64,000 bases of DNA. Origin: Jiangella muralis (lineage in GTDB: Bacteria > Actinomycetota > Actinomycetes > Jiangellales > Jiangellaceae). The position numbers and the translations under genes were made by a program. The DNA lies in contig NZ_KQ434757.1 of NCBI RefSeq assembly GCF_001270745.1, forward strand, positions 62,001-126,000, written 5' to 3'. The notes beneath the pieces were generated by a model that had not been told where the DNA came from, searched no databases, and saw only the letters and a program-made list of their open reading frames with translations. This document shows, one piece after another, positions 1 to 64,000 of the stretch (position 1 is its first letter; every line of letters begins with the position of its first letter).

Positions 1-414
1 GCGGCGGCCGCCCGCACCATGCGCGACCGCGGCCACGGCGTCATCGTCAACGTGTCGTCGGTCGCCGGTTTCAACCCGCAGGGCGGCTACTCGGCGATCA
101 AGTCGTTCGTCCGCACCTACTCCGAGAGCCTGTCGCTGGAGCTGGCCGGCACGGGTGTGCAGGTCACGGCGCTGCTGCCGGGCTGGGTGCGCACCGAGTT
201 CCACGAGCGGGCCGGCATCCGGACCAGCTCGATCCCGTCGTCGCTGTGGCTCGACGCCGACCGCGTGGTGGCCGATTGCCTGGCCGATGTCGAGAAGAGG
301 CGGGTCCGTTCGGTACCGTCAGCACGGTTCAAGGTCCTGGCCTTGCTGGCCGAGCACGCCCCTCGGGCGGCGGTGCGCAAGGTCACGGCACGACTGCTGA
401 GCGGACGACGATGA
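1..414 (+). CDS. SDR family oxidoreductase, 5' end outside window
   Basis: The frame is open from base 1, so the N-terminal dinucleotide-binding motif is outside the window. In the visible 137 residues the catalytic serine region (VNVSSVAG, about residues 15-22), the YSAIK catalytic Tyr/Lys pair (residues 29-33) and the following PGWVRT segment mark a classical short-chain dehydrogenase. Its TGA overlaps the ATG of the next gene (ATGA), so it is co-transcribed with the acyltransferase and the alkyl-DHAP synthase-like gene downstream. By position it may reduce a keto group in the same lipid pathway (inference). Only the family is certain. Confidence 0.88.
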   Translation, partial: AAAARTMRDRGHGVIVNVSSVAGFNPQGGYSAIKSFVRTYSESLSLELAGTGVQVTALLPGWVRTEFHERAGIRTSSIPSSLWLDADRVVADCLADVEKRRVRSVPSARFKVLALLAEHAPRAAVRKVTARLLSGRR

Positions 415-1181
415 GCGAACAGGCGAGCACGAAGAGGTACCACGCGGCCTGGCACCGCTGGGCCCGGTTCGTCGCGCAGCGGATGCTCCTGCGGCCCGTC
501 CTGCACCTGACGACGAAGGTGTCGGTGCGCGGGGCGGAGCACCTCGACGACCTCGACCCCCCGTTCATCGTCGTGGCCAACCACAGCAGCCACCTCGACG
601 CGCCACTGCTGGTGACCGAGCTGCCGCGGCGCTACACCCGCACGATGGCCGTCAACGCCGCCGCCGACTACTTCTACCGCTGGTGGTGGATGAAGGCCAC
701 GACGTCGGTGTTCTTCAACACCTACCCGGTGAGCCGCACCAACGCCGACATGGGCAAGGGCCGTGGCCTGGCCAACCGGCTGCTGAGCGAGGACGTCCCC
801 GTCGTCGTGTTTCCGGAGGGCACCCGGCGCAACACCGAGAGCGGCGTCAAGAGGTTCAAGCCGGGCGCGGCCGCGCTGAGCATCGCGCAGGGCGTGCCGT
901 GCGTGCCGGTGGCGATCATCGGCACCTCCGAGGCCATGCCGGTCGGGCACTTCTGGCCGAAGCCGGGCCGGCCGCCGGTGACGGTGGTCATCGGCGCACC
1001 GATCCATCCGGAGCCGGGGGAACGCACCCGCGATCTGACCGAGCGGCTCGAGGCGAAGGTGGCGGCGATGGTCGCGACCGGCGACCCCGACGCCGAAGGA
1101 AAACCGCTGCGCGACGCCGCCTCGCCGGAGCACCCGGCGGAGCAGGCGAGCGACCACGCCCAGAAGGAGGAGGCGTCGTGA
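411..1181 (+). CDS. 1-acylglycerol-3-phosphate acyltransferase family protein (PlsC-like)
   Basis: 256 residues. It carries the acyltransferase HxxxxD motif as NHSSHLDAP (about residue 60) and the substrate-binding FPEGTRR motif (about residue 138), the hallmarks of the LPLAT/PlsC family, which transfers an acyl chain to a glycerol-phosphate-type acceptor at the membrane. The ATG is chosen because it overlaps the upstream TGA; its own TGA overlaps the GTG of the next gene. The tail (about 30 residues) is Ala/Glu-rich. Context with an SDR and an alkyl-DHAP synthase-like flavoprotein suggests it may acylate DHAP or an ether-lipid intermediate. That is inference; ordinary phosphatidic acid synthesis is equally possible. 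Confidence 0.88.
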   Translation: MSEQASTKRYHAAWHRWARFVAQRMLLRPVLHLTTKVSVRGAEHLDDLDPPFIVVANHSSHLDAPLLVTELPRRYTRTMAVNAAADYFYRWWWMKATTSVFFNTYPVSRTNADMGKGRGLANRLLSEDVPVVVFPEGTRRNTESGVKRFKPGAAALSIAQGVPCVPVAIIGTSEAMPVGHFWPKPGRPPVTVVIGAPIHPEPGERTRDLTERLEAKVAAMVATGDPDAEGKPLRDAASPEHPAEQASDHAQKEEAS

Positions 1182-2866
1182 CCGGTGTCAAGCACCAGAA
1201 GTGGTGGGGCTGGGGAGTCGAGGGCATCAGCTTCACCCATGAGGACAAGCCGAAGATGGCTCCGTTCGTCATGGAGAAGGTCGGCATCGACCTCGACCGG
1301 CCCGGCACGCCGCCGCCGGCGTTCGAGGACCTCGAGGTGCCGGCCTCCCAGCTGAGCGACGACCTCGGCGGGAAGCTGCGCGACGCCCTGGGCGAACAGT
1401 ACGTCGACACCGGCGACCTCAACCGGGTCGTGCACACCTACGGCAAGGGGCTGGTCGACCTCATCCGGGTCCGCGCCGGCGACCTTCCCCGTGTCCCGGA
1501 CGTCGTGGTCTACCCGGCCGACGAGGACCAGGTGCGCCTGGTGGTCGACGCGGTGGTCGCGGCCGACGGCGTCCTCATCCCGTTCGGCGGCGGTTCCAAC
1601 ATCTCCGGCTCGCTGACCCCGCAGGAGGCCGAGCAGCGCGTCGTCGTCTCGCTCGACCTCGGCCGGCTGAGCCGGGTGCTGGAGGTCGACGAGGCAGCGG
1701 GGCTGGCCCGCATCCAGGCAGGCGCGCTCGGCCCGGACCTCGAGGAGCAGCTCAACGCCCGCGGCTGGACGATGGGCCACCAGCCCGACAGCTTCAAGCA
1801 CTCGACGCTCGGCGGCTGGGTCGCGACCCGCAGCTCGGGCATGCAGTCGGACAAGTACGGCGACATCGCCGACCTCACCCGCGGCCTGCGGGTCGTGCTG
1901 CCGGGCAAGGTCATCGTGCTGCGGCCGCTGCCGAGCACGTCGTCCGGCCCGAGCGTGCGCGAGATGATCCTCGGCTCCGAGGGCCGCCTGGGCGTCATCA
2001 CCGAGGCCTGGGTCAACGTGCACCGGCTGCCGGAGAACCGCGAGATCATCGCGTACCTCTTCCCGACCTGGGCGGCCGGCGTCGCGGCGATGCACGAGAT
2101 CTCCGAGTCCGACGCGGCGCCGACGGTCACCCGCGTCTCCGACGCCAACGAGACCGCGTTCTCGCTGGCCATGCAGAAGCCGTCGAAAGGGCTGGCCGCG
2201 AAGGCCGGGCCGATCCTGTTCAACGTGCTGGAGCGGCGCGGCTGGGACCTCTCCGCGGCGTGCCTGTCCTACATCGGGTACGAGGGCACGGAGTCGCACC
2301 TGAAGTACGAGAAGGGCCTCGTCGGCAAGATCGTGAAGAAGCACGGCGGGATCAAGCTGGGCAAGGGCCCGGGCTCGCTGTACGACCAGAAGAAGTTCGA
2401 CACCCCCTACATCCGCGACTTCCTGCTCGACATCGGCGCGCTCGGCGACGTGTCCGAGACCGCGGCACCGTGGTCGAAGCTGATGAACCTGTACGCCAAC
2501 ACCATCCGGGCGGCCAACGACGCCTACGCCGAGCTGGGCGTCAAGGGCTTCGCGATGTGCCACCTGTCGCACAGCTACCACTCCGGCGCGTGCCTCTACT
2601 TCACCTTCGCGTTCCCGCCCAGCACCGACGTGCCGGCCGAGCAGATCGAGCAGTACTGGGTGGTGAAGAAGGCCATCCAGCAGTCGTTTATCGACAACGA
2701 CGCGACCATCTCGCACCACCACGGCGTCGGCACCGACCACGCGCACTGGCTGGAGGACGACATCTCCCCGGCCGGAACCGACGTCATGGCCGGGCTGCTG
2801 CAGGCGGTCGACCCCGGCCGCAACCTCAACCCTGGGACGCTGCTGCCAGCCCATCGGGAGTGGTGA
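1178..2866 (+). CDS. FAD-binding oxidase, alkyldihydroxyacetonephosphate synthase-like
   Basis: 562 residues from a GTG that overlaps the previous stop (GTGA). The PCMH-type FAD domain is seen in PFGGGSNISGSL (about residue 134) and TLGGWVATRSSGMQSDKYG (about 210), both typical of alkyl-DHAP synthase (AGPS), which swaps the acyl chain of acyl-DHAP for a fatty alcohol to make the ether bond. The C-terminal catalytic signature HHHGVGTDHAHW (about 512) matches the three-histidine motif of that family. Bacterial relatives are often annotated only as FAD-binding oxidases, so the substrate is not proven. It is the last gene of its operon and its 3' end overlaps the convergent MFS gene by 41 bases. 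Confidence 0.85.
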   Translation: MTGVKHQKWWGWGVEGISFTHEDKPKMAPFVMEKVGIDLDRPGTPPPAFEDLEVPASQLSDDLGGKLRDALGEQYVDTGDLNRVVHTYGKGLVDLIRVRAGDLPRVPDVVVYPADEDQVRLVVDAVVAADGVLIPFGGGSNISGSLTPQEAEQRVVVSLDLGRLSRVLEVDEAAGLARIQAGALGPDLEEQLNARGWTMGHQPDSFKHSTLGGWVATRSSGMQSDKYGDIADLTRGLRVVLPGKVIVLRPLPSTSSGPSVREMILGSEGRLGVITEAWVNVHRLPENREIIAYLFPTWAAGVAAMHEISESDAAPTVTRVSDANETAFSLAMQKPSKGLAAKAGPILFNVLERRGWDLSAACLSYIGYEGTESHLKYEKGLVGKIVKKHGGIKLGKGPGSLYDQKKFDTPYIRDFLLDIGALGDVSETAAPWSKLMNLYANTIRAANDAYAELGVKGFAMCHLSHSYHSGACLYFTFAFPPSTDVPAEQIEQYWVVKKAIQQSFIDNDATISHHHGVGTDHAHWLEDDISPAGTDVMAGLLQAVDPGRNLNPGTLLPAHREW

Positions 2867-4073
2867 CCGGCGCCGCCGGGCGCTGGGTGCGCAGCCGGAC
2901 GACGGCCAGCAGCACCGCGAGCGCCGCGGCGGTGACCGTGACGGCGAACGCGGGCCGGTGCCCGCCGAGGTCGGCCAGCCGGCCGGCGATGCCGGACCCG
3001 ATGGCGTAGCCGATGCCGGTGGCGCCGGCCAGCAGCGTCATCGCGGCGCCGACGCGGGCGGGCGGCACCGTCCGCTCGGCGGCGGCGAACACGCTGATCA
3101 TGTACGGCGCGACGGCCAGGCCGAGCACCAGGATCACCGGGATCAGCGCCGTCAGCGAGCCGGCCAGCAGCAGCGGCGCCGACAGCACGACCAGCCCGAT
3201 CGCGAACACCAGGATGCGCCGGTCGTAGCCGAACCGGGCCGGCAGCGCGGCGGTCGCCAGCCCGGCCAACACGCTGCCCACGCCGAGCAGGGAGTGCACC
3301 AGGCCGGCCATCCCGGGCGTGCCCGCGGCCGTGGCCAGTGCCGTCGTGCCGGTCTGGGTGGCGCCGAAGATCACGCCGATGAGCAGTTGGGCCAGGCACA
3401 GGGTCAGGAACGCGGCGGTGACGAACGCCTCGCCGTGCGCGGCCGCCGACGCCAGCAGCGCATGCGTCAGCCGGGCGGTCGAGTGCAGCGCGAACCACGA
3501 GCCGAACACGACCAGCAGCGCGGCCGCGGCCAGCAGCGCGCCGCTCGGGCTCAGCGCCACAGCGCCGAGGCCGACGAGCGCCGGGCCGAGCACGAACGAC
3601 GCCTCGTCGGCGGCGCCCTCGTAGGAGAACGCGGCGTCGACCAGCCGTGGCTGCGCGGACCCGGTGCGGTGCGTGATGGGCCGCCAGCGCACCCGGGCCA
3701 GCGGGCCGACCTGCGGCATGGTGAACCCGGCGACGGCGGCCGCGCCGACCATGACCGGGATGCTCGCGCCGGACTGGACGGCCGCTACCAGCGCGGCGAG
3801 CGCGACGCCCGCCGTCAGCGACTGGGCCAGCACGACCGGCCGCTGCCCGACGCGGTCGGCGATGCCGCCGGCCAGCGGGGCGCCGACGGCGTTGGCGACG
3901 GCCAGCGCGCCGGCGGCCAGGCCACCGGCGGCGTACCGGCCGGTGGCGTCGGACACCAGCAGCAGCGTGCCGAGCTGGCTCATGGCCAGCGGCAGCCGGC
4001 CGAGGAAGGCGACGACGACGTACCCGAGACCGGCCAGCGAGAGCAGCCGTCGGTACGAGGCGAGAGGGGACAC
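2826..4073 (-). CDS. MFS transporter
   Basis: 415 residues with about twelve hydrophobic segments rich in Ala, Gly, Val and Leu, and the MFS loop motif after TM2 (GGIADRVGQRP). I start at the GTG at 4073 because CCGGAG lies just upstream; a longer frame to 4169 adds Cys/Trp-rich, unconserved-looking sequence and would leave no leader to the divergent HD gene at 4170. The substrate cannot be read from the sequence. It converges with and overlaps the end of the AGPS-like gene. Confidence 0.85.
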   Translation of the reverse strand: MSPLASYRRLLSLAGLGYVVVAFLGRLPLAMSQLGTLLLVSDATGRYAAGGLAAGALAVANAVGAPLAGGIADRVGQRPVVLAQSLTAGVALAALVAAVQSGASIPVMVGAAAVAGFTMPQVGPLARVRWRPITHRTGSAQPRLVDAAFSYEGAADEASFVLGPALVGLGAVALSPSGALLAAAALLVVFGSWFALHSTARLTHALLASAAAHGEAFVTAAFLTLCLAQLLIGVIFGATQTGTTALATAAGTPGMAGLVHSLLGVGSVLAGLATAALPARFGYDRRILVFAIGLVVLSAPLLLAGSLTALIPVILVLGLAVAPYMISVFAAAERTVPPARVGAAMTLLAGATGIGYAIGSGIAGRLADLGGHRPAFAVTVTAAALAVLLAVVRLRTQRPAAPVTTPDGLAAASQG

Positions 4074-4169
4074 AGGGACTCCGGAGATACGCTTCTGCGG
4101 CGCGCCTCCCCACCACCAGGTCGCGCACGGAACCCTGTGCTGCGGACATTCTACAACGAGAATGGGCAC

Positions 4170-4796
4170 ATGGACGATCTCGAACGGCGCTGGGCCGCGC
4201 TGGCCGGCGACTCCCCCGCGGCGGCTGAGGCCGGGGCCGGCCTACTGGCCCGCTGGGGCGAGGGACACCGTCACTACCACGCGACCGGTCACCTGGCCGC
4301 CGTCCTGGCCACGGTCGACGAGCTGGCCGGCGCCGCGACCGACCCCGACGCCGTCCGGTTCGCCGCCTGGTTCCACGACGCCGTCTACGACGGCCGCCCG
4401 GGCGACGACGAAGCGGCCAGCGCGCGACTGGCCCGCGAGGTGCTGACGCCGCTCGGCCGGCCGGCGGCACAGGTCGACGAGGTCGAGCGGCTGGTGCTGC
4501 TCACCGCCGGCCACGACCCCGCGCCCGGCGACGGCAACGGCGCGGTGCTCTGCGACGCCGACCTCGCGGTGCTGGCGGGGACGCCGTCCGACTACGCGGC
4601 CTACGCGTCCGCCGTCCGGGCCGACTACGCGCACGTGTCCGACGCCGACTTCGCCGCCGGCCGGGCCGCCGTGCTGGCCGGCCTGCTGGATCGTCCGGCG
4701 CTGTTCCACACCCACGACGGCCGCCGCCGCTGGGAGGCCCCGGCCCGGCACAACCTCCACACCGAGCTCGTCCTGCTCCGCGCTTCGGCCCCGTGA
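4170..4796 (+). CDS. HD superfamily metal-dependent phosphohydrolase-like protein
   Basis: 208 residues. The order of histidine motifs is that of the small predicted HD phosphohydrolases (COG4339-like): HRHYHATGHL (about residues 29-38), WFHDAVYD with the HD pair (about 69-76), and a later CDADLAVLAG with the final Asp. Such proteins bind one or two metals and hydrolyse phosphomonoesters or nucleotides; the substrate is unknown. The gene is divergent from the MFS transporter with about 96 bases between the chosen starts, and is followed by an inverted repeat that may terminate it. Confidence 0.83.
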   Translation: MDDLERRWAALAGDSPAAAEAGAGLLARWGEGHRHYHATGHLAAVLATVDELAGAATDPDAVRFAAWFHDAVYDGRPGDDEAASARLAREVLTPLGRPAAQVDEVERLVLLTAGHDPAPGDGNGAVLCDADLAVLAGTPSDYAAYASAVRADYAHVSDADFAAGRAAVLAGLLDRPALFHTHDGRRRWEAPARHNLHTELVLLRASAP

Positions 4797-4858
4797 CGTC
4801 ATCGCCACGAGCCGGCCGGCTGCCCGTGGCGCGGATGGTCGCACCCCTCATCGGACCA

Positions 4859-4895
4859 GGTGACACCAACGCCAACAGTTGGCGCCCACGTCACC
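4859..4895. terminator. Inverted repeat between convergent genes, probable bidirectional terminator
   Basis: Outer arms GGTGAC and GTCACC enclose a perfect inner hairpin GCCAAC-A-GTTGGC (4871-4883). Overall 13 of 18 arm positions pair. It lies between the 3' ends of the HD gene and the DUF4031 gene, where a shared terminator is expected. There is no T-run, as is common in high-GC actinobacteria. An operator role is not excluded. Confidence 0.45.
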
Positions 4896-4966
4896 CGCCC
4901 CGAAACGGTCGACGTCGGCCAACGCCGCCGCCGCCGGGGCACGCGGGCAGGCAGGCGTCCGCCGGG

Positions 4967-5236
4967 TCAGGGCCGCCGGCGCTGCTTGCGGCGGCGCAGT
5001 CCGGCCGCGGTCAGCCGGAAGACGAGGTCACGGCTGCGCACCGGCACGGCGCCGGCGTCGACGGCGCGCTGGTAGTCGGCGGCCAGCAGGTCGTAGTGGT
5101 CGCCGTCGAAGCCGCGGGCGGGCAGCCCCAGCCGGGCGGCGAACGCGTGCAGTTCGTCGAACGACTCGTCCGACGCGAGGTGCGACCACAGCCGGCCGTG
5201 GCCGGACCAGGCCGGCGGGTCGACCAGGATGGTCAC
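4967..5236 (-). CDS. DUF4031 domain-containing protein
   Basis: 89 residues from a GTG at 5236 that overlaps the TGA of cutC (4-base overlap), so the two are translationally coupled. The N-terminus TILVDPPAWSGHGRLWSHL followed by the LGLPARGFDGDHYD segment is the pattern of the DUF4031 family, small basic proteins of unknown function. The tail is strongly basic (RRRKQRRRP), suggesting nucleic-acid contact (inference). Confidence 0.82.
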   Translation of the reverse strand: MTILVDPPAWSGHGRLWSHLASDESFDELHAFAARLGLPARGFDGDHYDLLAADYQRAVDAGAVPVRSRDLVFRLTAAGLRRRKQRRRP

Positions 5237-5937
5237 AGGGCGGCCGCCACGGCGTCGTCGACCAGGACGCGCCACGACCGCACCAGCGCGGCGTCGATGT
5301 AGGCCTTCCACGAGCCGCCCGGACGGACCCGGCTGCCCACATGGAACTGGCGGACGCCGGCCCGGGCCAGCCACGGCACGTGGTCGGGCTCCAGGCCGCC
5401 ACCGGCCATGATGACCCGCGCCGCCGTCGGCGAGCCGGTCGCGCGCGTGCACAGCTCGTCCAGGCCGGAGCCGACACCGCGCGCGGAGCCGGCGGTCAGG
5501 ACGGCGTCGAGGCCGGCCAGCCCGGGCACGACCCCCCACGCGTCGTCGAGGTCGAGGCAGTGGTCGATGGCGCGGTGGAACGTCCACGGCCGCCCGTCCA
5601 GCGCGTCGGCCAGCGCCAGCGTCGCCTCGACGTCGATCTCGGCGTTGAGGCCGAGGAAGCCGAGCACGAAGCCGTCGGCGCCGGCGTTCGCCAGCTGGTG
5701 GGCGGCGATGCGCAGCCGGGCCAGCTCCGAGCCGCTGGTGGAGAAGCCGTCGTTGGATCGCAGCATGACCCGCAGCGGCAGGTCGCACGCGCGTTTGAGA
5801 TCGCGGACGGTGTCGAGGGACGGGGTGAGCCCGTCGGCGTCCATGTCGGCGACGACCTCGAGGCGGTCGGCGCCGCCCTCGACGGCGCCGGGCACGTCAC
5901 CGGGACCCAGGGCAATGACCTCCAGCAGCGGACGCAC
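5233..5937 (-). CDS. cutC: CutC family protein (copper homeostasis annotation)
   Basis: 234 residues forming a TIM-barrel-type sequence: LEVIALGPGDVPGAVEGGADRLE at the start, PLRVMLRSND (about residue 55), FVLGFLGLNAEIDVE (about 88), TFHRAIDH (about 117) and IMAGGGLEPDHV (about 177) follow the order of CutC proteins. The family is named for copper tolerance in Escherichia coli, but its enzymatic role is uncertain. The gene starts at 5937, a few bases from the divergent small gene at 5946, and its stop overlaps the start of the DUF4031 gene. Confidence 0.88.
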   Translation of the reverse strand: MRPLLEVIALGPGDVPGAVEGGADRLEVVADMDADGLTPSLDTVRDLKRACDLPLRVMLRSNDGFSTSGSELARLRIAAHQLANAGADGFVLGFLGLNAEIDVEATLALADALDGRPWTFHRAIDHCLDLDDAWGVVPGLAGLDAVLTAGSARGVGSGLDELCTRATGSPTAARVIMAGGGLEPDHVPWLARAGVRQFHVGSRVRPGGSWKAYIDAALVRSWRVLVDDAVAAAL

Positions 5938-5945
5938 GTGGATCA

Positions 5946-6317
5946 GTGTGCCATCGAGATGGCACCATCGGTGCCGTGGTCGACGAGGTGTTGCTTGCGG
6001 CGCGGGCGGTGGTCCTGCGCGATCTCGTGGCGCGCGGACTCGACGTCGCCGCCGCGGTCGACGTGCTGGATGCCGCCGTCAGCGAACGCCGCTGGTGGGT
6101 CGAGCAGTGGCCGGACGGCGCGGCGTTCGTGGCCGGTCAGCTGGCGCAGGACGTGCAGGACCGGCTGCTCGACGCCGGGGTGGGCCGCTGGCCGTCATGT
6201 GAGCCGTGTGCGGAGCCGGAGCCGCACGAACTGCGGATCGAGCCCGAACTCGGGCCCGATCCGCAGTGGGTGTGTGAGAAGACCGGCCGCCCGCTGGCGC
6301 CGCTCGGCGCGCTGTAG
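5946..6317 (+). CDS. Hypothetical protein with C-terminal Cys pair
   Basis: 123 residues from GTG 5946 or 113 from GTG 5976; neither has a Shine-Dalgarno, so a leaderless message from the short divergent gap with cutC is likely. The N-terminal half is helical (AARAVVLRDLVARGLDVAAAVDVLDAAV). The C-terminal half holds CEPC and, about 30 residues later, a single Cys in WVCEKTGRP, possibly a partial metal site. I do not recognise a family. The frame has normal high-GC third positions and ends just before the 45-residue ORF on the other strand. Confidence 0.6.
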   Translation: MCHRDGTIGAVVDEVLLAARAVVLRDLVARGLDVAAAVDVLDAAVSERRWWVEQWPDGAAFVAGQLAQDVQDRLLDAGVGRWPSCEPCAEPEPHELRIEPELGPDPQWVCEKTGRPLAPLGAL

Positions 6318-6331
6318 GCCGGTCGCGCCGG

Positions 6332-6469
6332 TCAGGCCGCCCGCACGTCCTCAGGCTGGACGTCTTCGGCGGGGACCCAGCGCTGCTCCGTCCGCGATCG
6401 GCCGGAGATGTCGGCCACCGTCACCCAGCGCGCCACGAGCGTGGCGGGCTGGACCCGTGTCGTCGGCAC
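6332..6469 (-). CDS. Small 45-residue protein upstream of mftD
   Basis: The minus strand has AAAGGAG 8 bases before a GTG at 6469, then 45 sense codons and a TGA at 6332. The product begins VPTTRVQPATLVARWVTV and ends PEDVRAA; it holds two Trp and no Cys. Strong ribosome-binding site, good spacing and high GC in third positions support translation. No known family is recognised. It is divergent from mftD and shares its AT-richer intergenic region, so it may belong functionally to the mycofactocin locus (inference). Confidence 0.55.
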   Translation of the reverse strand: MPTTRVQPATLVARWVTVADISGRSRTEQRWVPAEDVQPEDVRAA

Positions 6470-6506
6470 CTTGTCCGCTCCTTTCGGCCACCCATGAGTC
6501 GGGTGT

Positions 6507-6525
6507 TGTTCACCTTCTGTTCACC
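6507..6525. promoter_or_regulatory. Direct repeat TGTTCACC, candidate activator or repressor site
   Basis: TGTTCACC occurs at 6507-6514 and again at 6518-6525, spaced 11 bases, one helical turn apart. It sits between the divergent 45-residue ORF and mftD in the least GC-rich stretch nearby. Head-to-tail repeats with about 11-base spacing suit BldC-like or other tandem-binding regulators (inference). Confidence 0.35.
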
Positions 6526-6638
6526 TAGCGTACCAGGCCCGTTTCCTGAAACTCGGCGAGGCTTCATTTTGGCCCTCAGTGCCATTATTCTGTGCAGAAC
6601 GGCACGCGAGGTGCCGACCGGCGAGGTCAGAGGTGACG

Positions 6639-7817
6639 ATGTTCGGCAGGAGCAAGTGGTTCGAGACCGTGGCAGAGGCCGAGCGGCGGGCCCGCCGCCA
6701 GCTGCCGTCGTCGGTGTACGGGGCGCTGGTGGCCGGGTCCGAGAAGGGGCTGACGCTGCGCGACAACCTCGCCGCGTTCACCGAGCTCGGGTTCGCGCCG
6801 CATGTCGCCGCGACGTCCGGCGAGCGCGACCTCTCCACGCACGTCATGGGCCAGGACATCGCCCTGCCGGTGATCCTCTCGCCGACCGGCGTCCAGGCCG
6901 TCCACCCCGACGGCGAGGTCGCCGTCGCCCGGGCTGGCGCCAACCGCGGCACCGCCATGGGGCTCAGCTCGTTCGCCAGCCGCTCCATCGAGGACGTCGT
7001 CGCGGCCAACCCCAAGGCGTTCTTCCAGATCTACTGGCTGGGCAGCCGGGACGAGATGGTGCGCATCCTCGACCGCGCCCGCCGGGCCGGTGCCGCCGGC
7101 CTCATCCTCACCCTCGACTGGTCGTTCAGCCACGGACGCGACTGGGGCAGCCCGAGCATCCCGGATCGGCTGGACCTCAAGACGATGGCGCGGTTCGCGC
7201 CGCAGGTGCTGCCGCACCCGAGCTGGCTACTGCGCTACCTGCGGGCCGGGACGCTGCCCGACCTCACCACCCCCAACCTCGAAGGCGCCGACGGCGTCGC
7301 GCCCACCTTCTTCGGCGCCTACGGCCAGTGGATGCAGACGCCGCCCGCCACCTGGGACGACGTCGCCTGGCTGCGGTCGCAGTGGGACGGCCCGTTCATG
7401 CTCAAGGGCGTCATGCGGGTCGACGACGCCAAGCGCGCCGTCGATGCCGGGGTCAGCGCCATCTCGGTCTCCAACCACGGCGGCAACAACCTCGACGGCA
7501 CCCCGGCCGCCGTCCGCTCGCTCCGCTCCGTCGTCGACGCGGTCGGCTCCGAGGTCGACATCGTCCAGGACGGCGGCATCCGGCGCGGCAGCGACGTCGT
7601 GAAGTCGCTCGCGCTGGGCGCCAAGGCCGTCATGATCGGCCGCGCCTACCTCTGGGGCCTCGCCGCCAACGGCCAGGCCGGCGTCGAGAACGTCCTCGAC
7701 ATCCTCAGCGGCGGCATCGACTCCGCCCTGCGCGGCCTCGGCAAGGCGTCGGTCCGCGACCTGACCCCCGACGACCTCGTCATCCCGCCGGGCTTCCACC
7801 GGACGTTCGGGGCGTAG
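6639..7817 (+). CDS. mftD: Pre-mycofactocin synthase MftD (FMN-dependent)
   Basis: 392 residues of the lactate oxidase/glycolate oxidase fold. The start WFETVAEAERRARRQLPSSV is characteristic of MftD rather than lactate dehydrogenase; SNHGGNNLDGTPA (about residue 284) and the FMN-phosphate-binding DGGIRRGSDVVKSLALGAKAVMIGR-type segment (seen around 330-350) are present. MftD oxidatively deaminates the Val-Tyr-derived intermediate to give pre-mycofactocin, the redox-active dicarbonyl. ATG 6639 has AGAGG 5 bases upstream; GTG 6633 is an alternative. Unusually, it is not in the mftA-F operon but stands alone on the opposite strand, converging with and overlapping mftF by 38 bases. Confidence 0.93.
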   Translation: MFGRSKWFETVAEAERRARRQLPSSVYGALVAGSEKGLTLRDNLAAFTELGFAPHVAATSGERDLSTHVMGQDIALPVILSPTGVQAVHPDGEVAVARAGANRGTAMGLSSFASRSIEDVVAANPKAFFQIYWLGSRDEMVRILDRARRAGAAGLILTLDWSFSHGRDWGSPSIPDRLDLKTMARFAPQVLPHPSWLLRYLRAGTLPDLTTPNLEGADGVAPTFFGAYGQWMQTPPATWDDVAWLRSQWDGPFMLKGVMRVDDAKRAVDAGVSAISVSNHGGNNLDGTPAAVRSLRSVVDAVGSEVDIVQDGGIRRGSDVVKSLALGAKAVMIGRAYLWGLAANGQAGVENVLDILSGGIDSALRGLGKASVRDLTPDDLVIPPGFHRTFGA

Positions 7818-9189
7818 CCGGGAGCAGCGGGCGGGCCGTACGGGCGCGGACGGCGCCGCGCCAGACGCCGGTGCCGTAGGCGAGGTCGTCGGCGATGCTG
7901 GCGAGGGTCCAGCGGACCGGATCGAGCGACGGGCGCAGGCGCAGCCAGTCGCGCAGGGCCGGGGCGGCGACCAGGGCCGCCAGCGTCGCCAACCGGCGGG
8001 GGCGGCCCGCGGTCAGCGCGACCGCGGCCGGCAGCGCCAGCTGGGTGACGGCGCGGCCGGCGCCGGTCAGCGTCGCCGCGGTGGCCTCGGCGATCATCGG
8101 CGCGGCGAGCGACGGCGGGAGGCCGTCGGCGCGCAACTTCGACGCGAGCCGGGCGGCCGCGACGACACCGGCGGCCGTCGCCGGCAGCGGGCGCCGGGCG
8201 AGCAGCAGCGCCGCCACCGCGGCCGGCCAGGGTGAGAGCACCAGCGGGGCGAGGCGGTCCGGGTGCCGCCGTGCCAGCGGACCCGCCGACGTCCCGTACA
8301 GGTGACGGCGACGCAGCCAGGCTGGCCACGTCGCCGGCTCGGCGTGCGCGACGGTGACCGACGGGTCGTAGCGGACCACCCCACCCGCCGCGATCAGCCG
8401 CCACACCGCGTCGACGTCCTCGCCGTAGCGCAACGCCTCGTCGAACCGGTCCAGCGCCGTCCGCCGGACCACCAGCGCCGCCGTCGGCACGTAGGACACC
8501 CGGCCGCCGGGCCGCACGAGCGCCTCGTCCGGCCCGAGATCCAGCGGCGACCGGGCCGCCGCGAACGCGCCGAGCGTCCGGCCAGCGCCGGCCGCGAGCA
8601 CCGGCACGATCCGCGGCGCCACGGCCACGACGGCGGGGTCGGCGAAGTGGCCGGCCAGCCGGTCCAGCCAGCCCGGCGACGGCACGCAGTCGCTGTCGAC
8701 GAACGCCACCAGCTCCGCCATGGAGTCGGCCAGCGCCGCGAGACCGGTGTTGCGGGCGGCGGCCGGTCCGCCGCAGACCGGCCGCTGGAGCAGCCGGGCG
8801 CCGTGCCGCGCCACGACGGCAGCCACCGCCGCCGGGTCCACGGAACCGTCGTCGACCACGACGACGTCGGCACCGGCCAGCGCGGCCAGACACCGGGACA
8901 GCGACTCGGCGCGGTCGCGGACCGGCACGATCACCGTCACGTCGGCATCGCCGCGTACCGGCGGCCGCGGATGCGCCACCCCCGCGTCGACCAGGCGCCG
9001 GGCCAGCCGGCCGGTCCGTTCGTCCGTCACGTACCCGTCGGCCCGCAGCCGCCGGAACGCCGCGACGCCGGCCGGCGACAGCTTCAGCGCCCGCCGCGGC
9101 GATCCGCCGAGCAGCACCCGGCCGCCGTCGAGGACACGCGTCTGCCGGTCCAGCACCACCCCGAACCCGGCCGGCACCGCACGGCTCAC
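7780..9189 (-). CDS. mftF: Mycofactocin glycosyltransferase MftF (operon copy)
   Basis: 469 residues. The MftF N-terminal signature GFGVVLDRQTRVLDGGRVLL is followed by a GT2 domain: VTVIVPVRDR (about residue 87), VVVDDGS, the DxD-type [12 protein letters not shown] (about 165) and the acceptor-site GEDVDAVWRL (about 256). Several hydrophobic stretches in the C-terminal third suggest membrane association. MftF adds glucose units to mycofactocin. GTG 9189 overlaps the mftE stop (GTGA). It is the last gene of the ten-gene operon that starts at mftA. A second MftF is encoded at 16591-18045. Confidence 0.9.
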   Translation of the reverse strand: MSRAVPAGFGVVLDRQTRVLDGGRVLLGGSPRRALKLSPAGVAAFRRLRADGYVTDERTGRLARRLVDAGVAHPRPPVRGDADVTVIVPVRDRAESLSRCLAALAGADVVVVDDGSVDPAAVAAVVARHGARLLQRPVCGGPAAARNTGLAALADSMAELVAFVDSDCVPSPGWLDRLAGHFADPAVVAVAPRIVPVLAAGAGRTLGAFAAARSPLDLGPDEALVRPGGRVSYVPTAALVVRRTALDRFDEALRYGEDVDAVWRLIAAGGVVRYDPSVTVAHAEPATWPAWLRRRHLYGTSAGPLARRHPDRLAPLVLSPWPAAVAALLLARRPLPATAAGVVAAARLASKLRADGLPPSLAAPMIAEATAATLTGAGRAVTQLALPAAVALTAGRPRRLATLAALVAAPALRDWLRLRPSLDPVRWTLASIADDLAYGTGVWRGAVRARTARPLLPATPRTSGGSPAG

Positions 9190-9857
9190 GAGGCGGCCAC
9201 CCAGGCGGCGACGGCGGTGCCGAGGTCGGCGGCCAGGCCGGCGAAGATCTCCCGGCCCGCCTCGGCCGACGCGCCGGCCGGGTCGCCGAGCACGCCGTTC
9301 GGGCTGACCGCCCGCACCCCGCCGGAGCGCAGCGCCGGCATGAGCTCGGCCAGCGGCTGCACCGCCCCGGCCGCGGCCTCGGCCAGCGCCACCCGCTCGG
9401 CGGACAGGTACAGCTGCAGCGACGTCTCGACGAACCCGGCGTGCGCGTCGCCGTCCCAGCGCGGGAACCATGCCAGCACGTCGCGCGACTCCGCCGTCAG
9501 CGTGGCCAGCGCCGCCCGGACGGCGGCCAGGTTGCCGCCGTGCCCGGACACCACCAGCAGCCGCGGGAACGTCGCCGACGCCGACCGGCCCAGCTCGACC
9601 AGCACGTGCGTCAGCGCCTCCGTGCCGATGGACACCGTGCCGGGGAAGTCCTGGTGCTCGCCACTGGCACCGTAGGGCAGCATCGGCGCCACCACGACGT
9701 CCGGCCGCGCGGCCGCCAGCGCCGTACACAGCGCCACCGCCACGTCGGTGTCGGTCGAGAGCGGCAGGTGCGGCCCGTGCTGCTCGGTCGACCCCAGCGG
9801 CAGCGCCAGCACCGACTCACCCGGGACCACAGGCCACCGCAGCTCCCCCAAGATCAC
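9186..9857 (-). CDS. mftE: Mycofactocin precursor peptide peptidase MftE (creatininase family)
   Basis: 223 residues of the creatininase fold with metal ligands visible in LGSTEQHGPHLPLSTDTDVA (Glu, His, Asp; about residues 23-42), the YGASGEHQDFPGTVSIG segment (about 67-83) and VVSGHGGN (about 103-110). MftE cuts the modified C-terminal Val-Tyr unit from the MftA precursor. The ATG at 9857 overlaps the stop of the VWA gene (ATGA) and the gene's own stop overlaps mftF, so translation is coupled on both sides. Confidence 0.92.
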   Translation of the reverse strand: MILGELRWPVVPGESVLALPLGSTEQHGPHLPLSTDTDVAVALCTALAAARPDVVVAPMLPYGASGEHQDFPGTVSIGTEALTHVLVELGRSASATFPRLLVVSGHGGNLAAVRAALATLTAESRDVLAWFPRWDGDAHAGFVETSLQLYLSAERVALAEAAAGAVQPLAELMPALRSGGVRAVSPNGVLGDPAGASAEAGREIFAGLAADLGTAVAAWVAAS

Positions 9858-10813
9858 GCAAACACCTCTCCGAGTGCCGGTGCGACCTCACGATAGCCGC
9901 CGATCCGGAACAGCCGCCCGCGGCCGAGCCGGGCGAGGTCGCGGCCGAGGTCGGCGTCGTGCTCGCCGGACGTGTCCAGCAGTACGTCCAGCCGGGGCAG
10001 CCGGGCGGCGAACGGACGCGGATCCGGGCCGGCGTTGTGCACGCAGTCCGACAGCAGCAGCGCCCGGGCGTCCCGCGCCGGCACCCGGGCCAGCTCGCGC
10101 GCGGCCACCTGCAGCGGGAACGCGACGTTGGTGAGCCCCTTGACCTGGATCCGCAGCAGCGTGTCCAGCAGCCGCCGCGGCGACACCCGCTCACCCAGGT
10201 GCGCCAGCACGGCGGCGTCGGACCAGAACGCGATCGCGGCGACGTCGTCGGCGGACAGTTCCGCGGCCAGCGCGCCCAAGGCGGCCGCGGCCGTCCGCAC
10301 CCGCTCGCCACGCATCGACCCGGACACGTCCACCAGCAGCGCGACCGCCCGCCGCGCCCGCACCCGCTCGCGCACGATCACGTCGCCGTCCTCGGGGACC
10401 GGGTGCTCGACCAGTTGCTCCAGGGTCCGGTCGAGGTCGATGTCGTCGGAGCCGCCGCGGTACCGGACGCTGGCCAGCTCGCCGGCGCCGCGCCGCGCGG
10501 TCACGTCGCGACGCGGCCGCGGCACCGCCAGCCGGGCGGCGATCTGCCGGGCCCGGCGCAGCACCTCGGGATCGGGATCGGCGTCGTCCGGGACGGCCGC
10601 GAGCAGCGTCGCCGCCTCGTCCGTCGTGCCGGGCGCGCCCGAGCCCGGCGGCACCCGCCGCGGTCCCGGCGGCCGGAGCCCGCCCGGCGCCACCGGGCTC
10701 CCGCCGCCGGACGCCGACACGTCATGCAGGACGGGGTCGTCGTCGAGCTGCTTCGGCCGCCGCCGCAACGGCCGCAGCCCGTTCGGCGAGGGGGACGAGG
10801 CCCGCCGCCGCAC
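9854..10813 (-). CDS. VWA domain-containing protein in the mycofactocin operon
   Basis: 319 residues from GTG 10813, 24 bases after the MoxR gene. The first 100 residues are Pro/Arg/Gly-rich and low in predicted structure; the VWA domain starts about residue 130 with VALLVDVSGSM (MIDAS DxSxS), followed by the MIDAS Thr region GLTNVAFPL and LLSDCVHNAG. MoxR ATPases paired with VWA proteins usually act as chaperones that insert metals or cofactors or assemble complexes, for instance with alcohol or CO dehydrogenases. Its place between the SDRs and mftE suggests a role for a mycofactocin-linked enzyme (inference). Confidence 0.87.
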   Translation of the reverse strand: MRRRASSPSPNGLRPLRRRPKQLDDDPVLHDVSASGGGSPVAPGGLRPPGPRRVPPGSGAPGTTDEAATLLAAVPDDADPDPEVLRRARQIAARLAVPRPRRDVTARRGAGELASVRYRGGSDDIDLDRTLEQLVEHPVPEDGDVIVRERVRARRAVALLVDVSGSMRGERVRTAAAALGALAAELSADDVAAIAFWSDAAVLAHLGERVSPRRLLDTLLRIQVKGLTNVAFPLQVAARELARVPARDARALLLSDCVHNAGPDPRPFAARLPRLDVLLDTSGEHDADLGRDLARLGRGRLFRIGGYREVAPALGEVFA

Positions 10814-10837
10814 CGGCGACGACGCCTCGACCGTCCT

Positions 10838-11752
10838 TCAACCAGGGGCCGCGGCGGCCGGTTGCAGGACGAAGTGGTCCTCCCAGATCGTGCGCAGCAC
10901 CCGCTCGGGCGTCGTCTCGACGGTCTCGTCGAGGAAGATCCGCCCGGACAGCGCCACGACCATCGCGTCGAACACGACGTCCGGGTAGCCCGGGTCCGAC
11001 GCCGACGCCACCTCGGCCAGGCCGAGCAGCTGCCCGGCCACCAGCGTGAGGTCGATCGCGCCGCGGACGCTGCTGCCCTGGCGCAGGTCCTCGTGCGTGC
11101 GGGTGGCCCGGGTGACGGCGACGGCGTCGGCGGCCAGCCGCTCGTACAGCAGCGGGTCGACACCGGCCAGCGGCGCCCGCAGCGCGACGATGCCGCGCTC
11201 GGCCGCGTCGTCCTGGTAGCCGACCGCCAGCCGGCACAGCCGGTCGTGCACGCTGGTCGAGAGCCGGGTGGTGCCGACGTTGTCGAACGGGTTCATCGAC
11301 GCGACCACCCGGAACGTCGGCAGCGCCGCCACGCGGCCCACCCGCGGCACCGCGATCTCACGCTCCGCCATCGCGGTGAGCAGCGTGTTCAGCGTGTCCT
11401 CGGGGGCCCGGTTGAACTCCTCGACGTACAGGAAGCCGCCGCCGCGCATGGCCTCCAGCAGCGGCCCGTCGACGAAGTTCTCCGGGCTGTAGTCCTCGCG
11501 CAGCACCCGGGCCGGGTTGTGGTGGCCGACCAGCTTCGCCGGCGTGAGGTCGGCGTTGCCCTCGACGAACACCAGCGGGATGCCCCACTCGGCGGTGATC
11601 GCCCGCAGCAGCGTGCTCTTGCTGGTGCCGGGCGGGCCCTCCAACAGCAGGTCCCGCCCGGCGGCCACGGCGGCCAGGACGAGGTCCAGTTCCCGGCCGC
11701 GGCCCACCAGGTGCCGCCGGACCCGGTCGCGGACCTCCGTCAGCCCCGTCAT
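10838..11752 (-). CDS. MoxR-type AAA+ ATPase in the mycofactocin operon
   Basis: 304 residues. Walker A is GPPGTSKST (about residue 39), Walker B with the MoxR-specific form is FLYVEEFNRAPEDTLN (about 104), and sensor 1 is VVASMNPFD (about 143). The start ATG 11752 has AGGAGG closely upstream and lies 8 bases after the SDR gene. It forms a pair with the downstream VWA gene. The pair is embedded in the mft operon rather than next to a recognisable dehydrogenase subunit, which is the odd feature here. Confidence 0.9.
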   Translation of the reverse strand: MTGLTEVRDRVRRHLVGRGRELDLVLAAVAAGRDLLLEGPPGTSKSTLLRAITAEWGIPLVFVEGNADLTPAKLVGHHNPARVLREDYSPENFVDGPLLEAMRGGGFLYVEEFNRAPEDTLNTLLTAMAEREIAVPRVGRVAALPTFRVVASMNPFDNVGTTRLSTSVHDRLCRLAVGYQDDAAERGIVALRAPLAGVDPLLYERLAADAVAVTRATRTHEDLRQGSSVRGAIDLTLVAGQLLGLAEVASASDPGYPDVVFDAMVVALSGRIFLDETVETTPERVLRTIWEDHFVLQPAAAAPG

Positions 11753-11760
11753 GCGACCTC

Positions 11761-12597
11761 CTACTTGACGACGGCGCCGGCGTCGACCGGCAGCGCCACC
11801 CCGGTGATGTAGCGGGCCTCGTCCGACGCCAGGAACAGCAGCGCGTTGCTGATGTCCACCGGCTCGACCCACGGGATCGGCAGCGCGTTCATCGCCTGCG
11901 ACGCCGGTACGAAGTCATCGCGGGTCGGGTTCTCCAGGTCCGGCCGGAACAGCCGGTAGGTGCCCTCGTTCTGGATCATCATCGTGTCGACCTGCGTCGG
12001 GTGGATGCTGTTGACGCGGATCGAGTGCGGCGCCAGCTCCAGCGCCAGCGTCCGCATCAGCCCGACCACGCCGTGCTTGGCCGACACGTAGTGGGCGATG
12101 TTCTGGTACGCCTGCAGCCCGGCGGCGGAGCTGGTCAGCACGATCGACCCGCCGTCGCCCTGCTCGACCAGCCGCGGGATCGCCACCTTGGTGGTGTGCC
12201 AGACCCCGGTGAGGTTGATGTCGATCATGTCGCGCCAGAGTTCCTCGGTCAGCTCGTGCGTCGGGTGCGGCTGGGTGCCGATGCCGGCGTTCGCGCTGAC
12301 GATGTCCAGCCGGCCCAGCTGGGCGACGCCGTCGTCGACGGCCGCCTGGAGCGCGGCGAGGTCGCGCACGTCCGTCTTGGACGCGACGATGCGCCGGTCC
12401 AGCGCCTCGACCTCCTTCACCGTCTCGGCGAGGTCCTCCTCCGTGGCCGCCGGATAGGGCAGGCCCGGCACCTCGTCGCAGATGTCGACGGCGATGATGT
12501 CGGCGCCCTCCTGCGCCAGCCGCACCGCGTGGCTGCGGCCCTGACCGCGCGCCGCGCCGGTGATGAACGCGACCTTGCCCTCGACCCGTCCGGCCAT
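11761..12597 (-). CDS. Mycofactocin-coupled SDR family oxidoreductase (copy 1)
   Basis: 278 residues. It starts with the nucleotide-binding [23 protein letters not shown] of mycofactocin-coupled SDRs, then VVSANAGI-type, [11 protein letters not shown] (catalytic Ser) and [13 protein letters not shown] (Tyr/Lys). Proteins of this subfamily hold NAD(H) tightly and are thought to exchange electrons with mycofactocin instead of free cofactor, oxidising alcohols. It is longer than its two neighbours by an extra segment around NEGTYRLFRPDLENPTRDD (about 205-225). It lies 10 bases after copy 2 and 8 bases before the MoxR gene. Confidence 0.9.
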   Translation of the reverse strand: MAGRVEGKVAFITGAARGQGRSHAVRLAQEGADIIAVDICDEVPGLPYPAATEEDLAETVKEVEALDRRIVASKTDVRDLAALQAAVDDGVAQLGRLDIVSANAGIGTQPHPTHELTEELWRDMIDINLTGVWHTTKVAIPRLVEQGDGGSIVLTSSAAGLQAYQNIAHYVSAKHGVVGLMRTLALELAPHSIRVNSIHPTQVDTMMIQNEGTYRLFRPDLENPTRDDFVPASQAMNALPIPWVEPVDISNALLFLASDEARYITGVALPVDAGAVVK

Positions 12598-12607
12598 GGT
12601 CAGCGCC

Positions 12608-13420
12608 TCACTTCTTGTTTGTGAAGCCGGCGTCGACGGGCAGCGTCACGCCGGTGACGTAGCGGGCGTCGTCGGAGACCAGCCACAGGATCGCGTTGGA
12701 GATGTCGACGGCCTCGAGCATCGGCACCGGCAGCGCGTTCGCCATCGCGTTGGACAGGCTCGGGTCCTGCGCCAGGAACTCCTGCATGACGTCGTTGACG
12801 ACCATCGGCGTGTTGACGCCGGTCGGGTGGACGGTGTTGACCCGGATCGAGTGCTCGGCCAGCACGTTCGCGTACGAGCGCATCAGGCCGACGACGCCGT
12901 GCTTCGACGCGGTGTAGCCGAGGCCGCCGGGCTGGCTGCCGCCGATGCCGTTGATGCCGGCCGTCGAGCTGGTCAGCACGATCGCGCCGCCGCCGCGCTC
13001 GATCAGCGCCTGCTTGGCCACCTCGACGGTGTTGTAGACGCCGGTGAGGTTGACCGCCACGACGTCGTCCCACTCGTTCGGCAGCACGGTGACGCCCATC
13101 GGCGCGATGCCGGCGTTGGCCAGCACGATGTCCACGCCGCCGAGCTCCGCGACACCGGCGTCGAACGCGGCCTGCAGCCCGTCGCGGTCGCGGACGTCGG
13201 CCTCGGCGGCGACGATGCGCCGGTCCAGCGCCTCGACCTCCCGGACCGTCTCGGCCAAGTCCTCCGGCGTCGACATGGGGTAGGCGACCGAGTCGATCTG
13301 CTTGCAGATGTCGACCGCGACGATGTCGGCGCCCTCCTGCGCCAGCCGCACCGCGTGGCTGCGGCCCTGGCCGCGGGCCGCACCGGTGATGAACGCGACC
13401 TTGCCCTCGAGCTTGCCCAT
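12608..13420 (-). CDS. Mycofactocin-coupled SDR family oxidoreductase (copy 2)
   Basis: 270 residues, middle of three tandem paralogues. [20 protein letters not shown] at the start, DICKQI after the second strand, [18 protein letters not shown] (catalytic Ser) and [16 protein letters not shown] (Tyr/Lys) define the mycofactocin-coupled SDR family. GAGG precedes the ATG. The active-site loop (GGSQPGGL) and C-terminal part differ from copies 1 and 3, so the three probably act on different alcohols or carbonyls (inference). Confidence 0.9.
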
Positions 13421-13433
13421 ATCGCGAACCTCC

Positions 13434-14246
13434 TCAGTACTGGGTGTTGCCGGCGTCGACGGTCATGGTGAGCGCGGTGATGTAGCGGGCCTCGTCGGAG
13501 GCCAGGAACAGCACGGCGTTGCTGATGTCGACCGGCTGGGTGATCTCGACCGGCAGGCTGTTGGTGAACATGCCGGCCAGGCGCGGGTGCTGCTCCAGCC
13601 ACGCGCCCATCTGGGCCATCCCGTCGCCCGCACCCATCGGCGTGTCGACGCCGGTGGGGTGGACGCTGTTGACCCTGATGTGGTGTTCGGCCAGTTCATG
13701 CGCGAACGCCCGCATGAGGCCGACGACGCCGTGCTTGGCGGCGACGTAGGGGGTGAGGAACGGCAGCCCCTTGAGGCCGGCCGCGGAGCTGGTGAGGACG
13801 ATCGACCCGCCGCCGGCGGCGACCAGGTGCGGCGCGGCCAGCTGGACGGTGTTCCAGACGCCGGTGAGGTTGATGTCGAGGGTGTCGCGGAAGACCTCCG
13901 GCGTCACCTCGTCCCACGGCGCCAAGATGCAGATGCCGGCGTTGGCCACGACGACGTCCAGGCGGCCCAACTCGGCGACGCCCTCGTCGATCGCCGCCTT
14001 CACCGCGTCGCGGTCGCGGACGTCGGCCTGACGGGCGACGATGCGGCGGTCCAGCGCCTCGACGTCCTTGACGGTCTGTTCCAGGTCCTCCGGTGTGGCC
14101 GCCGGGTACCCGATGCCGGGTACCGGACCACAGAGGTCGATCGCGATGACGTCGGCGCCCTCCTGCGCCAGCCGGACCGCGTGGCTGCGGCCCTGACCGC
14201 GCGCCGCACCGGTGATGAACGCGACCTTGCCTTCGACACGCCCCAT
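13434..14246 (-). CDS. Mycofactocin-coupled SDR family oxidoreductase (copy 3)
   Basis: 270 residues, first SDR after mftC (19 bases downstream). The [12 protein letters not shown] start, [15 protein letters not shown] cofactor-domain insertion, [19 protein letters not shown] and [16 protein letters not shown] motifs match the family. The end DAGNTQY is typical of the group. GGAGG precedes the ATG at 14246. Its cofactor-domain insertion ([20 protein letters not shown]) closely resembles that of copies 1 and 2, pointing to tandem duplication. Confidence 0.9.
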
Positions 14247-14265
14247 TGCGCGCCTCCTTCGGGTG

Positions 14266-15507
14266 TCAGGTGCTGGTCGGCACCTCGCTGAGATCCAGGC
14301 CCGCGAGCGGGCTCTCTTCGCACGCGCTGACCGGCGGCCGCTCGGGACGCCGGAGCGCGATGGTGACGGGGACCGGTCCGTGCCCGCGACGGGAACGGCT
14401 CGCGGGCGCGGTCCGGTGCGAGTGGTCGGCGGCCGGCTTCGGCGGACGGACGTCGCCGCGGGCCAGCAGCGCGTCGGCGCCGTAGCCCTGCACGCACTCC
14501 GGGTCCGGGCCGTCCAGCGGCAGGCCGGTGAAGAACTTCGCCGCCATGCAGCCGCCGCGGCAGGAGTCGAAGTGCTGACACTTCGTGCAGGCGCCGCCGG
14601 TCTGCGGGCTGCGCAGGTCGGTGAACAGGTCGGACTCGCGCCAGATCCGGGTGAAGCCGCCCTCGGTGCGGACGTTGCCGGCCAGGAACGTGTCGTGGAT
14701 GGCGAACGGGCAGGCGTAGACGTCGCCGACCGGGTCGATCAGGCAGACGACGCGACCGGCGCCGCACAGGTTCAGCCCCGGCAGCGACTCTCCGTAGGCG
14801 GACAGGTGGAAGAACGAGTCGCCGGTGAGCACGTTGTCGCCGTGGTCGAGCAGCCAGTCGTACAGCTCGCGCTGCTGCTGAGCCGTCGGGTGCAGCTCGT
14901 CCCAGACGTCGGCGCCGCGGCCGGACGGACGCAGCCGGGTGAGCCGCAGCTGCGCGCCGTACCGGTCGGCGATGGCCTTGAAGTCGTCCAGCTGGCCGGC
15001 GTTCTGCCGCGTGACGACCACCGAGATCTTGAACCCGGTGAACCCGGCGGCGGCCAGGTTCTCCATAGCCCGGACGGCGGTGGCGTACGAGCCCGGCCCG
15101 CGGACGAAGTCGTTGACGTCGGCGGTCGCGCCGTCGAGGGAGATCTGCACGTCGACGTAGTCGCTGGCGGCCAGCCGGGCAGCGACCTCGGGGCTGATCT
15201 TGACGCCGTTGGTGGAGAACTTCACGCCGACGCGGTGCTCAGTCGCGTAGTCGACCAGTTCCCAGAAGTCCGGCCGCACGGTCGGCTCGCCGCCGCCGAT
15301 GTTCACGTAGAACACCTGCATCCGCTCGAGCTCGTCGATGACCGCCTTGCACTCCTCGGTCGTCAGCTCGCGCGGGTCGCGCCGGCCCGAACTGGAGAGG
15401 CAGTGCACGCAGGACAGGTTGCAGGCGTAGGTGAGCTCCCAGGTGAGGCAGATGGGTGCGTCGAGTCCGTACTCGAACAGCTCGACCAGCTTCGTCTGGG
15501 TGGTCAT
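14266..15507 (-). CDS. mftC: Mycofactocin radical SAM maturase MftC
   Basis: 413 residues. The radical SAM cluster motif is CNLSCVHC (Cys 29, 33, 36), after WELTYA; NIGGGEPT (about residue 77) is the SAM-binding GGE motif. The C-terminal SPASM domain has Cys residues in LNLCGAGRVVCLID, VYACPFAIHD and CTKCQHFDSCRGGCMAAKF for auxiliary iron-sulfur clusters. MftC decarboxylates the terminal Tyr of MftA and then forms the Val-Tyr crosslink. ATG 15507 overlaps the mftB stop (ATGA). The last 60 residues are Arg/Pro-rich. The frame stays open further upstream, but that is mftB in another frame. Confidence 0.95.
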   Translation of the reverse strand: MTTQTKLVELFEYGLDAPICLTWELTYACNLSCVHCLSSSGRRDPRELTTEECKAVIDELERMQVFYVNIGGGEPTVRPDFWELVDYATEHRVGVKFSTNGVKISPEVAARLAASDYVDVQISLDGATADVNDFVRGPGSYATAVRAMENLAAAGFTGFKISVVVTRQNAGQLDDFKAIADRYGAQLRLTRLRPSGRGADVWDELHPTAQQQRELYDWLLDHGDNVLTGDSFFHLSAYGESLPGLNLCGAGRVVCLIDPVGDVYACPFAIHDTFLAGNVRTEGGFTRIWRESDLFTDLRSPQTGGACTKCQHFDSCRGGCMAAKFFTGLPLDGPDPECVQGYGADALLARGDVRPPKPAADHSHRTAPASRSRRGHGPVPVTIALRRPERPPVSACEESPLAGLDLSEVPTST

Positions 15508-15803
15508 GGGGTCCTCTCGACGACCATCTGGGACTGCACCAGGACACCGAGCGCCTTCTCGTACTTGGGCAGCTCGGCGCCACCGATGCCGGCCGCCGTA
15601 CAGGCGGCGCGCGCGGTCGGCTCGGCCGCGAGTGACCGCACGACGGCCAGCAGCGTGCGGTCCTTGAGGAAGGAGAGCCGGCGGGTGCCGAAGTGGTACA
15701 GCAGCGCTCCGAACGGCTCGGGCCGCACCGCGACCTGCGGATGCAGGTCGAAGGCGCGGTCCAGGTCGATGGCGGGCACGGCGGCGCTCAGTACACGCCG
15801 CAC
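15504..15803 (-). CDS. mftB: Mycofactocin biosynthesis chaperone MftB
   Basis: About 99 residues from GTG 15803 or 91 from GTG 15779; the shorter form starts directly with VPAIDLDRAFDLHPQVAVRP. The core PEPFGALLYHFGTRRLSFLK is the MftB signature. It is the RiPP recognition element that presents the MftA leader to MftC. The longer start would overlap mftA by 16 bases, the shorter lies 8 bases after it; no clear Shine-Dalgarno decides between them. The stop overlaps the mftC start. Confidence 0.9.
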   Translation of the reverse strand: MRRVLSAAVPAIDLDRAFDLHPQVAVRPEPFGALLYHFGTRRLSFLKDRTLLAVVRSLAAEPTARAACTAAGIGGAELPKYEKALGVLVQSQMVVERTP

Positions 15804-15892
15804 ATGCCGTCGATGGAGACCTCTTCCACCAGAGAGTCGTCCTCGACCAGATCATCCGGCACGGTCGCTGCTGTCTGATCCGTCTGCGTCAT
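15788..15892 (-). CDS. mftA: Mycofactocin precursor peptide MftA
   Basis: 34 residues: an acidic leader (DDLVEDDSLVEEV) and the invariant C-terminal IDGMCGVY, whose last Val-Tyr becomes mycofactocin. GGAG stands 7 bases before the ATG. It is the first gene of the minus-strand operon and is divergent from mftR with 84 bases between the starts. All residues known to be needed for maturation are present. Confidence 0.96.
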   Translation of the reverse strand: MTQTDQTAATVPDDLVEDDSLVEEVSIDGMCGVY

Positions 15893-15927
15893 GAAATGCT
15901 CCTGCAGGTCGAGTTCCGGCGATATGG

Positions 15928-15956
15928 TTCGGATACTAATGACACCGAGTGCCGAA
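15928..15956. promoter_or_regulatory. Inverted repeat between mftA and mftR, candidate MftR operator
   Basis: TTCGGATACT (15928-15937) and AGTGCCGAA (15948-15956) form an inverted repeat, TTCGG-act on one side and agt-CCGAA on the other, with a 10-base spacer. It overlaps a GATACTAAT that could be a -10 element for mftR. TetR regulators commonly bind such sites in the gap to a divergent gene. MftR itself would be the expected protein (inference). Confidence 0.45.
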
Positions 15957-15976
15957 TGGAAGGGGGTGACCCGACA

Positions 15977-16594
15977 TTGCCCACCGACGACGGTTCCACT
16001 GCTGGTGAGAGCGGTGCGCACCGGCTCGGACGGCGTCCGTCCACTACTCAGGCGGAGCTCAGCCACGTCGCGCTGACGCTGTTCGCCGAGCGCGGCTTCG
16101 ACGACACCACCGTCGACGACATCGCGGCGGCGGCCGGCATCGGGCGGCGCACGTTCTTCCGCTACTTCGCCTCGAAGAACGACCTCCCGTGGGGCGACTT
16201 CGAGGCCCAGCTGGACGGCATGCGCCGGCACCTGGACGGCCTGCCCGACGACCTCCCGCTGATGGACGCGGTCTGCCGGGCCGTCATCGAGTTCAACCGC
16301 GTCCCGGCCGAGGAGGTGCCGTGGCACCGGCAGCGCATGCGGCTGCTGCTGGGCGTCCCGGCGCTGCTGGCGCACTCGACGCTGAAGTTCCAGGCCTGGC
16401 GCGACGTCGTGGCCGAGTACGCCGCCCGGCGGCTCGGCGTACCGGCGGACAGCCTGGAGCCGCAGGCGCTGGCGTGGACGATGCTCGGCATCGCGCTGTC
16501 GGCGTACGAGCAGTGGTTGCTGCGCGAGGACGCCGACCTCACCGAGCTGCTGGAGTCCGCGCTGCGGATGCTGGGCGAGCGGTTCTCGACGTGA
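15977..16594 (+). CDS. mftR: TetR family transcriptional regulator MftR
   Basis: 205 residues from TTG 15977, which has GGAAGGGGGTGA about 10 bases upstream; upstream in-frame codons look uncoding. The N-terminal HTH is ELSHVALTLFAERGFDDTTVDDIAAAAGIGRRTFFRYF, the typical TetR core. Position divergent from mftA and sequence type match the mycofactocin system repressor, reported to respond to acyl-CoA. Its TGA overlaps the GTG of the second mftF. Confidence 0.92.
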   Translation: MPTDDGSTAGESGAHRLGRRPSTTQAELSHVALTLFAERGFDDTTVDDIAAAAGIGRRTFFRYFASKNDLPWGDFEAQLDGMRRHLDGLPDDLPLMDAVCRAVIEFNRVPAEEVPWHRQRMRLLLGVPALLAHSTLKFQAWRDVVAEYAARRLGVPADSLEPQALAWTMLGIALSAYEQWLLREDADLTELLESALRMLGERFST

Positions 16595-18045
16595 CCCTGC
16601 CCGGCGGGTTCGGGGTCGCGCTGGACCCCGGCGCCTGGCTGGACGGCGACGTGCTGTTCGGCGGGACGCCGTTCCGAGTGGTGACGCTGACGCCGCGGCA
16701 GCGGGCGACCATCGACGGCTGGCTGGCCGGCGGCCGGGTGGGCGACGACGGCGGGCTGGCGCGGGCGCTGGTCGCGGCCGGGCTGGCGCTGCCGGTGCCG
16801 CCCCCGATCGACGCCGGCCGGTGGCCGCGGGTGAGCGTCGTCGTCCCGGTGCGCGACCGGCCGCGGCAGCTGGACCGGCTGCTGACGGCGTTGACGGCGC
16901 TGTCCGCACAAGAGCCGGTGCACGAGGTGATCGTGGCCGACGACGCGTCCGCCGACGCCGCCGCGCACGCCGCGGTCGCCGCGTCCGGTGGGGCGCGGCT
17001 GGTCCGGCTGGACGAGCGGCACCGGGCGCCGGGCGCGCGCAACGCCGGGGCGGCCGTCGCGACCGGGGACGTGCTGGCGTTCGTCGACTCCGACTGCGTC
17101 CCGGAGCCGGGCTGGCTGACGACGCTGCTGCCGCACTTCGCCGACCCCGAGGTGGCCGCCGCCGCGCCCCGGGTGGTGGCGCTGGAGACCGGCCGCCACG
17201 GCTGGCTGGACCGCTACGAGCAGCACCGGGCACCGTACGACCGCGGCGCGCTGCCGGGACCGGTCGCGCCGGGCGGGCGCATCCCGTTCGTGCCGACGGC
17301 GACGGTGCTGGTGCGGGCCGCGGACTTCCCCGGGTTCGACACCACCCTGCGCGGCGGCGAGGACGTCGACCTCGTCTGGCGGCTGACGGCGGCCGGGCGC
17401 GCCGTGCGGTACGAGCCGGCCGCCCGGGTGGCGCACGAGCACCTGACCACGCCGCGGGCGTTCCTCGGCCGCCGCGCCTACTACGGGCGGACCGCTGCCC
17501 CACTGGCCCGGCGGCACCCCGGCGCCGCGCGGCCGCTGGCGATGTCGCCGTGGACCGCGGCGGCGTGGGCGGCGGTGGCGCTGCGGCGGCCGGTCGCCGC
17601 GGCCGGCATCACGGCGACGGCGTGCGCGCTGCTGGCCGCCGAACTGCGCGGCGTGGTGCCCGATCCGGTGCGGACGGCGGTCCGGCTGGCCGGCGGCGGG
17701 ACGCTGCGCGCCGGCGAGGCCGTCGCGGACGCCGTCGTGCGGACGTGGTGGCCGGGCGCGGTCGCCGCCGGTGTGCTCGTCCCCCGGCTGCGCCCCGCCC
17801 TGGCCGCGGCCGCCGTCGTCCCGGCGATCCTGGAGTGGCGGCGGCAGCGCCCGGACCTCGACCCGGTTCGCTGGCTGCTCACCCGGCGCCTCGACGACGC
17901 CGCGTACGGCTGGGGCGTGTGGTCCGGCGCGCTGGCCACCGGCGAGCCCGACCCGCTCCGCCCCGATCTCGGCTGGCGGCTGCGGGTCGAGTCCGCCGAC
18001 GACCTCGTGGCCGCGGTCAGCGCCGGCCGGCGAAGAACTCCCTGA
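16591..18045 (+). CDS. mftF: Second mycofactocin glycosyltransferase MftF
   Basis: 484 residues from a GTG overlapping the mftR stop. It has the same plan as the operon Mft[20 protein letters not shown] at the start, [16 protein letters not shown] (about residue 80), [12 protein letters not shown] (about 165), [11 protein letters not shown] (about 252), then a hydrophobic C-terminal third. The two copies share the motifs but differ clearly elsewhere, so this is an old paralogue or a transferred copy, not a recent duplication. It may build a different glycan or act under MftR control (inference). The 3' end overlaps the convergent epoxide hydrolase by 29 bases. Confidence 0.88.
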
Positions 18046-19156
18046 CGTCGGCGGCGAGCAGGTCCGGCGCCTCCAGCGCGGCGAAATGGCCGCCGCGGTC
18101 GTACTCCGTCCAGCGCACGACCGTGCCCATCGGGTCGACGAGGTGCCGCACGGAGGTGTCGGCGGCGAAGACCGCGACGGCCCCCGGCGGCAACACGGGC
18201 GCCTCCTGCGGCTGGTCGCCCGCGCTGGCCATGAACTGCCGGAACGCCTGCATGCCCTCGTAGACGACGTGCGCCGCCGTCGCTCCCGTCCCGGTGAACC
18301 AGTAGATGCTGACGTTGGTGAGCAGCCGGTCCCGGCCGACGGCGTCCTCGGGCAGCTCGGCGGCCGGGTCGGTCCACTCGCGGAACTTCTCCGCGATCCA
18401 CGCCAGCTGGCCGACCGGCGAGTCGGCCAGCGCGTAGGCCAGCGTCTGCGGCCGGGTGGCCTGCAGGGCGAGGTAGCCGATGCCGTCCTCGCGGAACGTG
18501 TTGAACCGCTGCGCCCGCGCCTGCTCGGCGCCGGACAGCCCGTCGAGCTCGACCGGCGGCCCGAACGGATACGGCGCCGGCCCGTTGACGTGCGTGCCGA
18601 TGACCCGGTCCGGGTGCAGCATCGCCAGCATCCCGACCACGCCGGCGCCGACGTCGCCGCCCTGCGCCGCGAACCGGTCGTAGCCGAGCCGCGTCATCAG
18701 CTCGGCGACCGCGCCGGCCACCCGGAACAGGTTGCCCCAGCCCGGCCCGGACAGCGGCGAGAACCCGAACCCGGGCAGCGACGGGACCACCAGGTGGAAC
18801 TCGTCGGTGAGCAGCGGGATCAGGTCCAGGAACTCGACGACGGAGCTGGGCCAGCCGTGCACCAGCAGCAGCGGCGTCGCGTCCGGGTTCGCCGACCGGA
18901 CGTGCAGGAAGTGCAGGTCCTGCCCGTCGACGGTGGTGACGAACTGCGGGTGCGCGTTCAGTTCGGCCTCGCGGGCGCGCCAGTCGAACCCGTCGCGCCA
19001 GTACGCCGTCAGCTCCCGCAGGTACGGCAGCGGGACGCCGCGCTCCCAGCCGGTGCCGGCCACCTCGACCGGCCAGCGGGTGCGGGCCAGCCGGTCGCGC
19101 AGGCCGGCGAGGTCGGCGTCGGAGATGTCGATACGGAACGGCCGGATGTCGGTCAT
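18017..19156 (-). CDS. Epoxide hydrolase (EHN-type alpha/beta hydrolase), copy A
   Basis: 379 residues. The N-terminal EHN region begins [20 protein letters not shown]; the alpha/beta-hydrolase core has [10 protein letters not shown] (oxyanion HGWP, about residue 97), the nucleophile region [15 protein letters not shown] (Asp in QGGDVG, about 170) and the catalytic His in [14 protein letters not shown] near the end. Such enzymes open epoxides to diols. It lies 12 bases downstream of its paralogue with its own AAGGAG site, so the two form an operon. Confidence 0.9.
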
Positions 19157-19168
19157 GACGGGTCTCCT

Positions 19169-20290
19169 TCAGCGGGCGAGGTCGGCGAAGAACTCCCTGA
19201 CGTCGGCGGCGAGCAGGTCCGGCGCCTCCAGCGCGGCGAAGTGGCCGCCGCGGCCGAACTCGGTCCAGCGCACGATCGTGTCCGTGGCCTCGGCGAACCG
19301 GCGGATCGCGATGTCCGTGGTGAAGTTCGCGACGGCGGTCGGGACGGTGGACCGCTCTCGCGGCGCCCAGCCGGCCGCGTCGTGGAACCGCTCGTAGTAA
19401 GTATGCGCGGTCGAGCTGGCGGTGTTGGTGAACCAGTAGATGCTGACGTTGGCGAGCAGCAGGTCGCGGTCGACGGCGTCCTCGGGCAGCTCGCCGGCCG
19501 GGTCGGTCCAGTCCTTGAACTTCTCGACGATCCAGGCCAGCTGCGCCGTGGGCGAGTCGGTCAGCCCGTACGACACCGTCTGCGGCCGGGTGCCCTGCAA
19601 CGTCAGGTAGCCGCCCAGCTCCTGCTGGAAGTTCTGGAACAGCTCCATCCGCCGCTGCTCCGACTCCGTCAGCCCGTCCAGGTCGCCGGAGGGGAACGTC
19701 ACGAACGCGTTGACGTGCACGCCGACGACGCGGTCCGGCGCGACCCGGCCGATCTCCGGGCCGATGAACCCGCTGACGTCGCCGCCCTGGACGCCGTAGC
19801 GGTCGTAGCCGAGCCGCTCCATCAGCGCGGCCAGCGTCGCGGCGGACCGGCCGTCGGTCCAGCCGGTCTCGGTGACCGGGCCGGAGAAGCCGTAGCCGGG
19901 CAGCGACGGGATGACGAGATGGAACTCGTCGGTGAGCAGCGGGATCAGGTCCAGGAACTCGAGGAACGAGCCCGGCCAGCCGTGCAGGAGCAGCAGCGGC
20001 AGCGCGTCCGCGTGCTCCGACCGGAGGTGCAGGAAGTGCACGGTCGTGCCGTCGAGGTCCGTGCTGAACTGCGGGAAGGCGTTGAGCGCCTTCTCCTGCG
20101 CGCGCCAGTCGAACCCGTCGCGCCAGTACGCGGCCAGCTCCTTCAGGTAGCCGGACGGGACGCCGCGCTCCCAGCCGGTGCCGGCGACCTCCACCGGCCA
20201 GCGGGTGCCGGCCAGCCGATCGCGCAGGTCGGCGAGATCGGCGTCGGAGATGTCGATGCGGAAGGGGCGGATCTCGGTGGAGTTCGTCAT
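19169..20290 (-). CDS. Epoxide hydrolase (EHN-type alpha/beta hydrolase), copy B
   Basis: 373 residues, tandem paralogue of copy A with the same motifs: [41 protein letters not shown] with the nucleophile Asp, and [15 protein letters not shown]. The long N-terminal and C-terminal blocks are nearly identical to copy A while the central lid differs, consistent with duplication followed by change of substrate pocket. ATG 20290 is chosen because the frame upstream runs through the divergent regulator's operator. Confidence 0.9.
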
Positions 20291-20305
20291 GCCCCTACGG
20301 TCTCG

Positions 20306-20336
20306 GCAATTGCGGCCAGTTACGGGCCGCGATTGC
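20306..20336. promoter_or_regulatory. Operator-like inverted repeat between epoxide hydrolase and WYL regulator
   Basis: GCAATTGCGGCC (20306-20317) and GGCCGCGATTGC (20325-20336) pair at 11 of 12 positions with a 7-base spacer. It fills the 61-base gap between the divergent starts at 20290 and 20352, where the regulator would repress or activate both genes (inference). Confidence 0.6.
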
Positions 20337-20351
20337 TGCCAGAATCGAGGA

Positions 20352-21347
20352 ATGGTGGAAACCTCGGCCCGGCTGCTGAAGCTGCTGTCATTGCTGCAAC
20401 TGCGCCGCGAGTGGGCCAGCGCCGACCTCGCCGACCGGCTCGGCGTCGCCGTGCGCACCGTCCGCCGCGACGTCGACCGGCTGCGCACGCTGGGCTATCC
20501 GGTCGACGCCACGCCCGGCGTGTCCGGCGGCTACCGGCTCGGCTCCGGCGCGGCCATGCCGCCGCTGCTGCTCGACGACGAGGAGGCGGTAGCGGTCGCG
20601 GTCGGGCTGCGGACGGCCGCCGGCGGCTCCGTCACCGGCATCGAGGAGACGTCGGTGCGGGCGCTGGCGAAGTTGGAGCAGGTGCTTCCGACGCGGCTGC
20701 GGCACCGGGTGACGGCGCTGTCGGCGGCGACCGTGCCGCTGCCGGTGGCCGGGCCGTCGGTGGACTCGGACGTGCTGACGGCCATCGCGGCCACCGTCCG
20801 CGACCACGAGCGGCTCCGCTTCGACTACGTCGGCCACGACGGCGGCTCGTCACGGCGCGAGGTCGAGCCGCACCGGCTGGTCAACCGCGGCCGCCGCTGG
20901 TACCTCGTCGCCTGGGACGTCGGCCGGTCCGACTGGCGCACCTTCCGCGTCGACCGGATGACGCCGACGATCCCGACCGGTCCGCGGTTCGCACCGCGCC
21001 CCGACCCCGGCGGCGACGTCGCCGACTTCGTCAACCGCGGCCTGGACCTCGCGCTGTGGCGGTACCGCGCGACGCTGCGGCTGCACGCGCCGGCCGACGC
21101 CGTCGCCAGCAGGCTGCCGGCGACGATCACCGTCGAGCCGGAGAGCGAGCAGACCTGCGTCATCCACACCGGCGCCGACAGCTACGAGATGATCGCCGTC
21201 TACACCGCCATGCTCGACGTCGACTTCGACGTGCTCGACCCGCCGGAGTTCGCCGACCACCTGCGCCGCCAGGCCGCCCGCTACGTCCGCGCCGCGGACT
21301 CGGCCCCTGCCCCTGCCCCTGCCCCTGCCCCTGCCCCTGCCCCATGA
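20352..21347 (+). CDS. YafY-type transcriptional regulator (HTH-11 and WYL domains)
   Basis: 331 residues. N-terminal winged [15 protein letters not shown] then [22 protein letters not shown] (about 22-43). The WYL domain is seen in [10 protein letters not shown] and [17 protein letters not shown] (about 180). The C-terminus ends in a run of Pro-Ala dipeptides encoded by a GCCCCT hexamer repeat, and the TGA stop lies inside an inverted repeat. The gene is divergent from the epoxide hydrolase pair and very likely controls it. WYL proteins usually sense a small ligand. Confidence 0.9.
21303..21343 (+). repeat. Hexanucleotide tandem repeat (GCCCCT)n in coding sequence
   Basis: Six perfect GCCCCT units (21303-21338) and a partial seventh encode alternating Pro and Ala at the end of the WYL regulator. 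Because the unit is 6 bases, slippage changes tail length without shifting frame. Confidence 0.9.
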
Positions 21348-21360
21348 TCATGTTCATGGG
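21341..21360. repeat. Short palindrome carrying the stop codon of the WYL regulator
   Basis: CCCATGA (21341-21347) and TCATGGG (21354-21360) with a 6-base spacer. The TGA of the regulator is inside the left arm. It shares CCATGATCAT with the longer palindrome at 24861-24916, which also supplies the stop codon of its preceding gene. A terminator role is possible. Confidence 0.6.
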
Positions 21361-21417
21361 TGGAGTCGTGGCACGGACCGATTGACGGCTGGCCAGGCTC
21401 GGCTGGAGACTCAAAGC

Positions 21418-21594
21418 GTGCCAACGACCGCGTCCGAGCCGAGTGAGGATCGAGCCGCCTTCTGGACAGCTGTGCAGGCGTCCATGGGCACGCCCGCAGC
21501 GCGCGAAGTGCTGAGGATGGACGAACGGCGGCTCGCGGCCACCCTCCCGGACGGGTTGGAACAGGAGGACTGGCCCGAGCTCCAGAACCCGTGA
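21418..21594 (+). CDS. Small hypothetical protein
   Basis: 58 residues from GTG 21418, with GGAG 9 bases upstream; a TTG at 21382 would add 12. The composition is acidic with a helical middle (AAFWTAVQASMG, REVLRMDERRLAATL). No family is recognised. Third-position GC is somewhat lower than in neighbours, so it may be spurious, but it is followed by a strong terminator-like hairpin, which fits a real short transcript. Confidence 0.45.
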   Translation: MPTTASEPSEDRAAFWTAVQASMGTPAAREVLRMDERRLAATLPDGLEQEDWPELQNP

Positions 21595-21612
21595 CGCTGG
21601 GCTGAAATGCGG

Positions 21613-21648
21613 ACGAGGGCGGCACCCCGGCTGGGGTACCGCCCTCGT
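21613..21648. terminator. Bidirectional terminator between groEL and upstream small gene
   Basis: A 16-base stem (21613-21628 with 21633-21648, starting ACGAGGGCGG) with one mismatch and a GGCT loop. It lies between two convergent 3' ends (small ORF and groEL). Confidence 0.8.
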
Positions 21649-21683
21649 ACGGTGATGCTGGTCGTGCTAGGGAACGGCCGGAC

Positions 21684-23451
<1,768 letters not shown>

Positions 23452-23459
23452 CAACGTGT

Positions 23460-23486
23460 TTAGCACTCTGCCATGGAGAGTGCAAG
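23460..23486 (-). promoter_or_regulatory. CIRCE element 2, HrcA operator
   Basis: TTAGCACTC-N9-GAGTGCAAG: perfect left arm, right arm with two changes, exact 9-base spacer. It starts 35 bases after element 1. The pair marks the groEL promoter region and also lies just upstream of the divergent membrane-protein gene at 23518. Confidence 0.85.
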
Positions 23487-23503
23487 CGCTGCCCTATACC
23501 CCG

Positions 23504-23509
23504 TATACT
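23504..23509 (+). promoter_or_regulatory. -10 element TATACT for a leaderless transcript
   Basis: TATACT ends 8 bases before the GTG at 23518, placing the start of transcription at or next to the start codon, and no Shine-Dalgarno is present. CIRCE element 2 lies upstream of it, so HrcA may also affect this gene (inference). Confidence 0.5.
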
Positions 23510-23517
23510 CCCGGGCT

Positions 23518-23982
23518 GTGAGTTCCGAACCGGCCGTCCGGCGCATCTCCCGGCGTGGCTTGGCCTGGCGACTCGGCGTCACCGGCGTGGCCCTGGTGAT
23601 CCTGACCATGGGCCAGCTCCAGGACACCAACGACTACTTCCCGCTCGGCTCGCTGTCGCAATACGCCACGCCGCGCGACCTCGACGGCACCGTCCGCTCC
23701 GTCTACATGATGGCCGACACCGAGAGCGGCGAGCGGGTGCGGGTGCCGCTCAACCCGCAGGGCGTCGGCGTCGGCCGGGCCGACATCGAGTCCCAGCTGA
23801 ACCGCATCGTCGACGATCCGTCGCTGCTGCAGGCCATCGCGAACTCCTGGTCCGAGCTGCACCCCGACGCCGACCCGTACGTCGCGCTCTACGTCATGCG
23901 CAGCACGTACCAGCTGGAGGACGGCATCCAGCAGGGCGAGCCGGAGATCGAGCAACTGACGTCGTGGGAGGTGGAGCGGTGA
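23518..23982 (+). CDS. Hypothetical protein with one N-terminal membrane segment
   Basis: 154 residues from GTG 23518. A basic start (RRISRRGLAWRL) is followed by one hydrophobic helix (GVTGVALVILTM, about 24-36) and a polar extracellular part (NDYFPLGSLSQYATPRDLDGTV). It is translationally coupled to the next gene (GTGA overlap), an HTTM-like polytopic protein, so the pair probably forms a complex. The function is unknown. The ATG at 23473 lies inside the CIRCE element and is not used as start here. Confidence 0.75.
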   Translation: MSSEPAVRRISRRGLAWRLGVTGVALVILTMGQLQDTNDYFPLGSLSQYATPRDLDGTVRSVYMMADTESGERVRVPLNPQGVGVGRADIESQLNRIVDDPSLLQAIANSWSELHPDADPYVALYVMRSTYQLEDGIQQGEPEIEQLTSWEVER

Positions 23983-24866
23983 GCCGCGCACTCGACGCCG
24001 GGCGCGCCGTCGTCGGCTGGTGGACCCGGCCGGTCCCGCTGGCCCGGGTGGCCGTGCTGCGGGTCGCGATCTACCTGTTCGTGCTCTACGACATCTTCCG
24101 GCTCACCAACGACGTCATCCCGATGGCGCACGCGCCGGAGCTGTACTACCCGATGTGGGTCGGCCGGGTGCTGCCGCTGCCGGAGCCGTCGGTGCCGCTG
24201 GCGCAGACGCTGCAGATCGTCATCGTCGTCGGCTGCCTGGTCGCCGCGACCGGGTTCCTGCCCCGCGTCGCCGGCTGGATCGTCGCCATCGCGTACTTGC
24301 AGTGGATGGTGTTCAGCCAGGGCTACGGCTACGTCTCGCACGACCACCTGGCGCTGATGGTGGCGGTCGTCGTGCTGCCGACCATCGGCCGGGCCAAGTT
24401 CACCGACACCGACTCCAGCGAGTCGGCCGGCTGGGCGTTCCGCTGCATCCAGGTGTCGGTCATCGCGACCTACTTCGCGTCGGCCGTCGTCAAGTGGGTG
24501 CGCAGCGGCTCGCCGGCCACGTGGGCCAACGGCGCGGTCTTCATCTGGGCGATCATGCGGCGCGGCTCCGACCTCGTGCGCTGGACCACCGACTATCCGT
24601 GGCTGCTGATCGTCGCCCAGTGGGGCCTGATCATCATCGAGTTCCTGTCGCCCGTGGTGCTGTGGCTCAAGGGCAAGGCGCTGTACCTGGCGGTCGTCAC
24701 GTTCGCCGGCTTCCACCTGATGACCTACCTGGCCCTCGGCATCCACTTCCTGCCGACGGTCATCTGCTGGCTGGCGTTCCTGCCGCTGGAGCGGCTGGTG
24801 CCGGTGGCGCAGCGGCTCAAGGCGCGAGTGACGGCACCCGGCCGATCCCGAACCGCGCGACCATGA
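23979..24866 (+). CDS. HTTM-like polytopic membrane protein
   Basis: 295 residues with about seven hydrophobic segments. The sequence LRVAIYLFVLYDIFRL near the N-terminus, the YGYVSHDHLALMVAVVVLP segment and a C-terminal FHLMTYLALGIHFLPTVICWLAF resemble the HTTM domain (horizontally transferred transmembrane, vitamin K-dependent carboxylase-like). The assignment is by pattern only. Its last residues (RVTAPGRSRTARP) are encoded by a 35-base copy of the 3' end of the neighbouring oxidoreductase gene, and the stop lies in a palindrome, so the native C-terminus may have been replaced. Confidence 0.72.
   Translation: MSRALDAGRAVVGWWTRPVPLARVAVLRVAIYLFVLYDIFRLTNDVIPMAHAPELYYPMWVGRVLPLPEPSVPLAQTLQIVIVVGCLVAATGFLPRVAGWIVAIAYLQWMVFSQGYGYVSHDHLALMVAVVVLPTIGRAKFTDTDSSESAGWAFRCIQVSVIATYFASAVVKWVRSGSPATWANGAVFIWAIMRRGSDLVRWTTDYPWLLIVAQWGLIIIEFLSPVVLWLKGKALYLAVVTFAGFHLMTYLALGIHFLPTVICWLAFLPLERLVPVAQRLKARVTAPGRSRTARP
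24824..24858. repeat. Direct repeat, copy 1
   Basis: 35 bases starting GCGAGTGACGGCAC and ending CCGAACCGCGC, identical to 24947-24981 except for one base (C versus T at position 16). The copies are 123 bases apart and flank the palindrome 24861-24916. Confidence 0.9.
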
Positions 24867-24916
24867 TCATCAACCTTTTGGGTTGCCCTGGCGACCAGGA
24901 AGGTTGATGATCATGG
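24861..24916. repeat. Perfect 17-base inverted repeat
   Basis: CCATGATCATCAACCTT (24861-24877) and its exact complement (24900-24916) enclose a 22-base loop that holds a second small hairpin CCTGG-CGA-CCAGG. The TGA of the preceding gene lies in the left arm. It can act as a transcription terminator between the convergent genes; the flanking direct repeats suggest insertion or template switching. Confidence 0.9.
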
Positions 24917-24939
24917 AACTGGCGCCCTGGCCTCGTCGC

Positions 24940-26403
24940 TCAGGGGGCGAGTGACGGCACCTGGCCGATCCCGAACCGCGCCTTGAGCGCCCGCTTGGCG
25001 GCGTTGAGGCCGCTCATGCCGTGCACCGCCGGGCCGGGCGGCGTCGACCCGGAGCAGAGGTAGACGCCTGGGACGGGGGTGGCGTACGGGTTCCAGGCCA
25101 GCGTGGGCCGGGAGAAGAGCTGCCAGAACGTCATGGCGCCGGCGGCGATGTCACCGTCGCGGTAGTTGGCGTTGTGGTCGGCCATCTTCGCCGCCGGGAT
25201 GGTGTGCCGCTCGACGACGACGTCGCCGAAGCCGGGCGCGAACCGTTCGATCTGCGCCTGCACGACGTCGCCGACGTCGACGGTGGAGCCGGCCGGCACG
25301 TGGGTGTACGACCAGAACGGCCGCAGCCCGCCCACCTCTCGGGAGGGGTCGAACAGCGCCGGGTCGGAGGCGAGGATCATCGGCCGCTCGGCGTGCCGGC
25401 CGGCCTTGACGTCGGCCTCGGCCAGCGACATCTCCGCCAGCGTGCCGCCGACGTGGATGGTGCCGGCCCGGCGGACCTCCGGATGCGCCCACGGCACCGG
25501 GCCGGAGAGCACGAAGTCGACCTTGGCGGCCGCGTTGCCGGCCTTGAACCGGTCGATGGCGCGACGGTAGCGGGCCGGCAACTGCTCGCCGAGGATGCTG
25601 GCGAGGGTCCACGGGTTGGTGTCGAACAGGTACGCGCGCGCCTTCGGCAGCTGCGCCATCGAGGTGACCTCGACGCCACGCTGGACGCTGCCGCCGTGCG
25701 CCTCGAGGTCGGCCACCAGCGCGTCGATGATGGACTGGCTGCCGCCGACCGGCAGCGGCCAGCCCGGCGAGTGCGCCAGCGCGCCCAGCGAGAGCGCCGT
25801 GCCGGCCGCGGTGAGCGTGGGGATGGGTGTGATGGCGTGCGCCGCGACGCCCATCAGCAGCGCCGGCGCGATCTCGTCGGACCAGCGCAGCTTGCCCAGT
25901 CCGGTGCCCTGCTCGAGCATCGACAGTGCGAACTGGGCCGCCGTCAGCAGGTCGGGCGGCAGGCTGCGGCGGTCGGAGAGGGCCAGGTCGACGACGGCCG
26001 GCGCGTGCCGCACCAGCGGGCGCATGAGCCGCCGCCAGGCCCGGCCGTCGGGGCCCAGGCCCTCGACGGTGCGGTCGAGGTCGCGGTAGGCGATGCCCGC
26101 GCGCCCACCGTCGAGCGGCTGCGCGTAGGAGACCTCGGGGTAGTTCAGCTGGACGCCGCGCGCGACGAGGTCGAAGGCGCGGAAGAACGGCGACGCGGCG
26201 GCCATGGGGTGCACCGCCGAGCAGATGTCGTGGACGATGCCCGGCGCCAGGCCGAGATCGAGAGTGCGCGCGCCGCCGCCGACGGTGCGCTGCGCCTCGT
26301 AGACCCGGACCTCGAGACCGGCCCGGGCGAGCACCACCGCCGCCGCCAGCCCATTCGGGCCGGACCCGACGACGACGGCGTCGCACTGTTCGGACGCCTG
26401 CAC
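24940..26403 (-). CDS. NAD(P)/FAD-dependent oxidoreductase, phytoene desaturase-like
   Basis: 487 residues. The N-terminal dinucleotide-binding motif VVVGSGPNGLAAAVVLARAG and the following YEAQRTVGGGARTLDL are typical of the CrtI/phytoene dehydrogenase-like flavoprotein family; the C-terminal FAD motif is VYLCSGSTPPGPAVHGMSGLNAA. No carotenoid genes are nearby, so the substrate is unknown; actinobacteria carry many such paralogues. It is separated from the small membrane-anchored gene upstream by 9 bases and could be its operon partner. Confidence 0.87.
   Translation of the reverse strand: MQASEQCDAVVVGSGPNGLAAAVVLARAGLEVRVYEAQRTVGGGARTLDLGLAPGIVHDICSAVHPMAAASPFFRAFDLVARGVQLNYPEVSYAQPLDGGRAGIAYRDLDRTVEGLGPDGRAWRRLMRPLVRHAPAVVDLALSDRRSLPPDLLTAAQFALSMLEQGTGLGKLRWSDEIAPALLMGVAAHAITPIPTLTAAGTALSLGALAHSPGWPLPVGGSQSIIDALVADLEAHGGSVQRGVEVTSMAQLPKARAYLFDTNPWTLASILGEQLPARYRRAIDRFKAGNAAAKVDFVLSGPVPWAHPEVRRAGTIHVGGTLAEMSLAEADVKAGRHAERPMILASDPALFDPSREVGGLRPFWSYTHVPAGSTVDVGDVVQAQIERFAPGFGDVVVERHTIPAAKMADHNANYRDGDIAAGAMTFWQLFSRPTLAWNPYATPVPGVYLCSGSTPPGPAVHGMSGLNAAKRALKARFGIGQVPSLAP
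24947..24981. repeat. Direct repeat, copy 2 (within the oxidoreductase 3' end)
   Basis: Encodes the last residues (RFGIGQVPSLA on the minus strand) of the CrtI-like oxidoreductase and is therefore probably the source copy of the repeat at 24824-24858. Confidence 0.88.
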
Positions 26404-26412
26404 GCCGTCATC

Positions 26413-26826
26413 CTACGACGGCGCTGACTCCGGCGTGGCGGGCGGTGTCATCCGGTCCTCGTACATCAGCCGGCCGCTCGGCGCGACCTGCACGGAGGCG
26501 TCGCGAAGCAGCAGATCGCGCAGTTCGTCGGCGCTCATCGCGTTGAGCTCGGCGACGTACTCGAGCTGGTCGCCCAGCGCGTCGACGGCGTCCTGGCCGC
26601 TCATCGCCTGCGGCAGCACGTCGCCTTGGGCCTGTGCGGCGGAGCCGTCGCCGGACGTCGGGGTGTCGGCCGGCGGCTGGGCGGACGGCACTGCGACGGA
26701 GCCGTCGTCGTCGCCGGAATCGCGGGTCAGCCAGACCGCGAGCACCACGGCCAGCGCCACCACGACGACGGCGGCCCCCACGGCGAACACGGTGCGGCGG
26801 CGTTGCTGCTGAGCGGTGTCAGACAC
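26413..26826 (-). CDS. Membrane-anchored hypothetical protein
   Basis: 137 residues from GTG 26826 with AAGGAGGA upstream. A short basic cytoplasmic part (QQQRRR) precedes one membrane helix (TVFAVGAAVVVVALAVVLAVWL), then an Asp/Ser/Pro linker and a C-terminal region. The segment SGRLMYEDR with preceding Leu-rich helix resembles SGTLSYTDR in the prodomain of the zinc protease encoded just upstream, so both may share a processing or binding element (inference). The rest has no recognised family. Confidence 0.75.
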   Translation of the reverse strand: MSDTAQQQRRRTVFAVGAAVVVVALAVVLAVWLTRDSGDDDGSVAVPSAQPPADTPTSGDGSAAQAQGDVLPQAMSGQDAVDALGDQLEYVAELNAMSADELRDLLLRDASVQVAPSGRLMYEDRMTPPATPESAPS

Positions 26827-26897
26827 GTCGGTTCCTCCTTCCTGAGTCTGACGCACGGGACGCGGCCGCGGTTTCGTGTGGGCGGCCCGGAACACGG

Positions 26898-26931
26898 ACG
26901 GGGCCCGGGACCACGTGGTCCCGGGCCCCGT
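26898..26931. terminator. Perfect 34-base palindrome, terminator after the zinc protease
   Basis: ACGGGGCCCGGGACCAC (26898-26914) is directly followed by its exact complement, no loop. It lies between the protease stop (26949) and the next gene on the same strand. Fully palindromic GC-rich sequence of this kind is a plausible factor-aided terminator. Confidence 0.75.
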
Positions 26932-26948
26932 CGCAGGGGTTACTGACG

Positions 26949-29288
26949 TCAGCCGGTCACGCTCCGCCGGGTGCGCGCGTACAGCGCACCACCCAGGCCG
27001 AGCAGCAGCAGGCCGGCGGTCAGGACGAGCGGGTTCATCGACGCGCCGGTGTCGGGCAGGTCGTCGCCGTCCTCCGTGCCGCCGTCGCCGCCGTCCTCGG
27101 CGCCGTTGTCGCCGCCGTCCTCGGAGCCCTCGTCGTCACCCGCGACGTCGACGGTGAACGACACCGGCTCGGTCTGCGCCGAGGTGACGCCGTTGATCGT
27201 CTGGACCGCGGTGACGGTGCACTCACCGTTGGGGAGGTTCTGCTCGGGCGTGAACGTCCACGCGCCCTCGCCGTCGACCTCGGCCGTGCCGGCCCAGGTC
27301 TCCTCGCCGCAGGTGATGCTCAGCTCGACGGACGCGCCCGCCAGGCCCTCGCCGCTGAACGCCGGCGTGGCCGTGGTGGCGGTGTCGCCGTCGACCGGCC
27401 GCACGATGGTCGGCGGGTCGACCGCGACCACGAGCGTCACCGACGCGGTCTCCGGCACCTTGATGGTGCCGACCGTCTGCTGAGCCGTGATCGTCGACTC
27501 GCCGTAGGGCAGGTCGGCGGTCAGGACGATGCTCCAGGTGCCCTCGTCATCGGTGCTGCCCTCGCCGACGACCTCGTCGCCGACCGTGAGCGTCACCGTC
27601 GAGCCGGGCTCGGCCGAGCCGGTGATCTCCACCGGCGACGGCTGGACCTCCTCGCCGTCCTCCGGCGAGATGATCGTGATCGGCGCGGCCTCGAACGCGG
27701 CGGCCGTACCGGTCACCGAGTAGTTGCCCAGGCTGCCGTACTCGGCGTAGCCGGACCCGTTGCTCGGCGTGTTCGCCGCCGGGTCGCCCTGGCCCGCGCC
27801 GGTGACCCGCACGTAGTACAGGCCGGTCTCCAGCTCGGTCTCGATCTGAGCGTTGAGGCCGGAGGCCGTGCGGTCGGTGGGCGAGCTGCCGAGGTCGGTG
27901 GCCGTCTCGGGGTTGGCCTCGGCGACGAGGTCACCCGCGGAGTCGATCAGCTCGAGGTTGATGTCCAGGTTCGCGCCGACGCTGGCGCCCTCGGCCGAGA
28001 TGGTGACCGGGCCACCACCGGTGACGAGCGAGAACACGTCGCGCTCACCGGACTGCGAGATGACGCCCGCCTCGGTGAACTCGCCGGAGCCGTTGTCGAG
28101 CGCGGTGGCGTCGTCGAGCACGTCAGCGTGGTCGTCGGCCGCGTACGCGGCCCGGCCGGCGTAGTAGAACTCCAGCGTCAGCTCCTCGCCGTACGGGGAG
28201 CACGGGTTGGCCTCATCCGGGCCCGGCTTGAACGCGAGGTCACCGGGCTGCGGGTTGTTCGGGTCCGCGGCGTCGGTGCAGAAGATGTCGTTCCACATGA
28301 CGTCGCCGTCGAACGCCGCGAACGTCTGCAGCGTGGTGTCGGCGGTGATCTCGGCGAGGTCGTCCTGGGTGTTCGTGGCGCCGGCGTAGTCACCGGGCGA
28401 CCACTGCGACAGCGGCGTCGACCACGGCGCGCCCATGATCGGGCCCCACAGCGAGGCGGGCTCGGCCAGGGTGTCACCGTAGTACTCGTCGCCGCCGATG
28501 CCGTCGTGCGCCAGGTTCAGCGTGTGACCGACCTCATGCGACACGATGTTGCCGACGTCGGGGGCGTTGCTGTCCCGCGCGATGGGCGCGAAGATCATGG
28601 CCGGCGACAGGAACTCGTTGCCGAACCCGCCCACCCAGGCCCGCCCGCTGGCCTGGTCGGCCGGAGCGATGTCCGTGGTGTCGGTGATGACGGCCGTCAT
28701 GCCGTACTCGCCGTCGTCGTCGGACGTCTTGTAAAGCGCGTCGGCGCCCGGGTCAGTGGTGGTGACGTTGACGTCGAAGGGCGCGTAGTCCTCCGCCACC
28801 CGCGCCCACACCTGGTACACGTAGTCGGCGTCGGAGGCGGCCGCGTTGGCGGACAGCTCGAACACGTCCTCCTCGTACGACCGGTTCCACTCGGTGTTCT
28901 GCACCGTCGCGCCGTCGAAGTCGAGGTAGACGGTGAACGCCGCGCCCGGCTTCGAGCCGCCCGCGGGGTCACCCGGGACGTCGGCCGCAGGGGCCAGCTC
29001 GTCGGCGTGTCCGTCGGGAGCGTCGAAGCGGTCGGTGTACGACAGCGTGCCGCTGTCGCCCACCATGGCCTGTCCGGACTCGACCAGTTCCCGCACGGTG
29101 TCGAGGGCAAGCTCGGCTCGGTCGGCCGCGACCTCGAGAGAGCGCGCCACGACCTCGTCGGACTTGAGATCGACCAGGTCAGTCAGGTCATCAGAGGCGT
29201 TTGCCGGCACGGCGCCGGCGAACGCGAGTGCGCCCGTCCCGGTCACCGCCACCGCGGCCAGCAGCCGCCGTGTCATTGTGCGTTTCAT
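26949..29288 (-). CDS. Secreted zinc metalloprotease with Ig-like domains and LPDTG wall anchor
   Basis: 779 residues. Signal peptide: MKRTMTRRLLAAVAVTGTGALAFAG. A prodomain with SGTLSYTDRFD comes first, then the catalytic domain with HEVGHTLNLAHDG (HExxHxxxxxH, about residue 250) and a downstream Met-turn-like region. Residues from about 505 form Ig-like repeats (VTLTVGDEVVGEGSTDDEGTWSIVL; a second around SITCGEETW). An acidic Gly/Asp linker leads to LPDTG, a hydrophobic helix and RTRR, a cell-wall sorting signal. It is secreted and probably attached by the sortase encoded divergently at 29426. Substrate unknown. Confidence 0.9.
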   Translation of the reverse strand: MKRTMTRRLLAAVAVTGTGALAFAGAVPANASDDLTDLVDLKSDEVVARSLEVAADRAELALDTVRELVESGQAMVGDSGTLSYTDRFDAPDGHADELAPAADVPGDPAGGSKPGAAFTVYLDFDGATVQNTEWNRSYEEDVFELSANAAASDADYVYQVWARVAEDYAPFDVNVTTTDPGADALYKTSDDDGEYGMTAVITDTTDIAPADQASGRAWVGGFGNEFLSPAMIFAPIARDSNAPDVGNIVSHEVGHTLNLAHDGIGGDEYYGDTLAEPASLWGPIMGAPWSTPLSQWSPGDYAGATNTQDDLAEITADTTLQTFAAFDGDVMWNDIFCTDAADPNNPQPGDLAFKPGPDEANPCSPYGEELTLEFYYAGRAAYAADDHADVLDDATALDNGSGEFTEAGVISQSGERDVFSLVTGGGPVTISAEGASVGANLDINLELIDSAGDLVAEANPETATDLGSSPTDRTASGLNAQIETELETGLYYVRVTGAGQGDPAANTPSNGSGYAEYGSLGNYSVTGTAAAFEAAPITIISPEDGEEVQPSPVEITGSAEPGSTVTLTVGDEVVGEGSTDDEGTWSIVLTADLPYGESTITAQQTVGTIKVPETASVTLVVAVDPPTIVRPVDGDTATTATPAFSGEGLAGASVELSITCGEETWAGTAEVDGEGAWTFTPEQNLPNGECTVTAVQTINGVTSAQTEPVSFTVDVAGDDEGSEDGGDNGAEDGGDGGTEDGDDLPDTGASMNPLVLTAGLLLLGLGGALYARTRRSVTG

Positions 29289-29425
29289 TGGTTCATATCT
29301 CCTGAAGATTCAACGATTCTCAGGGCACATGCTCGCGGTACGTTAGCAGACCTGATTTTCCGATTCGACCCCTCTCGTCGTGATCAGCTCACGAGCACCG
29401 CGGGTCGGCGGTTAGGCTCTTGGGC

Positions 29426-30151
29426 ATGCATCGCAAGGCGGACCGGGGGCGCCGCAAAGCCTCCCGCCGGAACACTCCGCAGCCGGCGCCCAAGCGCAAC
29501 GTCGCCGCCCTCATAGCGGGCGGCGTCGGCGAGTTCATGCTCACCGCGGGCGCCGTCGTGCTGTTGTTCGTGGTCTACACGCTGTGGGGCACCGGCATCC
29601 AGACCGCCAACGCTCAGGACGACCTGCGCGACCAACTCGGGCTCGACTCCGGCGTGGTCGAGAAGGAGCCGATCCCACTCGACCAGCTCGAGGTCGGCGA
29701 CGCCTACGGCATCATCCGCATCCCCCGCTTCGGCGACGACTGGGAGTGGGTCATCATCCAGGGCACCGAGGACTCCGACCTCAAGAACGGGCCCGGCCAC
29801 TACCTCACGAGCGTCGACCCCGGCGAGGTCGGGAACTTCTCCATCGCCGCGCACCGTTCGGGACACGGCGAACCGTTCGCCCAGTTCCCCGAGTTGCAGG
29901 TCGGCGACATCATCGAGGTCGAGACCGCCACCGGCACGTACCTCTACGAACTGGACAGCGCGCCGAACGGCGACCCCGACGGCAACAAGATCGGCATCAG
30001 GGACAGCTGGGTGGTCGACCCCGTGCCGGGCGAAACCAAGGACACCGAGGCGACCGAGCGGCGCATCACGCTCACCACGTGCTGGCCGCGGTGGGGCTCG
30101 TCACACCGTATGTATGCGACCGGCATCCTGATCGGCGGAGAGGAAGTCTAG
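29426..30151 (+). CDS. Class E sortase
   Basis: 241 residues. An Arg/Lys-rich start (RKADRGRRKASRRN) and one membrane helix (about 30-55) precede the sortase domain with catalytic His in FSIAAHRSGHGEPF (about 150), Cys in RRITLTTCWPRW (about 220) and the following Arg in SSHRMYA. This layout is the class E (SrtE) type of high-GC Gram-positives. A TAGGCT -10-like element 8 bases before the ATG suggests a leaderless transcript. The LPDTG protein encoded divergently is an obvious substrate (inference). Confidence 0.92.
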   Translation: MHRKADRGRRKASRRNTPQPAPKRNVAALIAGGVGEFMLTAGAVVLLFVVYTLWGTGIQTANAQDDLRDQLGLDSGVVEKEPIPLDQLEVGDAYGIIRIPRFGDDWEWVIIQGTEDSDLKNGPGHYLTSVDPGEVGNFSIAAHRSGHGEPFAQFPELQVGDIIEVETATGTYLYELDSAPNGDPDGNKIGIRDSWVVDPVPGETKDTEATERRITLTTCWPRWGSSHRMYATGILIGGEEV

Positions 30152-30155
30152 ACAG

Positions 30156-30311
30156 ATGTACGCCTGGATCTGGCGGCACCTGCCGGGACCGTGGCCCCTT
30201 CGGCTGCTCATCTACCTGGTCCTCATCGCCGCGCTCGTCTACGCGCTGTTCATTTGGATCTTCCCCTGGGCAGAGGACGTGTTCAACATCAGCGAGGTCA
30301 CCGTCGGCTGA
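30156..30311 (+). CDS. Small membrane protein downstream of sortase
   Basis: 51 residues, starting 4 bases after the sortase stop with GGAGAGGAAG upstream. It begins MYAWIWRHLPGPWPLR, has one hydrophobic helix (LLIYLVLIAALVYALFIWIF) and ends in a short acidic tail. Short membrane proteins of this kind often follow class E sortase genes in actinobacteria. The function is unknown. Confidence 0.78.
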   Translation: MYAWIWRHLPGPWPLRLLIYLVLIAALVYALFIWIFPWAEDVFNISEVTVG

Positions 30312-30342
30312 CGGCGACCTCGCGGGCGGGTCGTCGACGGCG

Positions 30343-30627
30343 TCAGCCGCCGGCGACCGCCGGGATGACCGACACCTTGGCGCCCGCAGGCGTCGGCGTC
30401 TGCAGGCCGTCGGAGAAGCGCACGTCGTCCTCGTTCACGTAGACGTTGACGAAGCGGCGGATCTGGCCGGTGTCGTCGAGGACGCGTGCGCCGATGCCGG
30501 GATAGGCGACGTCGAGCGCACCCAGCACGTCGGCCAGGGTGGCGCCGTCGGCCACCTCGACGGTGACGTCGGACTCGCCCTTCGTGTACGTGCGCAGGAT
30601 GGTCGGGACGCGTACGGCGACGCTCAT
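30343..30627 (-). CDS. MoaD/ThiS family sulfur carrier protein (CysO-like)
   Basis: 94 residues with a beta-grasp pattern: VAVRVPTILRTYTKGE, a VEVADGATLADVLGALDV helix and the end SVIPAVAGG. The exposed C-terminal Gly-Gly is the site for activation to a thiocarboxylate. It lies 2 bases after the threonine-synthase-family gene in the same riboswitch-controlled operon. In Mycobacterium, CysO feeds the fold-type II PLP enzyme CysM, which uses O-phosphoserine; the pairing here with a PLP enzyme that uses O-phosphohomoserine suggests a parallel route to homocysteine (inference). No activating E1-like gene is in the window. Confidence 0.88.
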   Translation of the reverse strand: MSVAVRVPTILRTYTKGESDVTVEVADGATLADVLGALDVAYPGIGARVLDDTGQIRRFVNVYVNEDDVRFSDGLQTPTPAGAKVSVIPAVAGG

Positions 30628-30629
30628 GT

Positions 30630-31877
30630 TCAGCCTCCGTTGACGAGGCCGTGGAACGCCTCGGTAGTGGGTGCGATGGTGCCGGCGGGGCCGACCACGG
30701 ACGAGACGGCGTCGAGCGTCTTGAGCCCGTCGCCGGTGTTGAAGATGACGGTCTCGGCGTCGGGGTCGAGCTGCCCCGCGCGCAGCAGCTTGGCCAGGAC
30801 GGCGACGGTGACGCCGCCGGCGGTCTCGGCGAAGATGCCCTCGGTGCGGGCCAGCAGCCGGATGCCGTCGACCACCTCGTCGTCGCTGACGTCCTCGACG
30901 GCGCCGCCCGTGCGCCGCGCGACGTCGAGCACGTAGGGCCCGTCGGCGGGGTTGCCGATGGCCAGCGACTTCGCGATGGTGTCGGGCCGCACCGGCTTGA
31001 CGATGTCGTGGCCCGCCTTGAACGCCGTCGCCACCGGGGAGCAGCCCGTGGCCTGCGCACCGAAGATGGCCGGCGCGTCGCCCTCGACCAGGCCGAGCTG
31101 GACCAGCTCGCGGAACGCCTTGTCGACCTTCGTCAACTGGGAGCCGCTGGCCACCGGGATGACGACCTGCTTCGGCAGCCGCCAGCCCAGTTGCTCGGTG
31201 GTCTCGTAGCCGAGCGTCTTGGAGCCCTCGGCGTAGTACGGCCGCACGTTGACGTTCACGAACGCCCAGTCGTCGTGCTCGCCGGCCAGCTCGGAGGCGA
31301 GCCGGTTGACGTCGTCGTAGTTGCCCTCGACGGCGACCAGCGTGGTGCCGTAGACGGCGCTCGTCACGATCTTCGGCAGCTCGAGGTTGCTCGGGATGAA
31401 CACGTAGCTGGTGATGCCGGCCCGCGCCGCCGCCGCGGCCACCGCGTTCGCGAGATTGCCCGTCGACGGGCAGGCCAGGACCTTGAAGCCCAGCTCGCGC
31501 GCGGCCGCCAGTGCGACCGCCACCACGCGGTCCTTGAACGAGTGCGTGGGGTTGGCGGCGTCGTTCTTGATCCAGAGGCGCTTCAGGCCCAGCTCACGGG
31601 CCAGGTTGTCGGCGCGGATCAGCGGGGTGAAGCCCGGGTCGGTGTTGGGGATCTCGGTGACGGTCTCGGGGACCGGGAGGAGGTCGCGGTAGCGCCAGAT
31701 GGAGCGGGGGCCGCTCTCGATGCGCTCGCGGGTGATCGAGCCGAAGTCATAGGCCACTTCCAGCGGCCCGAAACACTCCATGCAGGCGTAATAGGGGCCC
31801 AGCTCGACGGTGGTGCCGCACTCACGACATGAGAGATGCGTGGCGCGCCCCAGGGAGGTGGTTCCGGTGACGGTCAT
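30630..31877 (-). CDS. thrC: Threonine synthase family PLP enzyme (possible O-phosphohomoserine-dependent homocysteine synthase)
   Basis: 415 residues. A zinc-ribbon-like start (CRECGTTVELGPYYACMEC), the PLP lysine in NPTHSFKDRVVAVAL (about 110), the phosphate-binding STGNLANAVAAAAARAG (about 138) and VASGSQLTK place it in the ThrC fold-type II group. Standard annotation is threonine synthase. However, it is preceded by a SAM-I riboswitch and followed by a sulfur carrier gene, which fits methionine formation better than threonine. I recall a report of a Streptomyces ThrC-like homocysteine synthase (MetM) working with a sulfur carrier; that cannot be verified here. The symbol reflects the family only. 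Confidence 0.9.
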   Translation of the reverse strand: MTVTGTTSLGRATHLSCRECGTTVELGPYYACMECFGPLEVAYDFGSITRERIESGPRSIWRYRDLLPVPETVTEIPNTDPGFTPLIRADNLARELGLKRLWIKNDAANPTHSFKDRVVAVALAAARELGFKVLACPSTGNLANAVAAAAARAGITSYVFIPSNLELPKIVTSAVYGTTLVAVEGNYDDVNRLASELAGEHDDWAFVNVNVRPYYAEGSKTLGYETTEQLGWRLPKQVVIPVASGSQLTKVDKAFRELVQLGLVEGDAPAIFGAQATGCSPVATAFKAGHDIVKPVRPDTIAKSLAIGNPADGPYVLDVARRTGGAVEDVSDDEVVDGIRLLARTEGIFAETAGGVTVAVLAKLLRAGQLDPDAETVIFNTGDGLKTLDAVSSVVGPAGTIAPTTEAFHGLVNGG

Positions 31878-31894
31878 GCTGCTGCGGATCCCTT

Positions 31895-32006
31895 CTCATC
31901 TCTCCCGCCCTGCTGGCGGGCCGGAATTGGCACCGTCGTCGCGCTGATCGACGCGGACGGTTGCCGGAGCTTCGACGGGCCGGTCCCTCGGCTCCTCTGG
32001 ATGAGG
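31895..32006 (-). promoter_or_regulatory. SAM-I (S-box) riboswitch upstream of the thrC-family gene
   Basis: Read on the minus strand it begins CTCATCCAGAG, then GAGGGACCGGCCC, CCGGCAACC, GGTGCCAATTCC and ends GAGAGATGAG: the ordered conserved blocks of the SAM-I aptamer. P1 is formed by CTCATC (32000-32005 region) and GATGAG (31895-31900). The 3' strand of P1 abuts AAGGG about 17 bases before the ATG and no terminator follows, so SAM probably blocks translation initiation. Confidence 0.92.
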
Positions 32007-32029
32007 ACAATTGGTTGTCACCATACGTG

Positions 32030-32245
32030 TCAGTTTTGGATCCAGGCAGCTGGCATCCACGATGTGAGACGGTTTTGTATCGCATCGTGGATGCTTGTCA
32101 TGCCTCGGCGGGGAGCCCGGCCCGCCCGGACGAGGTACTCACGGATGGCGATCCGTGCCTCCTCCTCGGGCGACCGGCCCGTCCGAGCCGCGAGGCGGCG
32201 CAGCAGCTCGGTCTCCTCTTCGGTGAACGTGATCGAGAACTCCAC
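32030..32245 (-). CDS. Small CopG/Arc-like protein, possible solitary antitoxin or regulator
   Basis: 71 residues from GTG 32245. The N-terminal half (MEFSITFTEEETELLRRLAARTG, then SPEEEARIAIREYLV) has a beta strand and two helices like a ribbon-helix-helix protein. The C-terminal 25 residues are read through a 12-base inverted repeat (32053-32094) and look like non-conserved sequence, so the original stop may have been lost. No toxin gene is adjacent. Assignment is by pattern and tentative. Confidence 0.5.
   Translation of the reverse strand: MEFSITFTEEETELLRRLAARTGRSPEEEARIAIREYLVRAGRAPRRGMTSIHDAIQNRLTSWMPAAWIQN
32053..32094. repeat. Perfect 12-base inverted repeat upstream of the SAM riboswitch
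   Basis: GCATCCACGATG (32053-32064) and CATCGTGGATGC (32083-32094) with an 18-base AT-richer loop. It lies inside the 3' end of the small CopG-like ORF and before the riboswitch promoter. It could be that gene's terminator or an operator. Confidence 0.65.
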
Positions 32246-32287
32246 GGCTCCATGCTGGCAGGGGGAGGTCGGAGTCTCCAGCCGATG

Positions 32288-33067
32288 TCAGTCGAGGGCG
32301 GCGAGCTCGCGCAGTAGCGCCTGCACCCCGGGAGGGCCGAGGACGACGACGTCGGCCGCGTCGCGCAGCTCGGCCGACGCCTCCTCGGCGTCCGAGCACA
32401 CCACCAGCCCGACGAGGTCCGTCGAGGCCGCGAGGTCGCGCACCGCCGCGACCGCGGGCAGGTCGCCGAGGTCGTCGCCGGCGTAGAGGACGGCGGTGGC
32501 GCCGGTCTCGGCGACCAGCGACCGGATCGCCACGCCCTTGTCGACGCCCACCGGGCGCAGCTCCAGCACGAACCGTCCGGGCGTCACCTGCAGCCCCGCC
32601 TCGGCGGCGACAGCGTCGGCGTGCGGACGCAGCTCGGCCAGCGCCGCCGCGGGGTCGGGCGCGGACCGGGTGTGCAGCGCGACGGAGTGGTGCTTGTCCT
32701 CGACGGTGACGCCGGGCCGGGCGGCGGCCAGCTCGGCCACCCGCCGCCGGGCGAGGTCGACGCCGTCGTCGCTGGCGGGCGTGGTCAGGGCGCCGGCGGA
32801 CCAGCGTTGCAGGCCGTAGTGTCCGAGCACCACCAAGCCGGGCACGTCGGCGAGTCCGCCCAGCCGGACGGCGTCGGCGGCGGGCCGGCCGGTCACCACG
32901 GCGACCTGGGCGACCCGGGCGGCGACGGCGGTCAGGACGCCGGCGGTGCCGGGCAGCGCGACCGCCCGCGCCGGGTCGGGCACGATCGGCGACAGGACGC
33001 CGTCGAAGTCGAGCGCGACGAGGGTTCGGTCCAGCCGGCCGGACAACCGCCGCAGCTCGGCCGTCAC
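32288..33067 (-). CDS. otsB: Trehalose-6-phosphate phosphatase OtsB
   Basis: 259 residues of the HAD superfamily. Motif I is LVALDFDGVLSPI with the nucleophile Asp (about residue 18-30), VVTGRPAADAVRLG follows motif II, the cap domain holds VEDKHHSVALHTR, and motif III/IV is VLYAGDDLGDLPAV (about 208). It converts trehalose 6-phosphate from OtsA to trehalose. The GTG at 33067 overlaps the stop of the LytR_C-like gene. otsA is 1 kb away on the other strand. Confidence 0.92.
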   Translation of the reverse strand: MTAELRRLSGRLDRTLVALDFDGVLSPIVPDPARAVALPGTAGVLTAVAARVAQVAVVTGRPAADAVRLGGLADVPGLVVLGHYGLQRWSAGALTTPASDDGVDLARRRVAELAAARPGVTVEDKHHSVALHTRSAPDPAAALAELRPHADAVAAEAGLQVTPGRFVLELRPVGVDKGVAIRSLVAETGATAVLYAGDDLGDLPAVAAVRDLAASTDLVGLVVCSDAEEASAELRDAADVVVLGPPGVQALLRELAALD

Positions 33068-33609
33068 TGCGAGTCGACCTCGTCGAGGTAGTCGTCGACC
33101 AGCACGATGACCAGCCGGGTGTCGTTGAACGGCTCGACGGTCGGCATGACGCGCCCGATCTCCGGGAACTGCGCCACCAGCGCGTCGGCCGCCTCCTCCA
33201 TGCCCTCGGGCACGTAGACCGTGGTCTCCGGGACCTCGCCGGTGAATCCGCTCATCGCGGCGACCTCCCAGCCGCCCTCCTGGAATCGCTCGCTGGCCCG
33301 TTCCTCGAGCCCGTCCTCGCTGGTCTGGTTCAGCACGCCGAGCGGCTCCATGACCTCGGGGTCGGCGGTGACCGGCCCGGTCGGCTCTTCCGGCGGCGGC
33401 TCGGTGGCCGGGGGCTCGGTGGCCGGCGGTTCCGTGGGCGGCGGCTCGGTGGCCGGCGGTTCCTCGACGGTCTCGCCCGCCGCGGCATCGTCGTCGGCGG
33501 AGTTGTCGCCGGTGTCGTCGCCGAAGTACCAGAGCAGCGCCAGCACGACCGCCACGGTGCCGGCGAGCGCGACGAGCGACGGCCAGAGCCGCTGGAGTCG
33601 GTCACTCAT
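33064..33609 (-). CDS. Membrane-anchored protein with LytR C-terminal-like domain
   Basis: 181 residues from ATG 33609 (GTG 33615 is an alternative). One N-terminal membrane helix (LVALAGTVAVVLALLWYF), then a linker of repeated ATEPP-type units (about residues 45-80), and a C-terminal domain with VLNQTSEDGLEERASERFQEGGW that matches the LytR_C pattern seen in envelope proteins of actinobacteria. The Pro/Glu/Thr linker would span the wall. No ribosome site is visible, so it may be leaderless. Confidence 0.78.
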   Translation of the reverse strand: MSDRLQRLWPSLVALAGTVAVVLALLWYFGDDTGDNSADDDAAAGETVEEPPATEPPPTEPPATEPPATEPPPEEPTGPVTADPEVMEPLGVLNQTSEDGLEERASERFQEGGWEVAAMSGFTGEVPETTVYVPEGMEEAADALVAQFPEIGRVMPTVEPFNDTRLVIVLVDDYLDEVDSQ

Positions 33610-33730
33610 CGTCACAGGATCAGGAGCGTACGCCACGTGGTGCGACGGATGCCACGTACCAGGGTGTGTCTCCGCCTCTGGCTTCCTTGATCAAGATCAG
33701 CGACACTGTCGTATGGACTCACGCGGACGC

Positions 33731-33985
33731 TCATGCCTCCGCAGCGAGCGGGCGTCCCGACTGCGTGCGCAGCCGCCGCGAGCGCTGCCGCCGCAACCGG
33801 CGCACCAGCAGGGGGTCGTGCGCCAGCGCCTCGGGGCGATCGATCAACGCGTTCAGCACCTGGTAGTAGCGCGTGGCAGACATTCCCAACTCGCTGCGCA
33901 CGGCTTGTTCCTTGGCGCCTGGGTACTTCCACCAGCGGTGCTCGAAGTCGAGGATCTCGCGCTCGTGGATGTCCATAGCAGCCAT
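33731..33985 (-). CDS. DUF3263 domain-containing protein
   Basis: 84 residues (81 if started at ATG 33976). The sequence EREILDFEHRWWKYPGAKEQAVRSELGMSATRYYQVLNALIDRPEAL is the DUF3263 pattern; the SATRYYQVLNALID part looks like a helix-turn-helix recognition region. A TACGAT -10-like element lies at 33984-33989, placing transcription near ATG 33976, so the shorter leaderless form is plausible. The basic tail (RRLRRQRSRRLR) supports DNA or RNA binding. It is often found as a small conserved actinobacterial regulator of unknown target. Confidence 0.85.
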   Translation of the reverse strand: MAAMDIHEREILDFEHRWWKYPGAKEQAVRSELGMSATRYYQVLNALIDRPEALAHDPLLVRRLRRQRSRRLRTQSGRPLAAEA

Positions 33986-34054
33986 CGTAGGCAAGGGCTG
34001 TGACAACCATGCATCACAACTCGGGTTACCGTTGTCGGCACGAGGAGGCCCCAT

Positions 34055-35455
34055 TTGTCCACGACTGGAACGAGTAGTTTCGTCGTAGTCGCCAATCGGC
34101 TGCCGGTCGATCGGGTGACGGCTGCCGATGGCACGACCACTTGGCGCAGGAGCCCCGGAGGACTGGTCACCGCGTTGGCGCCGGTGATGCGCGCCTACGA
34201 CGGCGCGTGGGTGGGCTGGACCGGATCGCCCGACGACGCGCCGCCGCCGTTCTCGACCGACGACATGGACCTCGTGCCCGTCCCGCTGTCGGCCGAGGAG
34301 ATCGCGCTCTACTACGAGGGGTTCTCCAACGCCACGCTGTGGCCGCTGTACCACGACGTCATCGTCCAGCCCGAGTACCACCGCGAGTGGTGGGACGCCT
34401 ACCGCGCCGTCAACCAGCGCTTCGCCCGCGCCGCGGCCGAGGTGGCCGCCGAGAACGCTGTCGTGTTCATCCAGGACTACCAGCTGCAGCTGGTGCCGCA
34501 GCTGCTGCGCGAGCTGCGACCCGACCTCAAGATCGGCTTCTTCCTGCACATCCCGTTCCCGCCGACCGAGCTGTTCGCCCAGCTGCCGTGGCGGCGGCAG
34601 ATCCTCGAAGGGCTGCTCGGCGCCGACCTCGTCGGGTTCCAGCGGGCCGGCGCGGCCAGCAACTTCGAGGCGCTGGCCGAGAACTTCGCGTCGGCGACCC
34701 TGGTCGACGAGACGCTGGTGCTCGACCACGGCCGCGAGGTGCTCGCCCGCTCGTTCCCCATCTCGATCGAGGTGGAAGAGGTGGCCAAGCTGGCCGACGA
34801 TCCCGACGTGCAGCAGCGGGCCGCGACCGTCCGCGAGGAGGTCGGCTCGCCGAAGTACATCCTGCTCGGCGTCGACCGCCTCGACTACACGAAGGGCATC
34901 GGGCACCGGCTCAAGGCGTTCGGCGAACTGCTCGCGCAGGGCGACATCACCCCCGAAGAGGCGGTGCTGGTGCAGGTGGCCACGCCCAGCCGCGAGCGGG
35001 TCGAGGCCTACCAGACACTGCGCGACGACGTCGAGCTTGCAGTGGGGCGCATCAACGGCGACTACGGCCGCATCGGTCATCCCGCGGTGCACTACCTGCA
35101 CTCGTCCTACGACCGCCCCGAGTTGGTCTCACTGCTGCTGGCCGCCGACGTCATGGTGGTGACGCCGCTGCGCGATGGCATGAACCTGGTCGCCAAGGAG
35201 TACGTCAGCGCCCGGTCCGACCTGCGCGGCGCCCTGGTGCTGTCGGAGTTCGCGGGCGCCGCCGACGAGATGGGCGACGGCGCGTTCCTGGTCAACCCGC
35301 ACGACATCGACGGCCTCAAGCGGACCATGCTGGCCGCCATGCGCCTCGCCCCCGACGAGGCCGAGCAGCGGATGAAGCTGCTGCGCGACCACGTCCTCAG
35401 TCACGACATCGGCCGCTGGGCCACCGAGATCCTCACCGCGCTGCGGGCGATCTGA
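34055..35455 (+). CDS. otsA: Trehalose-6-phosphate synthase OtsA
   Basis: 466 residues from a TTG with GAGGAGG 7-8 bases upstream. GT20 family: [13 protein letters not shown] at the start, [14 protein letters not shown] (donor loop), [33 protein letters not shown] (about 140-170), [13 protein letters not shown] (about 270) and [10 protein letters not shown] with [10 protein letters not shown]-type acceptor region near the end. It makes trehalose 6-phosphate from UDP- or GDP/ADP-glucose and glucose 6-phosphate. OtsB is encoded nearby on the other strand; the two are not an operon but clearly work together in trehalose synthesis. Confidence 0.94.
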
Positions 35456-35463
35456 CCCCGGCG

Positions 35464-35733
35464 TCAGCGCCGGTCGCCGCCCGGGTCCGGGTCGACCTCG
35501 CGGTAGGCCAGCCAGGCCTGCGTGTCCGCGGCGTCGACCGGCTCGGCAACGGACGCCGATTCGGCCAGCGCGGCCAGCCGCCGCTCCGCGGCCTCGACGT
35601 TGCGCAGCTCCAGCTGGGCGACGGCCATGAGATCACGCAGGCCCTCGGCGCCGAAGCGATCACGCACGTTCATCACCGCGGTGGTCACCATGGGGTCGAC
35701 TTCGGGAGTCTGGGGCTGCAGTCGAGGGTCCAT
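35464..35733 (-). CDS. Hypothetical protein
   Basis: 89 residues from ATG 35733 with GGAG 8 bases upstream. The middle (VMNVRDRFGAEGLRDLMAVAQLELRNVEAAERRLAAL) is a long amphipathic helix region, possibly coiled coil. No family is recognised. It converges with otsA and has 8 bases between the stops. Confidence 0.7.
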   Translation of the reverse strand: MDPRLQPQTPEVDPMVTTAVMNVRDRFGAEGLRDLMAVAQLELRNVEAAERRLAALAESASVAEPVDAADTQAWLAYREVDPDPGGDRR

Positions 35734-35943
35734 CGAGATCACTCCTGGGAACGTTGACTGAGAGTCGGGACGTACCGTAACCCGGACCGGGCCCGCAATG
35801 GGCGGCACCCCTGGCCCGGAGTGTCATCGGCGGGCCGCCGTGACAGGATCGCGCGGCATCGACGATGATGAGGTCTGCACAGGCCAGAGTGACACGGGGG
35901 TGACGTCGGGCCTGCCCGGAGTTCACAACGTTACGGTGGTCGA

Positions 35944-36738
35944 TTGCTCCCACGACGGTTCGCCCTCGTCCGCCACGTCGACTACACCGGTGTGTCCGGG
36001 GTCGGGGTGGTGGCCTACGGCGTGGTGTTCTCCGACGGCCACGTGGCGCTGCGCTGGGCGTCGGCGCACCCCGCGACCAGCCTGTGGGGCTCGATGGACG
36101 ACCTCGTCGCCGTCCACGGCCACGGTGAGGCCACCAGCATCGAGTGGCTCGACCCCGCCACCGACCCGTTCGCCCAGCCCGTCGCGTCCCGGGGCGCCGG
36201 ACGGCGGGCGCGGCGGGTGCAGCCCAGCGCCGTCCTCCCGGAGCCCGTGATCGAGCCGGACGTCACCCGCGAGACGCGGCCGATCGAGTACGAGCCCGGC
36301 CCCGAGCCGTCCGCGCCGTCGCCGCCGGACCCGGAGCCCGAGCCGACGGTCCCCGAGACGGTCGCCCCGCCGCCCGAGCGGGCGGCCCCCGCGCCAGCGG
36401 CCCCGGCGCCCGAGTCGCCCGCCGTCCGCCCGGAGCCGGGCCGCCCCGCCGGCGTCCGCCCCGACCTGCTGGGCCTCGGCCTCCCCCACCCCGAGCCACT
36501 GCGGCCCATGACGCCGCCCGTCCAGCCGGAGCCGGTCGCCCCGGCGACCCCGTCCACGCCGGTCACCCCCGCCGACGCCGCACCGCCGCCACCGCCGCCG
36601 GCTGACGCCGCCAGCGCCAACGGCGTCCGGCCCGGGCACCTGCGGTTACCGGCCCAGCGGGGGGCCGGTCGGCACCGCCGCAGCACACCTCCGACACAAT
36701 CGAGAGCGACCCTCCACATCGAGAGCGACGGATCATGA
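35944..36738 (+). CDS. Hypothetical protein with Pro-rich tail
   Basis: 264 residues from TTG 35944. The first 75 residues (VRHVDYTGVSGVGVVAYGVVFSDGHVALRW, then MDDLVAVHGHGEATSIEWLD) look like a small folded domain; the remaining 190 residues are mainly Pro, Ala, Glu and Val and probably disordered. There is no ribosome site, so a leaderless message is likely. The stop overlaps the ATG of the first DUF202 gene (ATGA). Confidence 0.65.
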   Translation: MLPRRFALVRHVDYTGVSGVGVVAYGVVFSDGHVALRWASAHPATSLWGSMDDLVAVHGHGEATSIEWLDPATDPFAQPVASRGAGRRARRVQPSAVLPEPVIEPDVTRETRPIEYEPGPEPSAPSPPDPEPEPTVPETVAPPPERAAPAPAAPAPESPAVRPEPGRPAGVRPDLLGLGLPHPEPLRPMTPPVQPEPVAPATPSTPVTPADAAPPPPPPADAASANGVRPGHLRLPAQRGAGRHRRSTPPTQSRATLHIESDGS

Positions 36739-37121
36739 CCGACGGCGCGGACCGCGACGACACCACCCGCCGCTGGCCGCGCAGCGTCTACGAGGCCGGC
36801 AGCGAGCCCGACCCCCGGTTCACGTTCGCCAACGAACGGACCTTCCTGGCCTGGATCCGCACGGCCCTGGCGCTGCTGGCCGCCGGCATCGCGCTGGAGG
36901 CGCTGGAGATCCCCGACCGCACCGCGCTGCGGCTGGTGCTGGTGGTGGCGCTGTCGGTGCTCGGCGCCACCTGCAGCGTCATGGCGTTCTTCCGGTGGGC
37001 CCGGGCGGAACGGGCGCTGCGGGAGTCGCGGCCGCTGCCGTCGCCCGCGCTGGCGCCGGTGCTCGCGTTCGGGCTGGCCGTGGCGGCCCTCGTCATCGTC
37101 GTCGTGCTGGTCGTGCCCTGA
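36735..37121 (+). CDS. YidH-like DUF202 membrane protein
   Basis: 128 residues. The family signature FANERTFLAWIRTALALLAAGIALE (about 30-54) is followed by two further membrane segments (LVLVVALSVLGATCSVMAFF and VLAFGLAVAALVIVVVLVV). DUF202 proteins are small inner-membrane proteins of unknown role. It is in an operon with a second DUF202 gene 3 bases downstream, an arrangement common in actinobacteria. Confidence 0.88.
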   Translation: MTDGADRDDTTRRWPRSVYEAGSEPDPRFTFANERTFLAWIRTALALLAAGIALEALEIPDRTALRLVLVVALSVLGATCSVMAFFRWARAERALRESRPLPSPALAPVLAFGLAVAALVIVVVLVVP

Positions 37122-37123
37122 CG

Positions 37124-37444
37124 ATGGCCGAGCGGACCTACGACCACGGCGCGCAGAACGAGCGGACCGCGCTGGCGTGGACCCGCACGGCGCTCGCGCT
37201 GCTGGTCGGCGTCGTCCTCGCCACCCGGCTGGCGGCCGAGCCGCTCGGCCCGGCCGCGGTGGTGTTCGGGCTGGTGGTGGCCCCGGTCGCGGTGGCCGTC
37301 CTGCTGCTGGCGCGGCGCCGCTACCGGCGCTCGCACGAGGCGCTGCACGCCGACCGCGCCCTGCCCGACGGCAAGCTGCCGGGGCTGGTCGCGCTGGTCA
37401 CGTTGCTGCTGGCGGCCCTGGAGATCGCCTACGCGCTCGGCTAA
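37124..37444 (+). CDS. DUF202 membrane protein
   Basis: 106 residues with the core AQNERTALAWTRTALALLVGVVLATRL, then two membrane helices (PAAVVFGLVVAPVAVAVLLL and LVALVTLLLAALEIAYAL). It is the shorter partner of the upstream DUF202 protein and the two probably form a hetero-oligomer (inference). The stop lies 12 bases before the convergent vapC. Confidence 0.88.
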   Translation: MAERTYDHGAQNERTALAWTRTALALLVGVVLATRLAAEPLGPAAVVFGLVVAPVAVAVLLLARRRYRRSHEALHADRALPDGKLPGLVALVTLLLAALEIAYALG

Positions 37445-37456
37445 CGACCACGGCAG

Positions 37457-37855
37457 TCAGACCAGGATCACCTGGAGCCCGGCCACGCCGTCGGGGAAGC
37501 CTTGGTCCTGGGTCACGATCGGCCATCCGTGAGCGATCGCCGTCGCGGCGATCCATGAGGCGTTCACGCCCATCTTGCCGCCTTGGCTCTTGAGCCGCTG
37601 TCGCAGCAACGCCCAGGCCGCTACTACCTGGTCGTCGATGGCGATCGGCTCGAACCGCTGAGCCGCGTTGAGTGTGTCGAGACGGCGCGATCTGGTCTCG
37701 TCGTCAGGCGCCATGAGCACGCCCCACCGCAACTCGCCGATGGTCACGGCGCTCACGGCGCCCTCGAGCGGGACGCCTCGTGAATCGATCGGACGGCCGG
37801 ACTCACGCGCAATGAAGATCGAGGTGTCGAGCAGCCCGACTGTCACGTCTGCCAC
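37457..37855 (-). CDS. vapC: PIN domain ribonuclease toxin (VapC family)
   Basis: 132 residues. Acidic active-site residues are seen in LLDTSIFIARE (Asp, about 10), TIGELRWGV (Glu, about 42), GVNASWIAATAIAHGWPIVTQDQGF (Asn/Asp, about 98-118). VapC toxins cut specific RNAs, often tRNA or rRNA, when freed from the antitoxin. The GTG start lies within the antitoxin 3' end (13-base overlap), so the pair is translationally coupled. Confidence 0.9.
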   Translation of the reverse strand: MADVTVGLLDTSIFIARESGRPIDSRGVPLEGAVSAVTIGELRWGVLMAPDDETRSRRLDTLNAAQRFEPIAIDDQVVAAWALLRQRLKSQGGKMGVNASWIAATAIAHGWPIVTQDQGFPDGVAGLQVILV

Positions 37856-38109
37856 GGGTCGTCCAGATCATCCGTCGTCTCGGGCATGGCCGTATCGAGT
37901 TGGCGGCCGAGCGCGTTGTCGGCCTGCGGCAGCGTGGCAAGCAATTCCCTGACGGGCAGGGTGCGGGGCCGGAGCTGGCGGGGAATCAGGAGAGCCACCG
38001 GCCGCTCGTTGACCGTGACCTCGAGCGTCTCCCCGGCCTCGACCCGCCGCAAGACCTCACTGACATGGTTGCGGAGGTCGCGGACCGGAATTCTTGCGGG
38101 CTCACCCAT
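37843..38109 (-). CDS. Phd/YefM-type antitoxin
   Basis: 88 residues from ATG 38109. The N-terminal IPVRDLRNHVSEVLRRVEAGETLEVTVNERPVALLIP is the Phd/YefM DNA-binding fold. The acidic tail (TTDDLDDPW) would wrap the toxin. It precedes the PIN toxin and is itself preceded by a palindrome that is probably its operator. Confidence 0.9.
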   Translation of the reverse strand: MGEPARIPVRDLRNHVSEVLRRVEAGETLEVTVNERPVALLIPRQLRPRTLPVRELLATLPQADNALGRQLDTAMPETTDDLDDPWQT

Positions 38110-38116
38110 ATGACGA

Positions 38117-38136
38117 CCGTAGCACAATTGCTACGG
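38117..38136. promoter_or_regulatory. Palindrome upstream of the toxin-antitoxin operon, probable autoregulatory operator
   Basis: CCGTAGC (38117-38123), 6-base AT spacer, GCTACGG (38130-38136). It sits 7 bases before the antitoxin start and overlaps the stop of the MurQ-like gene, as expected for autoregulation by an antitoxin/toxin complex. Confidence 0.65.
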
Positions 38137-39042
38137 ACGGTATGAGCCGATGGCGGCGCGGACGTGGCCGCCGGCGGCCGCGAGCCGGCGGCGGGCCTCG
38201 CCGGCGTCGACGCCGGCCAGCAGCATGACCGTCGCCGTCTTGGTCTGGTCGCCGCTGGCGGCCAGCGCGGCGGCCACCGCGTCCTCCGGCTCGCCGGTGG
38301 CCTCCTGGACGATCCGCTGGGCGCGGCGGCGCAGCTTGTCGTTCGTGGCCCGCACGTCGATCATGAGGTCGCCGTGGGTGTGCCCGAGCTGCACCATGAC
38401 CAGCGTGGAGATGGTGTTGAGCACCAGCTTGGCGGCGGTGCCGGCCTTCAGCCGGGTCGAACCGGCGACGACCTCCGGGCCGGTGAGCGCCTCGACGGCG
38501 ACATCGCAGGCGGCGGCGATCGGCGACCCGGCGTTGTTGACGACGGCGACGGTGTAGGCGCCGGCGGCGTGGGCGGCGGCCAGCGCGCCGAGCACGTACG
38601 GCGTGCGTCCCGACGCGCTCACCGCCACGATGACGTCGTCCGGCCCGGCGCCCAAGGCCTCCAGGTCGGAGCGGCCGCCGTCGTGGTCGTCCTCGTCGTG
38701 CTCGGCGGCCGAGCGCACGGCGTCGAACCCGCCGGCCATGACGGCGACCACCTGCCGCTCGTCGACGCCGAACGTGGGGCGGCACTCGGCCACGTCGAGG
38801 ACGGCGAGCCGGCCGGGGGTGCCGGCGCCGACCTCGATCAGCCGGCCGCCGCGGCGCAGCCGGGCCACCGTCGCGTCGATCGCCGCGACCAGCTGGTCGC
38901 GGGTCGCGGCGACGGCGTCGACCGCCACCCGGTCCTGCTCGGCCATCAGGTCGACCTGTTCGCGGGTACCGCGCAGATCGAGACCGGCCGCGGCCGGCAA
39001 CCGGCCCTCGGTCGCCAGCCGGTCCAACTCGGAGTTCGTCAC
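38131..39042 (-). CDS. murQ: MurQ-like N-acetylmuramic acid 6-phosphate etherase (SIS domain)
   Basis: 303 residues from GTG 39042, overlapping the GntR stop (GTGA). The SIS core RLIEVGAGTPGRLAVLDVAECRPTFG, AVSASGRTPYVLGALAAAH and the STRLKAGTAAKLVLNTIST segment follow MurQ order. MurQ splits the lactyl ether of MurNAc-6-phosphate in peptidoglycan recycling. The N-terminus lacks the usual TEQRN/D-L-D-x-LS block and the SGR of GAGTSGR is replaced by PGR, so the substrate may differ. The operon with a GntR regulator and the divergent glycoside hydrolase suggests an amino-sugar system. Confidence 0.8.
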   Translation of the reverse strand: MTNSELDRLATEGRLPAAAGLDLRGTREQVDLMAEQDRVAVDAVAATRDQLVAAIDATVARLRRGGRLIEVGAGTPGRLAVLDVAECRPTFGVDERQVVAVMAGGFDAVRSAAEHDEDDHDGGRSDLEALGAGPDDVIVAVSASGRTPYVLGALAAAHAAGAYTVAVVNNAGSPIAAACDVAVEALTGPEVVAGSTRLKAGTAAKLVLNTISTLVMVQLGHTHGDLMIDVRATNDKLRRRAQRIVQEATGEPEDAVAAALAASGDQTKTATVMLLAGVDAGEARRRLAAAGGHVRAAIGSYRP

Positions 39043-39761
39043 TCGGCCGTCCTCGCCGGTCTGCGGGCCGGCTGCAACTCGACACGGAATTGATAGCGGT
39101 CGCCACGGTAGACGGAGCGGACGAACTCGACCACTCGGCCCCCGGTGTCGCGGGAGATCCGCTCGAACAGGAACGCCGGCGAGTGCAGCGGCACACCGAG
39201 CAGCTCGGACTCGAACTCGTCGGTGACCGTCGCCTCGATGGTCTGCACGCCGCCGGACAGCTCCAGCCCGTACACGTCGTGCAGCAGCTCGTAGAACGAG
39301 CCGTCGGCGAGCATCATGCCGTCCAGCCCGGGTGCGATGCCGCGCGGCACATGCAGCGTCTCGACCGCCATCGGCGCGGCGTCGGCCAGCCGCAGCCGCG
39401 TCACCCGGACGACGCTCTCGCCCGGCGAGATCTCCAGCCGCCGGCCCAGCGGCGCCCCGGCCAGCACGTCGTCGACGGCCAGGGTCCGGCTGGACGGGAC
39501 GGAGCCGCGCTGGCGCATGTCCTCGGAGAACGACGTGACGGCCAGGCCCTGCGCGATCTTCGGCCCGGCGACGAACGTCCCGGCGCCCTGCCGGCGGACG
39601 AGGCGGCCCTCGCGGACCAGTTCCTCGACGGCGCGCCGCAGCGTCATGCGCGAGACGCCGAACCTCGGCGCCAGCGCACGCTCGGCCGGCAGCGCGTCGC
39701 CGACGTTCAACTCCGCGACCAGATCCAGGATCTCGTCGCGGATCGAGTGGTATTTCGCCAC
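39039..39761 (-). CDS. GntR/HutC family regulator with UTRA domain
   Basis: 240 residues from GTG 39761, with AGGGGGTG 7 bases upstream. N-terminal wHTH: YHSIRDEILDLVAELNVGDALPAERALAPRFGVSRMTLRRAVEELV; C-terminal UTRA ligand domain with FSEDMRQRG and VVRVTRLRLADAAPMAVET. UTRA regulators such as DasR/NagR bind amino-sugar phosphates. A dre-like site is present in its promoter (39815-39830). It is likely to control both its own murQ-like operon and the divergent hydrolase. Confidence 0.9.
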   Translation of the reverse strand: MAKYHSIRDEILDLVAELNVGDALPAERALAPRFGVSRMTLRRAVEELVREGRLVRRQGAGTFVAGPKIAQGLAVTSFSEDMRQRGSVPSSRTLAVDDVLAGAPLGRRLEISPGESVVRVTRLRLADAAPMAVETLHVPRGIAPGLDGMMLADGSFYELLHDVYGLELSGGVQTIEATVTDEFESELLGVPLHSPAFLFERISRDTGGRVVEFVRSVYRGDRYQFRVELQPARRPARTAE

Positions 39762-39790
39762 GTCCGCACCCCCTGTAGACGTATCGGGCA

Positions 39791-39805
39791 AAGTCTTCCA
39801 GACTT
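39791..39805. promoter_or_regulatory. Short palindrome AAGTCT-TCC-AGACTT in the gntR promoter
   Basis: Perfect 6-base arms with 3-base spacer, 29 bases upstream of the gntR start. Possible second binding site for the GntR protein or for another regulator. Confidence 0.4.
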
Positions 39806-39814
39806 GGGGCCCAT

Positions 39815-39830
39815 ATTGGTCTAGTCCAAC
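39815..39830. promoter_or_regulatory. dre-like operator (DasR/NagR type) between gntR and glycoside hydrolase
   Basis: ATTGGTCTAGTCCAAC contains TTGGTCTAGTCCAA, close to the dre consensus ACTGGTCTAGACCAGT (palindromic TGGTCTAGaCCA). It is centred between the divergent starts at 39761 and 39844 and overlaps a CATATT that may be a -10 element. Confidence 0.6.
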
Positions 39831-39843
39831 GAGGAGGACCAGC

Positions 39844-41418
39844 GTGAGCCGACGTCGTCGCACGCTTCCCGTCATCGTGGCACTCGTCCTGGCCGCCGTC
39901 GCCGCACCCTCGGCCGCGGCCGATCCGGCGCCGGAGCAGGAGCAGGAGCAGTGGCGCGGCTACTGGGTCGACGCCTTCAACGAGGGCATCTACACCCCCG
40001 CACAGGTCGAGGAGCTGGTCGGCGACGCGCTGGAGGTCAACGCGAACGCCCTGATCGTCCAGGTGGCCCGCCGCTACGACTGCTTCTGCAACCGCGCGGA
40101 CTACCCACGCACCGACGCCGCCATCGCGCCGGCGCCCTACGACCCGCTGGACGAGGTGATCGAGCAGGCGCACGCGGCCGGGCTCGAGGTGCACGCGTGG
40201 GTCAACTTCGGCACGCTGTGGAACTCCGCGACGCCGCCGCGCTCCCCCGACCACGTGTTCAACACGAACGGCCCGAGCGCCACCGGCCCCGACCGCTGGC
40301 TGAACAAGCGGGTCGACGGTGCCGAGCGGGTCGGCAACAACAGCTTCCTCGACCCCGCCAACCCGGCCGCCCGCGACTACGTCGTCGGCGCGATCCAGAG
40401 CATCGTCCGCGAGTACGACGTCGACGGCATCAACCTCGACTACATCCGCTACCCGGACCACAACTCGACCACCACGCACAGCGACTGGGGCTACAGCGAG
40501 ACGTCGATCGCGCGGTTCCAGGCCGCCACCGGCCGCACCGATGTGCCGGCGCCGTCGGACACCGAGTTCACCGAGTGGCGGCGCGAGCAGATCACCAGCA
40601 TCGTGCGCCGCATCTACCTCGGCATCTTCGAGATCGACCCGACGGTGCGGCTGAGCAACGACGGCATCACCTACGGCTTCGGCCCGCAGAGCGTCGGCGG
40701 CTGGGAGAAGACCCGCACGTACGCCGAGGTCCTGCAGGACTGGCGGGGCTGGCTGGACGAGGGGATCATCGACACCGTCGTCGCGATGAACTACAAGCGC
40801 GAGTGGATGCCCGACCAAGCGCAGATGTTCGCCGAGTGGAACGAGGTGCTGGCCGACTGGCAGGGCGACCGCCAGACGGTGTCCGGCCCGGCGCTGTACC
40901 TCAACGAGGTCGACGACAGCGTCCAGCAGGTCCGTGACCTGCTCACCCCCACCGCCGCCGGCAACACCGTCGCAGGCTGGAGCGGCTACTCCTACGCCAA
41001 CGCGTCGCTGACGGCTGCCGCCGGGACACCCGCGGTGAAGGACACCGAACGCGCCGCGCTGGCCGCCGCGCTCACCACCGGCCCGGACGCCCCCTTCGCC
41101 GACGACGCCGCCGTCCCGTCCATGTCGTGGAAGGAGGACCCGACGACGGGGAACGTGGCCGGCACGCTGCGGCTGCGCACCGGCGCCGCCCTCGACGGCG
41201 TCACGGTCACCCTCGAGCCGGTGGCCGGCAGCGGCGAGACCCGGACGCAGGTCAGCGACGGCTCGGGCTGGTTCGGCTTCGTCGACGTGCCGCCCGGCGT
41301 GTACCTGGCCCGCTACGACCTGCCCGACCGGGTGACCGGCGCGCCGGTCAGCGTGGTGCGGGTGCGGGCCGGCGAGCTGGCCGGCACGCGAACACCGCCG
41401 TTCATCCCGCTGCCCTAG
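39844..41418 (+). CDS. Secreted family 10-like glycosyl hydrolase (GHL10/DUF187)
   Basis: 524 residues from GTG with GAGGAGG upstream. Signal peptide RRRRTLPVIVALVLAAVAAPSAAA. The TIM-barrel sequence WRGYWVDAFNEGIYTP, NALIVQVARRYDCFCN, VHAWVNFGTLW, VDGINLDYIRYPD (about residue 195, with the DxDYIRYP motif) and IDTVVAMNYKREW follows the GHL10 family, thought to act on polysaccharides. A C-terminal carboxypeptidase-like beta domain (VAGTLRLRTGAALDGVTVTLEP) may bind the wall. It is divergent from the GntR/murQ operon, so a role in amino-sugar or wall polymer degradation is likely (inference). Confidence 0.87.
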   Translation: MSRRRRTLPVIVALVLAAVAAPSAAADPAPEQEQEQWRGYWVDAFNEGIYTPAQVEELVGDALEVNANALIVQVARRYDCFCNRADYPRTDAAIAPAPYDPLDEVIEQAHAAGLEVHAWVNFGTLWNSATPPRSPDHVFNTNGPSATGPDRWLNKRVDGAERVGNNSFLDPANPAARDYVVGAIQSIVREYDVDGINLDYIRYPDHNSTTTHSDWGYSETSIARFQAATGRTDVPAPSDTEFTEWRREQITSIVRRIYLGIFEIDPTVRLSNDGITYGFGPQSVGGWEKTRTYAEVLQDWRGWLDEGIIDTVVAMNYKREWMPDQAQMFAEWNEVLADWQGDRQTVSGPALYLNEVDDSVQQVRDLLTPTAAGNTVAGWSGYSYANASLTAAAGTPAVKDTERAALAAALTTGPDAPFADDAAVPSMSWKEDPTTGNVAGTLRLRTGAALDGVTVTLEPVAGSGETRTQVSDGSGWFGFVDVPPGVYLARYDLPDRVTGAPVSVVRVRAGELAGTRTPPFIPLP

Positions 41419-41441
41419 CCTCAATGAGGGGGTGCGCGGTT

Positions 41442-42122
41442 GGCCGCTTGGCGCTAGTTGGCCGGGGCGAGATAGTTCGCCGCTTTGCGGCAGTGGGCCG
41501 TCCCCCTGCTGCCCATTTTCTCAGCCGCGGCACCGCGCCTCAAGCGGAGCCCAACGACGCGCTTCGCGCGAGCGAAGCACCGCTTGACCCGCGGCACCGC
41601 GGCCAAGAACGGGCAGCTATCAGGGGGACGGGGGAAGTGTGGCGACGGTCCGCCGGGGCGGGTCCTGGTCTGGGGTGACGTCGTGGTCTGTGGTCGCGCT
41701 CAATGGCGGTTTCGGGGCTGGTGGCGTGACTGGGGACCAGGACGTGACGGCAGACCTGGGTGTGAGGTGCGTCCTGGGTGTGAGGCGCGCTTTCGGGCTC
41801 CAAATGGGTGTTCGGCGCGCGTGAGACCCAGGACGCACCTCACACCCAGGAAGCTGACGCCGCAGAGCCGGGCGAACGGCACACATGGTCCGGGCTGTGC
41901 CCAGACTCCCCCCGTCCCCCTGATAAGTGCCCGTTCTTGGCCGGGAGTGCGCGGGTCAAGCGGACACCCGTCGCGCGAAGCGCCCCATGGGTCCGCTAGA
42001 GGCGCGTGCTCCCGGCTAAGAAAATGGGCACCAGGGGGACGGCCAACCTGCGGACCACGGCCAACGTGCGGACCACGGCGCACGGCAGCAAAGCGGCGCA
42101 CGGCCGAGTCAACCGAGCGGCC
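41442..42122. repeat. Long imperfect inverted repeat filling a 738-base gene-free region
   Basis: Nested arms pair in mirror order: CGCCGCTTTGC (41479-41489) with GCAAAGCGGCG (42087-42097); GTCCCCCTGCTGCCCATTTTCT (about 41500-41521) with AGAAAATGGGC-CCAGGGGGAC (about 42019-42040); GCTTGACCCGC with GCGGGTCAAGC (41581 and 41950 regions); AAGAACGGGCAGCTATCAG with CTGATAAGTGCCCGTTCTT (41606 and 41920 regions); and an inner pair CCTGGGTGTGAGGTGCGTCC / GGACGCACCTCACACCCAGG (41755 and 41831 regions). Every coding frame across it looks non-coding. It could be an RNA gene, a MITE-like element or a paired inverted duplication. Confidence 0.85.
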
Positions 42123-42156
42123 GCGAGCCCCGGGCGGCGCACCCTATGCTCGGGCC

Positions 42157-42717
42157 ATGAGCAGCTTCGGCGCGATCGGCGCTCGGCTCTACGCCTGGTT
42201 CAACCGCCACCCTGAGTCCAACCGGGCGGTGGTCGACCTCGCGGAGTTGCGTGCCGGCGAGCCGGTCCTGGAGGTTGGTTGCGGGCCGGGCGTCGCGCTC
42301 GAGCTGGCCGCCCGCATCGCCGGCGCCGAGCAGGTCGCCGCCGTCGAGCCGTCCGAGACGTTCGTGGCGATGGCCCGCAAGCGGGTGCCCGGGGCGGACG
42401 TCCGGGTGGCCGGCGCCGAGGACGTCCCGTTCGCCGACGGTTCATTCGCGGTCATCTACACGCTCGCCTCCATGCACCACTGGGACGACCGCGACGCCGG
42501 CCTGGCCACGCTGTGCGCGAAGTTGCGCCCGGGCGGACGGCTGGTGCTGGCCGAGCGGCTGCTCGACAAGCCCGGCCACGGCATCACGCGGGCGCAGATC
42601 GGCGACGTCACCGCCCGGCTGACGGCGCTCGGGCAGACCGGCCTGCGCACCGAGCAGCGGCGGGTCGGCCGCAAGACCCTGGTCGCCGTCATCTCGGAGC
42701 GACCCCTCGCGGCTTGA
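42157..42717 (+). CDS. Class I SAM-dependent methyltransferase
   Basis: 186 residues. The SAM-binding motif I is VLEVGCGPGVALELA (about residue 38), motif II VAAVEPSETFVAMAR, and ASMHHWDDRDAGL (about 110) marks a class I methyltransferase of the Ubi/Coq5-like type. The substrate is unknown. TATGCT 7 bases before the ATG suggests a leaderless transcript, starting right after the long inverted repeat. It ends 31 bases before the GH116 gene. Confidence 0.85.
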   Translation: MSSFGAIGARLYAWFNRHPESNRAVVDLAELRAGEPVLEVGCGPGVALELAARIAGAEQVAAVEPSETFVAMARKRVPGADVRVAGAEDVPFADGSFAVIYTLASMHHWDDRDAGLATLCAKLRPGGRLVLAERLLDKPGHGITRAQIGDVTARLTALGQTGLRTEQRRVGRKTLVAVISERPLAA

Positions 42718-42748
42718 CATGGAACGCCGTTGCACGTGAGGTCGGTGC

Positions 42749-45187
42749 ATGACGCCGGAATGGCCGGTCCTGCGCCGGTACGACGCCGACCACTCGCTGC
42801 GCATCGCTTTGCCGCTCGGCGGCATCGGCACCGGGACGGTGTCGCTCGGCGGCCGCGGTGACCTGCGCGACTGGGAGATCCGCAACCAGCCGGCCAAGGG
42901 TTTCGCGCCCCGCGACAGCTTCTTCGCCGTCCGCGCGGGTGACGCCGTCCGGGCGCTGGAAGGGCCGATCGACCCGGTCCTGTACGAGGGCTGGGAGGGT
43001 GCGGCGGTCCCGAACCACTCACTGCCCCGGTTCGCCCGGTCGGAGTTCCTGGCCGCGTACCCGCTCGGGCAGGTGCTGCTCGACGACCCCGACGTCCCCG
43101 TGACGGTGCGGCTGCAGGCGTTCAACCCGCTGGTCCCGGCCGACGTCGAGGCTAGCTCGCTGCCGGTCGCGGTGTTGCGCTACGCCGTCACGAACACCAG
43201 CGACGAGGCGCAGGAGATCACCGTCGCCGGCAGCGTCCGCAACCCCGGCGACGCCCCGCGCAACGAGCGCCGCGCCGACGGCGTGCTGCTCCGATCCGGC
43301 GGCGATGAGGACGACCAGCGCTGGGGGTCGATCGCCCTCGCCGTCCTCGACGAGGGCGACGTCACGGTGCGCACGACGTGGGCCGGGTCCAACTGGGGCG
43401 GCCCGCTGCTGGACTTCTGGGACGACCTCGCCGCCGACGGGCGGCTGGACGAGCGGCCCGCGGACGGCGAGCCGGTCGCCTCCATCGCCGCCCTGCGCCA
43501 CGTCCAGCCCGGCGAGACGCACGCGTTCACGTTCCTGCTCACCTGGCACTTCCCGAATCGGCTGGACTGGCGCGGCGAGACCGTCATCGGCAACCACTAC
43601 ACGCAGGCGTACGGCGACGCCTGGGACGCCGTCACCGCGATCACCCCGCGACTCGCCGACCTGGAGGAGCGCACCGTCGCTTTCGTCGACGCCCTGACCG
43701 GCAGCGACCTGCCGGAGCCGCTCGTCGAGGCCGCGCTCGGCAACGTCAGCACGCTGCGCTCGCCGACCTGCTTCCGCACCCCGGACGGCCGGTTCTACGG
43801 CTGGGAGGGCTGCCACGACGACAGCGGCAGTTGCTACGGCAACTGCACCCACGTGTGGAACTACGAGCACACGACGCCGTACCTGTTCGGTGAGCTGGCC
43901 CGGTCGATGCGCGAGCTGGAGTTCCGGCACGCCACTGGCGCAGACGGGCACATGAGCTTCCGGCTGGAGCTGCCGCTGGACCGGTCCCGCGAGCACGGCG
44001 TCGCCGCGGCCGACGGGCAGATGGGCTGCCTGGTGAAGCTGCACCGCGAGTGGCGGCTCAGCGGCGACGATGACCTGCTGCGCTCGCTCTGGCCGGCCGC
44101 CCGCCGGGCGCTGGAGTTCGCCTGGATCCCCGGCGGCTGGGACGCCGACCGCGACGGCGTCATGGAGGGCTCCCAGCACAACACCATGGACGTCGAGTAC
44201 TTCGGGCCGAACCCGCAGGTCGGGACGTGGTACCTGGCCGCGCTGCGGGCGGCGGAGGAGATGGCCCGGCGCCTCGGCGACGACGAGTTCGCCGCCACCT
44301 GCGCCGACCTGTTCGCCCGCGGCAGCGCCTGGCTCGACGACCACCTGTTCAACGGCGAGTACTACCGGCACGAGATCCGCCCGCCGGGCAGCGAGGACGC
44401 CATCGCGCCGGGGCTACGGCTGCCCGGCATCGGCGCCCGCGATCTCACCGAGCCGGAGCTGCAGATCGGCGACGGCTGCCTCACCGACCAGCTGGTCGGT
44501 CAGCACGCCGCCCGGCTCACCGGCCTCGGCGACCTGCTCGACGCCGGCCACGTGACGACGACACTGCGCAGCATCCTGCGGCACAACGACCGCACCGCGC
44601 CCGGCGCGCCGTTCAACCCCAAGCGCAGCTACGCGCTGGCCGGCGAGCCTGGACTGCTGGTGGCGTCCTACCCGCACGGCAACCGCCCGGAGCGGCCGTT
44701 CCCGTACTTCGCCGAGGTGTGGACCGGGCTGGAGTACACCGCGGCGATCGGGCTGCTGCAGGCCGGTCTGATCGACGACGGCGTTCGGGTCGTCGAGGCG
44801 GTCCGCAGCCGCTTCGACGGCCGCCGCCGCAACCCGTTCGACGAGGCCGAGTGCGGCCACCACTACGTGCGCGCCATGGCCGCCTGGGGCACCATCCCCG
44901 CGCTGACCGGATTCGGGTACGACGGCGTCAGCGGCACCCTCCGCTTCGCGGCCGCGGACCTCGCCGCCGGCCCCGTCACCTGGTTCTGGGCCACCGGCGA
45001 CGCGTGGGGCACGGTCACCCAGACAGCGTCCGGCGACGGCGTGCGCGTGAGCGTGTCGGTGGGCGGCGGCCGGTTGCGTCTCGACACGCTCACGATCGAC
45101 GGGCTCGGCGCCACGGCGTCGTCCGGCCGCGTAGTCTCGACAGGTGCGACCGTCGATGCAACCTTGGGCGGTCATGAGCTGTCATAA
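42749..45187 (+). CDS. GH116 family glycoside hydrolase (non-lysosomal glucosylceramidase-like)
   Basis: 812 residues. The N-terminal beta-sandwich begins IALPLGGIGTGTVSLGGRGDLRDWEIRNQPAKG, typical of GH116. In the catalytic (alpha/alpha)6 part GCHDDSGSCYGNCTHVWNYEHTTPYLFGELARSMRE and GVMEGSQHNTMDVEYFGPNPQVGTWYLAAL carry family motifs, the latter holding the putative acid/base region. Members cleave beta-glucosides, glucosylceramide or plant-type beta-xylosides. No signal peptide is seen, so it is cytoplasmic. GAGG precedes the ATG. It may be co-transcribed with the SARP-type regulator 5 bases downstream. Confidence 0.9.
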   Translation: MTPEWPVLRRYDADHSLRIALPLGGIGTGTVSLGGRGDLRDWEIRNQPAKGFAPRDSFFAVRAGDAVRALEGPIDPVLYEGWEGAAVPNHSLPRFARSEFLAAYPLGQVLLDDPDVPVTVRLQAFNPLVPADVEASSLPVAVLRYAVTNTSDEAQEITVAGSVRNPGDAPRNERRADGVLLRSGGDEDDQRWGSIALAVLDEGDVTVRTTWAGSNWGGPLLDFWDDLAADGRLDERPADGEPVASIAALRHVQPGETHAFTFLLTWHFPNRLDWRGETVIGNHYTQAYGDAWDAVTAITPRLADLEERTVAFVDALTGSDLPEPLVEAALGNVSTLRSPTCFRTPDGRFYGWEGCHDDSGSCYGNCTHVWNYEHTTPYLFGELARSMRELEFRHATGADGHMSFRLELPLDRSREHGVAAADGQMGCLVKLHREWRLSGDDDLLRSLWPAARRALEFAWIPGGWDADRDGVMEGSQHNTMDVEYFGPNPQVGTWYLAALRAAEEMARRLGDDEFAATCADLFARGSAWLDDHLFNGEYYRHEIRPPGSEDAIAPGLRLPGIGARDLTEPELQIGDGCLTDQLVGQHAARLTGLGDLLDAGHVTTTLRSILRHNDRTAPGAPFNPKRSYALAGEPGLLVASYPHGNRPERPFPYFAEVWTGLEYTAAIGLLQAGLIDDGVRVVEAVRSRFDGRRRNPFDEAECGHHYVRAMAAWGTIPALTGFGYDGVSGTLRFAAADLAAGPVTWFWATGDAWGTVTQTASGDGVRVSVSVGGGRLRLDTLTIDGLGATASSGRVVSTGATVDATLGGHELS

Positions 45188-45192
45188 CCAGA

Positions 45193-47991
45193 GTGAGCAC
45201 CCGTGTCGAGATCGACCTGCTCGGCCCGATGCGCCTGCGGGCGGACGGGCGGATCCTCGACGTCACCACGGGCCGGCTGCGCGCGCTGATCGCCGTCCTG
45301 GCGCTGTCGGCCGGCCGCACCGTCACCGTGGCCCAGCTGATCGAGGCGCTGTGGGCCGAGCAGTTGCCGGCCAGCCCGCGGCGCAGCGTCCAGACCTACG
45401 TCACCCGGCTGCGCACGCTGCTCGGCGCTGACCTCATCGGCACCAGCGCCACCGGCTACGTGCTGCACGTCGACCCCGATGCCGTCGACGTGCTCCGGTT
45501 CCAGCGGCTGCTCGAGCGCGCCGACGGCAGCGCCGACCCGCTACGGCAGCGGGCACACCTTACCGAGGCGCTGGCGCTGTGGCGCGGGCGCCCGTTCGAC
45601 GACGTCGACTCGGCCTGGCTGGCCGACATCGAGGGCCCGCGGCTGGCCGAGCGGTACCTCGGCGCGCAGGAGCGGCGCATCGCCCTCGACCTCGAGTTGG
45701 GCCACCCGGCCGACCTCGTCCCGGAGCTGCGCGAGCTGACCGCCGCCCACCCGCTGCGCGAGCCGGCGTGGGCACTGCTGCTGGAGACGCTGGAACGATC
45801 CGGGCGGCGGGCCGAGGCGCTGGTGCAGTACGAGCGGATGCGGGCCCGGCTCTCCACCAACCTCGGCGTCGAGCCCGGCCCGCGGCTGCAGGCGGTGTAC
45901 GCGCGGCTGCTCGCGCCCACCCCGGTGCGGCGGACGGCTCCCGTCGTACGCCGGGTGCCCCGCCAACTACCGGCCGACGTGCCCGACTTCGTCGGCCGGC
46001 ACGACGCGCTGGCGCTGCTGGATCACGCGGCCGCCACCGCGCCCGTCGCGACCGTGTCGGGCACCGCCGGGGTCGGCAAGACCACCCTGGCCGTGCACTG
46101 GGCGCACACCGCCTCCGACCGGTTCCCCGACGGCCAGCTCTACGTCAACCTGCGCGGCTTCGACCCCGACCGGCCGCCGGTCGACCCCACCGACGCGATC
46201 CGCGGCTTCCTCGACGCGCTGCGGGTTCCGCACGAGCTGATCCCGGCCGGCGCCGACGGCCAGGCCGCGCTCTACCGCAGCGTGCTGGCCGGGCGCCGGC
46301 TGCTGGTGCTGCTCGACAACGCCCGCGACGCCCGTCAGGCCCGCCCGCTGCTGCCCGGCTCGGCCGGCTGCCTGACGCTCGTGACCAGCCGCGACCAGCT
46401 GACCGGCCTGACGGCCACGACCGGCGCGCGCACCATCACGCTGGACCTCCCGCCGGTGGCCGACGCGCGCGAGCTGCTGATGCGGCGCATCGGCGTCCGC
46501 GCCGCGGCCGCGCCCCACGTCGTCGACGAACTGGTCGCGCTGTGCGCCCGGCTGCCGCTGGCGCTCGCCGTCGCCGCCGCCCGGGTGGCGGAGCAGCCCG
46601 AGTCGCTGGCGTACCGCGTGGCGGAACTGCGGGCGGCCAGCGGCGGGCTGGAGGCGTTCGCCGCCGACGACGCCACCATCGACCTGCGCTCGGTGTTCTC
46701 GTGGTCCTACGACGGCCTGAGCGGCCCGGCCGCCCGGCTGTTCCGGCTGGCCGGCTCCGCGCCCGGCCCCGACATCGGCGTCGCCGCCGCGGCCGCGCTC
46801 GCCGGGCTCGACGCCGACGCCGTCCGCCCGCTGCTGGACGAGCTGACCCGCGCCCACCTGCTGACCGAGCACCGCCCGGGCCGGTACGGCGCGCACGACC
46901 TGCTCCGCGCCTACGCCACGGAGCTGGCCGAGGCCGCGCCGACCGAGCCCGCGCTGGCGCTGGGCCGGCTGCTCGACCACTACCTCGCCACCGCGCTGGC
47001 GGCCAGCCGGCCGCTGCGCTCGGACCGCGAGACGTACGAGCCGGTCCCGCCGTCGACGGCAGGTCCCGAGGTGGCCGAACGCATCGTCGGCGCCGACGCC
47101 GCACGCGCCTGGTTCGCCGCCGAGCGGCGGACGCTGCTGGCCGCCGTCGACGCCGCGACCGACCGCGGCTACGCCGTCCAAGCGTGGCAGCTGGCGTGGG
47201 CACTCACCATCGACCTCGACTGGCGCGGACGATGGCGCGACATCGCCCGGGTGAACAGCTCGGCCCTGCTGGCCGTGCGCCGCCTCGACGACACCGAGCC
47301 GACGGCGCACCTGCACCGGCTGCTCGGCCGCGCCTACGGCTACCTCGACCGCTACGACGACGCCGAGGCGCACCTGCAGCGCGCGCTGCGGCTCTATGCC
47401 GAGCGCGACGACCTCGTCGGGCAGGCGCGAGCACTGCGGTCGCTGGGGGTGGTGAAGGAGCGCACCGGCCGGCACCACGAGTCGCTCGACCACGACCTCG
47501 CCGCGCTGGCGCTGTTCCGGCGCATCGGGCAGCCGGCCGGGCTGGCGGGCGCGCTGAACGCCGTCGGGTGGGGGCAGGCGATGCTCGGCAACTACCAGCG
47601 GACGCTGGAGTTCGCCGGCCAGGCGCTGGAGATCCTGCGCGGGCTGGACGACCGTCTCGCCGAAGCGGCGACGCTGGACACCCTCGGCTTCGCGCACCAC
47701 CAGCTCGGCGCCTACGACAGCGCCGTCGACTGCTTCGAGCGCGCGCTGGACCTGCTACGCGAGCTCGACGGCCTTTACTACGAAGTGGTCACACTACGGA
47801 AGCTCGCGGACAGCCACGAAGCGGCCGGCGACACCGCCGCCGCGGCGCAGGTCCGGCAACTGGCCGTCGCCGCCCTGGACGAACTGGGCGAACGCGGCAC
47901 CGAACGGCTGCGGGCGGAACTGACCGCGTCGGTCACTGCTGAGCGGGACGAGCCTCCGGGTCGGCCGGGGCGGCAGCCGGCGTCTCGGTAG
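45193..47991 (+). CDS. SARP/AfsR-type transcriptional regulator (BTAD, NB-ARC, TPR)
   Basis: 932 residues. OmpR-type winged helix (IDLLGPMRLRADGRILDV to VQTYVTRLRTLLGAD; 1-90), BTAD domain (about 95-240), NB-ARC ATPase with P-loop SGTAGVGKTTLAVHW (about 288) and LLVLLDNARDARQ (Walker B), then TPR repeats (GRAYGYLDRYDDAEAHLQRAL onward, about 710-900). Such proteins sense a signal through TPR/ATPase and activate nearby operons. GTG 45193 has no ribosome site and could be leaderless. Its target may be GH116 upstream or unlinked genes. It overlaps the convergent tatA by 59 bases. Confidence 0.92.
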   Translation: MSTRVEIDLLGPMRLRADGRILDVTTGRLRALIAVLALSAGRTVTVAQLIEALWAEQLPASPRRSVQTYVTRLRTLLGADLIGTSATGYVLHVDPDAVDVLRFQRLLERADGSADPLRQRAHLTEALALWRGRPFDDVDSAWLADIEGPRLAERYLGAQERRIALDLELGHPADLVPELRELTAAHPLREPAWALLLETLERSGRRAEALVQYERMRARLSTNLGVEPGPRLQAVYARLLAPTPVRRTAPVVRRVPRQLPADVPDFVGRHDALALLDHAAATAPVATVSGTAGVGKTTLAVHWAHTASDRFPDGQLYVNLRGFDPDRPPVDPTDAIRGFLDALRVPHELIPAGADGQAALYRSVLAGRRLLVLLDNARDARQARPLLPGSAGCLTLVTSRDQLTGLTATTGARTITLDLPPVADARELLMRRIGVRAAAAPHVVDELVALCARLPLALAVAAARVAEQPESLAYRVAELRAASGGLEAFAADDATIDLRSVFSWSYDGLSGPAARLFRLAGSAPGPDIGVAAAAALAGLDADAVRPLLDELTRAHLLTEHRPGRYGAHDLLRAYATELAEAAPTEPALALGRLLDHYLATALAASRPLRSDRETYEPVPPSTAGPEVAERIVGADAARAWFAAERRTLLAAVDAATDRGYAVQAWQLAWALTIDLDWRGRWRDIARVNSSALLAVRRLDDTEPTAHLHRLLGRAYGYLDRYDDAEAHLQRALRLYAERDDLVGQARALRSLGVVKERTGRHHESLDHDLAALALFRRIGQPAGLAGALNAVGWGQAMLGNYQRTLEFAGQALEILRGLDDRLAEAATLDTLGFAHHQLGAYDSAVDCFERALDLLRELDGLYYEVVTLRKLADSHEAAGDTAAAAQVRQLAVAALDELGERGTERLRAELTASVTAERDEPPGRPGRQPASR

Positions 47992-48238
47992 CGGGCTCTG
48001 CCGGGGCCGGCTGCGCGGCGCTGGCCTGCGCCGTCGAGGCCTGCGGCTGCTGCGCCGGTGCAGGGTTGACGATGACCGCGCTGGACGCCTCGCTGTCGGC
48101 CGGCTTGGACATCTCGCTCTTGAAGATCTTCAGCGACTGCCCGATGCCGCGAGCCATCTCCGGCATCCGCTTCGCGCCGAAGAGCAGGAAGATGACGATG
48201 AGGCCGATGATCAGCTCAGGCGTACCGATGCTAGGCAT
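47933..48238 (-). CDS. tatA: Sec-independent translocase subunit TatA
   Basis: 101 residues from ATG 48238 with GAAGAAGTGA upstream. It starts PSIGTPELIIGLIVIFLLFGAKRMPEMARGIGQSLKIFKSEM: a membrane helix, FGAKRMPE hinge and amphipathic helix, exactly the TatA pattern. The tail is Ala/Pro/Gln-rich. TatA forms the pore for folded proteins. tatC is not in the window, so this is a separate tatA as in many actinobacteria. The 3' end overlaps the SARP gene. Confidence 0.93.
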   Translation of the reverse strand: MPSIGTPELIIGLIVIFLLFGAKRMPEMARGIGQSLKIFKSEMSKPADSEASSAVIVNPAPAQQPQASTAQASAAQPAPAEPATETPAAAPADPEARPAQQ

Positions 48239-48344
48239 AAGTTCACTTCTTCCCTGACAGGTACCGGTCCTCGCCATCGTACGCCTCCGGCCCAGGAGGT
48301 ATGGTTGGCGCGGTTCGGGGGAAGCCGCATCAGGAGGTCACGCC

Positions 48345-48755
48345 ATGTCGGGTCGCCGCTCCGGTGACCACGCGGGCCACCGCGTGCTCCGGAAGCTGTG
48401 GGCGCTCCCGGCCATCCTGCTCTCCGGCGCCCTCATGCTGGTCTCGTCCGGGCCGCCGGCCGCCGCCGCACCATCCGGCCACCAGCGCGGCTCGTCCGTC
48501 ACCACGGCGCCCGGCGAGCACGGATCCTCCGCGCCGTCCGTCGGCGCCATCGACGACCTCGCCGACCTCGCGGTCGTCGCGACCGTCGTCACCGTGAAGC
48601 TCGGCTACGCGCCGCCCGCCTCCGCGGGCACCGTCGTCGGGCCGCTCGACCTGTTCCCGCTGGAGGCCGCGTCCACGCCGGCCGACCGCGTCCCGGCCGA
48701 CACCGGCTGGACGCCCACCGACCCGCAGCGCGGGCCGCCCGCGTCCCGGCAGTAG
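48345..48755 (+). CDS. Hypothetical secreted protein
   Basis: 136 residues with CAGGAGGTCA upstream. A basic start is followed by a hydrophobic helix (LWALPAILLSGALMLVSSGPPAAAA) resembling a signal peptide. The mature part is Ser/Thr/Pro/Ala-rich with a central VGAIDDLADLAVVATVVTVKLGYA. No family recognised. It is 72 bases before secDF. Confidence 0.6.
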   Translation: MSGRRSGDHAGHRVLRKLWALPAILLSGALMLVSSGPPAAAAPSGHQRGSSVTTAPGEHGSSAPSVGAIDDLADLAVVATVVTVKLGYAPPASAGTVVGPLDLFPLEAASTPADRVPADTGWTPTDPQRGPPASRQ

Positions 48756-48827
48756 ACGTCCCCTCAGAACATCGCCCGACGGCGGGCCCATGCCCGCGCG
48801 CCGGACACGTCCCTTGGAGACCTGCCC

Positions 48828-51395
48828 GTGGAACGCACGTCCGCGCTCTACCTCGCGATCGCCGCCATCGCGATCATCCTGCCCAGCTACGCGCTGGTGC
48901 GCCGGCGCGCCCAGAAGCGCGGCACGCCCACCGACGGCGGGCGGTTCCTGCGCGCCATCACGGCCGCGGTGGTCCTCGTCGGCGCCGGTTTCATCACGCT
49001 CACCTCCAGCCCGAACCTCGGCCTCGACCTCGAGGGCGGCGCACAGATCGTCCTCGAGACCCAGGACACCGACACCGTCGAGGCCAACGCCGAGTCCACC
49101 GACCGCGCCCTCGAGGTGCTCCGCCGCCGCGTCGACGCGCTCGGCGTCTCGGAGCCGTCGCTCAGCCGGTCCGGCGACCGCCGCATCATCGTCGAGCTGC
49201 CCGGCGTCTCCGATCCGCGGGAGGCCGCCGACGCGCTCGGCCGGACCGCCCAGCTGACGGTGCACCCCGTCCTGGGCTACGACACCTCCGGCCAGGTCCC
49301 GGCCGAGACCCCGCCGGCCACGCCGCCCGCGGAGACCCCGCCCGCCACGCCACCGGCCACCGAGGGCTCCGTCGGCGGCGCCATCGAACCCGAATCCCAG
49401 GCCGGCGACACCGGCACCGACGTCGTCGCCGGCTCGACGCCCGCGCCGTCCGAGACCCCCGCCCCCGGCGAGACGCCGGCCCCCGAGTCCGGTGACCAGC
49501 TGGTGCTGCCGGACGAGTCCGGCCAGCCGCTGATCCTCGCGCCCACCGCGATGACCGGTGAGGAGATCAACGGCGCCGACGCCATCTACGACGTGCAGCG
49601 CGGCGGCTGGCTCGTCACGCTCGACTTCAGCGGCAGCGGCGGCGACACGTGGGCGCAGCTCACCAGCGACGCCGCCTGCCAGCCTGACGGCGACCCGACC
49701 CGCCGCATCGCGATCGTCCTCGACGAGACCGTCATCTCCTCGCCGAACGTCACGACCAGCGTCCAGTGCGGCGTCGGCATCCGCGGCGGCCAGACGGAGA
49801 TCACCGGTGACTTCGACGAGGAGGAGGCCAAGGATCTCGCCGCGCTCGTCGAGGGCGGCGCGCTCCCCGTGGACGTCACCACCGTCGAGCAGCGGGTCGT
49901 CGGCCCGACCCTCGGTGACGAGGCCATCCAGGCCAGCGCCTGGGCGGCAATCATCGGCATGGCGATCACCGCGATCTTCATCGGAATCGCCTACCGCCTG
50001 GTCGGCCTCATGGCCATCATCGCGCTGCTCGGTTACGCCCTCATCTCCTACGCCGCGCTGAGCGCGTTGGGCGCCACGCTGACACTGCCGGGCCTGGCCG
50101 GTTTCGTCCTGGCCATCGGCATGGCGGTCGACGCGAACGTGCTGATCTTCGAGAGAGCCCGCGAGGACTACGTCGACGGGAAGACGAAGAGCCTGCGCGG
50201 CGCCGTCCAGAGCGGCTTCAAGAACGCGCTCTCGGCCATCGCCGACTCCAACGTCACCACGCTGCTGGCCGCCGGACTGTTGTTCTTCCTCGCGTCCGGC
50301 CCGGTCCGCGGCTTCGGCGTCACGCTGACCATCGGTGTGCTCGCCTCGCTGTTGTCGGCGCTGGTGCTCAGCCGGGTGCTGGTCGAGTGGCTGGTCGACC
50401 GGCGCTGGGTGAACCGTCACCCCGACGCCAGCGGCCTGGCGCACCACGGCCGGATCCGGCTGTGGCTGCGGCGGCGCAACCCGCAGCTCATGGCGCGGCC
50501 GCTGCGGTGGATCCTCATCTCCAGCGTCGCGGTCGTGCTGGCCCTCGGCGGCATCTTCCTCCGCGGCCTGGAGTACGGCATCGAGTTCACCGGTGGCCGC
50601 CTCATCGAGGTGTCGCCCACCGAGACCATCGACGTCGACGACGCCCGCACCGCGGTCGCCGACGCCGGGTTCCCGACGGCTATCGTCCAGGAGTCCGGCG
50701 ACGACGACATCACCGTCCGGGCCAGCGACATGTCCGACGACGACGCGGCCGCCGTCATCGCCGCGCTCGACGAGGCCGGCGGCGGCGCCGAACTCATCCG
50801 CGACGAGCTGATCGGACCCAGCCTCGGCGACGAACTGCAGCGCAACGCGCTCATCGCGCTGGGAGTGGCGCTCGTGGCGCAGCTGGCGTACCTCGCCATC
50901 CGGTTCCGCTGGACGTTCGGCACCGGCGCCGTCCTGGCCCTGTTCCAGAACGTCGTGATCACCGTCGGCATCTTCGCCTGGATCGGCAAACCGCTGGACG
51001 GCATGTTCCTCGCCGCCCTGCTGACGATCATCGGTTACAGCGTCAACGACACCGTCGTCGTGTTCGACCGCGTCCGCGAGACATGGACCCGCAAGGACGG
51101 CGAGAGGTTCCGCGACGTAGCCAACACGGCCATCCTCAACACCCTGCCACGGTCGGTGAACACCGGTGCCAGCACCCTGTTCATCCTCATCGCGCTGCTC
51201 GTCCTCGGCGGCGACTCGCTGTCCGACTTCGCGCTCGCGCTGGTCCTGGGCATCCTGGTCGGCACGTACTCATCGAACTTCACAGCGGTGCCGCTGACGA
51301 TCCTGCTCGAGGACAAGAAGCCGGCCCCGCCGCCGGCGCCGAAGAAGTCCGACAAGCGCAGCCGCGAAGACCCCAACTACGGCGCCGTCGTCTGA
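48828..51395 (+). CDS. secDF: SecD-SecF fusion protein translocase subunit
   Basis: 855 residues from GTG with GGAG upstream. SecD half: NLGLDLEGGAQIVLETQ (about 62-78), then a periplasmic domain with a low-complexity insert (PAETPPATPP units; about 155-215), and GFVLAIGMAVDANVLIFERAREDY (conserved DxNVLIFER). SecF half from about residue 570: LEYGIEFTGGRLIEV and IGYSVNDTVVVFDRVRE (conserved motif). It uses proton motive force to aid late steps of Sec export. Fusion of SecD and SecF into one chain is known in several bacteria. The next gene is tRNA-Thr, 60 bases downstream. Confidence 0.94.
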   Translation: MERTSALYLAIAAIAIILPSYALVRRRAQKRGTPTDGGRFLRAITAAVVLVGAGFITLTSSPNLGLDLEGGAQIVLETQDTDTVEANAESTDRALEVLRRRVDALGVSEPSLSRSGDRRIIVELPGVSDPREAADALGRTAQLTVHPVLGYDTSGQVPAETPPATPPAETPPATPPATEGSVGGAIEPESQAGDTGTDVVAGSTPAPSETPAPGETPAPESGDQLVLPDESGQPLILAPTAMTGEEINGADAIYDVQRGGWLVTLDFSGSGGDTWAQLTSDAACQPDGDPTRRIAIVLDETVISSPNVTTSVQCGVGIRGGQTEITGDFDEEEAKDLAALVEGGALPVDVTTVEQRVVGPTLGDEAIQASAWAAIIGMAITAIFIGIAYRLVGLMAIIALLGYALISYAALSALGATLTLPGLAGFVLAIGMAVDANVLIFERAREDYVDGKTKSLRGAVQSGFKNALSAIADSNVTTLLAAGLLFFLASGPVRGFGVTLTIGVLASLLSALVLSRVLVEWLVDRRWVNRHPDASGLAHHGRIRLWLRRRNPQLMARPLRWILISSVAVVLALGGIFLRGLEYGIEFTGGRLIEVSPTETIDVDDARTAVADAGFPTAIVQESGDDDITVRASDMSDDDAAAVIAALDEAGGGAELIRDELIGPSLGDELQRNALIALGVALVAQLAYLAIRFRWTFGTGAVLALFQNVVITVGIFAWIGKPLDGMFLAALLTIIGYSVNDTVVVFDRVRETWTRKDGERFRDVANTAILNTLPRSVNTGASTLFILIALLVLGGDSLSDFALALVLGILVGTYSSNFTAVPLTILLEDKKPAPPPAPKKSDKRSREDPNYGAVV

Positions 51396-51455
51396 CGCCC
51401 GCGTCGGTCGACGCAGTGGAGGGGATGGTGCCCGCTCGGGTACCGTTTCCCCTCT

Positions 51456-51532
51456 GCCCGAATAGCTCAGCTGGTCAGAGCAACCGCCTTGTAAGCGGTA
51501 GGTCGTCGGTTCGAATCCGACTTCGGGCTCCA
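51456..51532 (+). tRNA. tRNA-Thr (anticodon TGT), CCA encoded
   Basis: 77 bases. Acceptor GCCCGAA pairs with TTCGGGC; D arm GCTC-AGC... ; anticodon stem ACCGC/GCGGT with loop CTTGTAA (anticodon TGT, reads ACA); TPsiC stem GTCGG/CCGAC with loop TTCGAAT; CCA at the end. It is also the attachment site of the island that follows: its 3' half recurs at 53837-53880 and 56266-56309. Confidence 0.95.
51487..51530 (+). repeat. att site 1 (tRNA-Thr 3' half)
   Basis: Starts CCTTGTAAGCGG and ends CTTCGGGCTC; overlaps the anticodon loop to the acceptor stem of tRNA-Thr, the usual target of tyrosine integrases. Confidence 0.8.
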
Positions 51533-51705
51533 CCTGCATAAACGTCCGTACCACCGTGGGGACAACGCTCGACGACCGCATAACCTCGGGTCACCCAGGG
51601 GTGCGGCCCGCCTCCGTGCCGGTCGTGGCGCCGTCAGTGCCACCCGCAGGCGCCCAGCAGCCCCCTACCCGGTAGCTGGGTGCCAGGACGGGGCCAGGGA
51701 CTTGG

Positions 51706-51726
51706 GTGTCAATGATTTCTTGACAC
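51706..51726. promoter_or_regulatory. Inverted repeat upstream of the first island gene
   Basis: GTGTCAA (51706-51712) and TTGACAC (51720-51726) with a 7-base spacer. It lies in the 290-base stretch between the tRNA and the ORF at 51823, which otherwise shows no gene. The right arm includes a TTGACA that could be a -35 element. Confidence 0.4.
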
Positions 51727-51822
51727 TCGCGCCGCCCCCGGCCGGGCACTCAGAGAGATGGCACAGCGAGCGGCCCCGGCCGGGCGGCATGTGTCCGGTG
51801 CTCGCTGTACGCTCCGGCGGAC

Positions 51823-52314
51823 ATGGACCTCGTCGCGCTCGTCATCGCCATCGTGGCCGTCGGCATCAGCGCCCTGTCTGCCTGGTACACCCATCGCGAG
51901 GCGGTTGCGGCCGAGGACGCCCTCGGCATCGAGCAGAAGCGGGAGCTGGAACGCGCGCGCCCGCCGGTCAGTGCGCGGTTCGAGGATTGGCTGAAGGTGC
52001 CGCTGGTGGCCCGGTTCAGCCTGGAGAATCGGGGCACAACGGCCGTCGACAGCGTCGTCGTGAAGGTCCTGACCGGCGACAGCAAGCTGGTGGGGTTCGC
52101 CCGCGACGAGACGCATATTCGGCGGCGAGAGCACGATTTCGGCCGTCTCGGTCCCGGTGAGACCGCGCGAGCCGAGTTCGTCGTCATCGACAGCGCGACG
52201 CTGGACGAGCCCAAGGTCAAGTTCCTCGCCACCTACAAGACGGATGCCGACGAGTGGGACGAGCTGCTCGACGTGGACCTTCCGCGCCAAGGTCCATGGG
52301 CCGCGTGGGCCTAG
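51823..52314 (+). CDS. Hypothetical membrane-anchored protein
   Basis: 163 residues. One N-terminal hydrophobic helix (LVALVIAIVAVGISALSAWY), a short coiled region (AVAAEDALGIEQKRELERAR) and a C-terminal beta-rich domain (FSLENRGTTAVDSVVVKVLTGD ... LGPGETARAEFVVID). The plan resembles the neighbour at 52683-53294. Unknown function; the first gene after the tRNA inside the island. Confidence 0.7.
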   Translation: MDLVALVIAIVAVGISALSAWYTHREAVAAEDALGIEQKRELERARPPVSARFEDWLKVPLVARFSLENRGTTAVDSVVVKVLTGDSKLVGFARDETHIRRREHDFGRLGPGETARAEFVVIDSATLDEPKVKFLATYKTDADEWDELLDVDLPRQGPWAAWA

Positions 52315-52449
52315 CCTGACGGCGCTGGAGGAGTACCGCGCGGGTCGACCCGGCGTCGCCCGAAGGGTGGTCTGAGCAGCACGAATAACCGTTGTGTCCG
52401 GAGGCGACGCTATGGTCCGCCGTCCATCGTGATCGAACTGGGGGCAGCC

Positions 52450-52683
52450 GTGAGTGACGTTCGACGGGTCCGGGATCAGGCGGCGTTCGACTACCTCATC
52501 GCGCGGATCGACGAGACCGACGACCACGATGCAACCAAGCGGCAGAGCCGGGCGCAGACGCGGACGCTCTGGATCGCGCAGGACCGAACGGACTCATCGG
52601 GCGACCTCGCGCGGCGGAGCGTCCGGGCGGCGCTCGCGTTACACGAGGGGCGCGAGGACTTCAATCCGGAGTGGATAGCCTGA
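52450..52683 (+). CDS. Small hypothetical protein
   Basis: 77 residues from GTG 52450, with GGGGG about 5-9 bases upstream (GTG 52429 would add seven residues). Helical and charged: SDVRRVRDQAAFDYLIARIDETDDHDA, ending HEGREDFNPEWIA. The stop overlaps the ATG of the next gene, so the two are coupled. No family recognised. Confidence 0.55.
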   Translation: MSDVRRVRDQAAFDYLIARIDETDDHDATKRQSRAQTRTLWIAQDRTDSSGDLARRSVRAALALHEGREDFNPEWIA

Positions 52684-53294
52684 TGACGCCCACAGCCTGC
52701 CTGCGCAGCGTGGAGCCCGGGCCGAACGTCGCCGACTGGATCACCGCGCTCAGCACGACCGTCGCTGTGATCGCGGCCATCGTCGCGGGCGCGATCGCAG
52801 GCAAGGCATACCAGCTCGAACACCGAGCCAACAGCCAGCGAGACGCCGACCGCCGAGCGGAGCAAGCCTCGCGCGTCGCAGCCTGGGTCGAACGGCGGCC
52901 GAGCGCAATGCTCGTGAGGGAGGGAGCGGCCGGACCTGGGGACTTCTGCGTGCTGGTGAATACATCGGCGCTGCCTGTCTACGACGTGCTGCTCATCTAC
53001 CGCCTCTTGGGCGGACCAGGCGAGATCAACGCCGGAACTGCACACGAGAAGGTGCTGTCACCTAGTACCGAGGAGAGGGTCTTCCTGATCCCGAACGAGG
53101 TGCTCCGGGAGTGGAATCGGCACCAAGACACGCACCCAACGATGCGGGTCGATATCCGCTTCACCGACAGCGCGAGCCGCCGATGGTGGAGAGGCCACGA
53201 CGGCGTCCTGGCGGACAAGGGTCCATGGAAGCAGCGCCCGCCGGAGTCCGCGAAGGAGACCTACGACGACCCGGCTGGGGACGCGCAACACTAG
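52683..53294 (+). CDS. Hypothetical membrane-anchored protein
   Basis: 203 residues from ATG 52683, overlapping the previous stop (TGATG). One membrane helix (ALSTTVAVIAAIVAGAIAG), a charged coiled segment (YQLEHRANSQRDADRRAEQASR) and a beta-rich domain (FCVLVNTSALPVYDVLLIYRLL) that parallels the protein at 51823. Such pairs often occur in accessory regions; the function is unknown. Confidence 0.65.
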   Translation: MTPTACLRSVEPGPNVADWITALSTTVAVIAAIVAGAIAGKAYQLEHRANSQRDADRRAEQASRVAAWVERRPSAMLVREGAAGPGDFCVLVNTSALPVYDVLLIYRLLGGPGEINAGTAHEKVLSPSTEERVFLIPNEVLREWNRHQDTHPTMRVDIRFTDSASRRWWRGHDGVLADKGPWKQRPPESAKETYDDPAGDAQH

Positions 53295-53351
53295 GCGAGT
53301 CCGACACGGACGCATGTCAGCAAGGGATCAGCTACGAGGGGCGGACCAGGA

Positions 53352-53771
53352 ATGCCAGGCACGAAGGCAAGGGATCAAACTGACGTCGGCCAGAGCCTCG
53401 CGGTGGGTTGCCTCGCGCTGGGAGTCACCGCCGTGACCTCGGGGAGACAGGCGCTTGAGTTCGCGTTCCGCGCGGCGTGGCGGGACTGGGCGTATGCGCG
53501 CGACTACCGGTTTGTTCGCGCGGACTTCACTCGTAACGACATCCTGACGATCCTTCACGACAGCGCGGGCCGCCGGGGGGCTCTCCTCGCGGCTTGGGAA
53601 TGTAAGCGGTGGGCAACGCCGTACCTCTTTGAGGGCTCGACGTTGGCCGACGCCGAGGATCTGACGCCACGCTGGACCGGTGTGCCGTGGTCGGCATGGA
53701 TCGATCTAGCCCAGGCGTTCACGGCCGAGTTCAGCGATGACGAGATCGTGCGGCCATCGGTGACCGGATAA
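53352..53771 (+). CDS. Hypothetical protein
   Basis: 139 residues. It has a hydrophobic start, a Trp/Arg-rich middle (FAFRAAWRDWAYARDYRFVRADFTRNDILTILHD) and WECKRWATPYLFEGSTLADAEDL. No family recognised. Codon use is less biased than in host genes. It is the last ORF before att site 2. It may be a degraded gene. Confidence 0.42.
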   Translation: MPGTKARDQTDVGQSLAVGCLALGVTAVTSGRQALEFAFRAAWRDWAYARDYRFVRADFTRNDILTILHDSAGRRGALLAAWECKRWATPYLFEGSTLADAEDLTPRWTGVPWSAWIDLAQAFTAEFSDDEIVRPSVTG

Positions 53772-53836
53772 CTTCGCCGCGACGCTCGTCGCTGAGCAGC
53801 ATTTCCGCTGGTGAGGACACCGCTCGGAGCCGGACA

Positions 53837-53880
53837 CCTTGTAAGGGGTAGGTCGTCGGTTCGAATCCGACTTCGGGCTC
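53837..53880 (+). repeat. att site 2, near-perfect copy of tRNA-Thr 3' half
   Basis: Identical to 51487-51530 at 43 of 44 positions (one base of the anticodon stem changed), but lacking CCA. It marks the boundary between two inserted segments. Confidence 0.9.
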
Positions 53881-53909
53881 TCGAGAATCTTTCGGGCTCT
53901 CGAGAATCT
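53872..53909 (+). repeat. Tandem 19-base repeat at att site 2
   Basis: TTCGGGCTCTCGAGAATCT occurs twice in a row (53872-53890 and 53891-53909). It repeats the end of the att core plus the first bases of the adjacent segment, probably the scar of a repeated integration. Confidence 0.85.
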
Positions 53910-53972
53910 ACAGTTTCACGGAGGTTTCAGGTTCGACCAACAAAGAATCGGTCCGGCCAAGGAAGTTCTGGG

Positions 53973-55010
53973 CTAATCGATGCGCCGATCACCTGGAGAC
54001 GGGGTGGGGAGGCCACGGCGCACCATGAACTCGACCGGGCCGTTCATCCCAGTCGGCGTGAGCACGGTCTCCGGGTGGTCTCGGGGCCATACGCGGAAGA
54101 CCTCGTCGACGAAACCCTGACCGACATCTTCAACGCCGGTGAAGTCGAGTTCCACCTCCCGGAATCGCTCCAGCCCTCTCATCAGTCGTTTCGCTTCGGA
54201 TCTGCTGATGAACCGCACGCCGATGCCGAACAGGTGCACCACAGTCTTCGTCCGGTCGAAACGATAATCGTCATCGGTGTAGTACGCGTGGAACACCTCG
54301 CTCAAGGTCCTCGTGCCAGCCGGGTCGATCTCCCAGCGGACTCGGGTCCCATGGGTGATCTCGCTCCCACCGACCGCTTGGTCGTCGCGCAGGTTGTCCA
54401 CGGTCCACCGAAGGCCGCCCGACTCCAAGGTGAAGACATCGACCGCCTTGGAGGTGAAGAAGATCCCCTCACCCGTATGCCGCGACGGGTCGGTAGTCGT
54501 CTTGCCCTTGACCAACTCTCCGAGTGCGTCATACAGATCCTCGAGGCCGAGTCGTTCCTGAACATGAGGCAGCGCACCCGCACCCCAGTCGCGGGTCTCG
54601 AAGCGGACCTCGAACGCGCCCGACCAGAGGCCGATGGCGACCTCATCGGCTCCTGAGTGATCGATGGCGTTGTTCAGCATCTCGGTGAACGCATAGTTCG
54701 CAATGGTCGTAGCATCCTGCGACATCTTCGGCAGGCGATCGACCACGTACTCACGCCACACCTGGTCCTCTTCCAAACCAGCCAGTGGCAGCGTTGCGAA
54801 CCAGTCCGGACGTTCCCAGCGCGGAACGACGATGTCCTCGGAGGAGGCGCGGCGCGCTAGTGCGCTTCGCACCTGCCCTGGGTCGAACACCCGATGACCG
54901 CCTGGTGAACGTTCCGACGGGATGACGCCGGCATCGGCCAACTGGCGTAACCTAGCGGGCGATATCCCCAGCTCTCGCGCGATGTCGCCCACTCTGACGA
55001 GTCGACCCAT
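53973..55010 (-). CDS. HTH-GHKL ATPase-DUF4325 (STAS-like) protein
   Basis: 345 residues. A MerR-like HTH (VRVGDIARELGISPARLRQLADAGVI, then GGHRVFDPGQVR; 1-55) is fused to a GHKL/histidine-kinase-type ATPase domain: N box AFTEMLNNAIDHSGADEVAIGL (about 105-126), DWGAG (DxGxG, about 140) and HTGEGIFF (about 177). The C-terminal 80 residues (IGVRFISRSEAKRLMRGLERFREVELDFTG ... GFVDEVFRVWPR) look like the STAS-like DUF4325 domain. The combination resembles a switch made from an anti-sigma kinase and its antagonist joined to a DNA-binding part. Only gene of its cassette. Confidence 0.8.
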   Translation of the reverse strand: MGRLVRVGDIARELGISPARLRQLADAGVIPSERSPGGHRVFDPGQVRSALARRASSEDIVVPRWERPDWFATLPLAGLEEDQVWREYVVDRLPKMSQDATTIANYAFTEMLNNAIDHSGADEVAIGLWSGAFEVRFETRDWGAGALPHVQERLGLEDLYDALGELVKGKTTTDPSRHTGEGIFFTSKAVDVFTLESGGLRWTVDNLRDDQAVGGSEITHGTRVRWEIDPAGTRTLSEVFHAYYTDDDYRFDRTKTVVHLFGIGVRFISRSEAKRLMRGLERFREVELDFTGVEDVGQGFVDEVFRVWPRDHPETVLTPTGMNGPVEFMVRRGLPTPSPGDRRID

Positions 55011-55076
55011 ACGAAGAATCTACATCATCAGTGAGGTTCTTTGGAGCCCGCCCCTCAAGAACTTCACGAGCTACGG

Positions 55077-55100
55077 AGATTCTCAGCGAGAGTCGGGCTC
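55077..55100. repeat. Right end of the ATPase cassette: inverted GAGAATCT copy and att remnant
   Basis: AGATTCTC (55077-55084) is the complement of GAGAATCT found next to att site 2 (53883-53890), and TCGGGCTC (55093-55100) is the last 8 bases of the att core. Together they may mark the other end of the segment carrying the HTH-ATPase gene. Confidence 0.4.
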
Positions 55101-55185
55101 ACGAAACGCGATCGGGGAGCACGCCCATCGGCTGGTAGCCGAGGTCGCAGTACAGCCGCAGGGCGGCCTCGTTCGCGTGGTGCGC
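55099..55185 (-). pseudogene. GNAT acetyltransferase C-terminal fragment (copy A)
   Basis: On the minus strand this encodes HANEAALRLYCDLGYQPMGVLPDRVS then stop, matching the C-terminus of the fragment at 56311-56475 (NEAALRRYRDVGYQPMGVL). The GNAT motif (AxxLYxxxGY) is clear, but no N-terminal part is present, so it is a fragment. Confidence 0.7.
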
Positions 55186-55281
55186 GTCGAGCTGGAGGCG
55201 TGCGGCGTCGAGGTCGACGACCTCGACAACGACACCGCCTGGATCGGCCTCCGGGTCATCGCTCCCGACCGGCCGTTCTGA
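55175..55281 (+). pseudogene. C-terminal fragment of an unidentified protein
   Basis: Plus-strand reading gives VRVELEACGVEVDDLDNDTAWIGLRVIAPDRPF then stop, protein-like sequence that begins at the edge of the GNAT fragment. No start is available. It is probably a 3' gene end joined during recombination. Confidence 0.45.
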
Positions 55282-55308
55282 CCCGGCCGTATTTCGCCCC
55301 GGCCCGGC

Positions 55309-55793
55309 TTACCCGCCGAGATCGCGCCGGATGGTCTCTTCAAGGGCCTCGCACTTCTTGGTGATCTCTTCTGCGACGTCACCGAGGGCAACTCGCTGGG
55401 AGATGGCCGTGGAATCGTCAACGGCACCGTCGTCGCGGAGGCGCTGGTGGTATGTCGCAGTCTGATCCAGCATGCGGTTGAAGCGGTGGATCACCGTCAT
55501 GAGTCCGCGAAGCTCTTCGTAGACCTGCTTGCCGGCGACCGTTCGCACCTGACTGATGAGTCGGTCCAGCTCCTCATCCTCGGTCTCCGTCAGGTCCGCC
55601 AGCGGAGGGCAGCCCACGTCGTGGCGTTGCCCGCGAGTCGCGCCGTGGCCCGGAGAAGGTCGGCGTAGGCCACCAGTTGGTGTCCCATCAGCGCCTCCTG
55701 GCGGGCACTCTTGCGGCGCATCCGCTCGGCGAGTACCGGCGCGATCAACGTGCCGGCGATGCCAGCGATGGCCACCCAAGCCGTCGCATTCAT
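55309..55793 (-). pseudogene. Frameshifted membrane-anchored hypothetical protein
   Basis: It starts at ATG 55793 with GAGGAG upstream: NATAWVAIAGIAGTLIAPVLAERMRRK (membrane helix) and MGHQLVAYADLLRATARLAGN, then a stop at 55590. The neighbouring frame continues with EDEELDRLISQVRTVAGKQVYEELRGLMTVIHRFNRML and ends at 55309. The two halves make a single plausible protein of about 160 residues (membrane anchor plus coiled coil), so one base was gained or lost near 55590-55650. Confidence 0.65.
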
Positions 55794-55832
55794 AACCCAC
55801 TCCTCGCGCTCGCGGCGTCGTGCAGCAGGACA

Positions 55833-56063
55833 CTACTTCTGACTGGCCCGCAACCTCGCGATGTACTCGTGCACGGCCTCCAGAGGCACCCTGGTCTTGG
55901 GCGACTTCGAGCCCGGTTGAGCCGCGTTGACCGCCTCCAACACACCATTGGCGATCAGGCGATAGACGTGGTCAGCGCTCACGCCAAGGAGCCGACCAGC
56001 CTCAGCTGGCTTCAGCAGGAGCGGCAGCGCTGCGTCCAGCGTCGAGTCAATTCTCTCCCTCAT
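55833..56063 (-). CDS. Excisionase-like helix-turn-helix protein
   Basis: 76 residues. LLLKPAEAGRLLGVSADHVYRLIANGVLEAV is the HTH_17/excisionase pattern (AARLLGVSxxTVYRLI), followed by basic SPKTRVPLEAVHEYIARLRASQ. Small proteins of this kind act as excisionases (recombination directionality factors) or regulators in integrative elements. It lies about 200 bases from att site 3, as an xis often does, but no integrase is adjacent. Confidence 0.75.
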   Translation of the reverse strand: MRERIDSTLDAALPLLLKPAEAGRLLGVSADHVYRLIANGVLEAVNAAQPGSKSPKTRVPLEAVHEYIARLRASQK

Positions 56064-56265
56064 GGCGGCAGACGATAGCTAGACCGCCTGACCGCACGTT
56101 CTGCCAGGGGTGTAGTGGCACTCGTACTGCGAGGCACGATGCCATTACAGCAGGGGACGTGGACAGCTCGCGAGGGTTCGAATTCGGTCACCGCGTAACT
56201 CTTGGCTCGACACTCTTGCATTTCCCTGCATTTCAGCAGGTGAGCGCGGCGTTCAGAGCTGAGTG

Positions 56266-56309
56266 CCTCGTACGCGGTAGGTCATCGGCTCGAATCCGAC
56301 CTCGGGCTC
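56266..56309 (+). repeat. att site 3, diverged copy of tRNA-Thr 3' half
   Basis: 39 of 44 positions match 51487-51530 (CCTCGTACGCGG... to CTCGGGCTC). It directly abuts the stop of the GNAT remnant and is the outermost boundary of the island. Confidence 0.75.
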
Positions 56310-56310
56310 C

Positions 56311-56475
56311 CTACAGCATCGCCCTACTCAGCAGCACGCCCATCGGCTGGTAGCCGACGTCGCGGTACCGCCGCAGGGCGGCCTCGTTCGCATGCTGGGC
56401 GGCGCTGGAGAGGTAGATGCGGGCCAGCGCGTCCGCGTCGGAAGGGAGACGGACCTCTGCGATGACCACCGTCAC
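56311..56475 (-). pseudogene. Internally deleted GNAT acetyltransferase remnant (copy B)
   Basis: 54 residues from GTG 56475, overlapping the MFS stop. The N-terminal VTVVIAEVRLPSDADALARIYLSSAAQHANEA runs directly into the C-terminal ALRRYRDVGYQPMGVLLSR of a GNAT, so about 100 central residues with the acetyl-CoA-binding motif are missing. Probably the last gene of the MFS operon before the island event. Confidence 0.65.
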
Positions 56476-58031
56476 ACCGTCGATGCGGCCCGATCCTCTG
56501 GTTCGGGCGCCTCCCGGCCGATCGGCGGGACGTGGCGCAGCGTCGTCGCGACCAGCACCGCGATGCCGGCCACCACGACCGCACTGACCGTCGTCACGGT
56601 GGTCAGGCCGGTGAGGAACGCCTCGCGGGCGGCGGCGAGGAGCGCGTCGGCGACGGGGGTGGGCAGGTCCGGCGCGACGGCGAAGGCGCCGGCGAAGCTG
56701 TCGCGGACGGTGTCGCCCGCTGCGCCCGTGACGCCGTCGGGGAGCCGCTCGTCGATCCGGCTGCTGTAGATGGCGGTGCCGATGCTGCCGCCCACCGCGA
56801 TGCCCATCGCCGCGCCGAACTCGTTGCTGGTCTCCGAGACGGCGGACGCCGAGCCGACCCGCTCCGGCGGCGCCGAGCCGACGATGATGTCCGTCCCCAG
56901 CGTGCCCAGCGCGTTGACGCCGAGGCTGACCAGCACCCCGCCGGCGATCAGCAGCGTCAGCCCTGACCCCGGCTCCAGCAGGCTGATCAGCCCGAACCCG
57001 GCGACCGCGAGGACCAGCCCGGCGACGATCACGGTCGCGGGCCGGAACCGGCCGGCCAGCACCGGCGCCGCGAGCGCCGCCACGACGGTGGCGGCGCCGA
57101 GCGGCAGGAACCACAGGCCGGCCTCGGACGGCGACAGCCCTTCGACCAACTGGAGGTGCTGGGTGAAGTAGAAGCCGAACGAGTACATCACCGGCATGGT
57201 CAGCGTCAGCGCCACTGTCGCGGCGGTGAACCGGCGGCGGGCGAACAGCGTGAGATCGAGCAGCGGATCAGGCAGCCGGAGCTGACGGCGCACGAAGACC
57301 ACCCCGAGCACGAGGCCGGCCGCGATCAGCGCCAGTGGCAGCGGCCCGACGCCGTCCCGCGCGGTCTCCTTGAGCCCATAGACGACGGAGAGGACGGCGA
57401 CCAGCGACAGGGCGACGCTGGTGAGGTCGACGCGGCCGGGATCCGGGTCGCGCGCCTCGGGCAGCAGCGCCGGCCCGGCGAGCAGCAGGAGCACCATCAC
57501 CGGCACCGCGAGCAGGAACACCGAGCCCCACCAGAAGTGCTCCAGCAGCACGCCGCCGATCGCCGGTCCGGTGACGCCGCCGACGGAGAAGGCGATCAGC
57601 CAGACGCCGATCGCCAGCGACCGCTGCCGTGGTTGGGCGAAAATGGTGCGCAGCAGCGACAGCGTCGACGGCATCAGCGTCGCCCCGGCGATGCCGAGCA
57701 GCGCCCGCGCGCCGATCAGCATCGCGGCACTGGTCGCGTACGCGGCGAGCACGGAGGCCGCGGCGAACCCCAGGGCGCCGATCAGCAACAGCCGCCGGCG
57801 GCCGATCCGGTCGCCGACCGTGCCCATCGTGATCAGCAGCCCGGCGACCATGAACCCGTAGACGTCGGTGATCCACAGCAGCTGCGTGCTGTCCGCACCC
57901 AGCTCGGCGCCCAGGTGCGGCAACGCCATATAGAGCACCGTCAGGTCCAGCCCGAGCATCAGCGTCGGGAGGACCAGCACCGCCAGCCCGAGCCACGCCC
58001 GCGCCCCGGCGCGTTCCGTTCCGCCGTCCAT
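56472..58031 (-). CDS. MFS drug transporter, DHA2 family (EmrB/QacA-like)
   Basis: 519 residues from ATG 58031 with GGGAGGCGGA upstream. Fourteen-segment plan: LTVLYMALPHLGAELGADSTQLLWITDVYGFMVAGLL (TM1-2 with the D-x-T-x-VNxALP-like region), GDRIGRRRLLLIG (motif A), ARALLGIAGATLMPSTLSLL (motif B) and GPAIGGVLLEHFWWGSVFL (motif C). DHA2 pumps export toxic cations and drugs. It is divergent from a TetR regulator at 58129 that probably represses it. Confidence 0.92.
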   Translation of the reverse strand: MDGGTERAGARAWLGLAVLVLPTLMLGLDLTVLYMALPHLGAELGADSTQLLWITDVYGFMVAGLLITMGTVGDRIGRRRLLLIGALGFAAASVLAAYATSAAMLIGARALLGIAGATLMPSTLSLLRTIFAQPRQRSLAIGVWLIAFSVGGVTGPAIGGVLLEHFWWGSVFLLAVPVMVLLLLAGPALLPEARDPDPGRVDLTSVALSLVAVLSVVYGLKETARDGVGPLPLALIAAGLVLGVVFVRRQLRLPDPLLDLTLFARRRFTAATVALTLTMPVMYSFGFYFTQHLQLVEGLSPSEAGLWFLPLGAATVVAALAAPVLAGRFRPATVIVAGLVLAVAGFGLISLLEPGSGLTLLIAGGVLVSLGVNALGTLGTDIIVGSAPPERVGSASAVSETSNEFGAAMGIAVGGSIGTAIYSSRIDERLPDGVTGAAGDTVRDSFAGAFAVAPDLPTPVADALLAAAREAFLTGLTTVTTVSAVVVAGIAVLVATTLRHVPPIGREAPEPEDRAASTV

Positions 58032-58074
58032 CCGGTCCGCCTCCCGCTCGATTATGTTTCGATACGGTACACAA

Positions 58075-58107
58075 CGGAACGATACCCGTCGAGAGCATTC
58101 CGTTCCG
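58075..58107. promoter_or_regulatory. Inverted CGGAACG/CGTTCCG, candidate TetR operator
   Basis: CGGAACG (58075-58081) and CGTTCCG (58101-58107), 19 bases apart, between the divergent MFS and TetR starts. A GATAC repeat (GATACGG at 58061, GATACCC at 58081) overlaps it. The exact operator is not resolved. Confidence 0.4.
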
Positions 58108-58128
58108 GATCGCAATTACCATGGAGCC

Positions 58129-58821
58129 ATGCCGGATCTCCGTGGCCGCTCCGCCCGCCCCGAGGGCGTCGGCCGTCCGCGCGACCCGTCCATCGACGCC
58201 GCGGTGCTCATGGCCACGCTTGCCGCGCTGTCCGAGCACGGCTACACCCACCTCAGCCTCGAGGACGTCGCACGGCGGGCCGGGACGACCAAGCCCGCGA
58301 TCCGGCGGCGTTGGCCCGGGCGGCAGCAACTGGTGCTCGCCGCGCTCGGCAGCCGGCTGGACGCCGTCGACGGCCCGGACTCGGGCTGCACGCTGTGCGA
58401 CCTGGACGAGTCGCTGAAGGTCTTCGTGGCCGCGTTCGAGCAGCTCCCGCCGGACGTGCTCGGCCCGCTGCTGGCCGACTGCGCGTCCGACGACGCCCTG
58501 CGCGAGGGGTTCATGACGACCTTGTTCGACCCGCCGCGGCGGGCGGTGGCGCGCACCCTGGACCGCGCCCGTGCCCGCGGTGACCTGCGTCCCGACGCCG
58601 ACCTCGACCTCGTCCTCGACCTGCTCGGCGCGCTGGTCCACTACCGCGCCCTGTTCGGTCACGCCCACACCGGCGACCTCGAGCTGGAGCGGGCGGTCGA
58701 GACGCTGCTGCAAGGCGTCGCGGCGGACTACCCGGCGCTGCTGGAACACAGCGCATCGCTCAGCGGCGCCGCGTCGCTGCACGGGCTGCACACCTGGGCC
58801 GTGCGACGATCGGCGCCATGA
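58129..58821 (+). CDS. TetR family transcriptional regulator
   Basis: 230 residues from ATG 58129. HTH: AAVLMATLAALSEHGYTHLSLEDVARRAGTTKPAIRRRWPGRQQLV (about 23-68). The C-terminal ligand domain follows. It is divergent from the DHA2 transporter and probably its repressor, and is coupled to the downstream methyltransferase by an ATGA overlap. A short ATG at 58121 is in another frame. Confidence 0.92.
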   Translation: MPDLRGRSARPEGVGRPRDPSIDAAVLMATLAALSEHGYTHLSLEDVARRAGTTKPAIRRRWPGRQQLVLAALGSRLDAVDGPDSGCTLCDLDESLKVFVAAFEQLPPDVLGPLLADCASDDALREGFMTTLFDPPRRAVARTLDRARARGDLRPDADLDLVLDLLGALVHYRALFGHAHTGDLELERAVETLLQGVAADYPALLEHSASLSGAASLHGLHTWAVRRSAP

Positions 58822-59609
58822 GCCGAGAGCTGCGCACGATCTTCGACGAGGACGCGGCGCTCTACGCGCGGGTCCGGCCGGGCTACCCGGAGGCGGTCTT
58901 CACCGCACTCGGCGAGCTGGCCGGTCTGGGTCCGGCGGCGCGGGTGGTCGAGATCGGTCCCGGTACGGGGCAGGCGACGGTCGGCCTGGCGGCGACCGGC
59001 GCGCACGTCGTCGCCGTCGAGCTGGGCGCGAACCTGGCGGCGGCGCTGCGCTCGCGCACCGCCGGCCTGCCCGTCGAGGTGGTGGAGGCGGCGTTCGAGC
59101 GGTGGCCGGCGCCGCCCGCGTCGGCCGACCTCGTCACGTCGTTCACCGCCTGGCACTGGGTCGATCCCGCGGTGCGGGCCGAGCGGGTGGCGGCCGTGCT
59201 GCGCCCGGGCGGCGCGCTGGCCACGGTGGCGACGGAGCACGTGCTCGGCGGCACGGCCGACTTCTTCGCCTACGCGCAGGAGTGCTATGAGCGCTGGGAC
59301 CCGGCGACGGAGCCCGGCCTGCGGCTGCGCGCGGCCGACACCATCGAGCCGTTCACCGACGAGATCGACGACTCGCCGCTGTTCCAGCCCGCGGTCCGGC
59401 GCCGCTTCCGCGCCGACGTCACGTACGACACCCAGGGCTACCTCGACCTGCTGTCGACGTACTCCGGCCACCGGGCGCTCCGCCCCGACCTGCGCCGCGG
59501 GCTGTTCGACGGCATCGGCGACCTGATCGAGCACCGCTACGGCGGCAGCGTCACCAAGGCCTACCTCTACGAACTGCGCGTCGCCCGCACGTGGCCGAAC
59601 AGCCGCTGA
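58818..59609 (+). CDS. Class I SAM-dependent methyltransferase
   Basis: 263 residues. It starts FDEDAALYARVRPGYPEAVF, then motif I VVEIGPGTGQATVGLA (about 42) and VVAVELGANLAAALRS; SFTAWHWVDPAVRAERVAAVLRPGGALA (about 112-139) is the post-II/III region. This is the type often annotated as methyltransferase type 11/class I. Substrate unknown. Its end overlaps the next gene by 19 bases. Confidence 0.88.
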   Translation: MSRELRTIFDEDAALYARVRPGYPEAVFTALGELAGLGPAARVVEIGPGTGQATVGLAATGAHVVAVELGANLAAALRSRTAGLPVEVVEAAFERWPAPPASADLVTSFTAWHWVDPAVRAERVAAVLRPGGALATVATEHVLGGTADFFAYAQECYERWDPATEPGLRLRAADTIEPFTDEIDDSPLFQPAVRRRFRADVTYDTQGYLDLLSTYSGHRALRPDLRRGLFDGIGDLIEHRYGGSVTKAYLYELRVARTWPNSR

Positions 59610-60400
59610 CCGGCGGCAATCTCACGCCCGGCGTCGTCCGGGTCGGCGACACGGTGCGCCGCCCGGCCGGGCCGCACTCCGCCTTCGTCGCGGCGCTGCT
59701 CACCCTGCTCGCCGACCGCGGCTTCGACGGCGCGCCCCGCTACCTCGGCACCGACGAGGGCGGTCGCGACGTGCTCAGCTACCTGGACGGCGACGTCCCC
59801 GCACGGTTCCGGACCTGGACCGACGCCCAGGTGCACGCGGCCGCGGCGCTGCTGCGCACCTTCCACGACGCCACCCGGGGCAGCCGGCTGGCCGGGCCGC
59901 ACGCCGTCGTGTGCCACCACGACCCAGGCCCGAACAACGCCGTGTTCCGCGATTCGTCGGCGCGACGGTTGTCGGTGCCCGCCCGTAGGGTGGGATTCCC
60001 TCCCAGCCGGGCGGGGACCGTACCCGCCCAGCGACCGGTCGACGGCCTGCCGGTCGCGTTCATCGACTTCGACTTCGCCGCGCCGGGCGACCCGCTCGAA
60101 GACGTCGGCTACCTGGCGTGGACCTGGTGCGTCTCGTCCAAGCCGACGGCGCCTGAGCCAGCAGCGCAGGCCCGGCAGCTGAGCGTCGTCGCGGACGGCT
60201 ACCGGCTCGACGATGGTCAGCGGGGCGGGCTGGTCGACGCGATGCTGGAGCGGCTGGAGCGCAACGCGCGCTGGTGGGCCGGCCGGCCCGAGGAGGCGGC
60301 ATCGGCGCGGACGGCGTGGTCGTGGCGGGAGCACGCGTTCGTCCGCGCCCACCGCGACCGGTTCACGGCCGCCCTCGCCGACGGCGCCGGGCGGCGATGA
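59591..60400 (+). CDS. Aminoglycoside phosphotransferase family protein with internal insertion
   Basis: 269 residues from GTG 59591. The kinase catalytic loop VVCHHDPGPNNAVF (HxDxxxxN, about 106-119) and the metal-binding VAFIDFDFAAPGDPLEDVGYL (about 154-174) are intact. Normally these blocks are separated by a few residues; here about 30 residues encoded by a hairpin-forming sequence (59950-60043) stand between them, in frame. Members phosphorylate aminoglycosides or small metabolites such as choline or homoserine. Activity may be lost or changed by the insertion. Confidence 0.78.
   Translation: MAEQPLTGGNLTPGVVRVGDTVRRPAGPHSAFVAALLTLLADRGFDGAPRYLGTDEGGRDVLSYLDGDVPARFRTWTDAQVHAAAALLRTFHDATRGSRLAGPHAVVCHHDPGPNNAVFRDSSARRLSVPARRVGFPPSRAGTVPAQRPVDGLPVAFIDFDFAAPGDPLEDVGYLAWTWCVSSKPTAPEPAAQARQLSVVADGYRLDDGQRGGLVDAMLERLERNARWWAGRPEEAASARTAWSWREHAFVRAHRDRFTAALADGAGRR
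59950..60043. repeat. Hairpin-forming in-frame insertion in the phosphotransferase gene
   Basis: About 90 bases with nested hairpins: GCCCGCCCG (59977-59985) with CGGGCGGGG (60008-60016; 8 of 9), and inner TGGGA/TCCCA (59991-60005). It also has a promoter-like TTGTCGG...TAGGGT. It encodes SSARRLSVPARRVGFPPSRAG and more, unlike kinase sequence. It may be a small mobile or intergenic repeat. Confidence 0.55.
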
Positions 60401-61679
60401 CGTCGCGCAGCGGCGGGACGACGACGCCGGCCTCGGCCATGCGGCGGCGGACCAGGCGGCGCGACCGCAGGATCCCGGCCAGCCCGATCGTCCACATCAC
60501 GTACTGCACGCACATCGCCACCCGGAAGTCGCCCAGCTCGTACGCGGTCGCCGACGCGCCGCCGCTGCGTGCGTCCAGCACCAGACCGATGGCCAGGATG
60601 GTGAGCAGCGACGCCACGAACCCGCCCACGTTGACGATGCCGGTCGCGGTGCCGAGGCGGTTCGGCGGGTTGAATGTGCGGGCGAAGTCGAATCCGATCA
60701 TCGAGCCGGGGCCGCTCAGCGCCATCGACAGCACCAGCAGCACCAGCAGCCAGCCCGGCGCCCGCCCGGGCAGCAGCAGGACGGCGGTCCAGGCGGCCGC
60801 GTTCGCGAACACGATCCCGAGCACCAGCCACGACCGCCGCAGCGGATGCCGCTGCACCATGACACCGATGACCGGACCGGCCACCACGCCGGCCAGCACC
60901 GTCAACGTCAGCAGCGCGCCGGCCCCCGCCTCGGAGACGCCCTCGCCGGAGACCAGGAACGGGAACCCCCACATCAGCGCGAACACGGTGCCGGAGAACT
61001 GGGTGGTGAAGTGCGTCCACAGCCCCAGCCGGGTGCCCGGATGCCGCCACGCCGTGACGAGGTCCGCGCCCAGGTGGCGCATGGAGCCGTCGGCCACCGG
61101 CTGCGCCCGCGCCGACGGGGTGTCGCGCAGCGCCGCGGCGGCCAGCACGCACACCAGCAGGCCGGTCGCGGCCGCCGAGCCGAACGCCGTGCTCCACCCG
61201 TAGGTGTGCAGGACGGCGACGAACGGCACCGCGGACAGTATCTGGCCTGCCTGCCCCACCAGGCCGGTGAGCTGCGTCATCACCGGGACCCGGCGGGGCG
61301 GGAACCAGGCCGCCACGATGCGCAGGACGCTCACGAAGGTCAGGGCGTCGCCCATGCCGACGAGCACCCGCCCGGCCGCGGCCATCGGCACCGACTCGGC
61401 CACGGCGAGCAGCGCCTGCCCCGCCGCCATCAGCAGCGCACCGGCGATGACCAGCCGGCGCCCGCCGATGCGGTCGAGCAGCATGCCGATCGGGATCTGC
61501 AGCCCCGCGTAGACCACCAGCTGTAGCACGACGAACGAGGCGAGCACGCTGGCCGACACGTCGAACCGGCCGGCCGCGTCGAGTCCCGCCACCCCGAACG
61601 TGGTGCGGTGCATGACCGCGACGATGTAGGCGGATACGCCGACGCACCAGATGGTCCAGGCACGGCGCGGAGTCGGCAT
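60363..61679 (-). CDS. MFS transporter
   Basis: 438 residues from ATG 61679. Twelve hydrophobic segments; YIVAVMHRTTFGVAGLDAAGRF (TM1), GMLLDRIGGRRLVIAGALLMA (motif A) and GRVLVGMGDALTFVSVLRIVAAWFPPRRVPVMTQLTGLVGQAGQIL are typical of nitrate/nitrite- or sugar-acid-type MFS porters. Substrate not determined. GACAAT 15 bases before the ATG may be its -10. Its 3' end overlaps the phosphotransferase by 38 bases. Confidence 0.88.
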   Translation of the reverse strand: MPTPRRAWTIWCVGVSAYIVAVMHRTTFGVAGLDAAGRFDVSASVLASFVVLQLVVYAGLQIPIGMLLDRIGGRRLVIAGALLMAAGQALLAVAESVPMAAAGRVLVGMGDALTFVSVLRIVAAWFPPRRVPVMTQLTGLVGQAGQILSAVPFVAVLHTYGWSTAFGSAAATGLLVCVLAAAALRDTPSARAQPVADGSMRHLGADLVTAWRHPGTRLGLWTHFTTQFSGTVFALMWGFPFLVSGEGVSEAGAGALLTLTVLAGVVAGPVIGVMVQRHPLRRSWLVLGIVFANAAAWTAVLLLPGRAPGWLLVLLVLSMALSGPGSMIGFDFARTFNPPNRLGTATGIVNVGGFVASLLTILAIGLVLDARSGGASATAYELGDFRVAMCVQYVMWTIGLAGILRSRRLVRRRMAEAGVVVPPLRDVIAARRRRRGRP

Positions 61680-62071
61680 CAGGGTTCCATTGTCCACCGC
61701 CGCCGGCCGGGACGGCCGCGAAGGACCCGGCACCCCAGGAGGGAGCACCGGGCCCTTCGTCTTCGGTCACGAGGGCATGTGACCATTCCGACTGCGGGTT
61801 TGATTTCAGGCGGTCCCCACAATCGGAAGTGGCGGCTCGAAAACCACCACGTCCGAGAATTGCGCGGCTGCTCACAACGCATGACGATCTCGCGCACAAG
61901 TTCCTGGGCAAAGGCTTCTAGACGGGCGAAAGACTTTCAGAGATCGACTTGTCGTGCATGTCGACGCGCCCGGACCTGGGAACACGCTGACCGGTTTGCC
62001 GGTAAACGTCAGGAAAGATCGGCCGATCGGTGGAGGGCCGAATGGGTCCTACGACGGTGTCGCCGGAATTG
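61680..62071. other. Intergenic region, 392 bases, lower GC
   Basis: No convincing ORF. It holds the hairpin at 61719-61759, the 12-base palindrome GATCGGCCGATC (62017-62028) and the direct repeat CCGGTTTG/CCGGTAAA near 62000. The AT content of 61790-61950 is higher than elsewhere in the window. A small RNA or transferred remnant is possible; nothing is identified. Confidence 0.4.
61719..61759 (-). terminator. Hairpin upstream of the MFS gene, possible terminator of the CBS gene
   Basis: CGAAGGACCCGG (61719-61730) and CCGGGCCCTTCG (61748-61759) pair at 11 of 12 positions. It lies in the leader between the CBS gene stop (62072) and the MFS start (61679), same strand. Confidence 0.5.
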
Positions 62072-62512
62072 TCAGGTGGCGGCCGTGCGAATGTAGGACG
62101 AGAGGGAGTCGCGCTCGACCTCGAGTTCGGTGATGCGGATCTTCACGACGTCGCCGATGCTGACGATGCCGTCGAGCCCGCCCGCGTCGGAGACCACCGG
62201 CATGTGCCGGAACCGGCCCAGCGTCATGGCCGCGGCCAGCTCGTCGATGTGCTGGTGCGGCGCGCAGGTCTGGACGTCGGCGGTCATGATCGCCGAGACC
62301 GGCTCAGAGAGCACACTGGCGCCACGGGCGGCCAGCGCCCGGACGATGTCGCGCTCGGAGACGATGCCGCTGATCGTGTCACCGTCCGGCGACACCACGA
62401 CGGCGCCGATGCGGTTCTCGGCCAGGACGGTGAGCAGAGTGCGGACGTCGGTGTCGGGGGGCACCGTCACGACGCCCTTGCCCTTGGACCGGATGATGTC
62501 GGAGATGCGCAT
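62072..62512 (-). CDS. CBS domain-containing protein
   Basis: 146 residues from ATG 62512 with GAGGAGG 6 bases upstream. Two CBS repeats: MRISDIIRSKGKGVVTVPPDTDVRTLLTVLAENRIGAVVVSPDG with SGIVSERDIVRAL, then VSAIMTADVQTCAPHQHIDELAAAMTLGRFRHMPVV with DGIVSIGDVVK. Stand-alone CBS pairs bind adenine nucleotides and regulate partners. The partner is unknown. Confidence 0.9.
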   Translation of the reverse strand: MRISDIIRSKGKGVVTVPPDTDVRTLLTVLAENRIGAVVVSPDGDTISGIVSERDIVRALAARGASVLSEPVSAIMTADVQTCAPHQHIDELAAAMTLGRFRHMPVVSDAGGLDGIVSIGDVVKIRITELEVERDSLSSYIRTAAT

Positions 62513-62607
62513 CGGGGGCCTCCTCGCCGCTCGGAGTACTCCTGGTGCCATTGAACCGTACGGCGTTCGCGTCGATCCGGAAAGGTTTCGGAACAGTCGA
62601 GAGTGCT

Positions 62608-63636
62608 TTACCCCGAATTGTCCGCTCCAGTCGGGGCCGCACCGGTCGATCCGCGCACCACCAGCTCGGGCGTGAACAGCAGTTCCGCGCGGTCGGCGGG
62701 CCGTCCGGCGATCTGCTCGAGCAGCGCCTGGACGGCCGCGGCGGCCATCGCCGGGACCGCCTGCCGGACGGTGGTCAGCGGCGGGTCGGTGAACGGAATG
62801 AGCGGGGAGTCGTCGTACCCGATGACGGAGACGTCGCCGGGCACCGTGAGCCCGCGCTGCCGGACCGCCCGGACGGCGCCCAGGGCCATCAGATCCGACC
62901 CGCACACGATGGCGGTGCAGCCGGCGTCCAACAGCCGCGAGGCACAGGCCCGGCCGCCCTCGACGGTGAAGAAGGACGTCGCCACCAGGCCGTCCGGGTC
63001 CGGCGCGCCCGGGACCGCCCGCAGCGCCCGGGTGAACCCCTCGATCTTGCGGGCCGCCGGGACGAACCGGCGCGGCCCGATCGCCAGTCCGATGCGACGG
63101 TGCCCGAGCGACGCCAGGTGCTGCACGGCCAACTCGGCCGCGGCGACGTCGTCGGTGGACACGAACGGGACGTCCAGGCCGGGGACGAACCCGTTGACCA
63201 GCACGATCGGCAGCCCCAGCTCGCGCAGACGGTGGTAGCGGGCCGGTCCGGCGGTGCTGTCGGCATGCAATCCGGACACGAACAGGATGCCGGCGACGCC
63301 GCGGTCGACCAGCATCTCGACGTACTCGTCCTCGGTGACGCCGCCGGGCGTCTGGGTGCACAGCAGCGGGGTGTACTCGCGCTGCGCCAGAATCGTCTCG
63401 ATGACCTGCACGAACGCCGGGAAGACGGGGTTCTCCAGCTCGGGCACGATGAGCCCGATGAGCCCGGCGCTGGTCGAGCGCAGCCGGCTCGGCCGCTCGT
63501 AGCCCAGGACGTCGAGCGCCGCCAGCACCGCCTGTCGGGTCTGCGCGGCCACGCCCGGCTTCGCGTTGAGCACCCGGCTGACCGTCGCCTCGCTGACCCC
63601 GGCATGCAGGGCGACGTCGCTGAGCCGCACCGTCAT
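62608..63636 (-). CDS. LacI family transcriptional regulator
   Basis: 342 residues. N-terminal HTH: VRLSDVALHAGVSEATVSRVLNAKPGVAAQTRQAVLAALDVLGYERP, then a periplasmic-binding-protein-like ligand domain (GLIGLIVPELENPVFPAFVQVIE, VFVSTDDVAAAELAVQHL, VIGYDDSPLIPFTDPPLTTVRQ). It is divergent from a sugar ABC transporter ATPase gene and probably regulates a sugar-uptake or degradation system to its right. Confidence 0.92.
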   Translation of the reverse strand: MTVRLSDVALHAGVSEATVSRVLNAKPGVAAQTRQAVLAALDVLGYERPSRLRSTSAGLIGLIVPELENPVFPAFVQVIETILAQREYTPLLCTQTPGGVTEDEYVEMLVDRGVAGILFVSGLHADSTAGPARYHRLRELGLPIVLVNGFVPGLDVPFVSTDDVAAAELAVQHLASLGHRRIGLAIGPRRFVPAARKIEGFTRALRAVPGAPDPDGLVATSFFTVEGGRACASRLLDAGCTAIVCGSDLMALGAVRAVRQRGLTVPGDVSVIGYDDSPLIPFTDPPLTTVRQAVPAMAAAAVQALLEQIAGRPADRAELLFTPELVVRGSTGAAPTGADNSG

Positions 63637-63730
63637 GGACGGACGGTACCGCGCGGCCCGTACCGGCCGGGGTCGGCGCGACGCCGGGCGTGACCTACCT
63701 CACGCCCGGGTGACGGATCGAGGGCCGACC

Positions 63731-63736
63731 TATAGT
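63731..63736 (+). promoter_or_regulatory. -10 element TATAGT upstream of the ABC transporter gene
   Basis: TATAGT lies 105 bases before the ATG at 63842, giving a long leader of about 98 bases. The leader contains no clear terminator. It is in the gap divergent to the LacI gene and may contain LacI operators. Confidence 0.45.
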
Positions 63737-63841
63737 GTCTCGTATCACCCGCAACCTGGCAGTCGCTCGCGGGACAACTTCATACCCGTCCACTTCACAA
63801 CGGATCGTCCGGCACGTACCTGCCGGTGAAGGGAATCAACG

Positions 63842-64000
63842 ATGGCTACGGTCACGTTCGACAAGGCCACCCGCATCTACCCGGGGACCGACAAGCCGGC
63901 AGTCGACGCTCTCGAGCTCGCCATCGAGGACGGGGAGTTCCTCGTGCTCGTCGGCCCCTCCGGCTGCGGCAAGTCCACCAGCCTCCGCATGCTGGCCGGC
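63842..64000 (+). CDS. Sugar ABC transporter ATP-binding protein, 3' end outside window
   Basis: First 53 residues from ATG with GAAGGGA 8 bases upstream. [45 protein letters not shown] matches the MsiK/UgpC/MalK-type ATPases; Walker A is GPSGCGKST. Such ATPases energise several sugar ABC importers in actinobacteria, often from a separate locus, as here. The remainder is outside the window. Confidence 0.88.

Follow-up and report, generated by a model that had tools for sequence, protein, structure and literature searches.

The closest described counterparts of the gene pair considered here are two systems in which a MoxR-type ATPase is coupled to a VWA-domain protein. The client of NorQ/NorD is a membrane metalloenzyme that needs FeB, and NorD binds an acidic residue of NorB through its MIDAS (PMC9976466). 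In CbbQ/CbbO, the MoxR/VWA Rubisco activase, CbbO attaches through its MIDAS to a single acidic residue on the surface of Rubisco, and the job of the pair is the release of a trapped ligand (PMC4660213). The genetic setting is that of the mycofactocin system (mftABCDEF, MftR and MftG), associated with TIGR03971 SDRs whose NAD, as known for the mycobacterial members, is buried and does not exchange (PMC5264612; further cited papers: PMC3023750, PMC11778925 and PMC8191103). In the open-licence literature searched, we found no report linking mycofactocin to a MoxR/VWA pair: co-mentions of mycofactocin and MoxR were confined to unrelated table rows of one paper, PMC7176365 (mycofactocin and AAA) was unrelated, and neither mycofactocin with 'von Willebrand' nor nicotinoprotein with MoxR gave a match.

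The window, i.e. the whole 64,000-nucleotide stretch of Jiangella muralis DNA analysed, contains the ten-gene mycofactocin operon of the initial annotation at the coordinates given there. All ten genes lie on the reverse strand, in the order mftA (precursor, 15788..15892; TIGR03969, 53.7 bits, cut-off 25), mftB (peptide chaperone, 15504..15779; TIGR03967, 108 bits, cut-off 33), mftC (radical SAM maturase, 14266..15507; TIGR03962, 672 bits, cut-off 265), three mycofactocin-coupled SDRs of TIGR03971 (cut-off 300), namely, SDR1 (13434..14246; 386 bits), SDR2 (12608..13420; 380 bits) and the carveol-dehydrogenase-like SDR3 (11761..12597; 428 bits; PDB 5ej2, E 4e-122), a MoxR-type AAA+ ATPase (10838..11752; AAA_5/AAA_3), its VWA-domain partner (9854..10813; VWA_2), mftE (peptidase, 9186..9857; TIGR03964, 284 bits, cut-off 172) and mftF (glycosyltransferase, 7780..9189; TIGR03965, 414 bits, cut-off 280). 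The five mft genes and the three SDRs all score above the NCBIfam cut-offs. The spacing of at most 24 bases also holds, the successive gaps from mftA to mftF being 8, -4, 19, 13, 10, 8, 24, -4 and -4 bases; a consensus scan of positions 6300-18200 detected neither a terminator-like nor a sigma-70-like site. Co-transcription of the ten genes appears plausible from the sequence, favoured by the close spacing and by the lack of any predicted terminator.

The identity of the system is indicated by an MftA that ends in IDGMCGVY followed by a stop (IDGxCGVY), together with mftB and mftC, and mftD, mftE and mftF are present as well. The implied absence of mftD from the locus could not be upheld: mftD (pre-mycofactocin synthase, 6579..7817, forward strand; TIGR03966, 690 bits, cut-off 471) lies outside the operon, convergent to mftF and overlapping its end. 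Divergent from the operon, upstream of mftA and absent from the initial gene list, are mftR (TetR-type regulator, 15956..16594, forward; TIGR03968, 285 bits, cut-off 225), the start codon of which is uncertain given an open frame from 15896, and a second MftF-family glycosyltransferase gene (16591..18045, forward; TIGR03965, 414 bits, cut-off 280). MftG is indeed missing from the operon but not from the genome, which encodes a TIGR03970 protein above the cut-off, a GMC oxidoreductase by Pfam, at G000:C23:4972-6444. Overall, the locus shares all six biosynthesis genes and mftR with the known system, but differs from it in the SDR block and MoxR/VWA pair placed between mftC and mftE, in the convergent mftD and in the extra MftF beside mftR. 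The NDMA-dependent methanol dehydrogenase TIGR04266 was considered as a client of the pair and rejected, because this genome has none.

The gene order had been presented as unusual, a claim that falls because most of the genus proves to have it, the very finding that the initial annotation had named as a refutation. Among 11 congeners searched, all six mft-positive Jiangella relatives place the SDRs and MoxR/VWA behind mftC, to the extent that their contigs cover the locus (in two of them, the contig ends early, in G002 after moxR and in G005 inside mftF), with three to five SDRs per operon. The SDR-MoxR/VWA arrangement is frequent in Microbacteriaceae and Micrococcaceae, too. As for the order taken as usual, with mftD, mftE and mftF directly after mftC, some loci show it (e.g., L033, L034 and L043), but others read C-E-(SDR-like)-F-D.

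The MoxR protein carries Walker A (GPPGTSKS, 11615-11638) and Walker B motifs, and its AlphaFold2 model (pLDDT 91) is closest to NorQ (9qh4, 2e-19) and CbbQ2 (6l1q, 1e-18) in Foldseek comparisons. The MIDAS of the VWA protein comprises D162-x-S164-x-S166 (10316-10330), T228 (10130-10132) and D256 (10046-10048), all five residues being unchanged across 60 sequences; its best Foldseek match is the NorD VWA (9qhd_G, 1e-9), although the model is moderate (pLDDT 78) and the alignment to NorD loose (TM 0.42, rmsd 8). Judging from these motifs and predicted structures, the pair is NorQ/NorD-like, with ATPase and MIDAS residues intact and ~18-26% identity to NorQ/NorD in the fold alignments. As in NorQ/NorD, a separate short MoxR is combined with a C-terminal VWA carrying a MIDAS, and the genes adjoin each other and those of the presumed client; the clients differ, being soluble NAD nicotinoproteins here, and we know of no metal in the active site of the SDRs. 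The VWA protein (319 residues) is also far shorter than CbbO (~770 residues). The MoxR is neither NorQ nor CbbQ proper, as its neighbours are SDR and mft genes rather than norCB or Rubisco genes, and it is not a member of the MadB family AAA ATPases (NF047784; 51 bits, cut-off 475) or of GvpN (TIGR02640; 71 bits, cut-off 266.8). That the two proteins form a complex is suggested by the VWA gene adjoining that of MoxR in 76 of 80 loci and by natural fusions: MoxR and VWA form one protein in two Acidimicrobiaceae MAGs, and a probable third fusion occurs in Rubrobacter.

The pair keeps company with the SDRs. In 57 of 80 homologous MoxR loci, a mycofactocin SDR lies immediately 5' of MoxR on the same strand; three further loci have a divergent SDR only and 20 have no SDR at MoxR. 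TIGR03971 was matched by each of the 28 SDRs tested, namely, SDR3 and 27 of the 57 upstream SDRs. No other neighbour of MoxR is nearly as recurrent as the SDRs and VWA, and a scan of 20 neighbouring ORFs in the SDR-less loci yielded nothing recurrent beyond near relatives, the neighbours belonging to unrelated families (transporters, acyl-CoA ligase, kinases, amidohydrolases and others). Because 23 of the 57 SDR-MoxR loci show no mftB, mftC, mftD or mftE in the locus DNA examined, the pair appears to be tied to the SDRs rather than to biosynthesis. Both plasmids found to carry MoxR have mycofactocin SDRs beside it.

At the level of genomes, the pair follows mycofactocin. Among 393 genomes of the class, this MoxR (E<=1e-60) is present in 18, all of which have mftC, and in none of the 281 mftC-minus genomes (Fisher 5e-11; the MoxR and mftC searches are taken to cover the same 393 genomes from identical totals and genome labels). 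Among the genomes that carry the 80 loci, 78 were searched and 73 have mftC, 29 in the locus itself and 44 of the other 49 by genome search, whereas in the remaining five MoxR is present and mftC was not found. The reverse does not hold: 94 of 112 mftC-positive genomes are without this MoxR, and mycobacteria and others have many TIGR03971 SDRs without the pair.

The SDRs themselves carry a mark of the association. In SDR3, Asp67 (codon 12397-12399, reverse strand) belongs to the motif LDRR, located where the helix that follows the NAD-covering insertion ends; the corresponding codons are 14049-14051 in SDR1 (residue 66) and 13223-13225 in SDR2, both on the reverse strand. SDR1-3 are TIGR03971 members above the cut-off, SDR3 being close to solved carveol dehydrogenases, but they differ from the family at large in this Asp, which most SDRs of MoxR-positive genomes share and few have elsewhere. 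All 60 SDRs examined from MoxR arrays have it, versus two of 30 controls, as do all four SDRs read from the plasmids. In MoxR-positive genomes, Asp is present in each of the 11 linked SDRs and in 43 of 67 unlinked ones, the other 24 unlinked ones having Gly (85 matches, one partial match left out and five from G343/G144 set aside, as these have the second MoxR subfamily only, with one Asp and four Gly; G076, G078 and G080 were chosen from loci already known for a linked SDR). In MoxR-minus genomes, only four of 99 SDRs have Asp, and 95 have Gly or Asn (100 of 140 matches, 47 + 93, were read; with positions fixed, L144 and L222 dropped out and the count became 4/99 instead of 4/100). Two of these four are in G058, where the 20 kb covered contains no MoxR, and one each in G117 and G200. 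The present genome itself has Asp in the three operon SDRs and Gly in four SDRs elsewhere. The linked SDRs do not form one clade: the SDR tree, with L138 represented by the SDR of L136, requires 17 label changes, at least nine of them forced by well-supported branches, with 21 of 91 branches open. In 17 independent pairs drawn from a tree built without column 67, Asp goes with MoxR in a mean of 9.1 pairs against 0.0 in the opposite direction (median p 0.004). The C-terminal motif of the SDRs, considered as a docking tail of the kind known from CbbQO-linked Rubisco, showed no clear difference.

In five of six loci, the gene for the Zn nicotinoprotein TIGR03989, which is unrelated to the TIGR03971 SDRs, is followed directly on its 3' side by a second MoxR subfamily (51-57% identical).

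Service of the pair to SDR clients, proposed in the initial annotation, has thus gained strong comparative support from adjacency outside mft operons, co-occurrence with mftC, the tracking Asp and the NorQD/CbbQO-like folds. Comparison of sequences indicates that the pair is very probably dedicated to mycofactocin dehydrogenases, and we think it reasonably likely that it acts on them by NorQD/CbbQO-like remodelling; the explanation as a whole, a two-component remodeller dedicated to nicotinoproteins that depend on mycofactocin, is the one we favour with moderate confidence. The MoxR hexamer would be the ATP-driven motor and the VWA protein the adaptor that grips the client by its MIDAS metal site, with SDR1-3 as the clients in the operon. 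By analogy with CbbQ/CbbO, the proposed model combines a MIDAS grip on an acidic residue with release of a trapped ligand, although client and ligand are different. A role of Asp67 as the docking residue is conceivable but somewhat doubtful. In the usual SDR topology, the loop bearing Asp67 lies away from NAD, so that any effect of docking at this site would have to be exerted from a distance. The machine would most likely open the SDR so that its otherwise non-exchangeable NAD is loaded at assembly or swapped when spent or damaged, and the reduced SDR would afterwards hand electrons to mycofactocin; loading or clearing of NAD as the outcome is, however, a tentative proposal. Mycobacterial SDRs produced in E. 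coli carry NAD without the pair (PMC5264612), and therefore NAD loading cannot need the pair in general.

Several alternatives were considered. Assistance with SDR folding or tetramer assembly, NAD not being involved, would fit the adjacency and Asp data equally, and RavA/ViaA and other MoxR proteins are chaperones that insert no metal (PMC10585395); yet related Gly-type SDRs do without such a helper, and folding offers no reason for two unrelated nicotinoprotein classes to share a machine, whereas locked-in NAD gives one. We consider this explanation unlikely, and somewhat more so simple hitchhiking, in which the Asp-type SDRs would be one old lineage co-inherited with the pair without functional contact. 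The genes do travel together in the Jiangella operons and in most arrays, and the many open branches of the SDR tree leave room for such a history, but supported branches place linked SDRs between Gly-type ones, the independent pairs show Asp going with MoxR and no counter-example on average, and Asp also marks 43 of 67 unlinked SDRs.

Maturation of a mycofactocin biosynthesis enzyme, e.g., by inserting metal into MftE or by helping MftC or MftD, would be in line with the best-known role of MoxR/VWA pairs, which is metal insertion (PMC9976466), with the four-base overlap of the VWA gene and mftE in the window and with the presence of at least one of mftB, mftC, mftD and mftE in 37 of 80 loci, three of which (L060, L080 and L103) have no SDR at MoxR. 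It is nevertheless improbable, given the 23 SDR-MoxR loci and the 94 mftC-positive genomes described above, and it accounts neither for Asp in SDRs encoded away from the pair nor for the second MoxR subfamily at TIGR03989. A conflict or phage-defence module present in the operon by chance is least credible of all: MoxR-vWA modules do occur in predicted conflict systems (PMC7159879) and there is a weak bpMoxR match (35.5 bits), but the PADLOC matches are marginal (E 4e-4 and 6e-4) and the presence of the pair follows mycofactocin. Phage homologues of MoxR were limited to ten distant matches, none of which reached 80% coverage.

A broader form of the remodelling explanation, which we put forward as a speculative possibility, is that MoxR/VWA pairs constitute a general system, not recognised before, that services mycofactocin nicotinoproteins, one subfamily acting on TIGR03971 SDRs via MIDAS-Asp docking and another on TIGR03989. 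As NAD is never released by these enzymes, the pairs would open them to load or replace it. The docking Asp might then be gained and lost by clients together with the machine, which would represent a nicotinoprotein counterpart of Rubisco activase. To our knowledge, there is no explanation of how mycofactocin dehydrogenases acquire or replace their permanent NAD; a dedicated ATPase/adaptor pair, if confirmed, would provide one, would add NAD enzymes to the targets of MoxR/VWA remodelling and would account for the possible failure of some such enzymes when produced alone in a foreign host. The Asp/Gly switch would then offer a way to predict which dehydrogenases depend on the helper.

Recoding at an in-frame TGA was considered for three Pseudonocardia MoxR matches and rejected: in 11 of 12 related loci translated, the TGA either follows the conserved end by ~10-16 residues or coincides with the end of the protein itself, and therefore represents ordinary termination.

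The operon occupies the minus strand, where ten genes run from mftA (15892) down to 7780 in the order mftA, mftB, mftC, three TIGR03971 SDRs, a MoxR-type ATPase (10838-11752), a VWA protein (9854-10813), mftE and mftF. The intergenic gaps measure -4 to 24 bases, confirming the ten co-directional genes with gaps of 24 bases or less reported in the initial annotation. On the plus strand, mftD (6579-7817) overlaps the end of mftF. The reported lack of MftG holds for the operon but not for the genome, which encodes an MftG over the cut-off elsewhere. The gene order had also been considered unusual, but this view is not borne out. The radical SAM maturase gene mftC was found in six of the 11 congeners searched, and all six share the arrangement as far as their contigs reach: mftR diverges from mftA-B-C-SDRs-MoxR, followed by VWA-mftE-mftF wherever the contig continues. 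The oppositely oriented mftD is visible in four of the six, the contigs of the other two (G002 and G005) stopping before it. The Jiangella operons contain three to five SDR genes, with types SDR1 and SDR2 invariable. The operon order is the ordinary form in its lineage. MoxR/VWA was not found in the stretches read of 14 other mft loci from outside the genus. Three mft-positive genomes from another genus of the family (G015, G019 and G020) lack both MoxR and a TIGR03971 SDR at E<=1e-70.

Upstream of mftA and divergent from it lie mftR and then a second MftF-family glycosyltransferase gene (16591-18045, plus strand; 414 bits, cut-off 280), whose product is about 45% identical to MftF. This gene also adjoins mftR in six mft-positive Jiangella relatives (only partly visible in locus L028) and in G020 (locus L043). 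Given this recurrence in relatives, the Jiangella lineage may produce mycofactocin with different glycosylation. Two adjacent epoxide-hydrolase genes with the EHN domain (18017-20488, minus strand) and, further on, groEL (21684-23393) are also present in the window, which is part of contig C8.

Named genomes searched with the MoxR alignment yielded 106 matches. Among the 80 loci listed, nearly all actinobacterial, MoxR identity is 62-92%; 57 have a mycofactocin-type SDR immediately upstream in the same orientation, three have a divergent one and 20 have none at MoxR, and VWA adjoins MoxR in 76. Of the four listed loci without an adjacent VWA, three stop at a contig edge, and in L129 VWA is fused to a second MoxR (L129:10665-12878), preceded by a stand-alone MoxR. 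Two Acidimicrobiaceae MAGs carry a single-frame MoxR-VWA fusion; MoxR and VWA share one frame at L115:9959-11860 and L121:9950-11854. In the DNA read, which is short for some loci, 34 of the 57 listed SDR-MoxR loci show at least one of the core genes mftB, mftC, mftD and mftE, and the other 23 show none. The SDR-MoxR block occurs outside mft operons in Rhodococcus, Gordonia, Kineosporia and Pseudonocardia, as well as on two Rhodococcus plasmids. Judging from these neighbourhoods, the MoxR/VWA pair appears to belong with the dehydrogenases.

The presence of the pair, in turn, appears to follow mycofactocin. Across 393 genomes of the class, MoxR (E<=1e-60) was detected in 18 and mftC in 112, and all 18 MoxR-positive genomes are mftC-positive; seven of these are Jiangella, so that the independent number is below 18 (nine genera). 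For the genomes behind the 80 listed loci (of 106), mftC is within the locus in 29 and elsewhere in 44 of the 49 searched; it was not found in the remaining five of these 49, two MAGs and three Microbacteriaceae isolates. Loci L063 (Homoserinimonas), L086 and L107 (two Leucobacter isolates) combine mycofactocin-type SDRs with MoxR/VWA, and the first two additionally carry mftR, mftD and an mftF-like gene; mftC was not found genome-wide, nor the mftA motif within the loci. These systems could be read as relics or as consumers of mycofactocin produced by other organisms.

A single SDR column (67 in SDR3 numbering) stands out: it is Asp in 60/60 SDRs of MoxR arrays versus 2/30 SDRs of mft-positive genomes without MoxR. 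By the usual SDR topology, this position probably lies at the surface. The SDR-like frames of the 80 listed loci (of 106) have 157 Asp, seven Gly and five without a residue at this column; the seven Gly frames are the most distant of the set (35-44% identity) and probably represent ordinary SDRs. In ten MoxR-positive genomes, Asp is found in all 11 SDRs linked to MoxR and in 43 of 67 unlinked ones; about a third of the SDRs in such genomes carry Gly. In 28 MoxR-minus genomes, four of 99 SDRs carry Asp, 89 Gly and six Asn. The source genome has Asp in all three operon SDRs and Gly in four further mycofactocin-type SDRs (three over the cut-off) at 255-276 kb of contig C6 (L169 and L170), where the neighbours are ABC transporter, amidohydrolase and MFS genes. 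The linked SDRs do not form one clade, with 17 label changes on the tree, nine of them forced (shuffled mean, 30.8). On a quick-search tree built without the marker and neighbouring columns, 17 independent pairs gave on average 9.1 for, 0.0 against and 7.9 neutral for the association of Asp with MoxR (median p 0.004). Together with Asp in unlinked SDRs, this means that the marker tracks the MoxR/VWA machine at the genome level, including in trans.

The ATPase residues of MoxR and the MIDAS residues of VWA are conserved. The predicted MoxR structure (pLDDT 91) best matches NorQ and CbbQ2, and that of VWA (pLDDT 78) the NorD VWA domain; a sequence-only PDB search with MoxR ranked midasin chains strongest, with NorQ and CbbQ next. 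The adaptor MIDAS requires one acidic residue of the client, in Rubisco for CbbQO (PMC4660213) and in NorB for NorQD (PMC9976466). By analogy, the marker Asp suggests itself as a candidate MIDAS docking residue. Since TIGR03971 SDRs bury NAD in non-exchangeable form (PMC5264612), the machine might open its client SDR so that NAD could be loaded or cleared. Gly-type SDRs hold NAD without the pair, which is therefore not generally required for NAD.

Nine of the 393 genomes, each of them mftC-positive, carry a second MoxR subfamily that is 51-57% identical. In five of six loci read (L257-L261), a gene for TIGR03989, the Zn-type NDMA-dependent alcohol dehydrogenase, lies directly upstream of MoxR and scores over the cut-off; in the sixth, L262, it was not found among the three frames scanned. 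TIGR03989 and TIGR03971 are described as unrelated classes of mycofactocin-linked nicotinoproteins (PMC3023750). A VWA frame adjoins this MoxR in five of the six loci; at the score applied, L259 showed none. The second-subfamily MoxR is located about 5-16 kb from mftC in five of the nine genomes that carry it.
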